Source of the DNA: Leifsonia soli
Lineage (GTDB): Bacteria > Actinomycetota > Actinomycetes > Actinomycetales > Microbacteriaceae
Assembly: GCF_013408745.1 (NCBI RefSeq)
Contig: NZ_JACCBJ010000001.1
Span: 3,286,001 to 3,350,000 of the forward strand
Length of the DNA stretch: 64,000 nucleotides
Reading direction: 5' to 3'
Within the stretch, counting starts at the first letter, position 1. Each line of letters begins with the position of its first letter. Under the pieces are notes generated by a model. The model worked only from the letters and a program-made list of their open reading frames with translations. It was not told the origin of the DNA and did not search any database. Shown one piece after another: positions 1 through 64,000 of the stretch. Position numbers and translations under genes: made by a program.

Positions 1-375
1 GACTGGTCGACCGCGGCCGGCTACCGGCACGGTCAGGAGATCGCCGCGCGGCCCGAGATCACGGCCGTGTTCGCGGCCAACGACCAGATGGCGCTCGGCG
101 TGCTCCGCGCGCTGCACGAGGCCGGCCGCCGCGTGCCGGAGGACGTCAGCGTCGTCGGATTCGACGACATGGCGGAGTCGGACTCCTTCTGGCCGCCGCT
201 GACGACCATCCACCAGGAGTTCGAGGCCATCGGCCGCCGCGCGCTCGAACTGCTCATCGCCGAGATCGAGGCGCGTCCGGAGCCGGTGCGCTCCTCGGTG
301 CTGCACACCCGTCTGGTCGTGCGCGCGAGCACGGCACCGCCGCCGGCCGGGCCGGCTGCCCCGGCAGCCGGCTAG
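1..375 (+). CDS. LacI-family transcriptional regulator, C-terminal part (5' truncated by window edge)
   Basis: The frame is open from base 1, so the gene starts before the window. The 124 visible residues are the end of a LacI/PurR-type periplasmic-binding-protein-like effector domain. FAANDQMALGVLRALHEAG and VSVVGFDDM are the typical motifs of the last sub-domain, followed by the SFWPPLTTIHQ segment that precedes the final helix. The DNA-binding helix-turn-helix lies outside the window. Such proteins usually repress sugar-utilisation genes and are released by a sugar ligand; the ligand cannot be told from this piece. An Ala/Pro-rich tail ends the protein. Its stop codon overlaps the stop codon of a small convergent ORF. 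Confidence 0.9.
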   Translation, partial: DWSTAAGYRHGQEIAARPEITAVFAANDQMALGVLRALHEAGRRVPEDVSVVGFDDMAESDSFWPPLTTIHQEFEAIGRRALELLIAEIEARPEPVRSSVLHTRLVVRASTAPPPAGPAAPAAG

Positions 376-509
376 TTCGGCTCTTCGTCCGTCTCGAGCG
401 ACTCGTCCGCATCCACGAAGTCGTCGTCGGTCTCGGTGGCCTCGGTGGCGGCGGCGGCCTCCGCCTCCGCCAGCTCCTCCGCGTCGTGCTCGTGCCTGTG
501 CCTCGCCAT
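372..509 (-). CDS. Small acidic protein, 45 residues, unknown function
   Basis: An ATG at 509 preceded by AGAGGGG about 6 nt upstream opens a 45-residue frame ending at 372, tail-to-tail with the LacI-family gene and overlapping its stop. The product starts MARHRHEHDAEELAEAEAAA and is then almost entirely Glu, Asp, Ala and Thr, with no predicted membrane segment or cysteine. The good ribosome-binding site and the tidy stop overlap favour a real gene. The biased composition could also be chance in GC-rich DNA. No family is recognised. Confidence 0.45.
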   Translation of the reverse strand: MARHRHEHDAEELAEAEAAAATEATETDDDFVDADESLETDEEPN

Positions 510-573
510 GGTGTCCCCTCTCGACATCTGCATCATAGGAGTCCGCGGTGCGAGCGCATCCTCGACCGACGCC

Positions 574-1662
574 TCAGCGGAACATCATCTTCTCGTACAG
601 GGTGCGTCCCGTGACGTGGTCCGTCAGGTCGTCGAGGGCGATGTCGAGCTCCAGGTCCGCGTTGAAGTCGTAGTACATCGGGTGGTCCCCGGCGTGGAGG
701 GCCTTGGCGATCCCGTGGCGCGGGGTGTGCATGTCGATCGACTCGATCAGAACCGGATTCGTCGCGGTCATCGTGATGGTCCCGCGCTCCGACGCCCACG
801 TCCACTCCATGCGCGTCGGATACGTCTGGTGGCCGGGGCCGTCGACGTCTCCGCTGGTGGCGAGCCGCAGGGGCAGCAGGTCGTCCGTGATGACGCGGTC
901 GGCGGTGGCGAGGTAGAAGGTGGGGATGTTGATCTCCCCGAGACCGAAGAGGCCCTTCGTGGTCATGCGCACGTAGACCACCGTGTAGTCGCCGACGTGG
1001 GCGCGGCCCCAGTACCAGTGGTCGAGGAACGACCCCATGAGGTGGTTGCCCCAGTTGTGGTCGTGGTAGGCGCTGCCCGTGAGCGTGGAGCGCGCGCCAT
1101 CCTGCACGATCGTCGCCGACACCGTGCCGTACGGCACCGGAACGACCCACGCCAGGAAGTGCGTGCGGGCGGAGTCGAAGTAGTTGATCCCGGCACCCGG
1201 ACGCCAGGACGGCGCGGCGCGGTCGATCGTCACGTCGGCGGTGATGCCCTCCGCCTCGATGTGGATGTCGTAGCGGTCGAGGTCGCCGCTGACCGTGTTC
1301 GGACCGATCCGCACATCGCAGCGATCCGGGGAGGCGCTGAACTCGGCCGCGGGGTAGTGCGGCTCGAGGTGCAGCCGGGTGCCGTCGCTGAGCTGCCGGA
1401 TGATGAGCACGCTCGGATCGAGGGGACCGGACGGGTCGGTGTGCGGCTTGTTCGAGAACGTGACGACGAGCGTCGAGCCGTCGTCGAACTGGCAGTCGAA
1501 GTACCACCACTCGAACGTGCTGTCGGCGGTTGCGGCGGCCCGGTAGCCGTCCTCCCAGCCTTCGACGACCGGACCGAGGCCGAGGGCGGCCATGCCCTCT
1601 GCCTGACTGGCGGCCATCTTCTCGCGGACTTCGGGGGTGTCGGGGATGTCGTGCGTCGTCAT
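574..1662 (-). CDS. CrtC/AttH-like lipocalin-fold protein
   Basis: This 362-residue protein resembles the N-terminal domain of CrtC carotenoid 1,2-hydratase and AttH-like proteins, a double lipocalin fold. The segment FEWWYFDCQFDDGSTLVVTF near residues 50-70 and YHDHNWGNHLMGSFLDHWYW in the second half are the family's Trp-rich hallmarks. I chose the ATG at 1662 because the protein then starts MTTHDIPDTPEVREKM; a longer reading frame exists, but its extra 41 residues look non-coding. Family members hydrate or cyclise lipids and polyketides, but no carotenoid genes lie nearby, so the substrate is unknown. It is monocistronic here. Confidence 0.75.
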   Translation of the reverse strand: MTTHDIPDTPEVREKMAASQAEGMAALGLGPVVEGWEDGYRAAATADSTFEWWYFDCQFDDGSTLVVTFSNKPHTDPSGPLDPSVLIIRQLSDGTRLHLEPHYPAAEFSASPDRCDVRIGPNTVSGDLDRYDIHIEAEGITADVTIDRAAPSWRPGAGINYFDSARTHFLAWVVPVPYGTVSATIVQDGARSTLTGSAYHDHNWGNHLMGSFLDHWYWGRAHVGDYTVVYVRMTTKGLFGLGEINIPTFYLATADRVITDDLLPLRLATSGDVDGPGHQTYPTRMEWTWASERGTITMTATNPVLIESIDMHTPRHGIAKALHAGDHPMYYDFNADLELDIALDDLTDHVTGRTLYEKMMFR

Positions 1663-1872
1663 GCAGCCAGGCTGGCGGACCGCGCTCGGCCGGGCAATAA
1701 CCGCATGCGGGGGGCGCGAATGGGCGGCCCGAGCCGTTCCATGCCTGTGCGCGAAGCGAGTCCACTCGCAACGAATCTCCGCCACAAGCGCTCTGCACCT
1801 CTGTCACACCTGCGCGTTCGCCGAGCGCGCAGCGCTTCAACGCCGCCGGATTCCGCGTCTGGAGGCAAAGCA

Positions 1873-1915
1873 AAAGCCCCGCTGTTTCGGCGTTTTGCCT
1901 GTTCAGCGGGGCTTT
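1873..1915 (-). terminator. Rho-independent terminator, originally of tRNA-Arg
   Basis: A 12-bp perfect stem (AAAGCCCCGCTG pairing with CAGCGGGGCTTT) around a 19-nt loop is followed on the minus strand by TTTTGCTTT. It lies 17 bp beyond the orphan copy of the tRNA 3' end at 1933-1947, so it very probably was the terminator of tRNA-Arg before the insertion sequence separated the two by 1.3 kb. Confidence 0.75.
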
Positions 1916-1932
1916 CGTCACTGTCTCAACCA

Positions 1933-1947
1933 GTGTGCGCCACGAGG
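1933..1947. repeat. Left target-site duplication of the IS (orphan tRNA-Arg 3' end)
   Basis: GTGTGCGCCACGAGG directly abuts the left terminal inverted repeat and is repeated exactly at 3249-3263 beyond the right end. Twelve of the bases are the 3' end of tRNA-Arg. A 15-bp duplication is within the range known for IS481-type elements. Confidence 0.9.
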
Positions 1948-2019
1948 TGTCTGGGTTCACGACATAGGTCTCAGTTGATAGGTCCCTGGTGAGTCGGGAC
2001 ATGCGTCACAGTCGGTGGC

Positions 2020-3209
2020 ATGTCGAAGGCTCGGGTCGCCGTGATGAAGATCGTGTCCAAGCAGCTGACCGTGACGGCGGCAGCAGCCGAGTACGGGTTC
2101 TCCCGCCGGCACCTGCACCGCCTCCTGGCCCGTTACCGTGACGGCGGTCTGGACGCGGTCGAGCCCCGCTCCCGAGCCCCGCACACCAGCCCGCAGCGAA
2201 CCACGGACGAAGTCCGGGAACGGATCCTGCAATTGCGAGCTGAACTGAGCGGAAACGGGTTGGATGCCGGCCCGGTCACCATCGCCTGGCACCTGGAACA
2301 GGAGAACCTGCAGGCTCCATCGACCTCGACGATCCGCCGCATCCTCCACACCGCCGGACTGATCGTCCCGGAACCCCGGAAACGGCCCCGCTCCTCCTAC
2401 CTCCGCTTTGAAGCCGAGCAACCGAACGAGACCTGGCAGTCCGACTTCACCCACTGGCGCCTGGCCGACGGCACCGATATCGAGATCCTGAACTGGCTGG
2501 ATGACCACTCCCGCTACCTGCTGGCCTGCACCGCCCACCGGCCGGTCACCGGCGATGACGTGGTCGCCACCTTCCTGACCGCGACCGAACAGCACGGCAT
2601 CCCCGCCTCCACCCTCACCGACAACGGACGCGTCTACACCGCCCGATTCGGCGGCGGCCGCAACGCCTTCGAATACCTGCTCCCCCTCCTCGGCGTCACC
2701 CAGAAGAACGGCTCACCAAACCACCCGCAAACCCAAGGCAAGATCGAACGCTTCCACCAAACCTCAAACGCTGGCTCAGCGCACACCCCGCCGCCCGCAC
2801 CCTGACCGAGCTCCAGACCCAGCTCGATGCGTTCCGGGAGCACTACAACCAACACCGCCCCCACCGCGCCCTGAACCGGTCAACACCCGGACAGGCCTAC
2901 CGCGCCACCCCGAAAGCTCTTCCCGCCGAGACCCGCACCCCCGGCCACTACCGCATCCGCTACGACCTCGTCGGCACCAACGGCAAAGTCAGCCTCCGCA
3001 GAGCCGGCCGCATGCACCACCTCGGCATCGGCTACCAACACCGCGGCACCCGCATCCTCGCCCTCGCCGACGACAACACCGTCACCGTCATCGCCCTCCA
3101 CACCGGCGAGGTCCTCTCCACCCACCTCATCGACCCCGCCCGCAGCTACTGGCGCAACAACGAAAAAGCCCCCGGCCGATGGCCGAGGGCTACTTCACGT
3201 GAGACCTAA
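2020..3209 (+). pseudogene. IS481-family DDE transposase, frameshifted
   Basis: The first frame (2020-2805) codes a helix-turn-helix region and an rve integrase core. The expected acidic residues are in QSDFTHW (Asp), LTDNGRVY (Asp) and GKIERFHQT (Glu). Just after the catalytic Glu the frame is lost: reading must step back one base at about 2763 to continue as LKRWLSAHPAARTLTELQ and on to the stop at 3207-3209. Joined, the product would be about 396 residues. IS481 transposases are normally encoded in one frame, so a one-base deletion (inactive copy) or a sequencing error is likelier than programmed frameshifting. An intact copy elsewhere could still move it. Confidence 0.88.
3163..3191 (-). 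terminator. Inward-facing terminator inside the IS right end
   Basis: The bases encoding the transposase C-terminus also form an 11-bp stem with one mismatch, a 3-nt loop, and, on the minus strand, a GGGGGCTTTTTC tail. It would stop transcription entering the IS from the right. After this insertion that means transcripts running out of tRNA-Arg, so it probably replaces the displaced tRNA terminator. Confidence 0.6.
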
Positions 3210-3248
3210 CTCGCGACTCAGGTGAGACCTATGTCGCGACTCAAGACA

Positions 3249-3263
3249 GTGTGCGCCACGAGG
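3249..3263. repeat. Right target-site duplication of the IS
   Basis: This is an exact copy of the 15 bases at 1933-1947, starting one base after the right inverted repeat. It supplies the last 12 bases of the functional tRNA-Arg gene. Confidence 0.9.
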
Positions 3264-3324
3264 GATTCGAACCCCCAACCTTCTGATCCGTAGTCAGATG
3301 CTCTATCCGTTGAGCTAGTGGCGC
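3252..3324 (-). tRNA. tRNA-Arg (anticodon ACG)
   Basis: This is a 73-nt cloverleaf read on the minus strand. It has a 7-bp acceptor stem (GCGCCAC with GTGGCGC), D-arm GCTC/GAGC, anticodon stem TCTGA/TCAGA around loop CTACGGA, T-arm with TTCGAAT, and discriminator A. The anticodon is ACG (inosine-modified in bacteria), reading CGN arginine codons. CCA is not encoded. The IS lies 3 bp downstream, but the target duplication restores the complete 3' end, so the gene should still be functional. Confidence 0.95.
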
Positions 3325-3352
3325 ATGACCCGCACGCGGACCGGATACGAGC

Positions 3353-3739
3353 TTACATGACGGCATCCAAGACCGCCAATTGGCGGCGCAGGGCGACCTG
3401 CCGGTACGACGTCTCGATCAGTTCGGAGGTCTCGGACCAGTCCTGCGCGTCGCGGTCGAGGTCGATGGCCAGCCAGCCGCTCGGCCCCCAGTATTTCGGG
3501 ACGAACACCCGCGGGTCCTCGCGCCAGGCCGGCGCCTCCACCGGATCGGGCTTGAACACCAGGGTGTCCGGACGGTCCATCGACGCGCCGAGCACGGCGA
3601 ACGCGCGGCCCTTCTCCCCGGCCTTCCACGACGGCCGGCCGTGGTTCAGCGTCTCGACCGCCTCGGGAAGCCGCAGGCTCAGCGCACGAATGCGCTCCAC
3701 GAGCACATCGCCATCGTCGAAGAGCAGGGGATGCTCCAT
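3353..3739 (-). CDS. MmcQ/YjbR-family protein
   Basis: This 128-residue protein of the YjbR/CyaY-like fold has the family pattern of an N-terminal helix (IRALSLRLPEAVETLNHGRPSW), then KAGEKGRAFAVL, LVFKPDPVE and GWLAIDLD. Function is unknown; family members are often described as possible DNA-binding or nucleotide-related proteins. A GGAGG site serves either the ATG at 3739 or the GTG one codon earlier (3742). It begins 17 bp after the dienelactone hydrolase stop and is probably in one operon with it. Confidence 0.85.
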   Translation of the reverse strand: MEHPLLFDDGDVLVERIRALSLRLPEAVETLNHGRPSWKAGEKGRAFAVLGASMDRPDTLVFKPDPVEAPAWREDPRVFVPKYWGPSGWLAIDLDRDAQDWSETSELIETSYRQVALRRQLAVLDAVM

Positions 3740-3755
3740 CACCCGGCCCCTCCGC

Positions 3756-4535
3756 TCACCGGAACACCTCGTCCAGGAAGCAGACGAGCTCCCGCCAGCT
3801 CCGCGCATCCGCGAGCGGGCGGTAGCGGTCGGTGCCCGGGATGGTGAACGCGTGGGGCGCCCCGGAGTACGTTGTCACCTGCCAGTCGACGTGCGGCGCG
3901 CCGCGCAGCTCCTGCTGGAACGCGACCACCGCCTCGTCGGGCACGACCGGGTCGTCTCCGCCGGTCAGCACCAGCAGGGATGCGGCGATCTGTGCCGCAT
4001 CGGACGGGTCGTGCGCGATCAGGCCGCCGTGGAACGAGACGACCCCGCGGGCCGGGGCCCCGGTGCGCGCGAACTCCAGCGCCGCCGTCCCGCCGAAGCA
4101 GTAGCCGATCACGGCCAGGCGCGCGGGGTCGACAGCCGGATGCTGCTGCAGCCAGCCGAAGCCGGCGGCGACCCGTGCGCGGAGGAGCGCCAGGTCGTTG
4201 TAGTACTTCCCGGCCTCCGCGGGGGCCGCGTCTCCCGCGGGACGCACGCCGGCCCCGTAGAGGTCGGCGGCGAAGGCCACATACCCGGACCGCGCCAGCA
4301 TCTGGGCGCGCATCCGCACGTTGTCGCCGACCCCGTGCCAGTCGTGCAGCACCAGCACCGCCGGGCGCCGCTCGTCCGCCTGGACATCGCGCGCGAGGTA
4401 GCCCTCGAGGGGAGTCCCCTCATGGTCGTACGCCACCGTCTCGGCCTCGATGACCGAGTGCTCGCCGATCGGGACCTGCTCGAGCAGTGTCTGGAAGGCG
4501 GGGGCGAGAGCGGGCGACGGTGTGTCGTTCGTCAC
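3756..4535 (-). CDS. Dienelactone hydrolase family protein
   Basis: This is a 259-residue alpha/beta hydrolase. The nucleophile elbow VIGYCFGGT places a cysteine at residue 146, as in dienelactone hydrolases; the acid is in TGGDDPVVPD (about 195) and the base is His 228 in SGAPHAFTIPG. LHDWHGVGDNVRM is the conserved region after the first strands. The enzyme hydrolyses lactone or ester bonds in the cytoplasm. No chlorocatechol pathway genes are nearby, so the physiological substrate is unknown. The start is a GTG with AGGAG upstream. It is the first gene of a two-gene operon with the YjbR protein. Confidence 0.9.
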   Translation of the reverse strand: MTNDTPSPALAPAFQTLLEQVPIGEHSVIEAETVAYDHEGTPLEGYLARDVQADERRPAVLVLHDWHGVGDNVRMRAQMLARSGYVAFAADLYGAGVRPAGDAAPAEAGKYYNDLALLRARVAAGFGWLQQHPAVDPARLAVIGYCFGGTAALEFARTGAPARGVVSFHGGLIAHDPSDAAQIAASLLVLTGGDDPVVPDEAVVAFQQELRGAPHVDWQVTTYSGAPHAFTIPGTDRYRPLADARSWRELVCFLDEVFR

Positions 4536-4705
4536 AGGGCGGCTCCTGGGTCGTCACGTCACGCGGACGGCAGGCGCCGTCGGCGGCCGGGTCTGCTGTG
4601 AAGTGGTCGCGGGATGCGCGCGGGAGCCTTCGGTGCGGGTCGGGTTCCCACAGGTTCACACTACCGCGGGTTCCCCCGGGGCACGACGGACGTACGATGG
4701 GCCAC

Positions 4706-4999
4706 ATGGCCACGGAGTTCAGCGATCAGACGGATGCGAGCCGCTACGCGATGCACGTCGACGGCGAGCTGGTCGGCGTGCTCGACTACCGCATCCTCGG
4801 CGACTCCATCTCGCTGACGCGGGCCTTCACCGTGCCGCACCACCGCGGAAAGGGGTACGCGGCCCAGCTCGTCGAGTACGCGGTCGGCGAGATCGAGAAG
4901 GGCGGCACGCTACGGATCGTGCCGATGTGCTGGTACGTGGCCGACTGGTTCGAGGCGCACCCGGACCGCGCTGCGCTGCTGCAGCGCCGAGCGGGCTGA
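4706..4999 (+). CDS. YjdJ-type GNAT acetyltransferase domain protein
   Basis: This 97-residue protein belongs to the short GNAT-like family (YjdJ/COG2388). It has an N-terminal strand pair (YAMHVDGELVGVLDYRIL), an acetyl-CoA loop region FTVPHHRGKGYAAQLVEYA and the signature PMCWYVADWFEAHPD. Members are single-domain and may bind acetyl-CoA; substrates are unknown. ATG at 4706 is used; an ATG three codons earlier (4697) is equally possible. It ends 7 bp before the next gene, probably co-transcribed. Confidence 0.85.
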   Translation: MATEFSDQTDASRYAMHVDGELVGVLDYRILGDSISLTRAFTVPHHRGKGYAAQLVEYAVGEIEKGGTLRIVPMCWYVADWFEAHPDRAALLQRRAG

Positions 5000-5006
5000 C
5001 GCCCCG

Positions 5007-6008
5007 ATGACCGGGGAGGGCTCGGCAGATCCCTCGCGTCTCGTCGCGCGGGTGTCGCGGTTCGGCGATCCCACGGCCATGGTGCTCGCGCGGGAGCCCG
5101 TGCGGCCCCCGCGGGGCAACGAGGTCGTCGTGCGGGTGACGCACGCCTCCCTGGGGGCGACGGATGTGCTGGCCCGCCGCGGCGGGTACGTGCTGCAGCC
5201 GGCTCCCGGCTTCATCACCGGGTACGACTTCGTCGGCGAACTCGTCACCGAATCGGCCGTGTCGGTCGCCCTCGGGCTGCGCGTCGGCTCCCGGGTGGTC
5301 GCCGCGCTTCCCCGGATGGGCGCCCACGCGACGTTCGTGACGGTTGCTCCGACGCTGCTCGTCGCGCTTCCCCCGACCCTCGATCCGGCTGCAGCCGCGG
5401 TGCTGCCGCTCGACGGGGTGACCGCCGCCCACGCTCTCGACCTCGCCGGCCCGGGCCGCAGCATCCTGGTGCAGGGCGCGTCCGGAGCGGTCGGCATGCT
5501 CGCCGCCCAGCTGGCCCTGCGCTCCGGCCGGACCGTCGTGGGCACGGCGTCCGCGCGCAGCGCCGACGCGATCGGCGATCTCGGCATCCCCCTGATCGAC
5601 TACTCCGCTCCCGACTGGCCCGCCCGCGTCCGGGAGGCGGCGGAGGGACCGGTGGATGCGGCGATCGACCACACCGGCTCGCCGCGGGTCCGCGAGACGC
5701 TGGCAACGGACGGGATGCTGGTCCGCACGGCCTTCGCCGGGCGCTCGGGTCACGAACGCGCCGACGCCGTCCGCGGGTTCGCGCGCGCGGCGCGCAACCG
5801 GTCGGAGCGGATCTGCAGCGCGCCGCTGTTCATCGCGACCCGTCGCATGGCCTACCGACGCCTGCTCGCGTCGCTCCTCGCCGACGTGGCGGACGGCGGC
5901 CTGCGCACGGCGGAGCCGACCCTGTTCCCGCTCGCGGAGGTCTGGGAGGCGCAGCGTGCCGCCGAGTCCGCGCCGCCGGGGCGCAAGGTCGTCCTCACGA
6001 TGGTCTGA
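5007..6008 (+). CDS. Quinone oxidoreductase-like MDR protein
   Basis: This is a 333-residue medium-chain dehydrogenase/reductase of the zinc-free quinone reductase type. The N-terminal GroES-like domain carries the PxxGxEV-type segment (PPRGNEVVVRVTHASLGATD). The Rossmann domain has ILVQGASGAVGMLAAQLA near residue 155, the NADPH-binding motif. Zinc-ligand cysteines are absent. It likely reduces quinones or enones with NADPH in the cytoplasm. It follows the GNAT gene by 7 bp. Confidence 0.87.
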   Translation: MTGEGSADPSRLVARVSRFGDPTAMVLAREPVRPPRGNEVVVRVTHASLGATDVLARRGGYVLQPAPGFITGYDFVGELVTESAVSVALGLRVGSRVVAALPRMGAHATFVTVAPTLLVALPPTLDPAAAAVLPLDGVTAAHALDLAGPGRSILVQGASGAVGMLAAQLALRSGRTVVGTASARSADAIGDLGIPLIDYSAPDWPARVREAAEGPVDAAIDHTGSPRVRETLATDGMLVRTAFAGRSGHERADAVRGFARAARNRSERICSAPLFIATRRMAYRRLLASLLADVADGGLRTAEPTLFPLAEVWEAQRAAESAPPGRKVVLTMV

Positions 6009-6014
6009 CCCGCG

Positions 6015-6380
6015 TCAGAAGGCGAACATCTGCCCCAGCACGACCACGGCGATGATGAAGAGGACGACGATCCCGCCGATGGTGACGACCGCCCTGGCGG
6101 ACAGGCGCGCGATCCCGAACCCGACGAGGAACGGCAGAGCCAGGCAGCCGAGAGCGAGCACCCACCAGAAGGCCGCGTAGCCCGACGCCGATGCCGACTC
6201 CAGGCGCCCGCCGAACAGCTTCTGCGTCGTGGGATGTGTCGCGAACGCGATGCAGGCCGACAGCGGATACGCGATCAGCACCGCGGTGATGAGTCCGGCG
6301 AACGCCCCCCAGAGTCCCCGTTTGTCACCCAGCTGGAGCGTCTCCTCGTGGTGCGGCCCTTGGCGGCTCTTCGTGCTCAT
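6015..6380 (-). CDS. Small membrane protein, three TM segments
   Basis: This 121-residue protein has a charged N-terminus and three hydrophobic spans: LITAVLIAYPLSACIAFA, YAAFWWVLALGCLALPFLVG and a C-terminal VVTIGGIVVLFIIAVVVLG. No family is recognised. The start is the ATG giving MSTKSRQG; longer readings upstream look non-coding. It is convergent with the quinone reductase gene, 6 bp apart. Confidence 0.7.
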   Translation of the reverse strand: MSTKSRQGPHHEETLQLGDKRGLWGAFAGLITAVLIAYPLSACIAFATHPTTQKLFGGRLESASASGYAAFWWVLALGCLALPFLVGFGIARLSARAVVTIGGIVVLFIIAVVVLGQMFAF

Positions 6381-6442
6381 GGCGCACAGCATAGCCAGCG
6401 GCCGGGCCGCCGGGAACGCAGCAGGCCGGCGCCCGCCCGTCG

Positions 6443-6667
6443 TCAGAAGTCGTCGTCGGAGCCGATGACGACCGGTACGCACTCGGAGAAGCGGTACCGG
6501 ATCAGCTCCGGCCAGAGCGTCGCATCGCAGAGGTCGAACACATCCATCACGGCGGCGCCCCCGATGTGCGAGGGCAGATGCAGCTCGAAGGGCGGCTCGC
6601 TCGTGCGCTCGAACTCGATCTCGAAGGCGACATCGTCGCGCTCCAGCACGGCGAGCACGGTCTCCAT
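6443..6667 (-). CDS. Conserved-looking small protein, 74 residues, unknown
   Basis: A strong ribosome-binding site (GGAGG, 5 nt before the ATG) precedes a 74-residue soluble protein beginning METVLAVLERDDVAFEIEFE. It has one cysteine and an acidic end (GSDDDF). No domain is recognised. It lies upstream of the small membrane-protein gene on the same strand, 62 bp away, and may share its transcript. Confidence 0.65.
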   Translation of the reverse strand: METVLAVLERDDVAFEIEFERTSEPPFELHLPSHIGGAAVMDVFDLCDATLWPELIRYRFSECVPVVIGSDDDF

Positions 6668-6827
6668 GGTGGCCTCCTTCGACGGATGGATCGTGTGCTC
6701 CCACCGTTACGCCCGGTCGCCGCCGTGGCAAGCCCCGACATGAAGCGGATGCGGGGAACCGCTGGCAGCATCTTTTCTGGCACTCCGTGTCATAATCAGC
6801 TCACACTCCGACGAGGAAGGGACGACG

Positions 6828-7838
6828 ATGACCGAATCGAAGCCGCTGACGGCGCACAGCACCATCGGCGAATGGCTGGATCACCCGGAGGGCGCTCCGC
6901 TCATCCAGGGGCTCCTCGCTCAGGCGGGAGTCGGCGAGGAGATGCTCGCGCCGGTGCGCGGCCTGCCGCTCCAGCAGTTGGTGGCGCTCAGCCAGGGCCA
7001 GCTGCCGCAGTCCGTCGTCGACGATCTGGTGCTGCAGGCCAACGGCGGCATCATGCCGGAGGACGTGGAGACCGGTTGGGTCGAGAAGGTCACCCCCGGC
7101 CGCTTCGACGGCCGCACGGTGATCGTCACCGGCGCAGCGTCGGGCATCGGGCGGGCGACCGCCTCCCGCATCGCCAGGGAAGGCGGACGGGTGATCGCGG
7201 TCGACATCTCCGCGGAGCGTCTGGACGACCTCGCCGCCGGATTCCCCGCCGGCACAGTGACCACCGTGGTCGGCGACATCACGAAGCAGGACGACATCGA
7301 CGCCATCGTCGCCGCCGCCGGCGACCGCATCGACGCGCTGGCCAACATCGCCGGGGTCAACGACGACTTCTCGCCGGCGCACGAGACCTCCGACGCCGTG
7401 TGGGAGCGCACCATCGGCATCAACCTGACCGGCGGGTTCAAGCTGACCCGCGCCGTGCTCCCCGCGATGCTGCGGGCCGGGGCCGGCTCGATCGTGAACG
7501 TGGCCTCGGAGGCCGGTCTCCGCGGCAACGCCTCCGGCACCGCATACACCGTCTCCAAGCACGGCGTCGTCGGCCTCACCCGCAGCACCGCGTTCATGTA
7601 CGGCCCGCAGGGCATCCGCGTCAACGCCGTGGCTCCGGGGGGAGTGGCCACCGGTATCCCGATGCCCGCGCACCCGTCGGAGTCCGGGACCGCCCGGCTC
7701 ACCCCGTTCCAGCAGCAGATCCCGACCATCGCGACGGCCGAGCAGCTGGCGGCGTCGATCACGTTCCTGCTCAGCGACGACGGCGTCAACATCAACGGCG
7801 CCGTGCTGCCGAGCGACGGCGGGTGGTCGGTTCAGTAG
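6828..7838 (+). CDS. Short-chain dehydrogenase/reductase with N-terminal helical extension
   Basis: Residues about 95-336 are a classical SDR: cofactor loop VTGAASGIGRATA, NNAG-equivalent ANIAGVND, catalytic Ser in VNVASEAG, and YTVSKHG with Tyr and Lys. VAVDIS after strand 2 (Asp) favours NAD over NADP. The first ~85 residues (STIGEWLDHPEGAPLIQGLL and RGLPLQQLVALSQGQL) are not part of an SDR. They resemble the short helical tail found at the C-terminus of many actinobacterial GH3 glycosidases. The gene has AGGAAGGGA before the ATG and is monocistronic. The substrate is unknown, perhaps a sugar or steroid-like alcohol. Confidence 0.88.
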   Translation: MTESKPLTAHSTIGEWLDHPEGAPLIQGLLAQAGVGEEMLAPVRGLPLQQLVALSQGQLPQSVVDDLVLQANGGIMPEDVETGWVEKVTPGRFDGRTVIVTGAASGIGRATASRIAREGGRVIAVDISAERLDDLAAGFPAGTVTTVVGDITKQDDIDAIVAAAGDRIDALANIAGVNDDFSPAHETSDAVWERTIGINLTGGFKLTRAVLPAMLRAGAGSIVNVASEAGLRGNASGTAYTVSKHGVVGLTRSTAFMYGPQGIRVNAVAPGGVATGIPMPAHPSESGTARLTPFQQQIPTIATAEQLAASITFLLSDDGVNINGAVLPSDGGWSVQ

Positions 7839-7887
7839 CAGGCATCCCGGGTACACCCGGTGACCGCGACCGGATACCGTTTCTGCT

Positions 7888-9519
7888 GTGTCGCGCATTC
7901 AGGAAGTCGCCCGGGAGTCCTTCGGCTGGAGCCGGCTGCGCCCGCGCTTGGCGGAGGCCATGGAGGTGCTCCTCGACGGGGGCGATGTGCTCGCCGTGAT
8001 GCCGACCGGTTACGGGAAGTCGTCGCTGTATCAGGTGACCGGCACCATCCTCGACGGCGTGACGATCGTCGTGTCTCCGCTGATCTCCCTGCAGGAGGAT
8101 CAGGTGCGTTCGCTCAGCGAGGCGACGGGGGTTCCGCGCGCGGTCGCCATCAACTCCTCCGCCGGGCAGCGTGAGCGCGAGCGCGACTGGGATGCGCTGA
8201 CGTCGGGGGAGGCTGGCTTCGCCTTCCTCGCTCCCGAGCAGCTCGCGAACCCGGAGGTGCGGGAGCGGCTCCGCGGCATCGACGTCTCGCTGTTCGCGGT
8301 GGACGAGGCGCACTGCGTGTCCTCCTGGGGTCACGACTTCCGGCCCGACTACCTGCTGCTCGGCGGCGTCATCGACGAGCTGGGGCATCCACCTGTCGTC
8401 GCGATGACCGCGACGGGAGCACCGCCCGTGCGCACGGAGATCGGCGAACGGCTCGGCCTCCGCCGCCCTCGGTTGTTCGCGACCGGCTTCGACCGGCCGA
8501 ACCTCCGGCTGGAGGTCGTGCGCCACGAGGAGGATGCGGCGAAGCGCGCGGCCGTCGTCGCGCAGGCGCGCCGGTCGGAGGGCGCCGGACTGGTCTACGT
8601 CTCGACCCGCAAGGACGCCGAGCTGTACGCCGAAGAGCTCCTGGAGGCCGGCATTCCGGCAGCGGCATATCACGCGGGCCTGCGTCGCGCCGAGCGTGAG
8701 GACGTCTACGAGCGCTTCATGGACGGCCGCGCCCGCGTGGTCACCGCGACCAGCGCCTTCGGCATGGGCATCGACAAGCACGACGTGCGCTCGGTCGTGC
8801 ACGCCTCGGTGACCGACTCCCTCGACAGCTACTACCAGGAGGCGGGACGCGCCGGGCGCGACGGCCGGCCGGCGCTGGTCACCCTCCACTACCGCCCGGA
8901 GGACTTCGCCCTCACCCGGTTCTTCTCCGGCGGCGGCCCGGACGCCGACGAGCTCGCGCGCGTCTTCGGGGCCATCGCCCTCGAACCGGGCATGACCCGG
9001 GTCGAGCTCGCGGAACGCGTCGACATCAGCGTGCGGTCCCTCGGCCGCCTGCTGGGGCTGCTGCGGGATGCCGGCGTGCTCTCCGGGAGCGACGACGACC
9101 TGCGCGCGGAACGCCTCGACCCCGGCGCGGCCGCAGCGAAGGCGGTCGCCGAAGCCGCATCCCGGCAGCGCATCGAGCACTCCAGGGCGCAGCTCATGCA
9201 GGAATATGCCGAGACCGGAATGTGCCGTAGGCAGTTCCTCCTCGGCTACTTCGGCGAGGAGCTGCCCGAGCCGTGCGGCAACTGCGACACCTGCTCGTCC
9301 GGCAGTGCACAGCGCTGGGCGGAGGAGCACGACGCGAGCCGCGAGGAGGCGTTCCCGCTGGCCGCGCGGGTGCGGCACGAGACGTGGGGCCCTGGCGTCG
9401 TGATGCACACCGACGCAGACCGCCTCACGGTGTTCTTCGACGAGGAGGGCTACAAGGTCCTGTCGCTCTCGGCCGTCACGGACGGCGGACTGCTCGAGGT
9501 TCTCGGCCCCACGGCCTGA
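7888..9519 (+). CDS. RecQ-like ATP-dependent DNA helicase
   Basis: This 543-residue superfamily 2 helicase has motif I VMPTGYGKSS (about 38-47), DEAH box VDEAHC, motif III VAMTATG, motif V TSAFGMGIDK and motif VI YYQEAGRAGRDG. The C-terminal zinc-binding cysteines of RecQ are present: CRRQFLLGYF, then CGNCDTC. No HRDC domain follows; instead there is a small domain (RVRHETWGPGVVMHTDADRL). It unwinds DNA 3' to 5' in repair and fork rescue. The GTG start gives MSRIQEVARESFGW. A separate longer RecQ may exist elsewhere; this is a short actinobacterial type. Confidence 0.92.
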   Translation: MSRIQEVARESFGWSRLRPRLAEAMEVLLDGGDVLAVMPTGYGKSSLYQVTGTILDGVTIVVSPLISLQEDQVRSLSEATGVPRAVAINSSAGQRERERDWDALTSGEAGFAFLAPEQLANPEVRERLRGIDVSLFAVDEAHCVSSWGHDFRPDYLLLGGVIDELGHPPVVAMTATGAPPVRTEIGERLGLRRPRLFATGFDRPNLRLEVVRHEEDAAKRAAVVAQARRSEGAGLVYVSTRKDAELYAEELLEAGIPAAAYHAGLRRAEREDVYERFMDGRARVVTATSAFGMGIDKHDVRSVVHASVTDSLDSYYQEAGRAGRDGRPALVTLHYRPEDFALTRFFSGGGPDADELARVFGAIALEPGMTRVELAERVDISVRSLGRLLGLLRDAGVLSGSDDDLRAERLDPGAAAAKAVAEAASRQRIEHSRAQLMQEYAETGMCRRQFLLGYFGEELPEPCGNCDTCSSGSAQRWAEEHDASREEAFPLAARVRHETWGPGVVMHTDADRLTVFFDEEGYKVLSLSAVTDGGLLEVLGPTA

Positions 9520-9589
9520 GCCTCCGCCTCGGCGCCGCGGAATTCCGCGCACCACGTCACGATCGCGCTGACGGATCGTCCTCTTCTAT

Positions 9590-10246
9590 GTGACCTTCGA
9601 TCGCTCTCCTCTGCCGGCGATGCTGTGTGCGTCCGCGGTCCTCGCCCTCCTGACCGGGCTCGGGGCCCCGGCAGCGGCATCCGCCGCTCCGGCGCACGAG
9701 CCCTGCTCTGCGCAGAGCGACGTCTCGTCGTGCGACGCTGACGGCGACACGGTGCCCGACACCGTCGAGCGCGTGGTCGCCGGTACTGCCACGGGTGCCA
9801 CCGGCCGTGAGGACGCCGATCGCGACGGCGTGCCCGACTGGACCGAGGTGATGGCCTGCGGCACGGCCCGCTGCGCATCCCCGACCAAAGACAGCGTCGG
9901 CGACGGGATCCCCGACTACGCGCGGGTGCTCACCTGCGGTTCGGTGCGGTGCTTCACGGACAACGCCGACACCAACGGCAACGGCGTCCCGCGCTGGGCG
10001 AGCGTGGTCATCTGCGGGACGACGGGGTGCGCGACCGGTCACGAGGACTACGACGCAGACGGCGTCTCCGATGCGATCCAGCTCGCGGCCTGCGTGAAGC
10101 CACGGGGAGACCTCGCCTCGACGGGCCAGACCATCGCGATCTGGCTGATCATCGCGCTGGCGGTCGGGCTCATCCTGACGGGTGTGCTCCTCGCGCGGAA
10201 GCGCGCACTGTTCGCCGCCGCCGTCCGCTCCGGCGGGATGGCGTGA
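9590..10246 (+). CDS. Secreted LAxTG-anchored protein with thrombospondin-3-like calcium loops
   Basis: This 218-residue protein has a signal peptide (hydrophobic core MLCASAVLALLTGLG, cleavage after AASA). Its repeated acidic loops, such as DADGDTVPDTVE, DRDGVPDWTE and DYDADGVSDAIQ, are of the thrombospondin type-3 calcium-binding kind. Paired cysteines occur in CGTARC, CGSVRC and CGTTGC. Near the end LASTG, a transmembrane span and RKRAL form a class E sortase signal. The start is GTG. Its TGA overlaps the ATG of the RHS gene by one base (TGATG), so the two are translationally coupled. It probably acts on the cell wall with the RHS protein. Confidence 0.85.
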   Translation: MTFDRSPLPAMLCASAVLALLTGLGAPAAASAAPAHEPCSAQSDVSSCDADGDTVPDTVERVVAGTATGATGREDADRDGVPDWTEVMACGTARCASPTKDSVGDGIPDYARVLTCGSVRCFTDNADTNGNGVPRWASVVICGTTGCATGHEDYDADGVSDAIQLAACVKPRGDLASTGQTIAIWLIIALAVGLILTGVLLARKRALFAAAVRSGGMA

Positions 10247-13200
10247 TGCGCTGGGTGCGACCCCTGTTCCAGTGGGGAACGCGGGGAACCATCGGAGCCG
10301 TCGCTGCCGCCGTATTGACGCTGTCCGGAACCGTGACCCCTGCAGAGGCCTCCCCGGCGGAGAAGGCGCGGCGGATCGCTGCAGCCACCCTCTCCGAGGT
10401 CCGTGCCGCTTCATCCGAGCAGGCCGCCCGGGTCAAGAACGAGACCGAGCCGCCGCCACCGCAGGCGCAGGGCACCATCCGGCCCGAAACCGAATCGAGG
10501 GTGGCCGCGAAGGATCTCGGCGCCTCCGTCACGTTTTCGGGCAGGGACATCGAGTCGGCTCTCACGGTCCGCCTCGGCGCGGCGCCGGCGAACGCGCTTC
10601 GCGCGGCCACAGCCGAGGCGCCCGAACGCGGTGCGCCGGTGTCGGACCCGGTCGAGATCACGGCCACCGACGACCACGGCGATCAGGTGACCCAGTTCCC
10701 GGCCAAGCCCGTCAAGAAGCGGGGAGGAGGGGAGGACGGCCCGGTCGTCTCCGACGTCATCCCCGGTGTCTCCCTCGAATTGAAGCCCGATCTCGCGGCC
10801 GTCAGAGACAAGGATCTCGATCCCGCGACCCTGCAGATCTACACGCGGGAGGGCGCGGGCGAGCCGTGGACCGCGCTGCCGTCGTACTACGACACGAAGG
10901 CCGGCGTCGTGAAGGGGGTCTCGACGCACCTGTCCCAGTTCGTCGTCATCGGCATCCCGTTCCCGGTCCCGGACGGCCCCGTCATCGTGCTCGATCCGGA
11001 CAACGACGAAGGGCACGCGTCGACTCCTGCACCACCGGTCACCGAGCTCGCCTACAACATCCAGCTCGCCCAGCAGGTAGCGACGCTGCTGGAGCAGGAC
11101 TGCCAGGCCACCGTGAGGATCACGCGCCAAGACCCGAAGGCGCCCTTCGTCCCGCGCGGGGTCCGGGCGGGGATCGCGGCCGCGGCGAACCCCGCCGCGA
11201 CGATCGGCATCGGCTTCAACACGAACCAGGGAACCGCGTGGGGATCGCCCGCCGACGGCGGCTCGCAGGTGTACTCCCGCGGTGGGGCGGCCGACAACGC
11301 GCTCTCGGCGGCGCTGGTCGGCGTCCTTCCCACGTACACGACGCGGCCCGCCAAGCAGCTTCCGAACAACGGCAACTTCCCGGGCGACGAGTTCGCGGCG
11401 CTGCCGAACGCAGTGACGCACGTGGAGCCGTTGTTCCTCGACCACAACTACGACCGTCCGATCATCGACAACGGCATGGCTCATATCGCGGACGGCGTGC
11501 TGACCGGTCTCGGCGTCTACCTGGAGTCGCAGGGCTTCGACTGCACAGACCCGGTGGCCGGAGGCTGGCCGTCCCCGCCGTCTGCGGCCGAGATCGCCCG
11601 GTGGCGCCAGCTCGGTCACCAGAACCATCAGACGTATGGCGGTGAACCCTTCTCGTTCTCCACGGGCAACCTCATCGAGGACGAGAAGCTGTTCTCGCTC
11701 CCCGGGCCCGGGGGATCGAGCACCGACATGACGCTCACCTACAACTCGCAGGACGGCCGGCTGTCCCGTGTGGGCGCCGGCTGGTCGTTCGAGTGGGGAG
11801 CGCGCGCCCAGCGGTTCATCGACGGGTCGGTGATGGTCGTCCGGGGCGACGGGGCCTCCTTCGTGTTCACAGCGGACGGCCACGGCGGGTACACGCCCGC
11901 CGACCGAGGGGTACATCAGACGCTGGCAGAACGGCCCGGTGGAAGGCTCGAGCTGAGCGACGTCTCTGGGGAGACCTGGGTCTTCGACGCCTCCAACATC
12001 GACGGCATCGGCAACCTCATCTCGTACACGGACACGAAGGGTCACGCGACGACGCTCGCGTACGGACCCCCGGCCGACCGGAGGACGTCGCAGTTCCATC
12101 CCCTCGCATCCATCACGGATGCGGCCGGGCAGGTCATCGCTGTCGACTCGGATGCGCTGGGTCGCGTCACCGGGTTCACCCGCCCGGGCGGCGACCGATG
12201 GGGCCTCGCCTACGACGGCGCCGGCAACCTCACGACGATCACGCTGCCCGACGGTCGGACGCATGCCTTCACGTACGACGGGGCGCATCAGCTGCTGAGT
12301 GCGACCGACGCCACGGGCGCCGTGTACCTGAAGAACGAGTACGACGGTCAGGGCCGCGTCGTCAAGCAGTGGGATGTGCAGGGCAACCTCCGCACTCTCG
12401 ATTACTCCACGCCGGGTCAGACGACATACACGGACAACCTCGGTCGCGTCTCGGTGTACTTCTACGATGAGCGATCGCGGATCACCAAGGTGCGGCATCC
12501 CGACGGCACCACGGCGTCCTTCCGGTTCGATGCGGACGACAACGTCACCTCGTCGACGGACGAGAACGGCGCTCGCACGGCCTACTCCTACGATCTGTCC
12601 GGCAATCTGATCTCCGAGACGGCACCGGACGGTGTCGTCACCCGGTACACCTACACCCCGGCCGGCCAGGTCGCCACGAAGACCGACACCGGAGGTCCCA
12701 GTGGGTCCCCTCGAACCTGGACATACGACTACGACGCCGCAGCACGGGTGACCGCCGTGCACCAGCCGGACGGCACGGTCGTGCACCACGCGTACGACGC
12801 CGCCGGCAATCTGGTCTCCTCGAAGCAGCCGTCGGGTGCCACCACCACCTACGCCTACGACGCCGCGGGCCGGCTCGCCTCGCGGACCGATCCGGCAGGA
12901 CGTGTCTCCCGGTACACCTACGATGCCGCGGGACGTGTGGTTTCGCACGTCGACCCGGGCGGTCACGCCACGCGCTACAGCTGGGATTCGGGCGATCGGG
13001 TCGTCACCGCGACCGACGCCGCCGGCAACGCATTCCTATTCGGGTGGGAGCCGAACGATCACCTCGCCTCCGTGACCGACCCCACCGGCGCGGTGACGAG
13101 ATACGCGTGGGACGCGATGTTCCACCTGACCGAGTCGACGAGCCCGTCCGGAGGCGTCACCACCTACGGCTACACGGCCGAGGACGCCCTGTCGAAGCGT

Positions 13201-16200
13201 TCCGACCCGCTCGGCGGCACCACATCGTTCATCAGCGACGCGCGCGATCGGACGGTGAAGACCGTCGACCCGAATGGAGGCACCTGGAGCTACGCCTACG
13301 ACGGTGTGGGAAATCTGACCTCCGTCGTCTCCCCGGAGGGCGGGACGACGTCGTACGCCTACGACACCCGAGGCAACCTGACGATGGAGACGAACCCCGC
13401 CGGCGGAGAGACCCGGTACAGCTACGACAGCGTCGGGCGGCTCGTCAAGGAGACCGATCCGGATGGTGTGGCCACCTCCTATGCGTACGACGTGATGGAT
13501 CGCGTCGCGAGGATCACGGACGGCCGTGGCGAGCACACCGACCTCTCCTACGACCCGGATGGGAACCTGACCTCGGTCACCGATCGCGGCGGAACGGTGA
13601 CCGCCTATCGCTTCGACGCCTCCGGCCAGGTGGTCTCGCGGACGAGCCCCCTCGGCGAGGTGACCACCTTCGGGTACGACGCGGACGGCAATGTCACCTC
13701 GGTCACCGATGCGGCGGGGCGGACAACGACCTACTCCTATGACGCACTCGAGCGACTCGCTTCGGTGACGGACGCGGAGGGAAGCGCCACCCAGTACGCC
13801 TACGACCCGAACGGCCGCACCACCTCGGTCATCGACCCGAACGGCAACGTGACCGCCTTCGCCTACGACGCCGACGGGAACCAGGTGAGCACGACAGACC
13901 CGGTCGGAGGGGTGACCCGGTACGGATGGGACGCCGCCGGCAACCAGACCTCCCTCACCGACGCGCGCGGCCATCGCACCCTCTACGGCTACGACCCGGC
14001 GGGACAGCTCACCGCTGTCACGGAAGGCTACAAGCCGGGAGCGAAGGCGACTCCCGACGTGAACGTCGTGTCCACGTACGCCTACGACCGCGACGGCAAC
14101 CTCTCCGCGATCACCGATCCGAACGGGCACACCACCCGATACACCTCGGATACAGCGGGCCGGACGACGTCCGAGACGAATCCCGTCGGGAACACCACGA
14201 GCTGGATGTACACGGCGGCGGGCAGACTCGCGAAGACCACCGCAGGCACCGGGGCGACCACCGCTCTGACCTATGACAGGCGAGGCGACCTGGTGCGGCG
14301 GGATCAGGCGGGCTCGGTGGCGACGTATGAGTACGACGCCGAGGAGCGGTTGATCGCCATGACCGATCCGACCGGTGTCTCCGGCTGGATCTACGACAAG
14401 GCCGGGCGTGTCACCACCCAGATCGACCAGTCCGGTGGGCGGCTTGCCAGCGCGCATGACAAGGCGGGCCGGCTCGCGTCCATGACGCTGCCGACCGGGC
14501 AGAATCTGACGTACACGTACGACCGGGCGGGCCGCACCACGTCCCAGTCCTCGCCGTGGGGATCGCTCGCCTACGCGTGGGATCCCGCGGGCAATCTGAC
14601 CGAACTGCGACGTTCCACAGGCATCACCACGACCTACGGATACGACGGAGCGAACCGCGTCACGGATGTTCGGCATGCCACGCCCGCAGCGGCAGAAGGC
14701 GCCGCGCCGACGCCGTCACCCACGCCGGCCTCGTACGCGTCGGGCGACGCCGCGGCCGCGCAGTGCACCACGGTCGCCGGCTATCTCACCGCCCGCACCG
14801 CACCGGCCGCAGGCGAGAGCAGCGTGTGCACCCATGCGAACACGTATCTGAAGAGTCGGACTCTGCCGGAGGCCTCCCTGCCGGTGCCGGAGGGCGGTTC
14901 TCTCGCCTACCACTACGGCTACGACGTCGATGGCAACGTCACCGAGGCGACGCAGACGATCGCGGGTCCGTCGCCCGAGGGTGACCCGGGGGCGGGTACG
15001 CCGGTGCCGTCACCGGCCCCCACCGTCCCTCCGGTGTCCGCGCCGTCACCGAAGGTGGCGTCGGTCGCGTACGGGTACGACCGTCTCGACCGCCTTGCCA
15101 CGTCGAAGGCATCGTCGGGCGAGCAGAACTCGTACGGTTACGATGCCGCAGGCAACCGGACGGCCTGGTCGCGATCGGGGGCGAAGGATGGCGACTTCAC
15201 TCAGTCGGCCACGTTCAACGACGCCAACCAGCTGACGCAGTCCACGACCACCGGCTCCGGTCGCGGTGTCTCCGCCGGTGTCGCCTCGTATTCGTACGAC
15301 GGCGCAGGTAACCGGGTGTCGCAGTCGGTGGCAGGAGTCGGGACCTCGTTCGCGTTCAACGCGGCTGGTCAGACCAGCGCCGTGACGCGTGAGGGCCGGT
15401 CGACGTCGTACGCGTACGACGGTCTGGGCCGGCAGGCGGCGGTGACCGACCAGACGAAGTACGGCACCTCGATGACGCGGAACACATTCGACGGTGCCGA
15501 CGTGGTGCAGTCGAGCGTGTCGGGGCAGGGGACCACCACGCTGGTTCGCGATGCTGCGGGCGCGTTGGCCGAGCACGTGACGTCGACAGGCGTGGCGACG
15601 TGGGATCTGCTGGACGGTCTGGGTTCGACGGTCGCGGGTGCGAAGGCGGGTGCGGTGACCGAGCTGTCGTCCTACGACGACTGGGGTGGCCAGCGCTTCG
15701 AGTCCGGCGGTTGGTCGTCTCCGGAGTCGTACACGGGTCACGCGCAGGACGTGACGCAGGGGCAGGTGCACACCTTCGCCCGCAGCTACGACCCGGCGAC
15801 GGGCACGTGGACGACCCCGGACAGCTGGCGCGGCCTGCTGACCCAGCCCGAATCTCTCGCCCGCTACCGGTACGCGTGGAGCAACCCGACGACGTTCCTC
15901 GACCCGGACGGCCACAAGTGCGCGCCGCGCACGGGTGCCAGCGACGCGCTCCCTCTCGGGTGCGGCGCACCCCCGCACAAGGCATACCAGGACGTGAAGA
16001 TGCCGCCCGCGCCGCCCCCCTACGCCCCCGCGAAGAAGGACCCGAAAACCCCGGCGGCTACCGATCCCAAATCGAAGAGCGAAACGCAGAAGCGCCATGC
16101 CGAACGCGATCGCTGGGTGATCGTCGCGGATGTACTCACAATCGTGGGTGGTGTGTTTGGGTTCGCGTCGCTGATCCCAGGACCGCAGCAGCCTGTCCTT

Positions 16201-16449
16201 GCTGCGCTGGCGGCAGTGTCTTCGCTTGCGGGTACAGTCATTTCTTGCATTTTGGGCGGCGACCAACTCGCATCATGCGTCATCGGGGTTATCTTGTCGG
16301 CCATTCCATTCGTCGGGGCAAGTGCAAAGGCTTCTTTCCGCGGGATCATCAAGGATGCCGTCGATGGTGCCGTACAGGCTGTCGGCCGCATGGGTGATGG
16401 ACTGGGGGCGGTGACCGGTACCGGTGACCTGGTGAAGAGAGCGCGATAG
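10246..16449 (+). CDS. RHS/YD-repeat polymorphic toxin with degenerate amidase-like domain
   Basis: This 2067-residue secreted protein begins with a signal peptide (core GAVAAAVLTLSGTV, then PAEASPAEKA). Residues about 246-433 follow the Amidase_3 (N-acetylmuramoyl-alanine amidase) pattern but have lost two zinc histidines (see finding). From about 475 comes the RHS entry domain (FSFSTGNLIEDEKLFSLPGP), then several dozen YD repeats (YDxxGNL...) to about 1800. The conserved RHS end RYRYAWSNPTTFLDPDG lies near 1873-1890. The last ~177 residues are the variable tip: a Pro/Lys-rich linker, then two or three hydrophobic spans (VLTIVGGVFGFASLIPG, CVIGVILSAIPFVGASAKA), suggesting a membrane-acting toxin. 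Base composition falls sharply in the tip. It resembles WapA-type contact toxins of Gram-positives. Immunity candidates follow with no gap. Confidence 0.93.
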   Translation: MRWVRPLFQWGTRGTIGAVAAAVLTLSGTVTPAEASPAEKARRIAAATLSEVRAASSEQAARVKNETEPPPPQAQGTIRPETESRVAAKDLGASVTFSGRDIESALTVRLGAAPANALRAATAEAPERGAPVSDPVEITATDDHGDQVTQFPAKPVKKRGGGEDGPVVSDVIPGVSLELKPDLAAVRDKDLDPATLQIYTREGAGEPWTALPSYYDTKAGVVKGVSTHLSQFVVIGIPFPVPDGPVIVLDPDNDEGHASTPAPPVTELAYNIQLAQQVATLLEQDCQATVRITRQDPKAPFVPRGVRAGIAAAANPAATIGIGFNTNQGTAWGSPADGGSQVYSRGGAADNALSAALVGVLPTYTTRPAKQLPNNGNFPGDEFAALPNAVTHVEPLFLDHNYDRPIIDNGMAHIADGVLTGLGVYLESQGFDCTDPVAGGWPSPPSAAEIARWRQLGHQNHQTYGGEPFSFSTGNLIEDEKLFSLPGPGGSSTDMTLTYNSQDGRLSRVGAGWSFEWGARAQRFIDGSVMVVRGDGASFVFTADGHGGYTPADRGVHQTLAERPGGRLELSDVSGETWVFDASNIDGIGNLISYTDTKGHATTLAYGPPADRRTSQFHPLASITDAAGQVIAVDSDALGRVTGFTRPGGDRWGLAYDGAGNLTTITLPDGRTHAFTYDGAHQLLSATDATGAVYLKNEYDGQGRVVKQWDVQGNLRTLDYSTPGQTTYTDNLGRVSVYFYDERSRITKVRHPDGTTASFRFDADDNVTSSTDENGARTAYSYDLSGNLISETAPDGVVTRYTYTPAGQVATKTDTGGPSGSPRTWTYDYDAAARVTAVHQPDGTVVHHAYDAAGNLVSSKQPSGATTTYAYDAAGRLASRTDPAGRVSRYTYDAAGRVVSHVDPGGHATRYSWDSGDRVVTATDAAGNAFLFGWEPNDHLASVTDPTGAVTRYAWDAMFHLTESTSPSGGVTTYGYTAEDALSKRSDPLGGTTSFISDARDRTVKTVDPNGGTWSYAYDGVGNLTSVVSPEGGTTSYAYDTRGNLTMETNPAGGETRYSYDSVGRLVKETDPDGVATSYAYDVMDRVARITDGRGEHTDLSYDPDGNLTSVTDRGGTVTAYRFDASGQVVSRTSPLGEVTTFGYDADGNVTSVTDAAGRTTTYSYDALERLASVTDAEGSATQYAYDPNGRTTSVIDPNGNVTAFAYDADGNQVSTTDPVGGVTRYGWDAAGNQTSLTDARGHRTLYGYDPAGQLTAVTEGYKPGAKATPDVNVVSTYAYDRDGNLSAITDPNGHTTRYTSDTAGRTTSETNPVGNTTSWMYTAAGRLAKTTAGTGATTALTYDRRGDLVRRDQAGSVATYEYDAEERLIAMTDPTGVSGWIYDKAGRVTTQIDQSGGRLASAHDKAGRLASMTLPTGQNLTYTYDRAGRTTSQSSPWGSLAYAWDPAGNLTELRRSTGITTTYGYDGANRVTDVRHATPAAAEGAAPTPSPTPASYASGDAAAAQCTTVAGYLTARTAPAAGESSVCTHANTYLKSRTLPEASLPVPEGGSLAYHYGYDVDGNVTEATQTIAGPSPEGDPGAGTPVPSPAPTVPPVSAPSPKVASVAYGYDRLDRLATSKASSGEQNSYGYDAAGNRTAWSRSGAKDGDFTQSATFNDANQLTQSTTTGSGRGVSAGVASYSYDGAGNRVSQSVAGVGTSFAFNAAGQTSAVTREGRSTSYAYDGLGRQAAVTDQTKYGTSMTRNTFDGADVVQSSVSGQGTTTLVRDAAGALAEHVTSTGVATWDLLDGLGSTVAGAKAGAVTELSSYDDWGGQRFESGGWSSPESYTGHAQDVTQGQVHTFARSYDPATGTWTTPDSWRGLLTQPESLARYRYAWSNPTTFLDPDGHKCAPRTGASDALPLGCGAPPHKAYQDVKMPPAPPPYAPAKKDPKTPAATDPKSKSETQKRHAERDRWVIVADVLTIVGGVFGFASLIPGPQQPVLAALAAVSSLAGTVISCILGGDQLASCVIGVILSAIPFVGASAKASFRGIIKDAVDGAVQAVGRMGDGLGAVTGTGDLVKRAR

Positions 16450-16812
16450 ATGACTGAGAAGCGGATTCCAGTGCTCATGCGAGGCCCGTCCGCCCGAACT
16501 CTGTTCAAGATCGCTCGGCTAGGAAATGCGGGCTATCTTGTCTGCCTGGCAGCTGCACTAGTCGTGGTGTTGATAGGTCGCAGTGATTCATCGATGGCTC
16601 AGGCGCTGTCGGTTCTTCTGATCGGCTTCGCGATTGATCTCGCTCTGTGGGTTGCTTTCGCCTCGGCAATAGCGCTGGAGGTGCGTCACGGCTACACCAC
16701 CCTGGATGGCCGCTTTCGCCACCTTCCTCAGCTCGAATCCGGCACCGGAACGATTCTCCGCGCGGCAGGGGAACCGTACGCCGAGCCAGATGAGCGGAAT
16801 TGGAGGCAGTGA
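16450..16812 (+). CDS. Two-TM protein, candidate immunity protein for the RHS tip
   Basis: The ATG follows the RHS stop codon immediately, so the two are coupled. This 120-residue protein has two membrane spans (GYLVCLAAALVVVLIG and LSVLLIGFAIDLALWVAFASAIAL) and a soluble C-terminal tail (RHGYTTLDGRFRHLPQ). No family is recognised. By position it is the first candidate for immunity to the RHS tip, and a membrane location fits a hydrophobic, membrane-acting tip. Lower GC than the RHS core suggests it moved with the tip. Confidence 0.7.
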   Translation: MTEKRIPVLMRGPSARTLFKIARLGNAGYLVCLAAALVVVLIGRSDSSMAQALSVLLIGFAIDLALWVAFASAIALEVRHGYTTLDGRFRHLPQLESGTGTILRAAGEPYAEPDERNWRQ

Positions 16813-16814
16813 CT

Positions 16815-17330
16815 ATGAATCCTTGGGTGGTCATAGCGGCGGTAGTGCTGATCGCCGCGCTTTGGTGGGCGGTCAAGGCCACCATCTGGCGGCATGACAT
16901 TCGGCAAAGGATCAGTTCGATTCGTCGGTCGAACCCAGCGGCGCTGATCACATCCGCCCAGGTTTCGGCCTCGACACATCGCGCGCTTCGTCGAATCGCA
17001 CGTGAATCAGGCGGCCGTTTCGTTCGAACTGGGGCTTTCTATTCACTAGTAGCGACGCCCGGCGAACTTCGGCTTGTCGGCGGAGCCAACCACCCCTACA
17101 CAATTGCGTCTTTTCCGGCAAGCGATATCAGAGACGGTCGAATAGGGAAGACCAGCTGGGTTTATGTCGATTACACGACGCTCTTCGTCGGCATCAAGAC
17201 TGCCGGGACTACGTTCGAACTCCCCATTCGGATAAACGGAACCGGCGAGAATGCGATGTTTCCCGCCAGCCAGGCCTGGGCGGGCTCAAGGTGGGAGAAG
17301 ATCCTCCAGCTACTCGGAGCGGACAGTTGA
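16815..17330 (+). CDS. Membrane-anchored protein of unknown function in RHS cassette
   Basis: This 171-residue protein has one N-terminal membrane span (VVIAAVVLIAALWWAV), a basic stretch, then a mixed alpha/beta soluble domain (LVATPGELRLVGGANHPYTI ...). The ATG at 16815 lies 8 nt after GGAGG; a GTG at 16809 overlapping the previous stop is less likely. It may be a second immunity or accessory gene of the tip. No family is recognised. Confidence 0.65.
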   Translation: MNPWVVIAAVVLIAALWWAVKATIWRHDIRQRISSIRRSNPAALITSAQVSASTHRALRRIARESGGRFVRTGAFYSLVATPGELRLVGGANHPYTIASFPASDIRDGRIGKTSWVYVDYTTLFVGIKTAGTTFELPIRINGTGENAMFPASQAWAGSRWEKILQLLGADS

Positions 17331-17566
17331 CGGACGGGAACACTTCCCAGTTGACCGAGGGAGAGACCGTGCAGCGTCGAGTTGAGGATTGGGTGGCGGA
17401 GACCATCAGGCACGCATCCACAGCGTCGGGAATCTCGGGCGACGCTTTCGGCTTTGTGAGGGGATGGTTAGCGGTTGCACTCGTCATACGAACGAACTCG
17501 ATTATTCGGGGCCGCAGGTCTTGCTTACGCCGCACGGAATACGGATGTCTCGGCGATGATGAATGA
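17327..17566 (+). CDS. Small hypothetical ORF, probably part of a frameshifted cassette gene
   Basis: A TTG start overlapping the previous stop opens a 79-residue frame (MTDGNTSQLTEGETVQRRVE). The first ~50 residues look protein-like, then the sequence becomes arginine-rich and random. In another frame, starting within 17475, the following gene continues with a plausible stretch (LFGAAGLAYAARNTDVSAMM). I think these were one gene, broken near 17470. No known family. Confidence 0.35.
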   Translation: MTDGNTSQLTEGETVQRRVEDWVAETIRHASTASGISGDAFGFVRGWLAVALVIRTNSIIRGRRSCLRRTEYGCLGDDE

Positions 17567-18008
17567 GAGACCCTCGCTACCTGCGCCGATCAAGGGATTT
17601 GCGCGATTCGTTCTCGACCACGGATTCGAGGTCCAGCGAAAGGACTACGACGAGTCCTTCAACTCGCTATTCCTCCTTGTCCGCGAGGCTTGCACCGTCA
17701 CGATCCTTCAAGACCGAGGTGCGTGGCACATCGATGTTGGCCGAAGAGGGCAGCAGGTGCGCTTTGCGGACTGGCAAGAGTTCCTTACAGGGCGGCGCGT
17801 GATCGAAACGGGCGAGCCGAGCGAAGAGGACGACTTCTATCGGCGCCACTGGGCGGAGGTGGTCGGAGTGACAGGGGACGAAGCCCGATTCTCGTCGCTC
17901 CCGACTGGTGCGGTCGACATCTCGGCGGGGAGACTCGCAGCCATCAAAGCCGACTATGAAGCACGAAGATGGGTCGGCAGGATGCGGGACGATGACGGAT
18001 CGAACTAA
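17556..18008 (+). CDS. Hypothetical protein in RHS cassette array, possible immunity protein
   Basis: This 150-residue soluble protein contains FARFVLDHGFEVQRKDYDES, then a beta-rich segment (LLVREACTVTILQDRGAWHIDV) and an acidic middle (GEPSEEDDFYRRHW). The ATGATG pair at 17556 is the first good start; the frame extends upstream to 17475 and probably belonged to the preceding broken ORF. Composition and size are typical of immunity proteins, but no family is recognised. It overlaps the next gene. Confidence 0.55.
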   Translation: MMNERPSLPAPIKGFARFVLDHGFEVQRKDYDESFNSLFLLVREACTVTILQDRGAWHIDVGRRGQQVRFADWQEFLTGRRVIETGEPSEEDDFYRRHWAEVVGVTGDEARFSSLPTGAVDISAGRLAAIKADYEARRWVGRMRDDDGSN

Positions 18009-18627
18009 CGCGTATCCGGCGAACATCGATGGGTTTCGTGAGGTCCTCGGGGAGGGCAGCCGCCTCATCTCGATTGAGCGCCGCCTACCGGACTGGGTAT
18101 TCACAAAGCACGGAGCAACGCTTGCGTATTGTCAGTATTCGCACGTCATCGAAGGGTCGTTTCGGCCGGTCCTGTCCGCTCTCGGTCAGGCCCACGGAGA
18201 TGAGTACATCACGGTCGTACAGCTTGACCCCGCACCGGAAACCTATTTCGACTGGTACGACTGTTTCCCAGCGATGCGCTTACGAGCGATCGACATCGAT
18301 GCGACGTATTGGCACGCGATGTCGTTTGAGCCGCAGGGGGACATCACAGGCGCGCCCATCAACATCGCAAACGTTGTGGGGGTTGCTGGAAGCTCTGGGA
18401 GATGGGCCGTGTGGGGCGAGCGGCGCTGGGACCTCGGGATCCTATATAGCGAGATTCCACATGGCGCGTGGCTCGATGCGGGCGTCCCGTTCGTTTCGCC
18501 TGAGGAGGCGATTCGAGACTTTACGCAGGTCGGGGAGAAACGCTCGCCCGCGGACTTCAGCCGCGAGATCTTCGCACGCAATTACTTTGAGCGACCTTAT
18601 GCCACGAGCAAGTCGGGCATCGGCTGA
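17992..18627 (+). CDS. Hypothetical protein, possible immunity protein
   Basis: This 211-residue soluble protein begins MTDRTNAYPANIDGFREVLG at an ATG that overlaps the end of the preceding gene. It is rich in aromatic residues (YFDWYDCFP, RWAVWGERRWDLGILY), typical of immunity proteins, and has no membrane segment or signal. Its lower GC fits the surrounding array. The function is inferred only from position. Confidence 0.6.
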   Translation: MTDRTNAYPANIDGFREVLGEGSRLISIERRLPDWVFTKHGATLAYCQYSHVIEGSFRPVLSALGQAHGDEYITVVQLDPAPETYFDWYDCFPAMRLRAIDIDATYWHAMSFEPQGDITGAPINIANVVGVAGSSGRWAVWGERRWDLGILYSEIPHGAWLDAGVPFVSPEEAIRDFTQVGEKRSPADFSREIFARNYFERPYATSKSGIG

Positions 18628-18653
18628 GCGCATGCGTCTGCGGGGGAGGTGAC

Positions 18654-18755
18654 GTGAGAGCCATAACCCTCGGGAGCTCACGTGCTATCGGGCTCGGCTT
18701 CATCGGAGTTGGGCTCCTCGCCCTTCCGTTTACGATCCTCGACGACCTCGACTGA
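18654..18755 (+). pseudogene. Truncated copy A of a two-TM small protein family
   Basis: A GTG with GGGGGAGG 4 nt upstream starts a 33-residue product ending SRAIGLGFIGVGLLALPFTILDDLD. This matches the second membrane span and C-terminus of the full-length member at 20871-21086. The first span and linker are missing. It is one of three copies in 2.4 kb and is probably a remnant. Confidence 0.55.
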
Positions 18756-18763
18756 CCCGAAAA

Positions 18764-18982
18764 ATGCTCCACGCTGGAAATCGATTTGAGATCGCCATAA
18801 CCCCCGGGCTATTGCTTGCTATCGGGCTCGGCTTTATCGGAGTTGGGCTCTTCGTCCATCCGTTCGCGATTCTCGACAGCCTCGGCGGACACGACGATGC
18901 AATGCGCGCCGCGCACCGGGTTTCATCGTCGGTTCCGCCACCGTGCTGCAATCATCGCTACGTCTTGGATGACGAGGACTGA
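18764..18982 (+). pseudogene. Truncated copy B of the two-TM family, run on into RHS-tip-like sequence
   Basis: The first ~41 residues (LHAGNRFEIAITPGLLLA, then GLGFIGVGLFVHPFAILD) match the full-length member at 20871-21086 from its linker onward. The expected stop after ILD is lost and the frame reads into unrelated sequence. There, in another frame at about 18897-18925, the DNA reads MQCAPRTG, like the RHS junction KCAPRTG at 15916-15936. This is a fusion of an immunity-gene end with a displaced RHS fragment. Confidence 0.55.
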
Positions 18983-19335
18983 TGGCCGAGTCGCTAGCGC
19001 CACCATTTGATCAGCGGGTTGCGCACCAAATGACTTCGATTTCGTCGCTGCTTGTCGCGCCGGGGCAGCACCGGGCGTACGACATCATCCTCGAGGAAGT
19101 GAATGCGTTCGTCGATCTTTTCGACTTTGCGTACGCAGCTAGGGCCTATCGCGTGTGGACCGCCATAACTGACCTTGTGAGCGCTCCTGGAGGGCCGGGA
19201 TCCGATGAACTCTGCGAGCTTGTTGCCCGAGAGGCGGCGACAGACTGGCTCGTCGTCGACGTCTGCTCGCGCGAATCGATCGATGCCTACTTCGACCGTT
19301 GGGCCGTGCGAACAGGTCTCACGAATGAAAATTGA
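18982..19335 (+). CDS. Hypothetical protein in cassette array
   Basis: This 117-residue, mostly helical soluble protein (ILEEVNAFVDLFDFAYAARA, AREAATDWLVVDVCSRESID) has no known domain. The ATG at 18982 directly follows the end of the copy-B frame. Size, acidic character and position suggest an orphan immunity protein whose toxin tip has been lost. Its end overlaps the next start by 11 bp. Confidence 0.6.
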   Translation: MAESLAPPFDQRVAHQMTSISSLLVAPGQHRAYDIILEEVNAFVDLFDFAYAARAYRVWTAITDLVSAPGGPGSDELCELVAREAATDWLVVDVCSRESIDAYFDRWAVRTGLTNEN

Positions 19336-20002
19336 GGGAGGTTCCCCGATTCCTGAGAAGAATCGCACACGAAGGCCACACGCCGTCTGGATAGCAGTTC
19401 TGGCTGTCTGGATTGCTTCGGCAATGAGTATGTGCGCCGCACTCGTAGCGGGCTTTAGCGCGTATGACGTTGTCGATCAAGACGTTGGAAAGGCGCCATT
19501 CCTCGTCGTAGTCGGTGTCCTTCTGTTGTTCACTCTCGCCCCGGCCGCGGCCGGCGCCTTCGCGCTCTCGGGCCATCGGACGAGCCGAATCTTCATCCTT
19601 CTGATCGGCATCGTGGCAGCACTCACAAGCTCTGGCTCGATTCTTGCCTGGTCGAGCACAACGCTCATCCTCCTCAGCGGAGTTCTGCTGCTCCTACCGG
19701 CTTCATCCGCATACTTTCGTTGGAGTAAGGACCGGCGGCCGAGTCAAGAGATGGCAGGAAGACGCGTGCTGACGCTGAGTGAGGCATACATTTGGTTGGC
19801 CTTTTTCGGCATTGCAGGCGCACATCTTTTCTATGTGCGGCGCGCCTGGCAAGGGGTCTTGTACTTGGGGATGTTCATTCTCGCCTTGACGGCGGTGCCA
19901 AGTCCTATTGGGGTGGTTCTCCTCATCACGCTCGTCGCGCTGATGTGCGTCGACGTCTCACGTTTGCGCTCCTGGACGCAAGACGAGCGGCACAGCACCT
20001 GA
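19325..20002 (+). CDS. Multi-spanning membrane protein with C-terminal TM2 domain
   Basis: This 225-residue protein has about six membrane spans. The last two, with LSEAYIWLAFFGIAGAHLFY and VRRAWQGVLYLG between and around them, fit a TM2 domain. The remaining spans (VWIAVLAVWIASAMSMCAAL, FLVVVGVLLLFTLAPAAA and others) are unassigned. ATG at 19325 overlaps the previous gene. TM2 proteins often sit beside secreted effectors and immunity genes; the role here is unknown. Confidence 0.7.
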   Translation: MKIEGGSPIPEKNRTRRPHAVWIAVLAVWIASAMSMCAALVAGFSAYDVVDQDVGKAPFLVVVGVLLLFTLAPAAAGAFALSGHRTSRIFILLIGIVAALTSSGSILAWSSTTLILLSGVLLLLPASSAYFRWSKDRRPSQEMAGRRVLTLSEAYIWLAFFGIAGAHLFYVRRAWQGVLYLGMFILALTAVPSPIGVVLLITLVALMCVDVSRLRSWTQDERHST

Positions 20003-20113
20003 TCGCACCAACGACGCGCCTCGATCTACCGATATTGCCAATCGGAGAGCGGTGGACCCGTCTGCCTGTGACCAGCCCTCTTCGCTGGTTGAGCTGGAGT
20101 CTCTGGGGGAAGC

Positions 20114-20431
20114 GTGCCGCGGGGTCGGCGGAGTCGATGCGCACCAGCCGTCCCGAGGACGCAAGCATCGGGCGTCGTGACTCTCCTGCCGCTGGGGTTT
20201 CTTCCTGTTGGGTGGTGCCGTCCGGTCGTGCCGGGGGTGGTGGATTTGGCCCTCGATGTAACAGGCATCGGAGCGGCACTCGGATTGACGGTCGGCGCCA
20301 TTTCAGTGGGTATGACCTTCGCGGCCACGTTGATCTATTGCACGGCCGGCCCGCGAGGGCAAGCCCGGCTCGATGGTATGTGGGTGGGCCCGCAGACGAC
20401 ACAATCGTTTGGACTTGGTGATGACTTTTGA
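20114..20431 (+). CDS. Weak hypothetical ORF with hydrophobic segment
   Basis: The 418 bp between 20003 and 20420 hold no convincing gene. The best frame is this 105-residue ORF with a hydrophobic middle (LDVTGIGAALGLTVGAISVG). The start is uncertain and no ribosome-binding site is clear. It could be a decayed toxin tip or chance. It overlaps the next gene by 11 bp. Confidence 0.25.
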   Translation: MPRGRRSRCAPAVPRTQASGVVTLLPLGFLPVGWCRPVVPGVVDLALDVTGIGAALGLTVGAISVGMTFAATLIYCTAGPRGQARLDGMWVGPQTTQSFGLGDDF

Positions 20432-20666
20432 GGCGATTGTCGGCCTGGCGATCTCAGCCCCATTGGCAATCGTGGTGGGAGCCGTGATGGTGGTGTGGCG
20501 CAAGAGGATCGCCGAGTGGAACCGTCGATTCTTTGCCACGGGGGGAGACCGCTATCGGCCATTCGTGCGAGCTTCGACCCCGGGATCTGTTGCGGCCGTG
20601 GGGTGCTTCATTCTGGGGATCGGGGTTTTCAACGGTGCGCGCCTGATCTTCGCGGTTGTCACCTGA
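20421..20666 (+). CDS. Two-TM small membrane protein, immunity candidate
   Basis: This 81-residue protein has span 1 (IVGLAISAPLAIVVGAVMVV), a basic cytoplasmic linker (WRKRIAEWNRRFF ... RYRPFVRAS), then TPGSVAAVGCFILGIGVFNG as span 2. The layout (span, basic linker, T-P-G, span with GxGV) is shared with the ORFs at 20871 and 21409. I infer a family of membrane immunity proteins. Confidence 0.6.
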   Translation: MTFEAIVGLAISAPLAIVVGAVMVVWRKRIAEWNRRFFATGGDRYRPFVRASTPGSVAAVGCFILGIGVFNGARLIFAVVT

Positions 20667-20842
20667 TGAGTGACATCGTCACGGTCGGCGCGGCGCACCG
20701 CTGCATGTTCGTTGCCGGGGTAGGCGGCTACGGGCAAGCATCCTGGGTGACGTGGACTTCCCCCTGGATCGAAGGGAGAGTCGCATTCGGCGGTCAGATG
20801 GGATGTCGAGTCGGTGAGAAGAATTCGACCAAGCTCTTCTAG
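20666..20842 (+). CDS. Small hypothetical ORF, 58 residues
   Basis: An ATG overlapping the preceding TGA (TGATG) starts a 58-residue soluble ORF (MSDIVTVGAAHRCMFVAGVG). The coupling favours translation but the sequence has no recognisable features. It may be a remnant of a larger cassette gene. Confidence 0.3.
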   Translation: MSDIVTVGAAHRCMFVAGVGGYGQASWVTWTSPWIEGRVAFGGQMGCRVGEKNSTKLF

Positions 20843-20870
20843 GGGGAGACGTGACCGACGCCGGAACCTG

Positions 20871-21086
20871 ATGCTCTCGGGCTTCGTGTGCATAGCGGTA
20901 GGCGTGATGATCGTGCTCTTGCGAAGATCAGTCGCTTCGCAGATGAAGCGAGAGGTGCGTGACCTCCACGCGGGAAATCGATTTGAGAACGCCCTGACTC
21001 CCGGGCTATTGCTTGCTGTCGGGCTCGGCTTAATCGGAGTTGGTTTCTTCGTCCTTCCGTTTGCGATCCTCGATGGCCTCGACTGA
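20871..21086 (+). CDS. Full-length copy C of the two-TM family, immunity candidate
   Basis: This 71-residue protein has span 1 (LSGFVCIAVGVMIVLL), a basic linker (RRSVASQMKREVRDLHAGNR), then LTPGLLLAVGLGLIGVGFFV as span 2, ending ILDGLD. Copies A (18654) and B (18764) are partial duplicates at both DNA and protein level. The sequence after its stop is an orphan RHS-tip junction. No strong ribosome-binding site is visible before the ATG, which overlaps the stop of a 6-codon GTG frame. Confidence 0.6.
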   Translation: MLSGFVCIAVGVMIVLLRRSVASQMKREVRDLHAGNRFENALTPGLLLAVGLGLIGVGFFVLPFAILDGLD

Positions 21087-21093
21087 CCCGACC

Positions 21094-21264
21094 ATGCAAT
21101 GCGCGCCGCACAAGGCACACCAAGACGTGAATAGGCCGCCCACGCCGCCGCCTGATCCGCCCGCGAAAAGGTCCCGAAAACACCGAAAGGTAGAGGCCCG
21201 GACTCGAAGAACATGCCCTCCGCTCTCCAGCCGGACTTCCGCCCTGCCAGCGCTCCGTACCTAG
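21094..21264 (+). pseudogene. Orphan RHS tip-junction fragment
   Basis: Read from the ATG at 21094, CAPHKAHQDVNRPPTPPPDP and the PAKRSRK that follows align with PPHKAYQDVKMPPAPPPYAP and PAKKDPK of the intact RHS protein. The DNA matches 15974-16050 over about 80 bp with scattered differences. The fragment lacks the RHS core and any usable start context and decays after ~40 codons. It marks where a former toxin tip was displaced. Confidence 0.75.
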
Positions 21265-21408
21265 GCCGAACCCAACCGTGCAGTCCCGGTGTCGTTCCAA
21301 CTCGCATGGACGTCTTTCGCTACCTGAGGTATTCCAGAGGCAGGGCTGACGAACGACGTGGGTGCTTGCCGAAGCGGTCTCATCTCGAGGTTCCGGTAGA
21401 GGGTCGCC

Positions 21409-21642
21409 ATGGACATTGAAGAGGTCGCAATGCTGGCCGCGGGATGTGTTGCCCCTCTCGCTGGATTGGGGGTCATAGTCTTCCGGGACGCGACGGCCAA
21501 ACGCAATCGGGCCAACGTGGAAACCAAGCGCGGAAAGTGGTCCCCAGGGCTCTCGTCAGAATCCACCCCAACGCGAATGGTTGGAGTGGGAATTGCCTGT
21601 CTCGGAGTGGGCGTCATTCTCGTATTCAGATCTCTCAGCTGA
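21409..21642 (+). CDS. Two-TM small membrane protein, immunity candidate
   Basis: This 77-residue protein has span 1 (VAMLAAGCVAPLAGLGVIVF), a Lys/Arg-rich linker (RDATAKRNRANVETKRGKWS), then TPTRMVGVGIACLGVGVILV as span 2. It shares the layout of the proteins at 20421 and 20871 but little identity. It lies 145 bp after the orphan RHS junction, as expected for the immunity gene of that lost tip. A GAGGG-type site precedes the ATG. Confidence 0.6.
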   Translation: MDIEEVAMLAAGCVAPLAGLGVIVFRDATAKRNRANVETKRGKWSPGLSSESTPTRMVGVGIACLGVGVILVFRSLS

Positions 21643-21957
21643 CCTGCAATGCCGACGCTGACAAGTGGGTTTCGCATCGAAGAGGAATCATCCTCAAGGC
21701 AGGGTTCAGGACCCGCCTCGAATAGAGGCACACCGATTCCGCGATTCCGCGTCACGAATTCGCGACAGCTCGCGTCTTCATGTGTGAAGGGTTCGGGCGA
21801 ACGGGATCGGACCCCTTCAGGCGATGTGGCGGGGAGTACGGGAACTGTCCCGCCACATCGCCCCCCACCACCGTCGAAACCGATGATCGGGTGCGCCGCG
21901 GACCGTTCCGCAAACAGGCGTCGCCCCCTATGCTGTTCCGGGGGAAAGGGGAGTCTG
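21643..21957. other. Intergenic region at the end of the cassette array
   Basis: No convincing gene is seen in these 315 bp. They hold the hairpin listed at 21822-21860. Composition rises back to the chromosomal average here, so the boundary of the accessory island is probably within or just after this stretch. Confidence 0.4.
21822..21860. terminator. Strong hairpin, candidate terminator
   Basis: A 12-bp perfect inverted repeat (CGATGTGGCGGG and CCCGCCACATCG) encloses 15 nt. There is no T-run on either side, so it may be a U-less terminator of the array or a protein-binding site. It lies between the last array gene and the DHFR-like gene. Confidence 0.45.
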
Positions 21958-22515
21958 ATGGGCGCGATCGCAGTGCACGAATTCGTGTCGCTGGACGGCG
22001 TGTTCGAGGATCCGAGCTGGACGTCCGAGTTCGGGTTCGATCCCGAGATGGGCGACGACATCGGCCGCATCACGCGGGCGTCGGACGCGATCCTCCTCGG
22101 TCGGCGCACGTTCGAGATGTTCGCGCCCGCCTGGTCTGCTCGCACCGCTGCGGACGATCCGGGTGCGCCCTTCTTCAACGACAGCCCGAAGGGCGTCGTG
22201 AGCTCCACGCTCGACGACCAGACCGCCGAGCGCACCTGGCGCAAATCGCGGTCGCTCGGGGCATACGACGCCGGGCGCATCCGCGCCTTCGCCGACGAGT
22301 ACAGCGGCGGCGTCTACATCAGCGGCTCCGGCTCGCTGGTGCGTGCGCTGCTGGCGGACGGACTCGTCGACTCCCTGCATCTGTTCGTCTACCCGGTGAT
22401 CCGCGGGACGGGCGCACGCCTGTTCCCGGAAGGAAGCGCTCCCGCTAAGCTGCGGCTGCGTCACCACGACGCCTACGACAACGGCGTCCTCCACCTCCAC
22501 TACACGGCCGACTGA
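21958..22515 (+). CDS. Dihydrofolate reductase-like (RibD C-terminal) protein
   Basis: This 185-residue protein has the DHFR/RibD reductase fold of the YyaP/YwjB type. Motifs are FVSLDGVFEDPSW at the N-terminus, AILLGRRTFEMFAPAW, GGVYISGSGSLVRALLADGLVD and LFVYPVIRGTGARLFP. These are NADPH-dependent reductases of uncertain substrate, distinct from true folate DHFR. The ATG at 21958 follows GGGGAG; the longer upstream frame is rejected as it crosses the hairpin. It is monocistronic. Confidence 0.88.
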   Translation: MGAIAVHEFVSLDGVFEDPSWTSEFGFDPEMGDDIGRITRASDAILLGRRTFEMFAPAWSARTAADDPGAPFFNDSPKGVVSSTLDDQTAERTWRKSRSLGAYDAGRIRAFADEYSGGVYISGSGSLVRALLADGLVDSLHLFVYPVIRGTGARLFPEGSAPAKLRLRHHDAYDNGVLHLHYTAD

Positions 22516-22526
22516 CGCGGTCCGAG

Positions 22527-22551
22527 GGCGACCGTCCGCATCGCGGTCGCC
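22527..22551 (+). terminator. Candidate terminator after DHFR-like gene
   Basis: An 8-bp stem (GGCGACCG with CGGTCGCC) with a 9-nt loop lies 12 bp past the stop codon. No T-tail is present, as is common in high-GC actinobacteria. Confidence 0.4.
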
Positions 22552-22659
22552 GGACAGCCTCGCAATTGAGGCCGCTCATCGTCCGCAATCGCCGTTAGCC
22601 TCGTTCGTGGCGGGGCTGCTCCGCCACCACATCCACACACAGCACACCCGGGAATCACT

Positions 22660-24393
22660 GTGACTCTGCTTCGTCTCTCACTCCGCTTCGTGCGCCCCTA
22701 CTGGCGCGCGGTGACCGCGGTCGTGGTCCTTCAGCTCGTCGCGACCATGGCCGCCCTCTACCTACCGACCCTCAACGCCCAGATCATCGACAAGGGCGTC
22801 GTCACCGGCGACACCGACTTCATCTGGCGCACCGGCGGCATGATGCTGGTCGTCTGCTTCATCCAGGTGCTCGCCGCCGTGACGGCCACCTACTTCGGCG
22901 CGCGCGCCTCGATGTCGGCGGGCAAGGACATCCGGCGCACCTTCTACCGCACGGTGGATGCGCTGCCCTCGCTCGACCTCGCCCGCTGGGGCATGCCGAC
23001 CCTCATCACCCGCAACACGAACGACGTGCAGCAGGTGCAGATGCTCCTGCTGATGACGTTCAACTTCATGGTCTCCACCCCGATCATGTGCATCGCGGGC
23101 ATCATCTTCGCGGTGCAGGTCGACGCCGGCCTGTCCTGGCTGATCTGGGTGTCCGTCGCCGTGCTGTTCGTCGTGGTCGGCGTCCTCGTGTCGCTGCTTC
23201 TGCCGATGTTCCGCATCATGCAGGAGCGCATCGACGGCGTGAACGGCGTCATCCGCGAGCAGATCGTCGGCATCCGCGTCATCCGCGCCTTCGTCCGCGA
23301 GCGCTTCGAGACCAAGCGGTACGACGACGCCAACGCCGCGCTCACCCGGATCTCGGTCAAGGTCGGCAACGTGTTCGTGCTGATGTTCCCGATCATCATG
23401 CTCATCCTCAACGCGGCGACCGTGGCGGTGCTCTGGTTCGGAGGTCACCGCGTCGACGCCGGAGACATCCAGATCGGCGCGCTGACCGCCTTCCTCCAGT
23501 ACCTCCTGCAGATCCTCGTCGCCGTCATGATGGGCGTCTTCATGGCCATGATGATCCCGCGCGCCATGGTCTGCGCCGAGCGCATCGAAGAGGTGCTCAG
23601 CGCGAAGCCCAGCACGGCGCAGGCGGCCGTCGACGCCGCCGAGGTCCCGGCGGACGGCCGGGTCGACGTGCAGGATGTCACCTTCGGCTACCCGGGCGCC
23701 GAGAAGCCCGTGCTCAGCGACGTCACGTTCACGGCCGAGCCGGGCAAGGTCACCGCGATCGTCGGATCGACCGGCTCCGGAAAGACCACGCTGGTCTCGG
23801 TCATCGCCAACCTGTTCACCCCGCAGAGCGGGCACGTCCGCATCGGCGGCGTCGCCGTCGACGCGCTCACCCGCACGCAGATCGCCGGGGTGCTCGGGCT
23901 CGTGCCCCAGCGGCCGTACCTCTTCTCCGGCACGATCGCATCCAACCTGCGCTTCGGGCGTCCGGATGCGACCGACGACGAGCTCTGGGAGGCGCTGCGC
24001 GTCGCCCAGGCGGAGGACTTCGTGCGTGCCAAGGAGCACGGCCTGGACGAGCGGATCTCCCAGGGCGGCACCAACGTCTCCGGCGGCCAGCGCCAGCGGC
24101 TCTGCATCGCCCGCGCGCTCGTCGCGCAGCCCAAGGTGTACCTCTTCGACGACTCGTTCTCGGCCCTCGACGTCGCGACCGACGCCCGCCTCCGGCGCGC
24201 GCTCGCCGACTCCATCGGGGACGCCGCGATGATCGTCGTCGCGCAGCGCGTCTCCACGATCCGCGAAGCCGACACGATCATCGTCATGGACGACGGACGG
24301 GTGGTCGGACGCGGCACCCACGACGACCTGCTGGAGACCAACGAGACGTACCGCCAGATCGTCGAGTCGCAGCTGAGCCTGGAGGTGGCCTGA
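22660..24393 (+). CDS. Heterodimeric ABC exporter, subunit with degenerate catalytic Glu
   Basis: This 577-residue half-transporter has an N-terminal six-helix exporter domain (from FVRPYWRAVTAVVVLQL) and a C-terminal ATPase. Walker A is VGSTGSGKTT, the signature NVSGGQRQRL is canonical, and Walker B is VYLFDDSFSALD, with Asp where the catalytic Glu is normal. That substitution is typical of one half of heterodimeric exporters (TM287/TM288 type). GTG start. The partner gene begins 1 bp after its stop. The substrate may be drugs or lipids; nothing here decides it. Confidence 0.92.
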   Translation: MTLLRLSLRFVRPYWRAVTAVVVLQLVATMAALYLPTLNAQIIDKGVVTGDTDFIWRTGGMMLVVCFIQVLAAVTATYFGARASMSAGKDIRRTFYRTVDALPSLDLARWGMPTLITRNTNDVQQVQMLLLMTFNFMVSTPIMCIAGIIFAVQVDAGLSWLIWVSVAVLFVVVGVLVSLLLPMFRIMQERIDGVNGVIREQIVGIRVIRAFVRERFETKRYDDANAALTRISVKVGNVFVLMFPIIMLILNAATVAVLWFGGHRVDAGDIQIGALTAFLQYLLQILVAVMMGVFMAMMIPRAMVCAERIEEVLSAKPSTAQAAVDAAEVPADGRVDVQDVTFGYPGAEKPVLSDVTFTAEPGKVTAIVGSTGSGKTTLVSVIANLFTPQSGHVRIGGVAVDALTRTQIAGVLGLVPQRPYLFSGTIASNLRFGRPDATDDELWEALRVAQAEDFVRAKEHGLDERISQGGTNVSGGQRQRLCIARALVAQPKVYLFDDSFSALDVATDARLRRALADSIGDAAMIVVAQRVSTIREADTIIVMDDGRVVGRGTHDDLLETNETYRQIVESQLSLEVA

Positions 24394-24394
24394 G

Positions 24395-26476
24395 ATGGCA
24401 CGGACCACAGACCGCAAGAAGCGCGGCGGACGCCCCGACGAGGGGCAGAACCCGACGGCGAAGGACATCGTCCTCGACGAGCTCGAGGAGGAGTACGACT
24501 TCACGCCGACCGAGGCCGACGGCGACATGTTCGGCGGAGCGCCGGCGAAGAAGGCCGAGAACTTCTGGCCGTCGTTCAAGCGGCTCATGGGCCTCCTCAA
24601 GCCGGAGTGGCTCGGGATGGCCTGGGTCACCCTGCTCACGGTGGTGTCGGTCGTGCTCGTCGTCATCGCGCCGAAGATCCTCGGCGATGCCACCAACGTC
24701 ATCTTCCGGGGCGTGATCTCGTCGCAGCTGCCCCCGGGCGTTCCCGTCGATCAGGTGATCCAGCAGCTGCGCGCCAGCGGGCAGGGCCAGCTGGCCGACG
24801 TGATCGCCGGCTCGGGCGTGACCACAGGCGAGGGCATCGACTTCACGGAGCTCGGACGCCTCCTGCTCATCGTGCTCGGGATGTACCTCGTCGCCTCCCT
24901 GCTGCAGTGGTGGCAGGGCTACCTGCTGAACGCGCTCGTGATGCGGGTGGTCTACGGGCTGCGCAAGGACGTGGAGGCGAAGCTCAACCGGCTGCCGCTC
25001 AGCTACTTCGATACCCGGCAGCGCGGCGACCTCATGTCGCGCGTGACCAACGACGTCGACAACATCCAGACGGCCCTGCAGCAGGCGTTCTCCCAGCTGA
25101 TCCAGTCTGTGCTGATGGTGATCGGCATCGGGATCATGATGTTCATCGTGTCGTGGCAGCTCGCCCTGATCGCGCTCATCTCCATCCCGCTCTCCGGCGT
25201 GATCGCCGGCGTGATCGGGTCGCGCTCGCAGAAGCTGTTCACCGCGCAGTGGGCCTCCACCGGCGCGCTCAACGGCCACATCGAGGAGTCGTACTCCGGT
25301 CTCGACCTGGTGCGCGCCTTCGGTCGCGACGAGGTCATGCTGGCCGAGTTCGACGCCCGCAACGCGAAGCTGCACAGGGCGCAGGTGGGCGCCCAGTTCG
25401 TCTCCGGCAGCATCATGCCGGCGATGAACTTCGTCTCCTACCTCTCCTACGTGCTCATCGCGGTCGTCGGCGGACTCAAGGTCGCCGCCGGCCAGCTGAC
25501 CATCGGCGACGCCACCGCGTTCATCCAGTACTCCCGGGAGTTCTCGCAGCCGATCGGGCAGATCGCGGGCATGGCCAACATGCTGCAGTCGGGTGTGGCT
25601 TCGGCCGAGCGAACGTTCGAGTTCCTCGACTCGGAGGAGCAGCTGCCTGAGACGCCGACCCAGCACCTCCCGGAGCGTGCCGACGGCCGGGTGGAGCTCG
25701 ACAAGGTCGACTTCTCGTACGACCCGACGACGCCGCTCATCCAAGACCTGTCGCTCAGCGTGCAGCCGGGCAGCACCGTCGCGATCGTAGGCCCGACCGG
25801 GGCGGGCAAGACCACCCTCGTCAACCTGATCATGCGGTTCTACGAGCTGAACAGCGGCACCATCCGGCTCGACGGCATCGACACCACCCAGCTGTCGCGG
25901 GACGAGCTCCGCGGCCAGGTCGGGATGGTGCTGCAGGACGCGTGGCTGTTCTCCGGCACGATCCGAGAGAACATCCGGTACGGGCGCCTCGAGGCGACCG
26001 ACGACGAGGTGATCGAGGCGGCGAAGGCCACCATGGTCGACCGCTTCGTCCGTCAGCTGCCCGACGGCTACGACACCGTCATCGACGCGGAGGGTGGAAA
26101 CGTCTCTGCCGGTGAGCGCCAGCTCATCACCATCGCCCGGGCGTTCATCGCCAATCCGTCGCTGCTCATCCTCGACGAGGCGACGTCGTCGGTCGACACC
26201 CGGACCGAGCTGCTCGTGCAGCACGCGATGGCGGCGCTGCGCACCGACCGGACCTCTTTCGTCATCGCGCACCGCCTGTCCACCATCCGCGACGCGCACA
26301 CCATCCTCGTGATGGAGCACGGCCGGATCGTGGAGCAGGGCGACCACGCGACCCTCCTCGAACGGCGCGGCGCCTACTACGACCTGTACATGACGCAGTT
26401 CCGCGGCGACGACGCGGAGGCCGAGGCCGAGCAGCAGGGCGCGCCCGGCGTGGCAGAAGAGGTCGCCGCACCGTAA
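24395..26476 (+). CDS. Heterodimeric ABC exporter, subunit with catalytic Glu
   Basis: This 693-residue half-transporter partners the preceding gene. A ~50-residue acidic N-terminal extension (LDELEEEYDFTPTEADGD) precedes the six-helix domain, which has an extra periplasmic loop between the first helices. The ATPase has Walker A VGPTGAGKTT and Walker B LLILDEATSSVD with the catalytic Glu, but a non-standard signature NVSAGERQL. Together the two subunits make one consensus and one degenerate ATP site. A terminator follows. Confidence 0.92.
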   Translation: MARTTDRKKRGGRPDEGQNPTAKDIVLDELEEEYDFTPTEADGDMFGGAPAKKAENFWPSFKRLMGLLKPEWLGMAWVTLLTVVSVVLVVIAPKILGDATNVIFRGVISSQLPPGVPVDQVIQQLRASGQGQLADVIAGSGVTTGEGIDFTELGRLLLIVLGMYLVASLLQWWQGYLLNALVMRVVYGLRKDVEAKLNRLPLSYFDTRQRGDLMSRVTNDVDNIQTALQQAFSQLIQSVLMVIGIGIMMFIVSWQLALIALISIPLSGVIAGVIGSRSQKLFTAQWASTGALNGHIEESYSGLDLVRAFGRDEVMLAEFDARNAKLHRAQVGAQFVSGSIMPAMNFVSYLSYVLIAVVGGLKVAAGQLTIGDATAFIQYSREFSQPIGQIAGMANMLQSGVASAERTFEFLDSEEQLPETPTQHLPERADGRVELDKVDFSYDPTTPLIQDLSLSVQPGSTVAIVGPTGAGKTTLVNLIMRFYELNSGTIRLDGIDTTQLSRDELRGQVGMVLQDAWLFSGTIRENIRYGRLEATDDEVIEAAKATMVDRFVRQLPDGYDTVIDAEGGNVSAGERQLITIARAFIANPSLLILDEATSSVDTRTELLVQHAMAALRTDRTSFVIAHRLSTIRDAHTILVMEHGRIVEQGDHATLLERRGAYYDLYMTQFRGDDAEAEAEQQGAPGVAEEVAAP

Positions 26477-26485
26477 GGGTGGCGC

Positions 26486-26517
26486 GCGGACCGCCGAGTG
26501 GGGTTGAGGCGGTCCGC
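26486..26517 (+). terminator. Terminator of the ABC exporter operon
   Basis: A 10-bp perfect stem (GCGGACCGCC with GGCGGTCCGC) with a 12-nt loop begins 9 bp after the stop codon. No T-tail. Confidence 0.55.
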
Positions 26518-26694
26518 ACGCCAGCCACCAGTGAACAACCGCCGCGGCACCGGGTCACTCTCGTTGACACCGGTGCCGAGGCGTGCGGCTAGACCGAACC
26601 GTGCAGGGGTCGCAGCCGGGAGCGACCTCGTACACCCTTTTGCTAGGCATGTGAACGAGTTGTCCCCCCGATTCGGACGCCGTACAACAGGAGC

Positions 26695-27096
26695 ATGACG
26701 AAAGACGAGCGCGCCTCCCTGCCTCCCGGGCCCGACTTCTCCTATGGCGGGTACACGGTGCGGCTGGAGCCCGAGCACGGGCGGACGGGACGCTGGCGCG
26801 TCATCGACGACGAGAGCTACTACGGGCTGGTCGCGGCGGCCGAGCCGCTCCGCGGGGAGCCGGAGGTCCACTTCGCCGCGCACTTCCCGGGCGAGGAGGA
26901 CATCCCGCCCATGAAGATCGTGCCGCTGTGGACGCTCGCGGTGGAGTTCCTGCTGGATGCGGGCAAAGGCGAGGCGCTATGGGGCCTCCCCGACGACCGC
27001 ACGGCGCCGCATCCCATCGTCGCTGACGAGCTCGCGCCACCGACCGGCCCGGTCGAGACGCAGGATGCCGCCCACGCGCAGAAGCCCTCGCAGTAG
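26695..27096 (+). CDS. Hypothetical protein, 133 residues
   Basis: A soluble acidic protein starting MTKDERASLPPGPDFSYGGY. A compact region (YTVRLEPEHGRTGRWRVID) is followed by a Pro/Ala-rich C-terminal tail. No membrane segment and no recognised family. It is monocistronic and ends before a strong bidirectional terminator. Confidence 0.6.
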   Translation: MTKDERASLPPGPDFSYGGYTVRLEPEHGRTGRWRVIDDESYYGLVAAAEPLRGEPEVHFAAHFPGEEDIPPMKIVPLWTLAVEFLLDAGKGEALWGLPDDRTAPHPIVADELAPPTGPVETQDAAHAQKPSQ

Positions 27097-27130
27097 CGGC
27101 GGCCGGGGGTGACGATGGAAGCGGGACGCA

Positions 27131-27166
27131 CGAGAGGCCCGGAGTCATGCGACTCCGGGCCTCTCG
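27131..27166. terminator. Bidirectional terminator hairpin
   Basis: A 16-bp perfect stem (CGAGAGGCCCGGAGTC) with a 4-nt loop sits between two converging genes (ending 27096 and 27182). It should stop transcription from both sides. Confidence 0.8.
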
Positions 27167-27181
27167 TCGATCGTGCTCCGG

Positions 27182-27463
27182 CTAGGCGGAGACTCCGATC
27201 GCGAAGCTGACGGCACCCTGGTCGTCGACCTGGGCGTCGAGCACCTTGTCGTCGAGGACCTCGGCTGCCTGCGTCTCGAGGAAGATGCGGGCCCCGCCCG
27301 ACTCGACCACCTGGTCCGAAGCCTCCGGCTCCGGGGTGACCGCGGCGGCGAACGCCGTGGCGTCGGGGTTGCTGCTGCTGATGCGCAGACCCGCGGACTC
27401 GTCCGGGGACTGGTCGGTCAGCGTCTTCACGATGGTGCTGGCGTTCTCGGTGAGGGTGAGCAT
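27182..27463 (-). CDS. HesB/IscA-like protein lacking cysteines
   Basis: This 93-residue protein fits the A-type Fe-S carrier pattern (LTENASTIVKTLTDQ, AGLRISSS, DQVVESGGARIFLETQAAEVLDDKVLDAQV). It has no cysteine at all, whereas IscA/HesB carriers use three. It therefore cannot bind a cluster in the usual way. Such cysteine-free homologues occur in actinobacteria, function unknown. GGAG precedes the ATG. It is upstream of the terminator at 27131. Confidence 0.8.
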   Translation of the reverse strand: MLTLTENASTIVKTLTDQSPDESAGLRISSSNPDATAFAAAVTPEPEASDQVVESGGARIFLETQAAEVLDDKVLDAQVDDQGAVSFAIGVSA

Positions 27464-27567
27464 GTGCTCTCCTTCCTATCGATGGTCCAGGAGTCGCCTA
27501 CGTTCCCGCGCCCTCCCGCCGATCGCAACCGGCTTGGAGGCCATTGCCAGGGAACGTTCACGGGCCT

Positions 27568-28110
27568 CTACTCGAAGGCCTTCACGAGCTCGCGGTCGAA
27601 CGCGTCGAGGTCGTCGGGCTTGCGCGACGAGACGAGCGTGAACGGGCCGTCGTCGACCACGACCTCCTGGTCGACCCAGGTTGCTCCCGCGTTGCGGTAA
27701 TCGGTCTGCAGGCTCGGCCAGCTGGTCAGCGTCCGGCCGCCCACGACGCCCGCCTCGATCAGCACCCAGCCGCCGTGGCAGATCACCGCGATGGGCTTGC
27801 CGGCCGCCGCGAAGTCCTTCACCAGCGACACCGCCTCGGGAAACGTCCGGACCTGGTCGCCGTTGGCGACACCGCCGGGGAGGACGAGGGCGTCGAACTG
27901 GTCGGCGCTCGCCGAGGCGAGGGTCACATCCACGGGAAAGGTGTCGGCCGGGGTCAGGTGGTTGAAGGCCTGCACCTCGCCCTCCTCCTTCGACACCAGC
28001 TGAGGGGTGCCGCCGGCATCGGTCACCGCCTTCCACGGTTGCACCAGCTCGGCCTGCTCGATGCCCTCCGGACCCACCAGGAACGCGATCGTCTTGTTCG
28101 TCAGTGCCAT
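27568..28110 (-). CDS. DJ-1/PfpI-family glutamine amidotransferase-like protein
   Basis: A 180-residue protein of the PfpI/YhbO type. The nucleophile elbow AVICHGGWVLIEAG gives Cys111-His112; Glu18 lies in PEGIEQAEL. Members act as general stress proteins, proposed as deglycases or glyoxalases for methylglyoxal damage. ATG at 28110 with GGAG. It is divergent from the aldo/keto reductase gene by 58 bp, so the two probably share a regulatory region and a role in carbonyl stress. Confidence 0.9.
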   Translation of the reverse strand: MALTNKTIAFLVGPEGIEQAELVQPWKAVTDAGGTPQLVSKEEGEVQAFNHLTPADTFPVDVTLASASADQFDALVLPGGVANGDQVRTFPEAVSLVKDFAAAGKPIAVICHGGWVLIEAGVVGGRTLTSWPSLQTDYRNAGATWVDQEVVVDDGPFTLVSSRKPDDLDAFDRELVKAFE

Positions 28111-28168
28111 GTTGCTTGTCTCCTTCCGTCCCCACACCTGTACGCCGGGGGCACGGCAGAATGAACCC

Positions 28169-28993
28169 ATGGCGAGCATCCCGCAGCTGACTCTCAACGA
28201 CGGCAACACCATCCCGCAGCTGGGCTTCGGCGTCTACAAGATCCCGGAGGCCGAGACGGCGGAGGCGGTGGTGACGGCGCTGGAGGCGGGCTACCGCCAC
28301 ATCGACACGGCAGCGTTCTACGAGAACGAGCGCGGTGTCGGGGAGGGGGTGCGGAGGAGCGGGCTCGACCGGTCCGACGTGTTCGTCACCAGCAAGGTGT
28401 GGTGGACGGACAACGGGTACGACTCGACCCTGCGGTCGTTCGACGCCAGTCTCGAGCGGCTCGGCTTCGACACGATCGACCTCTTCCTCATCCACTGGCC
28501 TGCCCCGCGCAGCGACCGGTACGTGGAGACGTGGCGGGCCTTGGAGCGCGTGCGCGCGGAGGGCCGCGCCCGCTCGATCGGGGTGGCGAACTTCCACACG
28601 CACCATCTCGACCGGCTGGCGCGGGAGACCGACACGGTGCCGGCGGTGAACCAGGTGGAGCTGCACCCCTGGCTGCCGCAGGCCGAGGTGCGGGCGTACG
28701 ACGCGGCGCATGGGATCGTGACCGAGGCGTGGTCGCCGCTGGCGCGCGGGCGCGTGCTCGGCGACCCGACGCTGGATGCGCTCGCCGCGAAGCACGGGGT
28801 GACCCCGGCGCAGGTGGTGATCCGGTGGCAGCTGCAGCTGGGCAACGTGGTCATCCCGAAGTCGACATCGCCGGAGCGCATCCGGTCGAACATCGACGTC
28901 TTCGGCTTCGAGCTGGACGCGGACGATCTGGCCGCCATCGCCACGCTGGAATCCGGGGAGCGCACCGGCAAGGACCCCGACGACCTGGGCTGA
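28169..28993 (+). CDS. Aldo/keto reductase
   Basis: A 274-residue NADPH-dependent AKR of the 2,5-diketo-gluconate reductase type. The catalytic tetrad is complete: Asp46 and Tyr51 (HIDTAAFYENE), Lys76 (VTSKVWW), His109 (FLIHWP). Cofactor motif VVIPKSTSPERIRSN is present near the end. It likely detoxifies aldehydes such as methylglyoxal. The start at 28169 gives MASIPQLTLNDGNTIPQLGF. Divergent from the PfpI-like gene. Confidence 0.93.
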   Translation: MASIPQLTLNDGNTIPQLGFGVYKIPEAETAEAVVTALEAGYRHIDTAAFYENERGVGEGVRRSGLDRSDVFVTSKVWWTDNGYDSTLRSFDASLERLGFDTIDLFLIHWPAPRSDRYVETWRALERVRAEGRARSIGVANFHTHHLDRLARETDTVPAVNQVELHPWLPQAEVRAYDAAHGIVTEAWSPLARGRVLGDPTLDALAAKHGVTPAQVVIRWQLQLGNVVIPKSTSPERIRSNIDVFGFELDADDLAAIATLESGERTGKDPDDLG

Positions 28994-29032
28994 GCCCGGC
29001 GGCGGCCGGCCGCGTCCTCCGATCGAGCGCGC

Positions 29033-29653
29033 CTACGCTGCGGCCCGCGCGACCGGCTGCCGCAGGATGGTCCGCAGCTTCTCCGGCGCGGTCCGCCGGG
29101 CGTCGTTCAGGTAGATCTCATGGTGGCGGCCGGTGATGGTGAATCCCGACTCCGGGATGAACACGTCGTGCAGCTCCGCCAGCACCGGCGCCTCGTCGTC
29201 GTAGGAGCCGACGTGCAGGGTCTGCACGCACAGCCCCTCGTCCAGGGTCTCCACGCGCAGTGCGTCCAGCGCCGGTGCGCCGCCGCGACTCCTCACCGTT
29301 GCGCGTGCCTGCTCGACGTGGTCGTCGGTGATCCAGTCGGGGATGAGGTTCAGCGCGGTCCAGTCCCACTGCGATTTGTCCCGTGCCGTGGTGAAGGACG
29401 CCATGTCCTCGGCCCACCACAGCGCCTCCAACGGCATGACCGTGTAGTCGCGGTCGAGCTCTCTCTTGCTGAGGAACTTCAGCGCGTAGGCGAGCGGGAA
29501 GATCGTCTGCAGCGCGTCGCGATACTGCTCCGACGTGTTGGGATCCCCGTGGCCGTCGATCATCAGGTAGCGGAGGGGCGGCACGGTCACCAGCTCGAAC
29601 CGTCCGCGCCGCGGGGCGTAGAGGCCCAGCTCCTTCTTCAGATCGCTCTTCAC
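29033..29653 (-). CDS. GyrI-like small-molecule-binding domain protein
   Basis: A 206-residue protein with the GyrI/AraC effector-binding fold seen in stand-alone actinobacterial proteins. PPLRYLMIDGHGDPN is near residue 25, and VQTLHVGSYDDEAPVLAELH and HHEIYLNDARRTAPEKLRT are near the end. It probably binds a hydrophobic or cationic small molecule. GTG start with GGGGGA; it begins 20 bp after the stop of the oligopeptidase gene and is likely the last gene of that operon. Confidence 0.87.
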   Translation of the reverse strand: MKSDLKKELGLYAPRRGRFELVTVPPLRYLMIDGHGDPNTSEQYRDALQTIFPLAYALKFLSKRELDRDYTVMPLEALWWAEDMASFTTARDKSQWDWTALNLIPDWITDDHVEQARATVRSRGGAPALDALRVETLDEGLCVQTLHVGSYDDEAPVLAELHDVFIPESGFTITGRHHEIYLNDARRTAPEKLRTILRQPVARAAA

Positions 29654-29672
29654 GGCATCCCCCGTCGTACCG

Positions 29673-31811
29673 TCACTCGCCCGACGGATGGGCCCCGATG
29701 ACGTCGAGGAGCCACGCGAGGGCGAACGCCCGCTCGCGCCAGGCGGCGTACCGCCCGGAGACCCCGCCGTGACCGGCCGCCATCTCGATCTTGAGCAGCG
29801 GGTCCGCATCCACTTCGCGCAGCTTCGCCACCCACTTCGCGGGCTCGACGTAGAGCACCCGGGTGTCGTTGAGGCTCGTGATCGCGAGGATGCGCGGGTA
29901 GTGCGTCGCGTGCACGTTCTCGAGCGGCGAGTACGACTTCATGTAGTCGTAGACCTCGGGGTCGTGCAGCGGGTCGCCCCACTCGTCCCACTCGATCACG
30001 GTGAGCGGGAGGGACGGGTCGAGGATGCTGGTCAGCGGATCGACGAACGGCACCTCGGCGAGGATGCCGGCGAAGTCGCGCGGCGCCAGGTTCGCCACGG
30101 CGCCCATGAGCAGCCCTCCGGCGCTGCCGCCCTGGGCGGCCAGGCGCGACGGCTCCGTCCATCCCCGGTCGACCAGGTGGCGGGCGGCCGCGATGAAGTC
30201 GGTGAAGGTGTTCTTCTTGTGCAGCTTCTTGCCGTTCTCGTACCAGAGCCGTCCCAGCTCGCCGCCCCCGCGCACGTGCGCGATGGCGAACACGACGCCG
30301 CGGTCGAGCAGGCTGAGGCGCGGGATGCTGAACGACGGGTCCATGCTGGCCTCGTACGACCCGTAGCCGTACAGCACCAGCGGAGCCGGCTCGCCGGGCG
30401 TCACCAGGTCGCGGCGGTACACGAGCGAGATCGGCACGCGCGCTCCGTCCGGGGCGGTCGCCCACTCCCGGCGCTGCTCGAAGAGCGAGGCGTCGAACGT
30501 TCCGAGCACGGGCTGCTGCTTGCGCAGCGCGAGCTCCCCGGTGCGCACGTCGTAGTCGTACACGGTCGACGGGGTGACGAAGCTACCGTAGCCGAGGCGC
30601 AGGAAGGGCTGGGTCCACTCCGGGTTGCCGCCGACGCCGACGGTGAAGAGCTCCTCGTCGAAGTGCAGCTCGTGCGGAGTGTCGTCGGCCGGCTTCCCGC
30701 TCTGCGGGTCGGGCACGCAGGCGACGGCGACCCGCGTCATCCCATCGCGGCGGTACTCGACGCTGACGAAGTCGCGGAACGCATCCACGCCCTCGATGCG
30801 CACGGCCGGATCGTGTGCGAGGAGAACCCGGCGGGGTCCCTGCGGATCGTCCGCCGAGACGCTGACGAGCTCGAAGTTGATCGCGCCGTCGTTGTGCACG
30901 ACGAGGAGGCGGTCGTGTCCGCCGACGATGGCGTGCTCGACGTCGTACTCGACGCCCTCCTTCCGCGGCCAGACGACGCGGAACTCGCCGGTCGGGTCGT
31001 CCGAGCGCAGCAGCCAGGCCTCGCTGGTGATGTTCGACCCGGCCTCGATGACGAGGAACCGTCTGCTCCGGGTGAGGCCGACGCCGATCCAGTAGCGCTC
31101 GTCCGGCTCGTGGAAGACCTGGGTGTCACCGGCGTCCGGTGCGTCGCCGACCCGGTGCCGCCAGACGGTGTCGGGGCGCCAGGACTCGTCGACCGTCGTG
31201 TAGAAGATGTACGCGCCGGTCTGGTCGAAGAGCGCGCCGCCCGCGGTTCCCTCGATCTCGTCGGGGAAGGTCGCGCCGTCGTCGATGAGGGAGCGGACGC
31301 GGAGCGTGTAGCGCTCGTCGCCCTCGGTGTCGACGGCCCAGAGCAGGCGCGTCCCGTCGGCGCTCACGTCGAAGCTTCCGAGCGCGTAGAAGTCGTGGCC
31401 CTCGGCCTCCGCGTTGTCGTCGAGCAGGATCTGCTCGCCCGGAAGGCCGTTGCGCTGGGCAGCCTCGTCGAGTGTCGGCGGCACCCAGTCGTCGGCCGAC
31501 GCGATGGGGGCACGGCAGTGGATGCCGTACTGCTTGCCCTCGACCGTGCGGGTGTAATACCACCAGTCGCCCTCGCGGACGGGAACGCTCAGATCGGTTT
31601 CGCGGGTGCGCGCCTTGATCTCGTCGAAGATCTGCTCGCGCAGCAGCGCGAGGTGCTCGGTGCGGGCGTTGGTGTACGCGTTCTCCTCGTGGAGGTGCGC
31701 GATGACGGCCTGATCGTCCTTCTCGCGCAGCCACTCGTAGTCGTCGACGTAGACGTCGCCGTGGTGGAGGCGTTCGACGGGCTTCTTGGGCGTGACCGGC
31801 GGGGTGAGCAT
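29673..31811 (-). CDS. ptrB: Oligopeptidase B (S9A prolyl oligopeptidase family)
   Basis: A 712-residue cytoplasmic serine peptidase. An N-terminal beta-propeller (to about 430) starts PVERLHHGDVYVDDYEWLRE. The catalytic domain has Ser in AAQGGSAGGLLMGAVAN, Asp in the region ending YDYMKSYSPLENV and His in MAAGHGGVSGRYAAW. It cleaves short peptides after basic residues. The length matches the family. It lies 50 bp downstream of the enoyl-reductase-like gene and may extend the ohrR-ohr transcript. Confidence 0.93.
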   Translation of the reverse strand: MLTPPVTPKKPVERLHHGDVYVDDYEWLREKDDQAVIAHLHEENAYTNARTEHLALLREQIFDEIKARTRETDLSVPVREGDWWYYTRTVEGKQYGIHCRAPIASADDWVPPTLDEAAQRNGLPGEQILLDDNAEAEGHDFYALGSFDVSADGTRLLWAVDTEGDERYTLRVRSLIDDGATFPDEIEGTAGGALFDQTGAYIFYTTVDESWRPDTVWRHRVGDAPDAGDTQVFHEPDERYWIGVGLTRSRRFLVIEAGSNITSEAWLLRSDDPTGEFRVVWPRKEGVEYDVEHAIVGGHDRLLVVHNDGAINFELVSVSADDPQGPRRVLLAHDPAVRIEGVDAFRDFVSVEYRRDGMTRVAVACVPDPQSGKPADDTPHELHFDEELFTVGVGGNPEWTQPFLRLGYGSFVTPSTVYDYDVRTGELALRKQQPVLGTFDASLFEQRREWATAPDGARVPISLVYRRDLVTPGEPAPLVLYGYGSYEASMDPSFSIPRLSLLDRGVVFAIAHVRGGGELGRLWYENGKKLHKKNTFTDFIAAARHLVDRGWTEPSRLAAQGGSAGGLLMGAVANLAPRDFAGILAEVPFVDPLTSILDPSLPLTVIEWDEWGDPLHDPEVYDYMKSYSPLENVHATHYPRILAITSLNDTRVLYVEPAKWVAKLREVDADPLLKIEMAAGHGGVSGRYAAWRERAFALAWLLDVIGAHPSGE

Positions 31812-31861
31812 GTGCCCAGGCTATCGGGCGGTGCCCACCCCGGACCCGGTCGCGGCCGACG

Positions 31862-32854
31862 TCACGGACGCAGCAGCACCTTGCCGACGCGTCCGGCCTC
31901 GCCGCTCGCGGCCACGGCCCCGGCGATGTCGTCCAGGCCGTGGATGCCGGCGACCGGCAGGGTCAGTGTGCCGTCCTGCAGGCGGGCGAACAGCTCCTGG
32001 AAGAGCCGGCCGCGCTGGTCGGCCGGCATCTCGCGGCTGACGACGCTGCCCCAGAATCCCTTGACGGTTGCCTGCTTGAAGATGATGTCGCCGGAGGCCA
32101 GCTCGAGCGTCGGGGACGCCATGGCGCCGAACACGACGAGCGTGCCGTTCTCCGCGAGCGTGGAGAGCACATCTCCCGCCGCCGAACCGCCGACGGAGTC
32201 GACGCCTGCGGTGATCGGGGCGCCTCCGGTGATCTCGGCGAGCCGGTCGCGCCAGTCCGCGTCGTCGGTGGCGACGACCCGCTCGATGCCCTGGGCGCGC
32301 AGCTCCTCCACGCCGGCGGACCGGCGGACGAGGCCGACGACGTTGAGCCCGCGTGCGGTGCCGAGCTGGGCGACCATCCGGCCGACGGCGCCGTTCGCCG
32401 CGTTCTGGATGAGCCAGTCGCCCTCGCTCAGGCCGAGCGACTCGAGCAGGCTGATCGCGCTGAACGGCATCGACACCAGCTGGGCGGCGGACTCGTCGGG
32501 GAGACCGTCGGGGACGGGGATGAGCCCGGCCGCGCGGGTGACGAAGTACTCGGCCCAGACGCCGAACGTGCCGCCGGTGACGACCCGCTGGCCGACCGTG
32601 AGCTGCTCGACGCCCTCGCCGACCGCATCCACGACGCCGAGCGCCTCGGTGCCGGCCTGAGCGGGAAGCTCGGGCTTGAAGCCGTACGTGCCGCGCACCG
32701 TCCACAGGTCGTGGTTGTGGATGGGCGAGAGCAGCATCCGGACGCGGACCTCGCCGGCGCCCGGCTGGGGGAGGGGGCGGTCTTCGACCGCGAGCACCTC
32801 GGCCGGGTCGCCGAACTCGTGGTGGACCAGGGCGCGCATCGTGGTGTCGGTCAC
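31862..32854 (-). CDS. Zinc-free MDR oxidoreductase (trans-2-enoyl reductase-like)
   Basis: A 330-residue MDR protein similar to the mitochondrial enoyl-reductase/quinone-reductase branch. The N-terminal catalytic domain has SPIHNHDLWTVRGTYGFKPE; the Rossmann domain has WLIQNAANGAVGRMVAQLG. It reduces activated double bonds with NADPH. It starts 3 bp after the ohr stop, so it belongs to the organic peroxide operon and may clear lipid-peroxidation enals. Confidence 0.88.
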   Translation of the reverse strand: MTDTTMRALVHHEFGDPAEVLAVEDRPLPQPGAGEVRVRMLLSPIHNHDLWTVRGTYGFKPELPAQAGTEALGVVDAVGEGVEQLTVGQRVVTGGTFGVWAEYFVTRAAGLIPVPDGLPDESAAQLVSMPFSAISLLESLGLSEGDWLIQNAANGAVGRMVAQLGTARGLNVVGLVRRSAGVEELRAQGIERVVATDDADWRDRLAEITGGAPITAGVDSVGGSAAGDVLSTLAENGTLVVFGAMASPTLELASGDIIFKQATVKGFWGSVVSREMPADQRGRLFQELFARLQDGTLTLPVAGIHGLDDIAGAVAASGEAGRVGKVLLRP

Positions 32855-32857
32855 GGC

Positions 32858-33280
32858 TCAGTCCTCCGAGACCGTGATGGTGACGTCGATGTTGCCGCGC
32901 GTGGCGTTGGAGTACGGGCACACCTGGTGCGCCGCGTCCGCGAGGGCCTGCGCCTGCTCGGCCTCGATCCCCGGGAGGACGACCTCGAGCAGCACGGCGA
33001 GCTGGTATCCGCCCTCGCCGTTCGGGCCGATCTCGACGCGGCCTCCGACCGACGAGCCGTCGAGCTTCACCTTCTGGCCGCGGGCCACCGCCTGCAGCGC
33101 CGAGTGGAAGCACGCCGCGTAGCCGGCGGCGAACAGCTGCTCGGGGTTGGTGCCTGCTCCCGAGCCGCCCATCTCCTTCGGAACGGCGAGGTCGAGGGCG
33201 AAGGTGCCGTCGCTGGTGGCGACGCGGCCGTCGCGGCCCGCGCCGGTCGACAGGGCTTCTGCGGTGTAGAGGACGTTCAT
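32858..33280 (-). CDS. ohr: Organic hydroperoxide resistance protein (OsmC/Ohr)
   Basis: A 140-residue Ohr thiol peroxidase. The two active cysteines are Cys57 in YAACFHSAL and Cys121 in HQVCPYSNATRGN, as in Ohr. It reduces organic peroxides with lipoylated partners. Its ATG shares a base with the ohrR stop, so the two genes are coupled. Confidence 0.95.
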   Translation of the reverse strand: MNVLYTAEALSTGAGRDGRVATSDGTFALDLAVPKEMGGSGAGTNPEQLFAAGYAACFHSALQAVARGQKVKLDGSSVGGRVEIGPNGEGGYQLAVLLEVVLPGIEAEQAQALADAAHQVCPYSNATRGNIDVTITVSED

Positions 33281-33753
33281 CAGTGCCTTTCGGAGGGTGT
33301 TCTGTTGTCCGCGGGGACCGGCGGCTGCGCCGCAGCGTGCATGGTCTCCGTGAGCCGGTGGAGGGTGTCGATGAGGGCGCCGGCCGCCTGCTGGTCCGGG
33401 AGGCCGGTGCCTGCCGCGATCCGGGCGGGGATGTGGGCGAGCTCGGAGCGCAGCGCTCGGCCGCGGTCGCCGAGCGTGACCGTCACCACCCGCTCGTCGC
33501 CGGGGCGGCGCTCACGCCGGACGAGGCCGGACTGCTCCATCCGCCGCAGCAGCGGGGACAGCGTCCCGGAGTCGAGCTGCAGGTGGTCGCCGAGCGTCCC
33601 GACCGTCTGCTCGCCCTCGACCCAGAGGGTGATGAGGACGAGGTACTGCGGGTAGGTGAGCCCCCACGGCTCGAGGAGCGTACGGTACGCCTGCGTTGTG
33701 GCACGCGTGGCGGCGTAGAGCGAGAAGCACACCATCTCATCGGTCACCGGCAT
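33280..33753 (-). CDS. ohrR: OhrR-type MarR-family peroxide-sensing repressor
   Basis: A 157-residue winged-helix repressor. The redox cysteine expected near the N-terminus is Cys9 in EMVCFSLYAATRATTQAYR. The DNA-binding part is VGTLGDHLQLDSGTLSPLLR and the wing RRPGDERVVTVTLG. Peroxide oxidises the cysteine and releases DNA. It is the first gene of the ohrR-ohr-reductase operon, with a palindrome just upstream. Confidence 0.93.
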   Translation of the reverse strand: MPVTDEMVCFSLYAATRATTQAYRTLLEPWGLTYPQYLVLITLWVEGEQTVGTLGDHLQLDSGTLSPLLRRMEQSGLVRRERRPGDERVVTVTLGDRGRALRSELAHIPARIAAGTGLPDQQAAGALIDTLHRLTETMHAAAQPPVPADNRTPSERH

Positions 33754-33769
33754 GCGGTAATCATTGCAC

Positions 33770-33782
33770 GCAATTCAATTGC
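33770..33782. promoter_or_regulatory. Candidate OhrR operator
   Basis: The perfect palindrome GCAATTCAATTGC lies 17 bp before the ohrR start codon, in an AT-rich patch. It resembles the AATT-containing OhrR boxes described in other bacteria and would mediate autoregulation. Confidence 0.6.
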
Positions 33783-33859
33783 GCACAACTCAATGCACAT
33801 CGACTTGGCACGACACGCCGTCGGCCGGCGCCCCCGGACGGCGTGTCGCGTCAACCAGG

Positions 33860-34765
33860 TCAGGTGCGGGCGGCGTCGAACGCGAGCAGTGCAGCGCCCG
33901 CGCGGCCGGCGTCTCCGCCGAGGGCGCTGCGGACGACCGGCGGACGCTCCCGCCAGGCCAGTCCGGCGGACATCCGCTCGCCCAGCGGCGCGAACAGCGC
34001 GTCGCCCGCGTGCGAGACTCCGCCGCCGAGCACGATCAGCCCGGGGTCGAGCAGCAGGGTCAGGATGTTGAGCCCCTGCGCGAGCACGTCCAACGCTTCC
34101 GACCACACGCGGTCGGCGAGCGGGTCGTCCCCGAGCCGCTCGACGATGCGGCGGGTGCTGAGCGCCTCCCCGCCTGCCGCCCGGTAGCGCCGGGCGACCC
34201 CGGCGCCGGACATGTAGACCTCGAGGCAGCCCCGCTGGCCGCAGGTGCACGGCTCGCCGCCCGGGATGACCGGGATGTGGCCGAACTCGCCTGCCGCTCC
34301 GGTCGCACCGGTGACGGCACCGCCGGACGAGACGAGCGCGGCGGCGACCCCGGTGCCGATCGGGACGAGGGCGAAGTCGCCGAAGCCGCGGGCGGCGCCG
34401 CTGCTGCGCTCCGCCAGCCCGGCGGCGCGCACGTCGTGTCCGACCGCGACCGGCAGGTGCAGCTCCGAGCGCAGGATGTCGAGGAGGGGCACGTCGCGCC
34501 AGCCGAGGTTGGACGCGTAGTACACCAGGCCGCGCTGCTCGTCGAGCATCCCGGGGGTGGCGACGCCCGCGCCGACGACATCGTGGCCGTCGTCCGCGGC
34601 CGTGCGGCGCAGGTCGCCGAGCAGCTCGACGAGCGCGGCGAGGATGCCGTCGGACGGCGTCGCGAGGGTCGACTCGGTCATGGTCGCGCCGTCTTCACGG
34701 ACGACGGCGCCCTTCATCGCGGTCCCGCCCAGGTCGACGGCCAGGACGACCGGGAGGCCGCTCAT
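33860..34765 (-). CDS. ROK-family sugar kinase
   Basis: A 301-residue ROK kinase with phosphate-1 loop AVDLGGTAMKGAVV, ATP loop PIGTGVAAALVSSG, GEFGHIPV with the catalytic region, and the ROK zinc motif CTCGQRGCLEVY. It phosphorylates a hexose or amino sugar. It has no helix-turn-helix. The start at 34765 overlaps the cutC stop by 4 bp. Last gene of the seven-gene importer operon. Confidence 0.92.
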   Translation of the reverse strand: MSGLPVVLAVDLGGTAMKGAVVREDGATMTESTLATPSDGILAALVELLGDLRRTAADDGHDVVGAGVATPGMLDEQRGLVYYASNLGWRDVPLLDILRSELHLPVAVGHDVRAAGLAERSSGAARGFGDFALVPIGTGVAAALVSSGGAVTGATGAAGEFGHIPVIPGGEPCTCGQRGCLEVYMSGAGVARRYRAAGGEALSTRRIVERLGDDPLADRVWSEALDVLAQGLNILTLLLDPGLIVLGGGVSHAGDALFAPLGERMSAGLAWRERPPVVRSALGGDAGRAGAALLAFDAART

Positions 34766-35517
34766 GCGGACTGCTCGCTGGTCGCCTCGCGGACCGCGTC
34801 GACGACCGCCCGGACCACCTCGCCCGACGTGACATCGCGCTCGCCCGGGTCGTACGCCGTCGGAGCACCGGCCCCGGCGGTCGCCACCGTGTGCGGGGCG
34901 CGCAGGTGGACCTCGCCGACGCCGGTCCGCCGCACGACCTCCACCACGTTGGCCGGCCGGACGCCGCCGCCGGCCAGGATCGTCACGCGGTCGCCGGCGA
35001 GGTCGACGAGCTCCGCGAGCCCGTCCGCGCCGTCGAGCGCCGTGGCAGCTCCAGCGGACGTCAGCACCCGTGCCACACCGAGGTCGGCGAGCTGCAGGAG
35101 GGCTTCCCGCCGGTCGGCGACCTGGTCGAACGCCTTGTGGAAGGTCACCGGTGCATCGCCGCACGCGGCGACCAGGCGCCTGGTCGCATCCACGTTCACC
35201 CGGCCGTCGCTGCGCAGCGCTCCGATCACGAAGCCGACCACGACCCCCGATGGATTCGGCAGCGCACGGATCGAGTGGATGTCGTCCACCATCGCCTGCA
35301 GCTCGTCGTCGTCGTACACGAAGTCGCACGGCCGCTGACGGATGAGCACCTGGATGCCGATCCGCGTCGCCGCGCGGAGCGCCCCGGCGACGGTGCCGAT
35401 GGACGGCGTGATCCCGCCTTCGCCCAGAGCCGCGCACAGTTCGATCCGGTCGGCGCCGGCCTCCTCCGCCACGCGCACGCCGGCGAGGTCGTCGAGGCAG
35501 ATCTCGACGACGGTCAC
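34762..35517 (-). CDS. cutC: CutC-family TIM-barrel protein
   Basis: A 251-residue TIM barrel of the CutC family: VEICLDDLAGVRVAEEAGAD, RIELCAALGEGGITPS, VTFHKAFDQV, VLTSAGAATALDGAD and ILAGGGVRPANV. The name comes from a copper phenotype in E. coli, but the biochemical function is unsettled. A barrel with conserved acidic and His residues could well be an enzyme. The GTG start overlaps the asparaginase stop (GTGA). Placement between an asparaginase and a sugar kinase argues for a catabolic role here. Confidence 0.88.
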   Translation of the reverse strand: MTVVEICLDDLAGVRVAEEAGADRIELCAALGEGGITPSIGTVAGALRAATRIGIQVLIRQRPCDFVYDDDELQAMVDDIHSIRALPNPSGVVVGFVIGALRSDGRVNVDATRRLVAACGDAPVTFHKAFDQVADRREALLQLADLGVARVLTSAGAATALDGADGLAELVDLAGDRVTILAGGGVRPANVVEVVRRTGVGEVHLRAPHTVATAGAGAPTAYDPGERDVTSGEVVRAVVDAVREATSEQSA

Positions 35518-36524
35518 GCGAGGCGCTCCAGCGCGGACGTCAGGTCCGCGCCGAGCTCGATCGCGCCGACCGGCGCGCCGCCGCCGAGGACGGGGAGGTC
35601 CGTCAGGGCGCGCGCGTCCGCGATCGGGGTCCCGAGGGCCTCGAGCACACGGAGCGCGATGAGCGTCGTCGCGCGCGGGCTGCCGTCCACGATCTTCATG
35701 GCGACGGCCGTTCCGTCCGCGGCCGCGACGCCGATCACGCCCTCGGCGCCGCCCTTGGCGAGCGCGCCCGGGACGGTCTCCATGAGCGTCGTGTTCTGGT
35801 GGCCGGAACCGCCGACGTAGTAGGGGTGATCCCGCATCGCGTCCGCGACGGCCCGCTCGGGCGTGCCCGGCGCGGCCTGCACCAGGCGGCCGAACGCGCG
35901 CGCGATCCCGCGGACGCTCGTGCCGAAGAGGGGCGCGCCGCAGCCGTCGATCGCGTCGTGCCCCACCGGCACACCGGTCAGTTCGGCCATCGTGACGCGG
36001 ATGTGCTGCTGGAGCGGGTGCTCCGGGTCGAGGTAGCCGTCGGTCGGCCAACCGTTCGTCGCCGCGGCGAGCAGCATCGCGGCGTGCTTGCCGGAGCAGT
36101 TCATCCGCACGCGCGAGCGCCCATCGCCGTCGCGCAGCATCCGCTCGAAGGTCGCCTCGTCCTCCGGTCGGTCGACCGGGCAGCCGAGCGCCGCGTCGTC
36201 CACGCCGGCGCGGGCCAGCAGCTCCTGGACCAGCCGGACGTGCTCGTCCTCGCCGGTGTGGCTGCCCGCGGCGATGGCCAGCTCCGGGCCGGCGAGCGGA
36301 GCGCCGGCGGTCAGGCAGCCGAGCGCCTGCAGCGGCTTCACCGTGCTCCGGGGCAGCACGACGGCATCCGGGTCGCCCAGCTCGATGAGGGGCCGGCCGG
36401 CCGGGTCGAGGGCCACCAGGCTCCCGAAGTGCCGGCTCTCGATGAGCCCGGAACGCCGGACGACGGCGAGCTCGGCCAGCTCGGCGGAGGCGGTGCGGAC
36501 GGAGACGGTGGGGGCGTCAGACAT
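35514..36524 (-). CDS. L-asparaginase-type amidohydrolase (COG4448 family)
   Basis: A 336-residue protein of the thermolabile asparaginase family (Rhizobium etli type). Signatures are LIESRHFGSLVALD near residue 25, LPRSTVKPLQALGCL, AIAAGSHTGEDEH, MNCSGKHAAML and GCGAPLFGTSVRG. It hydrolyses Asn or an Asn-like amide to the acid and ammonia. It is unrelated in sequence to E. coli AnsA/B. Its start overlaps the upstream permease by 8 bp. Confidence 0.9.
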   Translation of the reverse strand: MSDAPTVSVRTASAELAELAVVRRSGLIESRHFGSLVALDPAGRPLIELGDPDAVVLPRSTVKPLQALGCLTAGAPLAGPELAIAAGSHTGEDEHVRLVQELLARAGVDDAALGCPVDRPEDEATFERMLRDGDGRSRVRMNCSGKHAAMLLAAATNGWPTDGYLDPEHPLQQHIRVTMAELTGVPVGHDAIDGCGAPLFGTSVRGIARAFGRLVQAAPGTPERAVADAMRDHPYYVGGSGHQNTTLMETVPGALAKGGAEGVIGVAAADGTAVAMKIVDGSPRATTLIALRVLEALGTPIADARALTDLPVLGGGAPVGAIELGADLTSALERLA

Positions 36525-37470
36525 GGTCGGCTTTCGAGGAATCGGTGCCGTCGTCGATGTGCTCGACGGCGACGACGGCGGGAAGCGTGGGAAGGACCGG
36601 CGGCGGCGACGAGCGGCGCCGGGATCCGCGCTGCAGCCGCGACGCGAACGCCGAGAGGCTGCCGTTGACGATCAGGTAGATCACCGTCACCGCCACATAG
36701 GTGGGGATGAGGAGGTGCAGATAGGAGGCGAGCACCTGGCCGCGGTACAGCAGCTCGGTGAAGGCGACGATGTAGCCGAGGGAGGTGTCCTTGAGGAGGC
36801 TGACGAACTGCGTCACCAGCGACGGCGTGACATTGCGCACCGCCTGGGGGAGCACGACGTACGTCATCGCCTGCACCGGGCGCATCCCGAGGCTGAGGGC
36901 CGCCTCGCGCTGCCCGCGCGGCAGGCTGAGGATGCCGGCGCGGATGATCTCGGCGAAGACCGCGGCGTTCGCGATGGTGAGCGGAACGACCAGCTTCCAC
37001 AGCGTCGGGAGGTTGACGCCGATCTGCGGAAGCCCGAACAGCATGAGGTAGATGACCAGCAGCACCGGGACGGTGCGGGCGATCTCGATGTAGAGGCCGC
37101 ACACGAAGCGCACCCAGCGCACCTGGCTGACCCGGCCGAGGGCCAGCAGGATGCCGAGCGCAGCACCCAGGACGGCGACGATCGCCGCCGCCTCCAGCGT
37201 CCCGAGCAGTCCGACCAGCAGGTACTGCCAGATGGCCCACTCGGTGAACGGCGCCCACCGCTCCGGGGCGAGCTGGCCGTGCGCGGCGAACTGCCAGAGG
37301 CCCAGGCCGACGATGACGGCGAAGACCGCGACGCTGACGATCGACCCGACGAGGATGTTCCGGCGGCCGCGCGGGCCGGGCACGTCGTAGATGAAGGCGG
37401 CATCGTGGCGGCGCTTCGGACGGCGGGTGCGGGCGGGAGCCGGCCGGTCGGGGATGAGCTGTGCGGTCAT
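36517..37470 (-). CDS. gluD: Amino-acid ABC transporter permease (GluD-like)
   Basis: A 317-residue HisM/GlnP-type permease with a basic ~45-residue cytoplasmic N-terminus and about five membrane spans. The EAA loop is FAEIIRAGILSLPRGQREAA, then LGMRPVQAMTYVVLPQA. It pairs with the next permease. Its start overlaps the stop of that gene by 4 bp. Specificity is probably glutamate/aspartate by analogy with gluABCD order. Confidence 0.92.
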   Translation of the reverse strand: MTAQLIPDRPAPARTRRPKRRHDAAFIYDVPGPRGRRNILVGSIVSVAVFAVIVGLGLWQFAAHGQLAPERWAPFTEWAIWQYLLVGLLGTLEAAAIVAVLGAALGILLALGRVSQVRWVRFVCGLYIEIARTVPVLLVIYLMLFGLPQIGVNLPTLWKLVVPLTIANAAVFAEIIRAGILSLPRGQREAALSLGMRPVQAMTYVVLPQAVRNVTPSLVTQFVSLLKDTSLGYIVAFTELLYRGQVLASYLHLLIPTYVAVTVIYLIVNGSLSAFASRLQRGSRRRSSPPPVLPTLPAVVAVEHIDDGTDSSKADHV

Positions 37471-38111
37471 CGGGCGATCGCCACCTTCCGCTCGACCCAG
37501 CCGGCGGCGAGGCCGATGGCGAGGGCGATGGCCATGTAGAGGAGTCCGGCGCTGGAGAAGATCAGGATGGGCTGGGCCGCGACGAGATTCACCTTGTTGA
37601 CCTCGGCGGTGAGCTCCACGACGCCGACGGCCGCGGCCAGGGCCGTGTTCATGGCGAGCGCGATCATGACGTTGCCGATCGGCTGCACGACGGCCCGCAG
37701 CGCCTGGGGGATCACCACGAAGCGCAGCGACTGCCAGAGGGTGAGGCCCAGCGCCCGGGAGGCTTCGACCTGGCCGACGGGAACGGTGTTGACGCCCGAC
37801 CGCACGGCCTCGGCGACGTAGGCGGCCTCGTAGACGGTGAGCACGATGATCGCGGTCGGCGTCAGGGGCAGCAGGATGCCGGCGTCCGGGAGGGCGAACA
37901 CCGCGAGGAGCAGCAGCGCCAGCAGAGGGACGTTGATGAAGAACTGCACGTACAGGAACGCGGCGGCGCGCAGCACGGGGATGGGGCTGACGCGGGCGAT
38001 CGTGACCAGCACGCCGAGCACGATGGAGCCGACGCCGGCCACCACGGCCATCAGCAGCGTGGTGCCGAGTGCCTGGGCCAGCGGCCCGAGGTTGTCGATC
38101 AGGGGGTTCAT
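37467..38111 (-). CDS. gluC: Amino-acid ABC transporter permease (GluC-like)
   Basis: A 214-residue permease with about five spans and EAA loop VAEAVRSGVNTVPVGQVEAS, then LGLTLWQSLRFVVIPQALR. It is the shorter of the pair. It follows the binding-protein gene after a 97-bp gap containing a strong hairpin. Confidence 0.92.
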   Translation of the reverse strand: MNPLIDNLGPLAQALGTTLLMAVVAGVGSIVLGVLVTIARVSPIPVLRAAAFLYVQFFINVPLLALLLLAVFALPDAGILLPLTPTAIIVLTVYEAAYVAEAVRSGVNTVPVGQVEASRALGLTLWQSLRFVVIPQALRAVVQPIGNVMIALAMNTALAAAVGVVELTAEVNKVNLVAAQPILIFSSAGLLYMAIALAIGLAAGWVERKVAIAR

Positions 38112-38142
38112 CGTTCTCTCGTCGAGTGGTCGGGAGGTGGGG

Positions 38143-38191
38143 GGCCGGATGCGCGCGGGCCTGTGTGGGTGCCTCTCACGCGCATCCGGCC
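38143..38191 (-). terminator. Intra-operon hairpin between binding protein and permeases
   Basis: A 13-bp perfect stem (GGCCGGATGCGCG with CGCGCATCCGGCC) encloses 23 nt, with no T-tail. Such hairpins after binding-protein genes act as partial terminators or 3' stabilisers, raising binding-protein level over permeases. Confidence 0.6.
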
Positions 38192-38208
38192 GGTCTGGTG
38201 CGGTCGGA

Positions 38209-39147
38209 TCAGGAGCCGGGGACCGACCCGATCTCCGGCGGCGTCGGGATGTCCGAGTCGGTCACGGTGCCGAGCGTGGTCTTCCACGCCGTGCCCCACT
38301 GGCCGTCCTTCTGGATGGTCTTCAGCCACTCGTTGACGAACTTCTTGAAGTCGTCGTCGCCGTGCTTCAGCCCGATGCCGTACGGCTCCTTCGTGAAGGG
38401 CTGGCCGACGACCTTGATCTGCTTCTCGCTGGCGGCGTCGCTCGCGAGCAGGGTGTAGTCCTGCACGTACGCGTCGCCGCGGCCCTGGATGAGCGCCTGC
38501 ACGGCGGCCGGGTCGGTGCCGAACGCGGTGACGGTCGCCTTCGGGGCGATCTTCGGCACCTCGGTGACGGCCGGCGTGTTGGCGCCGACGATCACGTTCT
38601 TGCCGTCGAGGTCCTTGTAGCTCTTGATGTCCTTGTTGTCGCTCTTCACGGCGACGGACAGGCCGGACTCGAAGTACGGACCGGCGAAGTCGACCTGCTT
38701 GGCGCGCTCCTCGGTGATCGTGTACGTGTTGAAGACGACGTCGACGGTGTCGTTCTGCAGCATCGCCTCGCGGGTCTCGGAGGCGGGCGGCACGATCTCC
38801 ACGTTCGGCTTGCCGATGATGTAGATCGCGAGCAGCTTCGCCAGCTCGGCGTCGAAGCCGTTGACCTTCTGCGGGTCGGTCGGGTCCTGCTGCGAGAGCA
38901 GCGGAGCGTCGAGCGCCTCGGCGACGATGAGCTTTCCGCGCTTCTTGATCTTCTCCATGGTCGAGCCGGAGAGGATCAGGTCGGCCTTGGCGACGGGGGC
39001 GCCGGCGAGGACGGAGTCCCCGGACGCGGTGGAGCTCGCGTCGCTGCCGGGCACTGCCGTGTTGCCGGAGCAGGCGGTGACGGCCAGCGTCACGGCTGCG
39101 AGCAGGACGCCGGCGACGGCGCTCTTCCTGCGGATGCTGCGGGTCAT
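38209..39147 (-). CDS. gluB: Glutamate/aspartate-type ABC substrate-binding lipoprotein
   Basis: A 312-residue family 3 solute-binding protein. The signal ends in a lipobox (LAVTAC, Cys26), so it is a lipoprotein on the outer face of the membrane. Motifs include IKKRGKLIVAEALDAPLLSQ, NGFDAELAKLLAIY, NTYTITEERAKQVDFAGPYF and DAYVQDYTLL. It would bind an acidic amino acid or a derivative. AAGGGAC precedes the ATG. Confidence 0.92.
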   Translation of the reverse strand: MTRSIRRKSAVAGVLLAAVTLAVTACSGNTAVPGSDASSTASGDSVLAGAPVAKADLILSGSTMEKIKKRGKLIVAEALDAPLLSQQDPTDPQKVNGFDAELAKLLAIYIIGKPNVEIVPPASETREAMLQNDTVDVVFNTYTITEERAKQVDFAGPYFESGLSVAVKSDNKDIKSYKDLDGKNVIVGANTPAVTEVPKIAPKATVTAFGTDPAAVQALIQGRGDAYVQDYTLLASDAASEKQIKVVGQPFTKEPYGIGLKHGDDDFKKFVNEWLKTIQKDGQWGTAWKTTLGTVTDSDIPTPPEIGSVPGS

Positions 39148-39220
39148 GGGATGCGTCCCTTTCTGATTGGACTTCGGTGTGATGTGGAACGGTGGTGCGC
39201 GGCCTCGTGCGGTGCGGGTG

Positions 39221-39973
39221 CTAGTGCGAGAGCACGGAGGCCAGGAACGACTTCGCCCGCTCGGTGGCGGGGGAGTCGAAGAACTGTGCGGGTGGGGCCT
39301 GCTCCACGATCTGGCCGCGGTCCATGAAGACCACGCGGTCGGCGGCGCGGCGGGCGAAGCCCATCTCGTGGGTGACGACGATCATCGTCATGCCCTCCTT
39401 CGCCAGCGAGGTCATCACGTCGAGCACCTCGCCGACCATCTCGGGGTCGAGGGCGCTGGTCGGCTCGTCGAAGAGCATGACCTTCGGCTGCATGGCGAGA
39501 GCGCGGGCGATGGCCGCGCGCTGCTGCTGGCCGCCGGAGAGCTGAGCCGGGTGGCTGTCCGCCTTGTCGGCGATCCCCACCCGGTCGAGCAGCTCCATCG
39601 CCTGGGCGCGTGCGGCGTCCTTGCCGAGTTTGCGCACCTTGAGCGGAGCGAGGGTGACGTTGTCGAGAATCGTCCGGTGGGCGAACAGGTTGAACGACTG
39701 GAACACCATCCCGACCTCGGCGCGGAGCGTGGCGAGCGGGGCTCCCTCTTCCGGCAGCAGTTCGCCGTCGACGCGGATCTCGCCCGAGTCGATGGTCTCC
39801 AGACGGTTGATCGAACGGCACAGCGTCGACTTGCCGGAGCCGGACGGCCCGATCACCACGACCACCTCGCGCTCGGCGACATCGAGGTCGATGTTCTGCA
39901 GCACGTGGAGGTCGCCGAAGTGCTTGTCGACCGCGCGCAGGCTCACCATCGGCCGTGCGTCCGTTGCTGTCAT
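39221..39973 (-). CDS. gluA: Amino-acid ABC transporter ATPase (GluA-like)
   Basis: A 250-residue ATPase with Walker [21 protein letters not shown], signature [17 protein letters not shown], Walker [15 protein letters not shown] and H-loop [11 protein letters not shown]. This is the polar amino-acid class. I use the ATG at 39973 after GAGG; a start five codons upstream is possible. First gene of the operon, facing the ROK repressor across 165 bp. Confidence 0.93.
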
Positions 39974-40042
39974 CGGGGGTCCTCGCATCGTCGTCGGGCA
40001 GGTTTCGACGAGCGTACTAAGTATCGGCCGTTTATCGCAATA

Positions 40043-40067
40043 TCGAAATTAGTTAATCCGATTTCGA
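40043..40067. promoter_or_regulatory. Candidate operator in the gluA / ROK-regulator divergent promoter
   Basis: A 7-bp inverted repeat, TCGAAAT and ATTTCGA, 11 bp apart, lies in an AT-rich stretch between two divergent genes. ROK repressors bind AT-rich palindromes of this kind, so it is the likely site for the regulator at 40139. Confidence 0.5.
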
Positions 40068-40138
40068 ACGAAGTCGGTACAGTATCCTCAACGCAAGACG
40101 GCGGGCAGCAGGCCCATCGCCGCAGAGGGGATGCCGCG

Positions 40139-41326
40139 ATGACGAGCACGATCGAGGGGACGCCGGTCCAGGCCGGCCCGGGAACGCCGGGCGGCATCCT
40201 CGACCTGGTCCGCTCCGGCCGGTCCCGCTCGCGCGCCGACCTCGCGCGCAGCACCGGCCTGTCGCCGTCGACGGTGTCGCAGCGCGTCGACGCCCTCATC
40301 GCCGCCGGCTACCTCCGCGAGGCGGGCGCCGGCGTCTCACACGGAGGGCGCCGCCCGCGTGCCCTCGAGGTGGATGCGTCCACCGGCGTCGTCTGCGCCG
40401 CGGACCTCGGCTCCCACCACGCCACGTTCGGGCTCATCGACCTGAGCGGACGTGTGCTCGCCTCCCGCACCGAGCAGATGGACATCTCCATCGGCCCCGC
40501 CGCCGTCCTCCGCTGGATCGCCGACGTCGGCGCCGAGCTCACGGACGCGCACGCCGTTCCCGGCCAGACCCTGCGCGGGTTCGGCATCGGCCTGCCCGGC
40601 CCCGTCGACTCCACCACCGGCCGCATGGTGTCGCCCTCGCGCATGCCCGGCTGGAACGGTGTGGATGTGGCGGCCGAGCTCTCCGCGATCACCGGTCTCC
40701 CCGCCGCCGCGGACAACGACGCCAACCTGATGGCGCTCGGCGAGTACGACACCCTGGGCGGCGACGTCGGCGAGCTCGTCTTCGTCAAGGCGGGGTCGAG
40801 CATCGGCTGCGGCATCGTCGCCTTCGGCGGCATCTACCACGGCCACCACGGCATGGCGGGCGACATCAGCCACGTCACCGTGCCCGGCGCTCCGGCGGTG
40901 CTCTGCTCGTGCGGCCGGATCGGCTGTCTGGATGCGGTGGCCGGCGGCGCCGCGATCGTGCAGGCGCTGCGCTCCTCCGGGGTCGAGATCTCCGACACCC
41001 GCGAGGTGCTGGCACTGGCCCGCGACGCGCATCCGCGGGCGACCCAGGAGCTGCGCGAGGCGGGTCTCCGCACCGGCGGCGTGCTCGCGACCATCATGAA
41101 CTTCTTCAACCCGCAGCGCCTGGTGCTCGGCGGCATCCTCGGCGAGGCCGAGGCGTTCGTCGCCGGGGTCCGCTCCGCGATCTACTCCGACTGCCTCCCG
41201 ATGATCACGGACCAGCTCGACATGGCGGTGAGCGCGGCCAAAGAGCAGGCGGGCATCCGGGGCGCGGGGCGCCTGATCCTGGACTCCGTGTTCGACCCGG
41301 CGCGCGTCGACCTCGTCGTGCGATGA
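40139..41326 (+). CDS. ROK-family transcriptional repressor (NagC/XylR type)
   Basis: A 395-residue regulator with N-terminal winged helix (SRADLARSTGLSPSTVSQRV, about 30-50) and a ROK domain (VVCAADLGSHHATFGLIDLS onward) with zinc motif CSCGRIGCLDAV. It binds a sugar or sugar phosphate and leaves DNA. It is divergent from the gluA operon, which ends in a ROK kinase, so the signal is probably that kinase's substrate or product. Its stop overlaps the next start (ATGA). Confidence 0.92.
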   Translation: MTSTIEGTPVQAGPGTPGGILDLVRSGRSRSRADLARSTGLSPSTVSQRVDALIAAGYLREAGAGVSHGGRRPRALEVDASTGVVCAADLGSHHATFGLIDLSGRVLASRTEQMDISIGPAAVLRWIADVGAELTDAHAVPGQTLRGFGIGLPGPVDSTTGRMVSPSRMPGWNGVDVAAELSAITGLPAAADNDANLMALGEYDTLGGDVGELVFVKAGSSIGCGIVAFGGIYHGHHGMAGDISHVTVPGAPAVLCSCGRIGCLDAVAGGAAIVQALRSSGVEISDTREVLALARDAHPRATQELREAGLRTGGVLATIMNFFNPQRLVLGGILGEAEAFVAGVRSAIYSDCLPMITDQLDMAVSAAKEQAGIRGAGRLILDSVFDPARVDLVVR

Positions 41327-42231
41327 CCGAGGCCGTCGCCGTCGTCGGCACCGGCCGGATGGGCCGGGCGCACGCGGCGGCATGGGCGGCCAACGGCGTC
41401 CCGGTGCGGTGGGCGGTCTCCCCGCGTCGGCGGGCCGAACTTCCCGATGCGCCGGACGCCCGCTGGGCCACCCGGCTGGACGAGGCGCTCGACGACCCCG
41501 CCGTCACCATCGTCTCGGTCTGCACCCCGACCCCGTCGCACGCCGACCTGGCGATCCGGGCACTGGACGCAGGGCGTCACGTGCTGCTGGAGAAGCCCAT
41601 CGCGCTGACCCTCGAAGACGCCGAGCGTGTGGAGGCGGCCGCCGCGCGATCCACCGGGACGGTCATGGTGGCGCACGTCGTGCGGTTCTTCCCCGGCTAC
41701 GCGGCGCTCGCGGAGCGCGTCGCGGCCGGGTCCGTCGGCCGTCCGCGGGTGGTGCGCGCGTCGCGGATCTCGTCGGCCCCGGTCGGGTACGACTGGCTGG
41801 AGGACGATTCCCGGTCCGGCGGGATGCTCGTCGACTTCGCCATCCACGATTTCGATCAGGCAGCCGCATACCTGGGGCGTGCCGTCGCCGTGACCAGCGT
41901 CGCTCTTGCCGGCACGGGCTTCGGCGTCCCCGCCGCGACGACGATCGAGTACGAGGGCGGAGGGGTCGCGCAGGTGCTCAGCGCGTCCGACCTCCCCGAG
42001 GGCCAGCCCTTCCGCACGGCGTTCGAGGTGGTCGGCGACGCGGGGGTGGATGCGGCGGAGCCGGACGCCGGCGACGCATTCGCCGCGCAGACCCGCTACT
42101 TCCTCGACTGCGTGACCGCGGGCGCGCCGACCACCCGGGCGCCCGTCTCCTCGGCGGTCGAAGCGCTCCGCGTGGCCCTGGCCGCCCGCGAGTCCGCGGT
42201 CACGGGCCGACGCATCCCGCTGCCCGGGTAG
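41323..42231 (+). CDS. Gfo/Idh/MocA-family oxidoreductase
   Basis: A 302-residue NAD(P)-dependent sugar or inositol dehydrogenase type. Rossmann motif VAVVGTGRMGRAHAAAW at the start, VCTPTPSHADLAIRAL, the family EKP motif HVLLEKPIAL and MLVDFAIHDFDQAAAYLG containing the usual catalytic His-region. It is coupled to the ROK repressor by a 4-bp overlap. The substrate is likely a sugar derivative handled by this regulon. Confidence 0.9.
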   Translation: MTEAVAVVGTGRMGRAHAAAWAANGVPVRWAVSPRRRAELPDAPDARWATRLDEALDDPAVTIVSVCTPTPSHADLAIRALDAGRHVLLEKPIALTLEDAERVEAAAARSTGTVMVAHVVRFFPGYAALAERVAAGSVGRPRVVRASRISSAPVGYDWLEDDSRSGGMLVDFAIHDFDQAAAYLGRAVAVTSVALAGTGFGVPAATTIEYEGGGVAQVLSASDLPEGQPFRTAFEVVGDAGVDAAEPDAGDAFAAQTRYFLDCVTAGAPTTRAPVSSAVEALRVALAARESAVTGRRIPLPG

Positions 42232-42240
42232 GGTGGGCGC

Positions 42241-43965
42241 GTGAGCGACAAGTGGTGGCAGTCGGCGGTCGTCTATCAGGTCTATCCGCGCAGCTTCGCG
42301 GACAGCGACGGCGACGGGATCGGTGACCTGCGCGGGGTGATCGAGCACCTCGACTATCTGCACGAGCTCGGGGTCGACGTGGTCTGGCTGTCGCCGATCT
42401 ACGCGTCCCCGCACGACGACAACGGCTACGACATCAGCGACTACCGCGCGATCGACCCGCTGTTCGGCACCTTCGACGACTTCGACGAGCTGCTCGCCGG
42501 CCTGCACGACCGCGGCATGAAGCTGGTCATGGACCTCGTCGTCAATCACACGTCGGACGAGCACCCGTGGTTCGTGGAGTCCGCGTCCTCCACCGACAAC
42601 CCCAAGCGGGACTGGTACTGGTGGCGTCCTGCGCGCGACGGCGCTCGGCCGGGCGAGCAGGGCGCGGAGCCGAACAACTGGGGCTCCTTCTTCTCCGGGC
42701 CGGCCTGGCAGCTCGATCCGCAGACCGGCGAATACTATCTCCACCTGTTCTCGCGGAAGCAGCCGGACCTCAACTGGGAGAACCCGGAGGTCCGTGACGC
42801 GGTGTACGAGATGATGAACTGGTGGCTCGACCGCGGGGTCGACGGGTTCCGGATGGACGTCATCAACTTCATCTCGAAGGTCACCTCGCTGCCCGACGGC
42901 GTCGTCCCCGAGGGCGCGCTGTACGGCGACGCGTACCCGTACTTCGCCCAGGGGCCGCGCATCCACGAGTTCCTGCACGAGATGCACGAGCGGGTGTTCG
43001 CCGGCCGCGAGGACCGCTACCTGACGGTCGGCGAGATGCCCGGCGTCGACATCGAGCAGGCACGCCGCTTCACGGACCCCCGCAACGGCGAACTCGACAT
43101 GGTGTTCCAGTTCGAGCACGTCGACCTGGATCACGGACCGGGCGGCAAGTGGGACCACCGTCCCCTCACGGTGCTCGACCTCAAGCGCAACCTCTCGCTG
43201 TGGCAGGAGGGGCTGGCCGACCTCGGCTGGAACAGCCTGTACTGGAACAACCACGACCAGCCCCGCGTGGTCAGCCGCTTCGGCGACGACGGCGAGAACC
43301 GCATCCCGTCGGCCAAGGCGCTCGGCACCGTGCTGCACCTGATGCGCGGCACCCCGTACGTCTACCAGGGCGAGGAGCTCGGGATGACGAACGTGCCGTT
43401 CGCCTCGATCGACGGCTTCCGCGACATCGAGTCGCTGAACCATTACGCCGAGGCGGTCGACATCCTCGGAGCGTCCGCCGACGAAGTGCTCGCGGCGCTG
43501 CGCCGGACCAGCCGCGACAACGCCCGCACGCCGATGCAGTGGACCTCCGGACCGCACGCGGGTTTCACGGCGGGCACACCGTGGATCGCGGTCAACCCCA
43601 ACGCGACCGAGATCAACGCGGAGGCCGAGGTGCGCGATCCGGATTCGGTGTTCGCGCACTACCGCGCCCTGATCGACCTGCGCCATCGGTCGGAGGTCGT
43701 CGCGACCGGCGACTACGCGCTCGTGCTGCCGGAGCATCCCCAGGTCTTCGCCTACACGCGCGGGCTCGGCGACCGGTCGCTGCTGGTGCTGGCGAACCTC
43801 AGCGGCGAGCCGGCGGCGTTCGACGCCGGGCAGCTGCCCGGCTGGGCCGTCGCGGGAGGCGGGGGCGCCGGAATCGAACCGGAGCTCGCGAACCTGGGCC
43901 CCGCCACGGAGGCGTTGCGCGGATCGCTCCGGCCCTGGGAGGCGGTCGTCTACTCCCGCGGGTGA
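42241..43965 (+). CDS. GH13 alpha-glucosidase, oligo-1,6-glucosidase type
   Basis: A 574-residue cytoplasmic GH13 subfamily 31 enzyme. Catalytic residues are Asp206 (GFRMDVINF), Glu265 (TVGEMPGVD) and Asp339 (WNNHDQPR). Val after the nucleophile, where strict alpha-1,4 enzymes have Thr, favours alpha-1,6 bonds such as isomaltose. GTG start, 9 bp after the Gfo/Idh stop, so same operon as the ROK repressor. Confidence 0.92.
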   Translation: MSDKWWQSAVVYQVYPRSFADSDGDGIGDLRGVIEHLDYLHELGVDVVWLSPIYASPHDDNGYDISDYRAIDPLFGTFDDFDELLAGLHDRGMKLVMDLVVNHTSDEHPWFVESASSTDNPKRDWYWWRPARDGARPGEQGAEPNNWGSFFSGPAWQLDPQTGEYYLHLFSRKQPDLNWENPEVRDAVYEMMNWWLDRGVDGFRMDVINFISKVTSLPDGVVPEGALYGDAYPYFAQGPRIHEFLHEMHERVFAGREDRYLTVGEMPGVDIEQARRFTDPRNGELDMVFQFEHVDLDHGPGGKWDHRPLTVLDLKRNLSLWQEGLADLGWNSLYWNNHDQPRVVSRFGDDGENRIPSAKALGTVLHLMRGTPYVYQGEELGMTNVPFASIDGFRDIESLNHYAEAVDILGASADEVLAALRRTSRDNARTPMQWTSGPHAGFTAGTPWIAVNPNATEINAEAEVRDPDSVFAHYRALIDLRHRSEVVATGDYALVLPEHPQVFAYTRGLGDRSLLVLANLSGEPAAFDAGQLPGWAVAGGGGAGIEPELANLGPATEALRGSLRPWEAVVYSRG

Positions 43966-44039
43966 CGGGTGCGACAGCTCGTGCTTGCGCAGGCGGCGTG
44001 CCGGGGTGTGGGATGGGCGGCACGACCCGGGAGGCGACG

Positions 44040-44483
44040 ATGGGCAACTATGTGGCGCGTGCGGAGATCGACGTGGCCGCACCGCGGCGTGCGGTGTGGA
44101 AGGTGCTGACGACGAACGGCGCACGACCGGAGATCCTGTTCGGTGCCGAGGTGGTCTCCGACTGGCGTCTGGGGTCGACGATCGTCTGGCGTGGTGAGTG
44201 GCAGGGGAAGGCGTTCGAGGATCACGGGCGCGTGATCGAGCTGGAGGACCGCGAGGAGCCGTGGCGGGTGGTGCTGACGCATTTCAGCCCGTTGAGCGGC
44301 CTGCCGGATGTGCCGGAGAACTACCACACCCTTCGGTTCGAGCTGGATGAGATCCCCGGCGGGACGCGCGTGACGCTGGACCAGGACAACAACCCGACGC
44401 GGGAGGCGGCCGAGCATGCGCAGGCGAACTGGGCGCAGATGCTCGAGGGCGTGAAGACGGTGGCGGAGCGCGCGTCGCGCTAG
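44040..44483 (+). CDS. SRPBCC/AHSA1-domain protein
   Basis: A 147-residue START-like hydrophobic-pocket protein. ARAEIDVAAPRRAVWKVLTT at the N-terminus and GGTRVTLDQDNNPTREAAEH, then WAQMLEGVKTVAE at the end are typical of AHSA1-like proteins. The ligand is unknown. GGAGG lies 5 nt before the ATG. Convergent with the TetR gene. Confidence 0.88.
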   Translation: MGNYVARAEIDVAAPRRAVWKVLTTNGARPEILFGAEVVSDWRLGSTIVWRGEWQGKAFEDHGRVIELEDREEPWRVVLTHFSPLSGLPDVPENYHTLRFELDEIPGGTRVTLDQDNNPTREAAEHAQANWAQMLEGVKTVAERASR

Positions 44484-44505
44484 CGCCCGGTCCTCGGCCG
44501 CGGGC

Positions 44506-45090
44506 TCAGGCGTCGAACGCCTCGCGGAGGAAGGCGTCGAGGAAGAGGTCGAAGGCCTGCACCGTCCCGGTGCGGTCACCGGTCATCAGGTAGCCGAAGT
44601 GCAGCCCGGCCGCCGAGTCGACCAGCCAGGTGGCGAGGACGCCGGCGCGGCGGGTCTCGATGCCCTGCTTCTTGAGCCAGGCCTTCACGGTGTCGCGCCA
44701 CTGCGTGAAGGACGTGGTCACGCGCTTGCCGATGTCGGGGTCGATCGGCTCGAGGGCTCCCGCCTCGAACTGCAGCCGCAGACCGGTGCGGTTGTTCTCG
44801 CGCAGGGAGTGACGGAAGGCCTCCTTGTACCAGTCGCGGAACTGGTCGCGGTCGAACGCCGTGACGTCGACGCCGACCAGCGACTCGGTCTGCTGACGGA
44901 CGCCCTCTTCGAGGATGGCGTCGATCATCTCCTGCCGGGAGCCGAAGCGATAGACGAACGAGTAGGTGCTCACGCCGAGGGCGCTGGCCAGGCTGCGGAA
45001 GGTCATGCGGGAGAGCGGCTCCGTCGCCACGTGCTCCATGATGCGGCCGAGCAGTTCCGGTTTGCGGTTCGGATCTGATGTGCGTCCCAC
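44506..45090 (-). CDS. TetR-family regulator
   Basis: A 194-residue regulator with N-terminal helix-turn-helix (MTFRSLASALGVSTYSFVYR, then FGSRQEMIDAIL) and a helical ligand domain. Its target is unknown; the SRPBCC gene is convergent and the PBP gene lies upstream on the same strand, 99 bp away. Confidence 0.88.
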   Translation of the reverse strand: MGRTSDPNRKPELLGRIMEHVATEPLSRMTFRSLASALGVSTYSFVYRFGSRQEMIDAILEEGVRQQTESLVGVDVTAFDRDQFRDWYKEAFRHSLRENNRTGLRLQFEAGALEPIDPDIGKRVTTSFTQWRDTVKAWLKKQGIETRRAGVLATWLVDSAAGLHFGYLMTGDRTGTVQAFDLFLDAFLREAFDA

Positions 45091-45189
45091 GCGATAACAC
45101 TAGTCCGAATATCGGGCAGGATGGCTAGACAGCAGCGGGCTCTGCTGCCGACATCCGGCGTGCGAAGGCGGGGCTGACCCGCGGCTCGA

Positions 45190-47478
45190 TCAGGGCTTGC
45201 CGGGTTTGCCCGGACCTCCGTTCCCGCCGCCGTTCCCGCCGCCGTTCCCGGGGTTCCCGCCGGCTCCCGGAGCGGGTGCCGTCGGCCCTCCCGGAGCCGT
45301 CGGCGGCTTGGGTGCGACAGGAGCCGTCGTGAACTTGCCGCTCGGCGACGGGAAGGCCCCGCCCCCGTAGGCTGCGTTCAGTGCCGTCTGGATGCGCTTG
45401 ACGATCGAGAACTTGACGTTGCCGCCGCCGATGCCCTGGAATGTCTGGCTCCGCAGGGCCACCTGGCCCTGCACGTTGCCCACCCACGTCGCCTGGGCGA
45501 CCTTCGTGGTGGACGTGACCAGCCAGTTCTCGAGCGAATTGTCGGTCGTGCCGGTCTTGCCGAAGATCGGGATTCCGTCGCCGGGATTGGCGGCGGAGGC
45601 GGTGCCTCCGCCGCGCAGCACACCCTGGAGGGCGTAGATCGCCGCCGCCGCGACCTGGGGATCGATCGGGGTAGGCGAGCAGGTAGACTTCGGGACCGCG
45701 TGCTCTGCGCCGTCCGCGTCAACGATCTTGTCGATCGCGATCGGGCTGCAGGCGACGCCGTTGTTGGCGAGGCCTGCGTAGGCGGTCGCCATCGTCAGCG
45801 GGGCGATGTAGTTGGTGCCGAGCACAGAGGACGGGTTCGACATGAACGGGTTCTGAGCCTCGTCCGCTCCGTGCACCAGGAGGTCCTTGGCGCGCTGCTT
45901 GATCCCGCAGAGGTCGAGCTGGGTCGCCATCTTGGCGAAGATCGTGTTGATCGACTGTGCGGTCGCGTTCATCACGGTGGTGGAGGTGACGGACTCGCCT
46001 TCGTCGTTCGACACGTTCCAGGGTGCCCCGCCGATGTCGTTGCACGGGTCGCTCGCGTGGAACTGGGTCTGCGGGAAGACGTGCTGTGTCCCACTGACCG
46101 TCTGGTAGAGCGAGTGGCCCTCCTGCAGCCACTCGAGCAGGTCGAACACCTTGTAGGCGGACCCTGTCTGGAAGCCCTCTGATGCGCCGTAATCGTAGTC
46201 GGTGTTGTAGTTGACCGCCGTGGTCCCCGGGGCGGGCGCCGCAGTGTTGTCGTATGGCCGGTTCTGCACCATCGTCACAACGCGGCCCGTTCCGACCTCG
46301 ACGGAAACGTTCGAGGACCCGAGGTCGAGCCGCGGGCTGGTGGGCGGGATATACGCGCTGACCGCCTGCTGCGCCTGGTTCTGAAGGTCCAGGTTGAGCG
46401 TCGTGTAGATCTTGAGGCCGCCGCGGGTCAGGTAGTTGGTGCGATCATCGTCGGTCTTGCCGAAGATCGTGTCCTGCTTGATCACGTGCTCGACGTAGTC
46501 GCAGAAGAACGCGGCGTTGTACTGCTGCGCCGTCATGCAGCCGTTCTGCGTCGGGGTGATCTTCGGCTCGACCTTGGTGGCCCGGGCCGCGTCGTGCTCC
46601 TCCTTGGTGATCTTCCCGTTGGCGAGCATCCGGTCGAGCACGTAGTTGCGCCGGTCGAGGGTCTCCTTGTACCCGTTGGCCGCGCCGTTCTCCTTGTCGT
46701 CCGGCCGGTCGATCCGAAGGTTGTCCGGGTTGTTCAGGATGGCGATCAGCGTCGCCGCCTGCTGGACGTTGACATCCTTCGCGGCCACCCCGAAGTAGTA
46801 CTCGGCGGCGGACTGGACGCCGTAGACGCGGCCGCCGAACAGCGCGATGTTCAGGTAGCTCTGGAGGATGTCGTTCTTCGAGTACTCCTTCTCGAGCCCG
46901 ATCGCGTACCGCATCTCCTTCAGCTTGCGGGACGGGTCGACCTTCGTCGCGTCGTCGTAGCAGGCCTCGTAGACCGTCAGCTGCTTCTTCTGGACGGCCT
47001 CGGTCGCGGTGGGGTCGGGCTGCTTGTTCTCACACCGCTGCACGAGGATGTTCTTCACGTACTGCTGGGTGATCGACGAGCCGCCCTGCACCGACTTGTG
47101 CAGCGCGGTCAGCATCGCGCCGCGGATCGTGCCGGTGACATCCACCCCGCCGTGCTCGTAGAACCGCGGGTCCTCCGTCGCGATCGCCGCATCCTTGAGG
47201 TTCTGCGAGATGCCGTCCCAGCCGACCTCGACACGGTTCTGCGAGTAGAAGCTGGCGATCGGCACCTGCTGGCCGTTGCTGAGGGCGTACATGGTGGACG
47301 CCTGCGCGAGCGGTTCGACCTTGATGTACTCGGGGAGGCCGTCGAAGACGCTGATGGTCGAGTCCGCCGCGCTCCCCGTCAGCGCGACGGCCGGCGTCAC
47401 CGCCGCCGCCGCGAGCACACCGGCGAGTCCGCTCAGCGCGACGAAGCCGACCAGGGCGGGCGCCCATCCCCATCTCAT
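45190..47478 (-). CDS. Class A penicillin-binding protein (transglycosylase/transpeptidase)
   Basis: A 762-residue bifunctional peptidoglycan synthase with one N-terminal membrane span. GT51 motifs: ATEDPRFYEHGGVD and GGSSITQQYVKN. Transpeptidase motifs: SxxK in GSAYKVF, SxN in QSINTIF and KTG in FGKTGTTD. The C-terminal ~60 residues are Pro/Gly-rich (GGGNGGGNGGPGKPGKP), a flexible wall-facing tail. It builds cell wall at the outer membrane face of the cytoplasmic membrane. It lacks the long basic cytoplasmic N-terminus of PonA2-type proteins. Confidence 0.94.
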   Translation of the reverse strand: MRWGWAPALVGFVALSGLAGVLAAAAVTPAVALTGSAADSTISVFDGLPEYIKVEPLAQASTMYALSNGQQVPIASFYSQNRVEVGWDGISQNLKDAAIATEDPRFYEHGGVDVTGTIRGAMLTALHKSVQGGSSITQQYVKNILVQRCENKQPDPTATEAVQKKQLTVYEACYDDATKVDPSRKLKEMRYAIGLEKEYSKNDILQSYLNIALFGGRVYGVQSAAEYYFGVAAKDVNVQQAATLIAILNNPDNLRIDRPDDKENGAANGYKETLDRRNYVLDRMLANGKITKEEHDAARATKVEPKITPTQNGCMTAQQYNAAFFCDYVEHVIKQDTIFGKTDDDRTNYLTRGGLKIYTTLNLDLQNQAQQAVSAYIPPTSPRLDLGSSNVSVEVGTGRVVTMVQNRPYDNTAAPAPGTTAVNYNTDYDYGASEGFQTGSAYKVFDLLEWLQEGHSLYQTVSGTQHVFPQTQFHASDPCNDIGGAPWNVSNDEGESVTSTTVMNATAQSINTIFAKMATQLDLCGIKQRAKDLLVHGADEAQNPFMSNPSSVLGTNYIAPLTMATAYAGLANNGVACSPIAIDKIVDADGAEHAVPKSTCSPTPIDPQVAAAAIYALQGVLRGGGTASAANPGDGIPIFGKTGTTDNSLENWLVTSTTKVAQATWVGNVQGQVALRSQTFQGIGGGNVKFSIVKRIQTALNAAYGGGAFPSPSGKFTTAPVAPKPPTAPGGPTAPAPGAGGNPGNGGGNGGGNGGPGKPGKP

Positions 47479-47608
47479 CCGTCTTCTCCCTCGTGGAACA
47501 ACCAGTCGTCCGTGGCGGCAATGATACGCGTCGCATCCGACCGGCCCCGGGCGTCGGCGCTCAGGTTGGGGGAAGAAGCGAAGACCGCTGCGCCTGTGGA
47601 CGGATCGG

Positions 47609-48076
47609 TCAGGACGCGTCGCGCAGTTTGTCGCAGAGGATGACGAGGGTCTCGAGCTCTTCGGGGGTCAGCCGGCCGCCGACGCGATCTGTGATGGTCT
47701 TCATATGATCGACGGCGACCCGGCGGAACATGTCGTATCCGGTGTCGGTCAGTCGGATCACGGTGCCGCGCGCATCCGACGGCTCCGGGCACTTCGCCAC
47801 CAGCCCCCGCGCCACCAGGCGGTCCACGAGCCGGCTCACGCTCGGCTGGGTGAGCAGCACGTGCTTGTTCAGATCGCGGAGACGCAGCTCGCGGTTCGGC
47901 TGCCGCGACAGGTTGAACAGCACGTCGTACTCGTTGAACGAGATGTCGCGGGTGGGGAACTCGGCGGCGAGCGTGCGCATCACCGCGACCTGCGCCCGGA
48001 ACAGTGACTCCCAGGCGGACACGGCGCTGATGCGGGTGCGCTTCGTGGGCTCCGCCGCCGTCGCGCTCTCGGCCAT
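47609..48076 (-). CDS. MarR-family transcriptional regulator
   Basis: A 155-residue winged-helix regulator with FNEYDVLFNLSRQPNRELRL, recognition region LLTQPSVSRLVDRLVARGLV and wing PSDARGTVIRLTDTG. GGGAGG precedes the ATG at 48076; longer upstream readings are rejected. Its targets are unknown; the PBP gene follows 130 bp downstream on the same strand. Confidence 0.9.
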   Translation of the reverse strand: MAESATAAEPTKRTRISAVSAWESLFRAQVAVMRTLAAEFPTRDISFNEYDVLFNLSRQPNRELRLRDLNKHVLLTQPSVSRLVDRLVARGLVAKCPEPSDARGTVIRLTDTGYDMFRRVAVDHMKTITDRVGGRLTPEELETLVILCDKLRDAS

Positions 48077-48492
48077 GACCCGTCCTCCCTCTGCGAGCTC
48101 AATGCATTCGCATCTTCTCATCATGCGCGCGAGGCGACATCCGTGCCACCACGGGGGAGCGGGCGCCGCGGGAGGAGAGGACGGAGAGAGAAAAGATTGA
48201 GGGCCGGCCGCAGAGGCTAGCGGCCGGCCCTCTCCCTTGCACCAAGAGTGTCCTGCAATCACATTCCGCGATGGCTGCCACAGCAAACAACCATTGCTCT
48301 TGAACTATATAACGAAGAGGTAACGGCATCTAGTTATCAAGTCGTTATTTTTTCTGCGAGTTCGCTATGCGTACTGATGCGGTCTCTCAGCGTCAACTCG
48401 CGTGAGAGAAGCTTGGTCGTCGACCAGATCCTCTTCCACGGGGTTGTGACCCGGTCGGCTGCCGCCAGTGAGAGCCGGGACGCCGGCGTGGG
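48077..48492. other. Intergenic region between marR-type and hxlR-type genes
   Basis: No ORF here is convincing. The stretch 48295-48355 is markedly AT-rich and contains an ATAACGA/TCGTTAT inverted repeat about 27 bp apart. A strong hairpin follows on the minus strand (separate entry). The region could hold the marR-type gene's control sequences or a small RNA. Confidence 0.4.
48199..48232 (-). terminator. Strong terminator hairpin
   Basis: A 13-bp perfect stem (GAGGGCCGGCCGC with GCGGCCGGCCCTC) with an 8-nt loop is followed on the minus strand by CAATCTTTTCTCTC. It lies 260 bp beyond the hxlR-type gene and 120 bp before the marR-type gene. Confidence 0.7.
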
Positions 48493-48852
48493 CTACTGCG
48501 CTTCGCCAGTGGAGGCCGCGCGGGCTGTAAGAACGTCGGGGACGTGCTCTTCGGCCCATCTGCGCACGGCTCGGAGGGGGACGAGAAGTGATCGGCCGAG
48601 GTCGGTGAGCGCGTACTCGACGCGCGGCGGGTTTTCGTCGTAGACCGTCCGGGATACCAGCCCGTCGTGCTCGAGAGAGCGCAGCGTCTCGGCGAGAACC
48701 TTGGGAGTGATGCCCTGGATGCGATCAGCCAGCGCGGTGAATCGCATCGGTTCGTGCTCGAGCGCGTTGATGATGAACACGGTCCACCGTGCTCCGATGC
48801 GCCGCAGCACGATACGCGACGGGCAGGTCGCTGACATGATGTTGTACCCCAC
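48493..48852 (-). CDS. HxlR-family regulator
   Basis: A 119-residue winged-helix protein with CPSRIVLRRIGARWTVFII, RFTALADRIQGITPKVLAET, LRSLEHDGLVSR and VEYALTDLG. It has a single Cys10 at the family's redox position. GTG start after GGAGG. It is divergent from the MFS exporter gene and very likely controls it. Confidence 0.92.
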   Translation of the reverse strand: MGYNIMSATCPSRIVLRRIGARWTVFIINALEHEPMRFTALADRIQGITPKVLAETLRSLEHDGLVSRTVYDENPPRVEYALTDLGRSLLVPLRAVRRWAEEHVPDVLTARAASTGEAQ

Positions 48853-48864
48853 GGTGACCCTCCT

Positions 48865-48890
48865 CCGGTTACGTTGAAGTCACCAGTTAC
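48865..48890. promoter_or_regulatory. Candidate HxlR operator (direct repeats)
   Basis: CCGGTTAC at 48865 and CCAGTTAC at 48883 form a direct repeat 18 bp apart in the 83-bp divergent promoter. HxlR sites in Bacillus are direct repeats. Weak evidence. Confidence 0.3.
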
Positions 48891-48935
48891 TTTTCCATAG
48901 CGTCGGGTGCGTCAGCAGCCGAACGGAGAAGAAAC

Positions 48936-50186
48936 ATGGTCCAGACCCCCGCCGCCCGCACCACGGCCGCCTCTCCAGCTCTCGGCGGCAGGTACTGGGT
49001 CCTGCTCACAGGAAGCACGCTCTCGAGCCTGGCGGACGGGTCGTTCAAGGTCGCGCTGCTTCTGGTCGCGAAGGCGACGACGGGCAGCCCGGCGTTGATC
49101 GCCGGTGTGTCGTTCGCGGCCACCCTGCCCTGGCTCCTCGCCTCCCTCCCGGCCGGTGCCATCGCGGACCGTGGGGACCGCCGCCGGATCATGCTGGCCG
49201 CGAACATCGCGCGCGGAGTGCTTCTCGCGGTGTTCGGTGTGCTGTGCGTGCTTCGGGTGGACTCCATCCTCGCCCTGTATCTGGTGGCGTTCGGTGCCGG
49301 GGTCGCGGAGGTCTTCTACGACACGTCGGCGCAGGCGATCGTGCCGATGATCGTCGAGCGCCCGCTCCTGCCGCGGGCGAACGCCGCCCAGCAGGTCGCA
49401 GACCAGGCGGCCAACCAGTTCGCCGGGCCGGCACTCGGCGGAATCCTGATCGGGATCGGTGCAGCCGTCTCCTCGTTCACGTCCAGCGGGTTGTGGCTGC
49501 TCGCGGTCGCCGGCCTGCTCCTCGTGCGCGGGACCTACCGCGCCGCTCCGCAGGCAGCCCGCTCGACGCTCCGGGCAGACGTCGCCGCCGGGGTGCGCTT
49601 CCTCCTTCGAAGCCGTGTACTCCGCTCCATCACTCTCCGCGTCGGGATGACGAACTTCGCCGGGTCGGCGGTCACCGCGGTATTCGTCGTCTATGCCGTG
49701 GGGCGCGGGTCCGTTCTCGGCCTGTCGCCCGCCGGATACGGTCTGCTGCTGACCGTGTCCGCGGTCGGCAGCATCCTCGGCGGGCTTCTCGTCGCGCCCC
49801 TGCGGAAGTGGATCGGCGACCGGGGCCTGATGACCGCCAACATCATCACGCAGGCACTCCAGATCGGGGTGCCCGTGATCGCGCACGACGCGGTTGTCGT
49901 CGGCGCGGCCTTCGTGATCGGCGGCATCGGCGTCGCTTTGTGGAACGTGAGCGTCGTCACCGTGCGCCAGCGGCTCACACCGCCGGCGCTTCTCGGCCGT
50001 GTGGTGTCCGCCTACCGGCTCGTCTCCTGGGGCGCCATGCCCGTGGGTGCGTTGGCCGGCGGCCTCTTGGCCGAGGTGATGCCGATCTGGGGCGTGTTCG
50101 CGCTCATGGCGGCCGTCACGCTCGGCGCTCTCTTCGGCACGAGCAGCTGGTCTGCCGCGCGGATCGCCAGCGAGGAGTCCGAGTGA
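48936..50186 (+). CDS. MFS transporter (EntS-like MFS_3)
   Basis: A 416-residue transporter with twelve predicted spans. LADGSFKVALLLVAKATTGS, ADRGDRRRIMLAANIARGVL (loop 2-3 motif A) and FYDTSAQAIVPMIVERPLLP are typical of the EntS/macrolide efflux branch. It likely exports drugs or siderophores. GGAG precedes the ATG. Under probable HxlR control. Confidence 0.9.
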   Translation: MVQTPAARTTAASPALGGRYWVLLTGSTLSSLADGSFKVALLLVAKATTGSPALIAGVSFAATLPWLLASLPAGAIADRGDRRRIMLAANIARGVLLAVFGVLCVLRVDSILALYLVAFGAGVAEVFYDTSAQAIVPMIVERPLLPRANAAQQVADQAANQFAGPALGGILIGIGAAVSSFTSSGLWLLAVAGLLLVRGTYRAAPQAARSTLRADVAAGVRFLLRSRVLRSITLRVGMTNFAGSAVTAVFVVYAVGRGSVLGLSPAGYGLLLTVSAVGSILGGLLVAPLRKWIGDRGLMTANIITQALQIGVPVIAHDAVVVGAAFVIGGIGVALWNVSVVTVRQRLTPPALLGRVVSAYRLVSWGAMPVGALAGGLLAEVMPIWGVFALMAAVTLGALFGTSSWSAARIASEESE

Positions 50187-50216
50187 CGGCGTCGACAGCG
50201 TTCCGGCCTCCTGTAG

Positions 50217-51446
50217 CTAGCGTTCGGCTGTGAAGATCAAGGAGACGTTCTGGCCGCCGAAGCCGAAGGAGTTGCTGAGTACTGCGTGCTGGGTCAGCTC
50301 GCGTCGCTGCGTGACGACATCGAGGTCGATGCCGGGGTCGACGGTCGAGCGGTCGAGGTTGCGTGTTGGAGGGATGATGCCGTGTTCGATGCTCAGCACA
50401 GCGATCAGGGCCTCGATCGCGCCTGCCGCTCCGAACAAGTGGCCGAGAGCGGCTTTCGGCGCTGTGACGGTTGCTCGGCCGAGCACCGCGTTGATGGCGA
50501 TGGCCTCGGCGGCGTCTCCTACCTCTGTCCCCGTGGCGTGAGCGTTGACGTGCCCGATCTGTCCGGCCTCCAGCCCGGCCTGCGCCAGCGCCTTGCGCAT
50601 CGCCGAGATCTGGCCGCTGCCGTCGGGAGCGGGGGCTGTGATGTGGTGGGCGTCCGCCGCGATACCCGCCCCGGCGAGCACAGCATGGATCCGGGCCCCC
50701 CGCGCGGAAGCGTGCTCTGCGCTTTCCATCACGATGATGGCGGAGCCTTCTCCGAGGACGAAACCGCTGCGGTCTGCTGCGAACGGTCGTGATGCCGATG
50801 CGGGATCGTCGGAGTGATGCGAGAGGGAGCGAGCCTGCCGGAAGCCGGCGACGGTGATCGGGGCTATCGCCGCCTCTGTGCCGCCGGCGATCACGACGTC
50901 CGCCTCGCCGGCACGGATGAGCCTGGCTCCGAAGGCGATCGCTTCGGCTCCTGAGGAGCAGGCGGAGACCGGCGTGTACGAGCCGCCGCGCGCGTTGTAG
51001 GTGATGCTGATCAGCGCGGCCGCCGCGTTCGGCATGAGCATCGGGACGGTTCGCGGCGACACGCGCCGCGCCCCCGAGGTCTCCCGCACGTCGTCCTCCC
51101 GCAGCAGCGTCTGAACGCCCCCGATGCCGGTGCCGATGACGGCGGCCAGCCTCTCGGGATCGACATCGGAGAGGTTCGCGTCGGCCCAGGCTTCCGCGGC
51201 TGCAACGAGGGCCGCCTGCTGGGACCGGTCCAGGCGCCGTGCCTGGACCGGGGGGAGCAGCGATGCTGGATCGACCGCCATCGTCCCCGCGGCGACGCCG
51301 CGGAGCTCGTCGTCCCCCGAATCTCCCAGGGCGTCACCGCGGATGCCGGACTCTCCCGCCACGAGCGCCCTCCAGGTGGAGGCGACATCCGGGCCGAGCG
51401 GCGTGATCGCGCCCAAGCCGGTCACGACGACTTCGTTCTTCTCCAT
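50217..51446 (-). CDS. fabF: Beta-ketoacyl-ACP synthase II
   Basis: A 409-residue condensing enzyme with the full Cys-His-His triad: Cys163 (VSACSSGAEAI), His303 (NAHATGTEVGD) and His336 (KAALGHLFGAAGA). It extends acyl-ACP with malonyl-ACP. It stands alone, away from a fatty-acid synthesis cluster, and faces a TetR gene across two operators. That suggests conditional membrane-lipid adjustment or a dedicated acyl product rather than the housekeeping KAS. Confidence 0.92.
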   Translation of the reverse strand: MEKNEVVVTGLGAITPLGPDVASTWRALVAGESGIRGDALGDSGDDELRGVAAGTMAVDPASLLPPVQARRLDRSQQAALVAAAEAWADANLSDVDPERLAAVIGTGIGGVQTLLREDDVRETSGARRVSPRTVPMLMPNAAAALISITYNARGGSYTPVSACSSGAEAIAFGARLIRAGEADVVIAGGTEAAIAPITVAGFRQARSLSHHSDDPASASRPFAADRSGFVLGEGSAIIVMESAEHASARGARIHAVLAGAGIAADAHHITAPAPDGSGQISAMRKALAQAGLEAGQIGHVNAHATGTEVGDAAEAIAINAVLGRATVTAPKAALGHLFGAAGAIEALIAVLSIEHGIIPPTRNLDRSTVDPGIDLDVVTQRRELTQHAVLSNSFGFGGQNVSLIFTAER

Positions 51447-51460
51447 AGCAAGACCATTCT

Positions 51461-51502
51461 TTGTATGCCATACAATTTCCTTCCTATTTGTATCACATAC
51501 AA
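51461..51502. promoter_or_regulatory. Twin TetR operators in the fabF/tetR divergent promoter
   Basis: Two perfect palindromes with the same half-sites, TTGTATGCCATACAA (51461-51475) and TTGTATCACATACAA (51488-51502), are spaced 27 bp centre to centre. They fill the 63-bp gap between the two divergent start codons and are almost certainly the sites of the adjacent TetR protein. Confidence 0.85.
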
Positions 51503-51509
51503 TGGCGAC

Positions 51510-52169
51510 ATGGCTCAGCGGCAGACGACCCGTCGGGAACTCGCCCCTCAGAGGGAACGGGGATCTTCGACGCGCAGGCGACTGATCGATACCACGGCAC
51601 GCTTGTGCAAGGAACGGCAGGGGGCGCAACTGAGCGTCGCGGAGATCGCGGAAGCTGCAGGAGTGTTCCCGAACCAGATCACCTACCACTTCGGGTCCAA
51701 GGACTCGCTCCTCGTTCATGCTGCGTTTCTCGCGATGCTCCACGACACCCGCCGCATCGAACGGATCGGACGCAACGCTGCCGACGCGGCCGCATTCCGG
51801 CGGAACATCGCGCGGACGGTTCTGGCTCTGCCCTCTCTCCCTCTCGTGGCGGGAGCGCTCGCGATCGGAATCACCAGGGCCGACCTCGCGCCCGTGATCG
51901 ACCAGCACCTCCATCTGCTCTTCCGCCAATCCGAGCGCTACCTCAGCGAGCTCGTCGAGGTTCGAGGCTGGAGAGTGGACAGACCCGTCCATCAAGAGGT
52001 GAGGACGTTCTGGAGCACGGCTCTCGGGGGCGCCCTCCTCGCGCACGCAGGAGCGCACGGTACGGCCACGGACCTCGACCTGGCCGGCACACTGACCGTC
52101 GTCGACGGGAGGGACGCGATCGGCGACGAGTCCTCGTCGCGAGCGGAGGAAAGCACGGTCGCCGACTGA
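51510..52169 (+). CDS. TetR-family regulator of fabF
   Basis: A 219-residue regulator with helix-turn-helix LSVAEIAEAAGVFPNQITYH, then FGSKDSLLVHAAFLAM. The ATG at 51510 is only 7 bp after the second operator and has no ribosome-binding site, so the mRNA may be leaderless. It is divergent from fabF and probably senses a fatty acid or acyl-CoA (inference). Confidence 0.88.
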   Translation: MAQRQTTRRELAPQRERGSSTRRRLIDTTARLCKERQGAQLSVAEIAEAAGVFPNQITYHFGSKDSLLVHAAFLAMLHDTRRIERIGRNAADAAAFRRNIARTVLALPSLPLVAGALAIGITRADLAPVIDQHLHLLFRQSERYLSELVEVRGWRVDRPVHQEVRTFWSTALGGALLAHAGAHGTATDLDLAGTLTVVDGRDAIGDESSSRAEESTVAD

Positions 52170-52203
52170 GAGCGGCTCGATGAGTGCCGCATTGCCCGTC
52201 GGC

Positions 52204-52680
52204 TCACGCCCTCTCATCCTCGATCGGCTGCAAGCGGCGGGCGCCCTGCCCGTCCTGCCCCAGGACGTCGCCGGGGTTCATGACCAGGCACACGCTGAGT
52301 GAGACGCAGCCGCAGCCGATGCACTGGCTCATCTCGCTCTGCAGTCGTTCGAGTTCACGCTGGCGGGCGGTCAGCTTGGCGCGCCAGTGCTCGTTCAGCC
52401 GGTTCCAATCGCGGAGCGAGGGCATTCGATCGGTGGGAAGCGCCTGGAATTGCTCCGCCACCTCGCTGAGTGGGATACCGAGGCGCTTGGCCACTTGGAT
52501 GATCGCGATACGCCGCTCCACGTGGCGGGGATACAGACGGGTGCCTCCCTCCGTCCGCTGGGTGTGGATGAGGCCCTTCCGCTCGTAGAAGTGGAGGGCG
52601 GACGCCGCGACCCCGGTGCGGCGGACCACCTCGCCGATGGTCAGGAGGTCTGTGGGACTCGGTCGCTTGATCTCAACCAT
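52204..52680 (-). CDS. soxR: SoxR, redox-sensing MerR-family regulator
   Basis: A 158-residue MerR protein with TIGEVVRRTGVAASALHFYE and the [2Fe-2S] motif Cys120, Cys123, Cys125, Cys131 in CIGCGCVSLSVC. It is activated by redox-cycling compounds. The start codon lies inside its own operator palindrome, with TAAAAT 8 nt upstream on the minus strand, so the mRNA is probably leaderless. Divergent from an MFS exporter, its likely target. Confidence 0.95.
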   Translation of the reverse strand: MVEIKRPSPTDLLTIGEVVRRTGVAASALHFYERKGLIHTQRTEGGTRLYPRHVERRIAIIQVAKRLGIPLSEVAEQFQALPTDRMPSLRDWNRLNEHWRAKLTARQRELERLQSEMSQCIGCGCVSLSVCLVMNPGDVLGQDGQGARRLQPIEDERA

Positions 52681-52697
52681 GGTTGAGATTTTACGGT
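52667..52697 (+). promoter_or_regulatory. SoxR box and MerR-type promoter of the MFS exporter
   Basis: The 20-bp palindrome ATCTCAACCATGGTTGAGAT (52670-52689) resembles the known SoxR box. It sits between a -35-like TTGATC (52667) and a -10-like TACGGT (52692) separated by 19 bp, the over-long spacer typical of MerR-activated promoters. The exporter ATG follows 6 bp after the -10. Confidence 0.8.
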
Positions 52698-52703
52698 GGA
52701 GCC

Positions 52704-54092
52704 ATGACCACAGAAACACTGCAACCCTCGACCTGGCGTGCTCTCCTCCGGGGAGCCAATGGACGGATCGCCCTCGTGCTGAGCGGTGGCGTCGCCGCGT
52801 ACGCCGTGACCACCTACATCACGGGCGCTGTGCTTCCGGCGCTCGCCTCCCAGCTGAACGGCGACCGCCTCTACGCCTGGGTGAACACCGCGTTCCTGGC
52901 CGCGTCCGTCATCGGGTCCGCAAGCGCGAGCCCCGTGATCGGACGGCTGGGACTCCGCGCCTCGTATCTCCTCGCGTTCGGTCTGTTCGCCGCAGGCTCG
53001 GCGGTCATCGCCGCTTCCTGGACGATGGAGATCGTCGTCGCCGGGCGTGCCGTGCAGGGAATCGGCGGCGGGCTGCTCACCGCCCTCGCGTACGTGGCGA
53101 TCAGCGCTCTGCTGCCCGAGAGCCTGTGGGGCCGCGCGACCGGCCTCGTCACGGCGATGTGGGCGATCGGCGGCATCGCCGGGCCGGCGCTCGGCGGCAT
53201 GTTCGGCGCACCGGGACTCTGGCGAGCGCCGTTCGTCGTCCTGGCGGCCTGCGCACTGGCGCTGGCGGTCGCCGCACGCTTCTCGGTGGCGCCGGCCGAG
53301 AACGGTTCGCCCGACGACCCACGGGCCCACGGATCCGTGGCCATCCCGTCCCTCGTCATGGTCCTTCTCGCGGTGTCCGGTCTCAGCGTCGCCGCGCTGT
53401 TCGACGGTCCGACGCGGCTGGCCTGGTCCGCGGGCGGTGTGCTCCTGCTCGTGCTCTTCCTCGTCGTGGACAGTCGAGCGAGGTCGAGCATGCTCCCGAA
53501 GGCGACCTATGCGCGGGGGTCACGACTGCGGTGGGTCTACCTGTTGGTCGCGGTCCTGGCCGGGTCGGTGATGATCGAAGCGTTCATCCCGTTGTTCGGG
53601 CAGCGGCTGGGCCTGTCGCCGTTCGGGGCCGGGTACCTCGGCGCTGTGCCGTCGATCGGCTGGACGGTGGCCCAATTCGCGAGCGTCTCGGTGACCGCGA
53701 CGCGGACGCGGGCACTCCTGCGCGTCCTCGGCCCCGTCGTGACCCTCGCCGGCTTCGTCACCATCGCGGCGACCGGCGGCCTGGGCGGCCCGTGGATGCT
53801 GTGGTGGCTCCCCGCGCTGGCGGCCATCGGCGGCGGTGTGGGGCTGGCGTTCCCGCACCTGGCCGTTGCGGCCATGGCGATGGGACGCGGCGACGCCGAT
53901 TCGGCACAGACCTCCGCCGGGATCAGCGTCGTGCAGCTCCTCAGCAACACCGTCTTCACCGCCTTCTGCGGCCTCCTGCTCACCACGCACATCGGCGGAC
54001 TCACCGACGCGCAAGGGATGGCCGGCGGTCTCGCAATCCTGGTAGCGATCGGTGTGGTCGTCGGCCTCGGCGGCCTCCCACGGGCGCGTTAG
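52704..54092 (+). CDS. MFS efflux transporter, SoxR-controlled
   Basis: A 462-residue 14-span-type MFS protein (DHA2-like). VLPALASQLNGDRLYAWVNT is in the first half and VAGRAVQGIGGGLLTALAYV carries the antiporter-like motif C region. It likely pumps redox-active drugs or pigments. SoxR control is inferred from the promoter. Confidence 0.9.
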   Translation: MTTETLQPSTWRALLRGANGRIALVLSGGVAAYAVTTYITGAVLPALASQLNGDRLYAWVNTAFLAASVIGSASASPVIGRLGLRASYLLAFGLFAAGSAVIAASWTMEIVVAGRAVQGIGGGLLTALAYVAISALLPESLWGRATGLVTAMWAIGGIAGPALGGMFGAPGLWRAPFVVLAACALALAVAARFSVAPAENGSPDDPRAHGSVAIPSLVMVLLAVSGLSVAALFDGPTRLAWSAGGVLLLVLFLVVDSRARSSMLPKATYARGSRLRWVYLLVAVLAGSVMIEAFIPLFGQRLGLSPFGAGYLGAVPSIGWTVAQFASVSVTATRTRALLRVLGPVVTLAGFVTIAATGGLGGPWMLWWLPALAAIGGGVGLAFPHLAVAAMAMGRGDADSAQTSAGISVVQLLSNTVFTAFCGLLLTTHIGGLTDAQGMAGGLAILVAIGVVVGLGGLPRAR

Positions 54093-54375
54093 CAGGATCC
54101 GGGCCACCTGAGCCAGACGGACGCGGAGGACTTTGGTCCCGGAGGTGGAGACGTCCGCTTGCCATCCTTCACCATGTGGGTCGCGCCGACGCGGCTGGTG
54201 AATGGCTGCGTGATGCAGCTGCAGGACGAGACCGCGGACGTCGCGGGGCGAGGTGGTGCACGTGGGAGATGGGTCGGGTCGCCAGGCTCACGTCGGCGTG
54301 ATCGCCGAGGTCGTGGACGCTCCACGGGAGGGCCGGCCTCGGGAATGGGAGGGCGCGTCCGAGTGGGAGGTGCGT

Positions 54376-55023
54376 ATGAGCTACGCCGAGACGTGGGTGA
54401 ACGTGGGATTCACTGATCCGCGAGAGGTGGCCGCCTGGATCGCGGAAGGCGTGCACCACGCCGGGATCGCGGCGGACGCCTATCGTGCGGGCTTTCGCCC
54501 GGACGACCCGTGGGTGGAACGCTCCCCTGCGGGGATCGTCCCCCTTCGGCAGGAGCCCCTCACGCCACCGAACTGGTTGGCCGTGCGTGCGAACCGTGCG
54601 CGGGCTCGCCGGGAGTGGCGAGCTCAGGAGGCCAAGCGACGACGTGCCGAGAAGCTGTTCAATGCGCAGATGAGCCAGCTCGCCTGGTTGACGCGTTCGC
54701 TGGACTTCGACTCCGGTTTCGGAGCCGTCAGTCTCGAACTGATCGGCAGCTCCGATGTTCCCGTGATCGAGGCCGATGTCATCCGCGGGTACGACGAGTA
54801 TGCGGACGCGCTCATGCTGCTGCGCGAGCGGCTGGCGCGCGTGCCGGAGCTCTCCGAGGGTGATCTCGCGCGCGTTCGGAGCGGGCTTTCGCGCTGGCAG
54901 GGGGTGGGTGAGGTCATCGCCCGTCACGTCCACGTGTGCAGCCGACCTATCCGGCACACGATCGAGGCGCAGCTCGCCGCCGATCAGGAGTGGCTCGAGC
55001 AGGCCCGACAGCTCCGCTGGTGA
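54376..55023 (+). CDS. Hypothetical protein with basic helical middle
   Basis: A 215-residue soluble protein. GGGAGG 5 nt before the ATG decides the start (MSYAETWVNVGFTDPREVAA). TDPREVAAWIAEGVHHAGIA and FRPDDPWVERSP resemble segments of actinobacterial proteins of unknown function. The middle (RANRARARREWRAQEAKRRR) is a likely coiled coil. The 283 bp before it hold no clear gene. Convergent with the LuxR gene. Confidence 0.6.
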   Translation: MSYAETWVNVGFTDPREVAAWIAEGVHHAGIAADAYRAGFRPDDPWVERSPAGIVPLRQEPLTPPNWLAVRANRARARREWRAQEAKRRRAEKLFNAQMSQLAWLTRSLDFDSGFGAVSLELIGSSDVPVIEADVIRGYDEYADALMLLRERLARVPELSEGDLARVRSGLSRWQGVGEVIARHVHVCSRPIRHTIEAQLAADQEWLEQARQLRW

Positions 55024-55079
55024 CGAAGGCGCCCCAGGGAAAGAAGGGCGTGAGCGCTGGCTTTCGATCCCTGGCGGCC

Positions 55080-56630
55080 TCAGGGGGAGGGCCACTCGAC
55101 GATGTGCTTCGCGGCGTCGGCTGCTTCTTGTCGGGAGTGGACGCCGAGTTTGCGGTACAGAGAGCGCACGCCGGCCTTGAGGGTGTTGGGGCTGATGAAG
55201 AGTTCGGAGGCGATGTTCTGCATCGGCATTCCCGTGGAGATCAGTGCCAAGATCTCGCGTTCGCGGGCGCTGAGGTCGGGGCGGTCCGCGACCGCGAGAG
55301 CATGACCGCCCCCTTGCGGGGGTGTACCCGAGATTTCGGCGAGCGTTGAAACAGTGCGCGGAGAGATGACGGAGTACACGGAGAGCAGTTGCTCGCGCGT
55401 GATGATGGCGTCCGCGTGCCGGTACGCGGACGCGGCCATCCCCCGATGACCGAGTGCCAGGTGGGATGCGGCGGACAGCAGCAGGGCGGAGGCTTGGAGC
55501 CGGGGAGCGGACGCCTGTGGGATGGCCTCATCGGATTGCGCTAGAGCGTCCGGGTAGCGGCCTTCGCGCGATGCCTGGGCGGCCATCAGAATGCGATCGA
55601 AAGCAGTAGGAGGATCGGCCGGGGCGTGGTCGATGCGCATCCGCGGCCGGATTCTGGCCAGTTGCGCCTGGGCTGCTCGAACGTAGCGGCTGTTCGCGCC
55701 GGCGTCGTGGAGGACTTCGGGGTGCCGTTCCAACTCGGTGTCGAGTTGCGTTTGAGCGAAGCCGCCGACGTCGCGTGTCTCGAGGAGGGCGGAAAGCCAG
55801 ACCGCTGCCGCCCATTGCTCGCCGAGGGGAAGACCGAGCGCGCGCGAGAGCTGCCTGTCGGCGTCCTTGTTCCCGCGGTCGTAACCGAGCAGTGCTGTGG
55901 CGAGGAAGTAGATGACGTCGTAGCGGCCGCTCGTGGCCGGTTCGGCCGTCGCCCTCGCAAGCCACATCTCGGCGTATCGGAGCCGCCCGCGTTCGGCGTG
56001 GTACCAGGCGACATGGCTTGCTGCGCGTCGGGCGATCACGGGCTGATCGGTCAGGCGGCCGAGGTTGAAGGCCGCCTCGTATTCGGCGATCGCGCCGACG
56101 GCGTCCGCGGCGTCCAGGGAACGTCCCCATTGGAAGTGCAGGTGAGGGAGGTCACTGGCGATCGATGCCCGATCTGCGGGTGTCATGGATCTCAGTGCGT
56201 CCCTGGCTCGGTTCGCGGCATTGCGGGCGTCTTCCAGCCGCCCGTTGGTGCGCGCGCCCGCGGTTTCGCCGGTCAAGAAGACCAACGTGTCGAGGTTCGC
56301 CTTGCCGTCCACGGCGCCGGTGCTGAACCGCCCGTCGTTGAAGAACGCGGCCGGGTCGCCGCCGAGAACCACCTGATGCAGGTAATTCGCCGCGACGACA
56401 TAGCTGGGTTGCTCGACGAAAGCCTCCCCGGGCAGAGCCTTCAGCGCTTCGAGCAACTGCTGCGGGGCGCACTCAGCGAAGGCGTCCCAATGCTGTCCGA
56501 TGATCCGGGTCGCGTGCCGCCACCCCGCACGCGCCACCGCCCGTGACACCACGACGGGAAGCAAGCCCGGGTTACGTCGGGGATCGATGCGCTGCTGGTC
56601 GTCGACGGCGCCGTTCTTGCTTGCGGTCAT
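55080..56630 (-). CDS. LuxR-family regulator with long helical N-terminus
   Basis: A 516-residue regulator. The C-terminal 65 residues are a LuxR helix-turn-helix (LSAREREILALISTGMPMQN, SPNTLKAGVRSLYRKLGVHS). The N-terminal ~440 residues are Ala-rich paired helices like a TPR domain; no P-loop ATPase is present, unlike the MalT/LAL family. Start at ATG 56630. It faces the giant adhesin gene across ~350 bp and is the obvious candidate to control it. Confidence 0.85.
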   Translation of the reverse strand: MTASKNGAVDDQQRIDPRRNPGLLPVVVSRAVARAGWRHATRIIGQHWDAFAECAPQQLLEALKALPGEAFVEQPSYVVAANYLHQVVLGGDPAAFFNDGRFSTGAVDGKANLDTLVFLTGETAGARTNGRLEDARNAANRARDALRSMTPADRASIASDLPHLHFQWGRSLDAADAVGAIAEYEAAFNLGRLTDQPVIARRAASHVAWYHAERGRLRYAEMWLARATAEPATSGRYDVIYFLATALLGYDRGNKDADRQLSRALGLPLGEQWAAAVWLSALLETRDVGGFAQTQLDTELERHPEVLHDAGANSRYVRAAQAQLARIRPRMRIDHAPADPPTAFDRILMAAQASREGRYPDALAQSDEAIPQASAPRLQASALLLSAASHLALGHRGMAASAYRHADAIITREQLLSVYSVISPRTVSTLAEISGTPPQGGGHALAVADRPDLSAREREILALISTGMPMQNIASELFISPNTLKAGVRSLYRKLGVHSRQEAADAAKHIVEWPSP

Positions 56631-56977
56631 GGTGCACTCACACAAGTAGATTGCCAGCACTTTCGAAGCCACGTCCGCACCGAACTCCTGTGACGGTTGG
56701 TGCATACGAGCTGCAGGCGTGATCGAGCGCTGACAGCCGCGACCCGGGCACCACACAAGCGAGAAGATGCCCCCTGTTCGAGGGGCGTCGGGGGTTAAGT
56801 TCCGGGGGGTCGGGGGTCGTTCTCTCGAATCCGCGGGACACCGGCGTGTCGTTGCCAGTTTGCTGGGAGCACCAATCGCGGCTTGGGACTCAGCTGTGAC
56901 TGCACCAGTAACCGATCCGCAACCTTAGCTCGAAGGCGCGTCCCACGTGAGCGCCGCGAGTTGATCCAGGAGGAACC
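56631..56977. other. Intergenic region between LuxR regulator and adhesin
   Basis: 347 bp with no gene. It contains a GC-rich short inverted repeat (CCCCT/AGGGG near 56762-56777), G-rich direct repeats of the form GGTCGGGGG around 56790-56815, and a strong ribosome-binding site (AGGAGGAACC) at the end. It should hold the adhesin and regulator promoters. Confidence 0.5.
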
Positions 56978-57052
56978 ATGCGAACCGCTAACGCGGCCCA
57001 TTCAGATGTCGACAGGCCCGTCCGCTGACCATCGCGTGCACTTGCGGCAATT
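56978..57052 (+). other. Interrupted signal-peptide start of the adhesin (in-frame TGA)
   Basis: ATG 56978 follows a near-perfect AGGAGGAACC. It reads MRTANAAHSDVDRPVR, then TGA at 57026-57028, then PSRALAAIV in the same frame straight into the adhesin's hydrophobic signal core. Changing TGA to TGG would give a normal signal peptide with a basic N-region. See finding. Confidence 0.75.
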
Positions 57053-60000
57053 GTGAGCGGTCTGCTCGTTCTTCTGGGACTTAGCGTGACGACGAGCATC
57101 GCGGCTCCTGAGCCGGCGGCAGCGGCGGGACCCGTCGGGTGCGGGTACGGTACGGGTGGACCGAACGCGGACACGATCTGTTGGCTGGACCTGTCGGCAT
57201 TCAATCGTGCTCAAACCGACAGCGCGGCGGGCCAAGACTTCTCGCTCAGCCTTCCGGGGGGTTACACGGTCTCCTACAACCTCATCACGCGTGTGACGAG
57301 CGGCACAGCGACGGTGACCGCCGATGCGGTCCCGACGTGGGCTCCTTCGGTCATCGGCAACCAGGCGTACGCGGGAACCCCGGGTAAACCCGCGATCCAT
57401 ATATTCGGTGCAGGAGTCGTCACCACGACACTGCGGAGTATCACCGTGAAAGACCCGACGGGCGTAGCGGTGAAGGGTTATGGACTCGTCTCGGCCGACG
57501 CCGAGGCCACCGGGTCGGATGAGCGGATCACATGGACCTCCGATACGACGGTCACCAAGCTCGCGGACATCCACCCCGCACCTGGGCCCGGGCCCGAGAA
57601 CGGCTGTCAGATGAACCCCGGCGGATTCGGGACGGGGACGGCAACCTGTACCGGCCTGCTCCCGACGGCGGACTCGCGCTGGGGATCGCTGGTTGTGCAG
57701 TCCGTCGGCGCGACCACGTTCTCGGCGACGATGACTGCCGCCGGTGGTGGCGAAGCGGTCGCGCTCGGTTTCATGACGTCGAAGTTGACGCTGTCCAAGA
57801 CGGTGGCCGGCAGAGTCCATCCGTCCGATAGATTCGATACCTTCATCACGTCCCCGGAACAATCGACCCTCGGCCAGGCCACGACGGGCACGTCGAACAG
57901 CTCGACCACCGGTGCGGTCACGATCCTCCCGGTCACCGGCAGTTACACCCTGAGCGAAGCGGCCGGGAACGAAACGACGTCACTGGGCAGCTACACGCAA
58001 TCGTGGACATGCACCAACGCGAACAGCGGCAGTGCCACGGTTTTGCCGTCAGGATCGGGCACGAGCAAGACGGTTGTGCCCGCAGTCGGTGATGACATTT
58101 CGTGCACGATCACGAATACTCCTCCACCGCCGGTGTGGACCTGCTCGGCCTTCGGTTACCTGTTCCAGAGCCCGAGCGATGGGGTTCACCAGATCTACCA
58201 GGTGGACCTCGTCTCCGGTGCCGCCACTCAGATCGGCACCACGCCCGACACGGTCAACGGGATCGGTTACAACACCCTCGACAACTACATGTACGGATGG
58301 GACATCACCACCCAGACGCTGGTCCGGATCGCCTCGGACGGGACACTGACCAACCTGGGGCAGCCGGCAGGCGCCAGCGCACCCAGTGGGTACCAGGTCG
58401 GTGATTTCGACAACGCGGGACATTTGTTCCTGCAGTATGGAGGAACAGGGGATGGGCAGTGGGTTGAGATCGACCTGGCACCCGGCTCGGCCAACTATGG
58501 CAAGGTGATCGCGTCGGGGACGCCGACGCGACCGGCGGGTATCGCGAACCTTCCGTCGGACTGGACGTACGTCAACGGTGGCTTCTACGGACTGGCGGAC
58601 ACGACCGCGGGGACCGGCGGTGCGCACCTTCTCCGTTTCGACGCGACGACGCATGCCTACACCGACCTCGGTCCGATCGCGAACACGTCGGCGTCGGCCA
58701 CCTATGGTGCTGCTTACGCGGATGCCGCCGGCAACCTGTACTTCAGCGACAACGGGTCCGGGACGATCTATCGGGTGAAGCCGACAACGCTCGAGTCCAT
58801 CGTGGTTTCGGCCGGTCCGAGCTCTGTCGGTAACGACGGCGCCCGTTGCGCCACTGCTCCAATCCCTACCATCACGGTCACCAAGACGGTGAACGGTCGT
58901 GTGCAGCCGGCCGACCAGTTCACCGTTGGGCTGAATAACGGTGGCGGCCCGGCTCTCACCTCGGCGACGACGACCGGTACGAACACGACGGCGTCGACCA
59001 CGAACTGGCCGGTCTCGCAGAACGCGACCTACACGATCACCGATGTGATGGCCCCTGGATCGCCTGATGCGCTCACGTCGTACAGCCCCACGGTGGTATG
59101 TACCGACAGTGCGGGGAACAAGCTGACGACTGGCGGATCGACCGCGGCTTGGACGTTCACGGTCCCTGGAGCCGACGCGTACATCTGCAATGTCACGAAC
59201 ACGCCGAACACGCCGTCGTTCACGGTGTCGAAGTCGGCGTCGTCGACGTCGGTCGCCGCAGGTGGGGTCCTCACCTACACGGTGACGGTGACCAACACGG
59301 GAACGGTCCCGTTTACAGCGGCTAACCCGGCCTCGTTCACCGACAGCCTGGTCGGGGTGACGGATGACGCCGCCTACAACGGCGACGCCAGCAACGGCGC
59401 CACCGTGACCGGCAACACACTGTCGTGGTCGGGGCCGCTCGCGGTCGGTGCGACGCAGACGATCACCTACTCGGTGACGGTCCGCACCCCAGATAACGGC
59501 AACCACATCCTGACCAACCAGGTCACCCCCGGCACCAACGGCACCTGTGTCACGGCGGGAGACTGCACCACCAACACGCCGGTGCGCTCGTTCCATGTGA
59601 CCAAGACGGCTGACCGCAACCAGGTCGTGCCTGGTGACACGATCACCTACACGGTGACCGTGGTCAACGATGGGCAGGTGGACTACACCGCCGGTACGCC
59701 GGCGTCCTGGTCGGATGACCTCACCGCCGTGCTGGATGACGCCACCTACAACGGGGACGTGACCGGTGGCGCGACGTACGCCGCGCCGACGCTGTCATGG
59801 TCGGGGCCTCTGGCGATCGGTGCGACGGCGACGTTCACCTACTCGGTGACGGTGAACACGCCGGACACCGGTGACCAGAAGCTGACCAACTCCGTGGTGA
59901 CTCCGGTGGAGGGCGGCTGTCCTGCCGGGTCGACCGATCCGGCCTGTACGGTGACGATCCCGTCCGGCTCCTACACCGTCGCGAAGTCGGCCAGCACCAC

Positions 60001-63000
60001 GCTGGCGAAGCCGGGTGACACGGTCACCTACACCGTCACGGTGACCAACACCGGCAACATCGACTACACGCCGGCCGCGCCGGCCGCCTTCACCGACGAT
60101 CTGTCGAGCGTTCTCGATGACGCCACGTACAACGGCGACGCCAGCAATGGCGCCACCGTCACCGGAACGCACCTCACCTGGTCCGGGCCCCTCCCGATCG
60201 GACAGTCGATCACCATCACCTATTCGGTGACGGTCAACAGCCCCGACACCGGCGACAAGGTCGTGAAGAACACCGTGCGCCCGACCGAGCCGGGTGGCGC
60301 ATGCGCCACGGCCGGAGGCTGCACGACGACGACCCAGGTGCAGTCGTTCACGGTCGCGAAGGCATCCAGCCCGTCCGGTGCGGTGCACGAGGGCGATGTC
60401 GTGACCTACACGGTGACGGTGACGAACACGGGAACCGGCGCCTTCACCGCGGCCGACCCGGCGTCCTTCACCGACGACCTGACCAAGGTCCTGGACGACG
60501 CCAGCTACAACGGCGACGCCGGCAATGGCGCGGTCGTGAACGGCAACACGCTGTCCTGGTCCGGAGCTCTCGCGGTCGGTGCAACGCAGACGATCACGTA
60601 CTCGGTGACGGTGAACAAGCCCGACACAGGGAACAAGGTGCTGACCAACGCGGTCGTCCCGGGTGATGGCGGTGACTGCGCCACGGCCGGTAGCTGCACC
60701 ACCACGAACGACGTCCAGTCGTTCACGGTCTCCAAGACCTCCAGCCCGACCGGCGCCGTCAAGCCGGGCGATGTCATCACCTACACCGTCACGGTGAAGA
60801 ACACGGGCACCGCTACGTACACGGCCGGCGCGCCGGCGTCGTTCACCGACGACCTGAGCAAGGTGCTGGATGACGCGACGTACAACAACGACGCGAACAA
60901 CGGCGCCGCCTACGCGGCACCCACCCTGTCGTGGTCGGGCCCGCTCGCTGTGGGTGCGACGACGACGGTGACCTACTCGGTCACGGTCGGCGCGCCGGCC
61001 TCCGGTGACGGTTCCCTGACCAACGCGGTCACCACTCCGCCGAACACTGGCGGTGGTTGTGACCCGGAGGGCAGCTGCAGCGTGACCAACCCGGTTCAGG
61101 CGTTCACCGCGCTGAAGACCTCCAGTTCCACGCAGGCGGTCCCGGGCGACGTGGTCACGTACACGATCACGGTCGCCAATGTCGGCCAGGTCGCCTACAC
61201 GGCGGTCAACCCGGCCGCGGTCAGCGACAACCTGACCGGGGTGCTGGATGACGCGACCTACAACGGGGATGCCAGCAACGGCGCCACGTACACGGCACCG
61301 ACCTTGGCCTGGGCTCTCGCGATCCCGGTCGGCGGATCGGTCACCCTCACCTACTCGGTGACGGTGAACACGCCGGACACCGGTGACCATAGCCTGAAGA
61401 ACACGGTCATCCTGCCTCCGGACGGCGGCTGCGCTATCCCGGGCGGGTGCGAGACGACCACTCCGGTGAAGTCGTTCAGCACGGCCAAGTCCGCGGACAC
61501 GAACGCCGTCATCCCTGGCGGGAAGGTCACGTACACGATCACGGTCACCAACACCGGCCAGGTCGACTACACGGCGGCGAATCCCGCGGTGTGGACGGAC
61601 GACCTCACCCAGGTGCTCGACGACGCCACCTACAACGGTGATGCCACCGGCGGCGCGACGTACGCCGCGCCGACGCTCTCCTGGTCCGGGCCGCTGGCCA
61701 TCGGCGCCTCGCTCACGTTCACCTACAGCGTGACCGTGAACAACCCCGACGCCGGCGACAAGAAGCTGCACAACGCGGTCGTCACCCCGCCGGGCATCGG
61801 CGGGGACTGCGAGGCCGGCTCGACGAACCCGTCGTGCACGGTCGATGTGCCCTCCGGCTCGTACACCGTCGCGAAGACGGCCGACAAGGCTGACGTCGCC
61901 CCCGGTGACACGGTCACCTACACCGTCACGGTCAAGAACACCGGTGACGTGAGCTACACCGCTGCGAAGCCGGCGTCCTTCACCGACGACCTGTCCTCGG
62001 TGCTGGATGATGCGACGTACAACGGCGACGCCACCAACGGGGCGACGTTCAGCAACCCGAACCTGAAATGGTCCGGTCCGCTTGCGGTCGGCGCCACCAT
62101 CACCGTCACGTACTCGGTGACGGTGAACACCCCGGATGCCGGCGACAAGGCGGTCATCAACACGGTCCGCCCGACCGGCGGCGGCGGCAGCTGCGACCCC
62201 GCTGCGGCCTGCTCGACCACCACCAATGTGCAGTCCTTCACCGTGTCGAAGGCTTCCAGTGCCACCAGCGCGAAGCCCGGCGATGTGATCACCTACACGA
62301 TCACCGTCACGAACACCGGAAAGGCGGCCTTCACGGCAGCCAAGCCGGCGGCCTTTACGGACGACCTGTCCCACGTTCTCGACGACGCCGCCTACAACGG
62401 TGACGCCAGCAACGGCGGCAGCTACACCGCGCCGAAGCTCGCCTGGGCGCTCGCGCTCCCGGTCGGGCAGACGGTGACGGTGACCTACTCGATCACCGTC
62501 ACGAACCCGGACACGGGTGACCACGAGCTGAAGAACGTCGTCGTCCCGGGAAATGGGGGAGAATGCGACCCCGCCGCCTCGTGCACGACGAACGACCCAG
62601 TCGAGGGCTTCACTGTGAGGAAGACCGTCGACCAGGCCAACGCCCAGCCCGGCGCGACCGTGCGCTACACCATCACGGTGTCGAACACGGGCAAGGTCGA
62701 CTACACGGCGACGCACCCGGCTTCCTTCACCGACGACCTGTCGGAGGTGCTCGATGACGCCGTCTACAACGGCGACGCCTCCGGGGGCGCGACGTACGTG
62801 AAGCCGGTGCTGTCCTGGTCCGGCCCGCTCCCCGTCGGCGCGACGACCACGATCACATACTCGGTGAAGGTGAACGCTCCGGACACCGGCGACAAGAAGC
62901 TGGTCAACGCGGTCGTCACCTCTGATGGCGGCAACTGCGTGGCGGGTGCCGGTGGTGCGGGATGCTCCGTGACGACCACGGTCGCCGACCCGCCGGCCGC

Positions 63001-63127
63001 GGTCCTCGCCCACACCGGATCGACGTTCGCACTCCCGGCAGCCATCATCGGCGCACTGCTGGCCCTTGGCGGAGTTGCACTGGCGTTCTTCGGCCGGCGT
63101 CGGCGCACCGTAACAGGTAAGCACTAG
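57053..63127 (+). CDS. Giant LAxTG-anchored repeat adhesin
   Basis: From GTG 57053 the protein has 2024 residues. A hydrophobic signal core (LLVLLGLSVTTSIAAPEPAA) is present but its basic N-region lies upstream of an in-frame TGA. Residues ~27-250 are a beta-rich N-terminal domain (CGYGTGGPNADTICWLDLSA); ~361-600 resemble a DUF6923-type propeller (YLFQSPSDGVHQIYQVDLVS). One SpaA-like segment (TITVTKTVNGRVQPADQFTV) follows. Ten tandem ~125-residue DUF11/DUF7507-like repeats fill ~722-1980. It ends LAHTG, a membrane span and RRRR tail: a class E sortase signal. It would be a long fibre on the cell wall. Confidence 0.9.
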   Translation: MSGLLVLLGLSVTTSIAAPEPAAAAGPVGCGYGTGGPNADTICWLDLSAFNRAQTDSAAGQDFSLSLPGGYTVSYNLITRVTSGTATVTADAVPTWAPSVIGNQAYAGTPGKPAIHIFGAGVVTTTLRSITVKDPTGVAVKGYGLVSADAEATGSDERITWTSDTTVTKLADIHPAPGPGPENGCQMNPGGFGTGTATCTGLLPTADSRWGSLVVQSVGATTFSATMTAAGGGEAVALGFMTSKLTLSKTVAGRVHPSDRFDTFITSPEQSTLGQATTGTSNSSTTGAVTILPVTGSYTLSEAAGNETTSLGSYTQSWTCTNANSGSATVLPSGSGTSKTVVPAVGDDISCTITNTPPPPVWTCSAFGYLFQSPSDGVHQIYQVDLVSGAATQIGTTPDTVNGIGYNTLDNYMYGWDITTQTLVRIASDGTLTNLGQPAGASAPSGYQVGDFDNAGHLFLQYGGTGDGQWVEIDLAPGSANYGKVIASGTPTRPAGIANLPSDWTYVNGGFYGLADTTAGTGGAHLLRFDATTHAYTDLGPIANTSASATYGAAYADAAGNLYFSDNGSGTIYRVKPTTLESIVVSAGPSSVGNDGARCATAPIPTITVTKTVNGRVQPADQFTVGLNNGGGPALTSATTTGTNTTASTTNWPVSQNATYTITDVMAPGSPDALTSYSPTVVCTDSAGNKLTTGGSTAAWTFTVPGADAYICNVTNTPNTPSFTVSKSASSTSVAAGGVLTYTVTVTNTGTVPFTAANPASFTDSLVGVTDDAAYNGDASNGATVTGNTLSWSGPLAVGATQTITYSVTVRTPDNGNHILTNQVTPGTNGTCVTAGDCTTNTPVRSFHVTKTADRNQVVPGDTITYTVTVVNDGQVDYTAGTPASWSDDLTAVLDDATYNGDVTGGATYAAPTLSWSGPLAIGATATFTYSVTVNTPDTGDQKLTNSVVTPVEGGCPAGSTDPACTVTIPSGSYTVAKSASTTLAKPGDTVTYTVTVTNTGNIDYTPAAPAAFTDDLSSVLDDATYNGDASNGATVTGTHLTWSGPLPIGQSITITYSVTVNSPDTGDKVVKNTVRPTEPGGACATAGGCTTTTQVQSFTVAKASSPSGAVHEGDVVTYTVTVTNTGTGAFTAADPASFTDDLTKVLDDASYNGDAGNGAVVNGNTLSWSGALAVGATQTITYSVTVNKPDTGNKVLTNAVVPGDGGDCATAGSCTTTNDVQSFTVSKTSSPTGAVKPGDVITYTVTVKNTGTATYTAGAPASFTDDLSKVLDDATYNNDANNGAAYAAPTLSWSGPLAVGATTTVTYSVTVGAPASGDGSLTNAVTTPPNTGGGCDPEGSCSVTNPVQAFTALKTSSSTQAVPGDVVTYTITVANVGQVAYTAVNPAAVSDNLTGVLDDATYNGDASNGATYTAPTLAWALAIPVGGSVTLTYSVTVNTPDTGDHSLKNTVILPPDGGCAIPGGCETTTPVKSFSTAKSADTNAVIPGGKVTYTITVTNTGQVDYTAANPAVWTDDLTQVLDDATYNGDATGGATYAAPTLSWSGPLAIGASLTFTYSVTVNNPDAGDKKLHNAVVTPPGIGGDCEAGSTNPSCTVDVPSGSYTVAKTADKADVAPGDTVTYTVTVKNTGDVSYTAAKPASFTDDLSSVLDDATYNGDATNGATFSNPNLKWSGPLAVGATITVTYSVTVNTPDAGDKAVINTVRPTGGGGSCDPAAACSTTTNVQSFTVSKASSATSAKPGDVITYTITVTNTGKAAFTAAKPAAFTDDLSHVLDDAAYNGDASNGGSYTAPKLAWALALPVGQTVTVTYSITVTNPDTGDHELKNVVVPGNGGECDPAASCTTNDPVEGFTVRKTVDQANAQPGATVRYTITVSNTGKVDYTATHPASFTDDLSEVLDDAVYNGDASGGATYVKPVLSWSGPLPVGATTTITYSVKVNAPDTGDKKLVNAVVTSDGGNCVAGAGGAGCSVTTTVADPPAAVLAHTGSTFALPAAIIGALLALGGVALAFFGRRRRTVTGKH
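59218..62990 (+). repeat. Ten tandem ~376-bp coding repeats in the adhesin
   Basis: Each unit encodes a ~125-residue domain of the form (F/Y)xVxKxxS...PGDxxTYTVTVxNTGxxxYTA, then DDLxxVLDDATYNGDA and LSWSGPL(A/P)(V/I)G. Units start near 59218, 59590, 59974, 60350, 60722, 61100, 61474, 61862, 62238 and 62610. High DNA identity between units makes copy number prone to change. Confidence 0.9.
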
Positions 63128-63136
63128 CCGCTACGC

Positions 63137-63174
63137 ATTCCGGGTGGGCCCCTCGGGCGGGGTCCACCCGGAAT
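63137..63174 (+). terminator. Terminator hairpin after the adhesin
   Basis: An 11-bp perfect stem (ATTCCGGGTGG with CCACCCGGAAT), extended by inner G-C pairs, lies 9 bp after the stop codon. Confidence 0.65.
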
Positions 63175-63218
63175 CCTCACGAAGTGCCAGTCGTTCGCCC
63201 GCACTCAAAGGAAATTCG

Positions 63219-63857
63219 ATGCGCACCCTCCTTCGCACGCTGCTCACCATCGGAGTCGTTGCCGCAGTCCTCGCCGCCGCCATGACCACCGCACCGTCCG
63301 TGCGCGCGGACGAGCCGGCCGCCCAGCTCTCTATCACGCTCACCAACAGCGAAAGGACGGTCAAAGCCGGCGATGCGGTCACCTACACCGGGCACGTGAA
63401 GAACCTCGGGGGAACTGAAGCCGCCGTCACGATCGTCCTCGAATCTCCCGGCTACGTCGATCTCGGCACCGCGGCCGGTGCGAAGGTCGAGAAGCACATG
63501 GCGAGCTGGACACCCTCCATCGCTCCCGGAGCAGACCACACATTCACTATCCCGGCCACGATCGGCAAGATCCCCGCGACCGAGCGGCGCGTCACGACCC
63601 TCGCCAGCGTGTACGCAGGCGAGGACAAGACCCCGATCGTTCGCACAGCCGCCGCCAGCTTCATCGACGGCGTGAAAGACGTCCCAGACAACAGAGCGGT
63701 CAGCGCGCAGTCGGAGAGGAACACCCTCGTTGCGCTTCCCTGGGTCATCGGAGGCGCCGTCGTGCTCCTGGCCATTGTCGCGGCGGTCGTCCTGCTGCTC
63801 ATTCTCCGTGGACGTCGGAAACACCGTCGACGCGGCACGCCTCTGGGGTACGAGTGA
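63219..63857 (+). CDS. Membrane-anchored secreted protein with a single DUF11-like domain
   Basis: A 212-residue protein. Signal peptide (TIGVVAAVLAAAMTTAPSVRA), one beta-sandwich domain like the adhesin repeats (ITLTNSERTVKAGDAVTYTG), then a C-terminal membrane span and basic tail (LRGRRKHRRR) without an LPxTG motif. AAGGAAA precedes the ATG. It lies 91 bp after the adhesin and may help display or anchor it. Confidence 0.8.
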   Translation: MRTLLRTLLTIGVVAAVLAAAMTTAPSVRADEPAAQLSITLTNSERTVKAGDAVTYTGHVKNLGGTEAAVTIVLESPGYVDLGTAAGAKVEKHMASWTPSIAPGADHTFTIPATIGKIPATERRVTTLASVYAGEDKTPIVRTAAASFIDGVKDVPDNRAVSAQSERNTLVALPWVIGGAVVLLAIVAAVVLLLILRGRRKHRRRGTPLGYE

Positions 63858-64000
63858 GTACGGGCGGACGCCTGCAGGAGTGCAGAGCGTCTCAGCGAAC
63901 TGCTGCCGGCTGCCGCGAGGCCACCCGTCGCCACCTGCTGGGGGGCGCTGCGGAGCTCGGCGCCCCGAGCACCGCGAGAGCTGGAGCGCTCGGAGTGGGT
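63854..64000 (+). CDS. Partial ORF at window end, coupled to preceding gene
   Basis: A GTG overlapping the previous stop (GTGA) opens a frame that stays open to the window end (49 codons, starting VSTGGRLQECRASQRTAAGC). The visible part is Arg/Ala-rich and unrecognised. A sortase would make sense here but cannot be claimed. Confidence 0.35.
   Translation, partial: MSTGGRLQECRASQRTAAGCREATRRHLLGGAAELGAPSTARAGALGVG

What the first reader, a model, noticed from the sequence alone, without database searches (positions are those of the whole stretch)
16450..21660. RHS toxin-tip/immunity cassette array with orphan tip junctions and a triplicated two-TM immunity family
Behind the RHS gene lie about 5 kb of lower-GC small ORFs. 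Two places repeat the RHS junction: MQCAPRTG at ~18897 and CAPHKAHQDVNRPP at 21094, the second matching the intact tip linker over ~80 bp. Each follows directly after the end of a two-TM gene copy (B, C), and a new set of small genes follows each junction. This is the layout expected if new tips are recombined in at the conserved junction and older tip-immunity modules are pushed downstream and decay. At least three modules can be read.
Basis: partly seen in the sequence, partly recalled or inferred. Interest (0 to 1): 0.8.

Follow-up and report, generated by a model that had tools for sequence, protein, structure and literature searches.

The report
Displaced toxin-tip and immunity gene array
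Behind a large toxin-delivery gene lies a string of broken toxin tips and still-open small genes that look like their antidotes, the trace of repeated toxin swapping, a kind of arrangement already known from other bacteria.

Summary
Behind an intact RHS/YD-repeat gene (tip 15910-16449), 16.45-21.65 kb is a low-GC array of small genes with broken toxin tips between them. The junction at 21094 is certain (E 7e-16 to the own linker); the one at 18897 is real but only about 24 bp. Of the 'triplicated' two-TM genes, copies A and B keep only the second TM half; two diverged copies exist (20421, 21409).

Sister species G019 has the same site: conserved flanks, a 91-93% identical linker, then abruptly another tip and immunity gene and no array. 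With composition-corrected statistics, 14 orphan tip pieces were found in 31 loci (none on the reverse strand, none with reversed queries); 11 of 14 are 3' ends only. Several array genes are homologs of genes that directly follow tips elsewhere.

This is RHS C-terminal displacement with retained immunity genes: a new member of a known kind. Protection by the orphan genes, and a membrane-acting tip, are inferred.

The parts
9949..16449 (+). RHS/YD-repeat polymorphic toxin gene (intact; true start probably about 10243, judged by eye)
   Evidence: PF05593 E 2e-183, DUF6531 E 1.5e-10; TIGR03696 Rhs_assc_core residues 1909-1989 ends at the junction
15871..16053 (+). conserved linker/junction (NPTTFLDPDGHKCAP...PPHKAYQDVKMPP)
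   Evidence: 91-93% DNA identity to sister species, then no similarity from 16054
15910..16449 (+). module 0: intact tip, hydrophobic class M
   Evidence: alignment A2 with 10 other tips; 4 TM-like segments
16450..16812 (+). module 0: immunity candidate imm0a (120 aa, two TM-like segments)
   Evidence: starts at the base after the tip stop; homologs in 9 other loci, in L036, L041, L042 30-232 nt behind intact tip stops and in L039, L040 behind tip 3' stubs
16815..17330 (+). module 0: immunity candidate imm0b (171 aa, one TM + PH/PTB-like domain)
17363..17470 (+). module 1: 3'-end stub of a class M tip
   Evidence: HMM built without the window tip, E 9.4e-9, positions 161-196/200; E 1.1e-8 with composition correction
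17556..18008 (+). module 1: small soluble ORF, 150 aa
   Evidence: no homolog besides itself at E 1e-3
17992..18627 (+). module 1: orphan immunity candidate, 211 aa
   Evidence: homologs in 6 of 393 other class genomes; in 3 of those 6 (G647, G783, G721) the match begins 12-36 nt behind the stop of a toxin ORF; PT-HINT shown in G647 and G721, G783's tip is 95.6% identical to G647's
18654..18755 (+). two-TM copy A, second TM half only
   Evidence: D1 repeat; 80.6% of 108 nt to copy B
18764..18880 (+). two-TM copy B, second half, stop lost
   Evidence: D1, 87% to copy C over 149 nt
18897..18920 (+). junction B (minimal)
   Evidence: end of D1 repeat; 16/17 nt to RHS junction (D11)
18982..19335 (+). 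module 3: small ORF, 117 aa
   Evidence: no homolog besides itself at E 1e-3
19325..20002 (+). module 3: orphan membrane immunity candidate (multi-TM)
   Evidence: relatives directly behind the tips of L033 and L044, also in L038 and L041; profile of these four scores 28.1 bits against 14.6 for the best of 500 shuffles
20228..20431 (+). module 4: 3'-end stub of the tip class intact in the sister species
   Evidence: 68% of 56 aa, E 6e-20; HMM E 2.9e-21
20421..20666 (+). module 4: two-TM gene, start overlaps the stub end
   Evidence: profile A1; 34% of 73 aa to the 21409 gene, E 2e-5
20672..20806 (+). module 5: possible class X tip stub (not significant)
   Evidence: best full-class-X HMM hit but E 1.4; E 2 with the C-terminal HMM
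20856..21086 (+). module 5: two-TM copy C, both TMs
   Evidence: profile E 2e-26, row in the profile
21094..21257 (+). module 6: junction C and tip 5' end, frameshifted
   Evidence: E 6.6e-16 to own linker; HMM E 1.9e-8 and 2.5e-7 in two frames
21334..21396 (+). module 6: tip 3' end, class X (last about 20 aa)
   Evidence: top hit, E 0.0047 in 6.1 kb, 0.036 in 64 kb, profile positions 52-71/72
21409..21642 (+). module 6: two-TM immunity candidate
   Evidence: 37-39% to L038, L039, L033 homologs; this family directly follows class X tip ends in 5 of 14 non-window genus hits

Best explanation
The locus is an RHS polymorphic-toxin gene whose C-terminal tip has been replaced several times. Incoming DNA carrying the conserved linker, a new tip and its immunity genes pairs with the resident linker (homologous anchor); the other end joins without homology inside or just behind the resident tip. 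The new tip is thereby put in frame with the RHS core, the old tip is reduced to its 3' end or lost, and the old immunity gene, lying just behind it, is kept and moved downstream. Repeated, this gives one intact tip with its cognate genes followed by an array of stubs and orphan immunity genes, which may still protect against kin and neighbours carrying the older tips. Shown by sequence: a different tip behind the same linker in a sister species, stubs of recognisable tip classes, homology of several array genes to genes that follow tips elsewhere. Inferred: the recombination route, the immunity function, and that the present tip acts on membranes.
For: Sharp replacement block 16054-21746 between collinear flanks. 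Tip stubs at 17363-17470 and 20228-20398, and 5' plus 3' tip ends around 21094-21396. Orphan tip pieces in 31 loci of genus and family (window included): without composition correction 19 on the + strand at E<1e-5, 0 on the - strand, 0 with reversed tips, 11 of 19 being 3' ends only; with correction 16, 0 and 0, of which two are not orphans (L038 is its own intact tip, L045 an RHS tip cut by a contig end), leaving 14, 11 of them 3' ends only and 3 middle pieces. Adjacency elsewhere: imm0a/imm0b behind intact class M tips and behind stubs; two-TM gene 3-17 nt behind class X tip ends; 19325 relatives behind tips of L033 and L044; 17992 homologs behind toxin ORFs. Nine array ORFs stay open while the recognised displaced tips are all broken.
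Against: The gene behind stub 1 (17992) and behind stub 4 (two-TM, 20421) is not of the family that follows the best-matching intact tip in relatives (L038/L039; G019), so some stub-gene pairs are mismatched. Two array ORFs (17556, 18982) have no homologs found. The 19325 relationship is weak: with composition correction only L038 passed E 1e-4 in a locus-wide search. Junction B is only about 24 bp. Module 5's stub is not significant. No strain of the same species and no functional data. 9 of the 14 non-window two-TM hits in the genus do not directly follow a class X tip; in 6 of them (G020, G008 twice, G016, G014 twice) no ORF with three or more YD motifs was seen on the same strand in the stretch fetched.
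Confidence: 0.87

Rival explanations
1. Local tandem duplication of a membrane-protein gene plus random decay, with no tip exchange.
For: Copies A, B and C of the two-TM gene are 80-87% alike in DNA over 108-149 nt and lie within 2.5 kb.
Against: The array genes belong to several unrelated families; tip stubs of at least two classes lie between them; the sister species differs from the linker on. Duplication explains A, B and C only.
Confidence: 0.04
2. A polyimmunity locus in the sense of Zhang et al. 2012: immunity genes collected on their own, not left behind by tip exchange. Such extended loci are reported from some actinobacteria (passages).
For: Several unrelated immunity-like genes in one orientation, some overlapping; two ORFs without homologs found.
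Against: By that paper's description such loci are never interrupted by toxin genes or cassettes (passages); here tip stubs and junctions lie between the genes.
Confidence: 0.08
3. A silent archive from which tips are put back onto the RHS core by recombination between linkers.
For: Junction C is 83% identical to the resident linker; such a switch in Salmonella is cited by Kirchberger et al..
Against: No recognised displaced tip in the window is whole; the 5' and 3' ends of module 6 span about 300 nt, against 678 nt in the whole class X tip of L033, and are frameshifted. In G017 (L033) a whole tip with core does sit downstream, so this may apply there.
Confidence: 0.05

Closest known systems
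rhs C-terminal displacement (Jackson et al. 2009, PMC2935791; passages read)
   Same: Conserved core, variable tip, strings of dissociated tip fragments behind the intact gene, different GC
   Different: The held text has no occurrence of 'gram-positive' or 'actinobacteri'; there fragments carry core sequence, here most are 3' ends without it
Orphan CdiA-CT/CdiI and Rhs modules (Poole et al. 2011, PMC3150448; passages read)
   Same: Junction-bearing orphan tips followed by an immunity gene; homology units that run from one junction to the next, comparable to the 149-nt repeat here; motif PxxxxDPxGL close to PTTFLDPDGH
   Different: There tested orphan tips are functional; here the recognised ones are broken
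Immunity gene arrays by sequential effector displacement, Vibrio cholerae T6SS (Kirchberger et al. 2017, PMC5361080; section 13 and passages read)
   Same: Old effector lost, in one case its 3' end shifted back, old immunity gene kept and moved downstream; homology-facilitated illegitimate recombination proposed
   Different: T6SS loci of a Gram-negative; here an RHS gene of an actinobacterium
Two-TM immunity families Imm-CdiI and Imm17 (Zhang et al. 2012, PMC3482391; table passages read)
   Same: Small proteins with two TM helices at polymorphic-toxin or polyimmunity loci
   Different: No Pfam or NCBIfam model reached its cut-off for the window's two-TM genes
Tse5, pore-forming Rhs effector of Pseudomonas (PMC9637101, abstract and outline)
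   Same: Rhs protein with a TM-bearing tip
   Different: No sequence relation found; pore formation here is only a guess

Membership tests
RHS/YD polymorphic toxin | YD/RHS repeats and RHS-associated core ending just before the tip | tested here: met
   PF05593 E 2e-183; TIGR03696 to residue 1989
RHS/YD polymorphic toxin | Variable tip behind a conserved junction among relatives | tested here: met
RHS/YD polymorphic toxin | Cognate immunity gene directly behind the tip | tested here: inconclusive
   conserved adjacency of imm0a/imm0b with class M tips; neutralisation not testable here
RHS orphan-tip array by C-terminal displacement | Tip fragment with junction sequence downstream of the intact gene | tested here: met
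   junction C; junction B minimal
RHS orphan-tip array by C-terminal displacement | Small ORF behind each tip fragment | tested here: met
RHS orphan-tip array by C-terminal displacement | Same site, different tip in a close relative | tested here: met
   G019, (species level, not strain level)
RHS orphan-tip array by C-terminal displacement | Orphan immunity genes neutralise the displaced tips | not testable with these tools
   needs co-expression
Polyimmunity locus (Zhang 2012) | Immunity genes not interrupted by toxin genes or cassettes | tested here: not met
   tip stubs at 17363, 20228, 21094-21396
Pore-forming Rhs tip (Tse5-like) | TM segments in the tip | tested here: met
   four Kyte-Doolittle segments in 68-142 of 179 aa
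Pore-forming Rhs tip (Tse5-like) | Sequence or fold relation to Tse5 | tested here: inconclusive
   profile A2 against PDB sequences: best E 0.49, other proteins; tip model pLDDT 60, not searched
Pore-forming Rhs tip (Tse5-like) | Forms pores | not testable with these tools
   bench only

The most novel reading that the evidence does not exclude
Leifsonia RHS loci are an actinobacterial case of immunity memory: exchange anchored in the linker preferentially leaves a 3' tip stub plus an intact immunity gene, and the current tips belong to an undescribed membrane-acting family (class M: a GPNSQNDxxDRH-like motif in many members, then hydrophobic helices) held in check by a two-gene immunity, a small two-TM protein plus a membrane-anchored PH/PTB-like protein.
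Probability: 0.35. Interest if true: 0.55.

Novelty: new member of a known kind. Interest (0 to 1): 0.4.

Why it matters
It extends RHS tip displacement with retained immunity genes to Leifsonia, and the excess of 3'-only stubs (11 of 14 orphan pieces) is sequence evidence on the recombination route. The tip and immunity candidates have no family name (for the window's tip no Pfam model, and for its small ORFs no Pfam or NCBIfam model, reached the cut-off), so they are concrete candidates for toxin-immunity tests in Gram-positive bacteria.
Full report
WHAT IS THERE. The window lies in a single-contig genome of 3.92 Mb. Five contigs of its genus-mates have the same lengths as named Leifsonia records, so the genus is taken as Leifsonia (inference). 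An intact RHS/YD gene ends at 16449. From there to about 21.65 kb GC falls to 0.58-0.64 and third-position GC to 0.62-0.73. Nine open small genes lie on the + strand, several overlapping or adjacent by a few bases.

REPEATS. The own linker recurs at 21106-21185; the only other match in the genome is 28 bp at E 0.004. A 149-nt repeat joins the second half of the two-TM gene with the start of the junction at 18767-18915 and 20964-21112 (87%), with a third copy at 18633 (62%) that runs into copy B rather than a junction. Two-TM copies A and B are halves; B has lost its stop codon.

SISTER SPECIES. G019 has the same neighbourhood: flanks 87-93% identical in DNA, RHS gene 80%, the last 180 nt before 16050 at 91%, no similarity from 16054 on. 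Its tip, its immunity candidate (191 aa) and the rest up to the flank at 21747 differ, and no relative of the array genes was found in its place. This is tip replacement at the linker, seen directly.

STUBS. Tips of relatives were collected from 31 loci including the window. Profiles of these tips find, in the six-frame translation of 15.9-22 kb, the intact tip, a class M 3' end at 17363-17470 (E 9.4e-9 with the window's tip left out), the 3' end of the G019 class at 20228-20398 (E 2.9e-21) and its 5' end at 21100-21257 in two frames (E 1.9e-8, 2.5e-7). A 3' end of a further class, X, lies at 21334-21393 just before the two-TM gene at 21409 (E 0.0047). Module 6 therefore shows a tip 5' end and a tip 3' end spanning about 300 nt, where the whole class X tip of L033 has 678 nt, with an intact two-TM gene behind it.

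COGNATE GENES ELSEWHERE. imm0a has homologs in nine other loci; in L042, L041 and L036 the match starts 30, 78 and 232 nt behind an intact tip stop, and in L040 and L039 just behind class M 3' stubs. imm0b follows in the same order in L036, L039, L040 and L045, reversed in L046. The two-TM family was found in 13 of 28 genus genomes (18 matches, 4 in the window) and in 39 of 398 family genomes. Of the 14 non-window genus matches (two of them rows of the query profile), 5 lie directly behind a class X tip end: G021 behind an intact 2335-aa RHS protein, G017 behind a core-bearing second RHS ORF, G015, G022 (cut by a contig end, weaker), and G023 behind a stub; 3 more (G010, G024, G025) lie 1.2-3.1 kb behind an RHS tip; 6 have no ORF with three or more YD motifs on the same strand in the fetched stretch. 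The gene at 19325 is related to genes directly behind the tips of L033 and L044 (the L044 RHS core is itself frameshifted) and to genes in L038 and L041; the relation is weak in single comparisons (BLASTP E 4e-7 to 5e-5 against these four; only L038 at E 8e-5 in the locus-wide corrected search) but their profile scores it 28.1 bits against 14.6 for the best of 500 shuffles. The gene at 17992 is not found in the other 27 genus genomes and has 3 other homologs in the large protein set, but 6 of 393 other genomes of the class have one; in 3 of these 6 it lies 12-36 nt behind a polymorphic-toxin ORF, with a PT-HINT domain shown for G647 and G721 and a 95.6% identical tip for G783. So the locus holds immunity candidates for about four tip classes.

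HOW IT WORKS. The linker is the best conserved stretch of the RHS gene between the two species (180-nt blocks), which fits its use as homologous anchor. The far breakpoint is evidently not homologous: with composition correction 11 of 14 orphan tip pieces in 31 loci are 3' ends only (uncorrected 11 of 19). This is the route proposed for Vibrio immunity arrays (PMC5361080). Jackson et al. proposed a circular intermediate for rhs (PMC2935791); junction-bearing module 6, and the core-bearing orphans in L033 and L037, fit that route, so both may act. Protection by orphan genes is inferred from their open frames next to broken tips and from precedent (orphan CdiI in E. coli EC93 is produced and protects; PMC3150448).

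THE TIP. The 11 class M tips are 179-226 aa, proline-rich, then hydrophobic; the window's has four TM-like segments, a poor helical model and no Pfam family over its cut-off. Membrane proteins as immunity candidates fit a membrane target. This is suggestive only; class X tips show no such segments.

CAVEATS. Stubs 1 and 4 are followed by genes of other families than those behind their nearest intact relatives, so the joints there may be later rearrangements. Two ORFs have no homologs found (that search needs shared 5-residue words). Species-level comparison stands in for strain-level comparison.

VERDICT. Real, well explained, and a new member of a known kind: RHS C-terminal displacement with retained immunity genes, here in Leifsonia.

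Noticed in passing
G000:C1:1896076-1896297 (outside the window): A second RHS/YD gene (ORF 2091 aa, - strand) in the same genome.
   Followed up: no
window 9590-10246: Gene directly upstream of and overlapping the RHS reading frame: aspartate-rich repeats and a tail resembling a sortase sorting signal (LASTG, TM, basic end; recognised by eye).
   Followed up: no
L037 (G021), reverse orientation, about 5134-8471: Orphan modules headed by scraps of RHS core (GNRVSQSV...GYNPAGQTT), one fused to a tip 3' end; could tell the recombination route in detail.
   Followed up: partly
L033 (G017), reverse orientation, 3323-4894: Second, core-bearing RHS ORF with a whole class X tip and a two-TM gene behind the main RHS gene.
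   Followed up: partly
L032 3709-6640: In the sister species the array's place is taken by other genes, among them an L36-like ribosomal protein and a secreted protease-like gene (named by eye).
   Followed up: no
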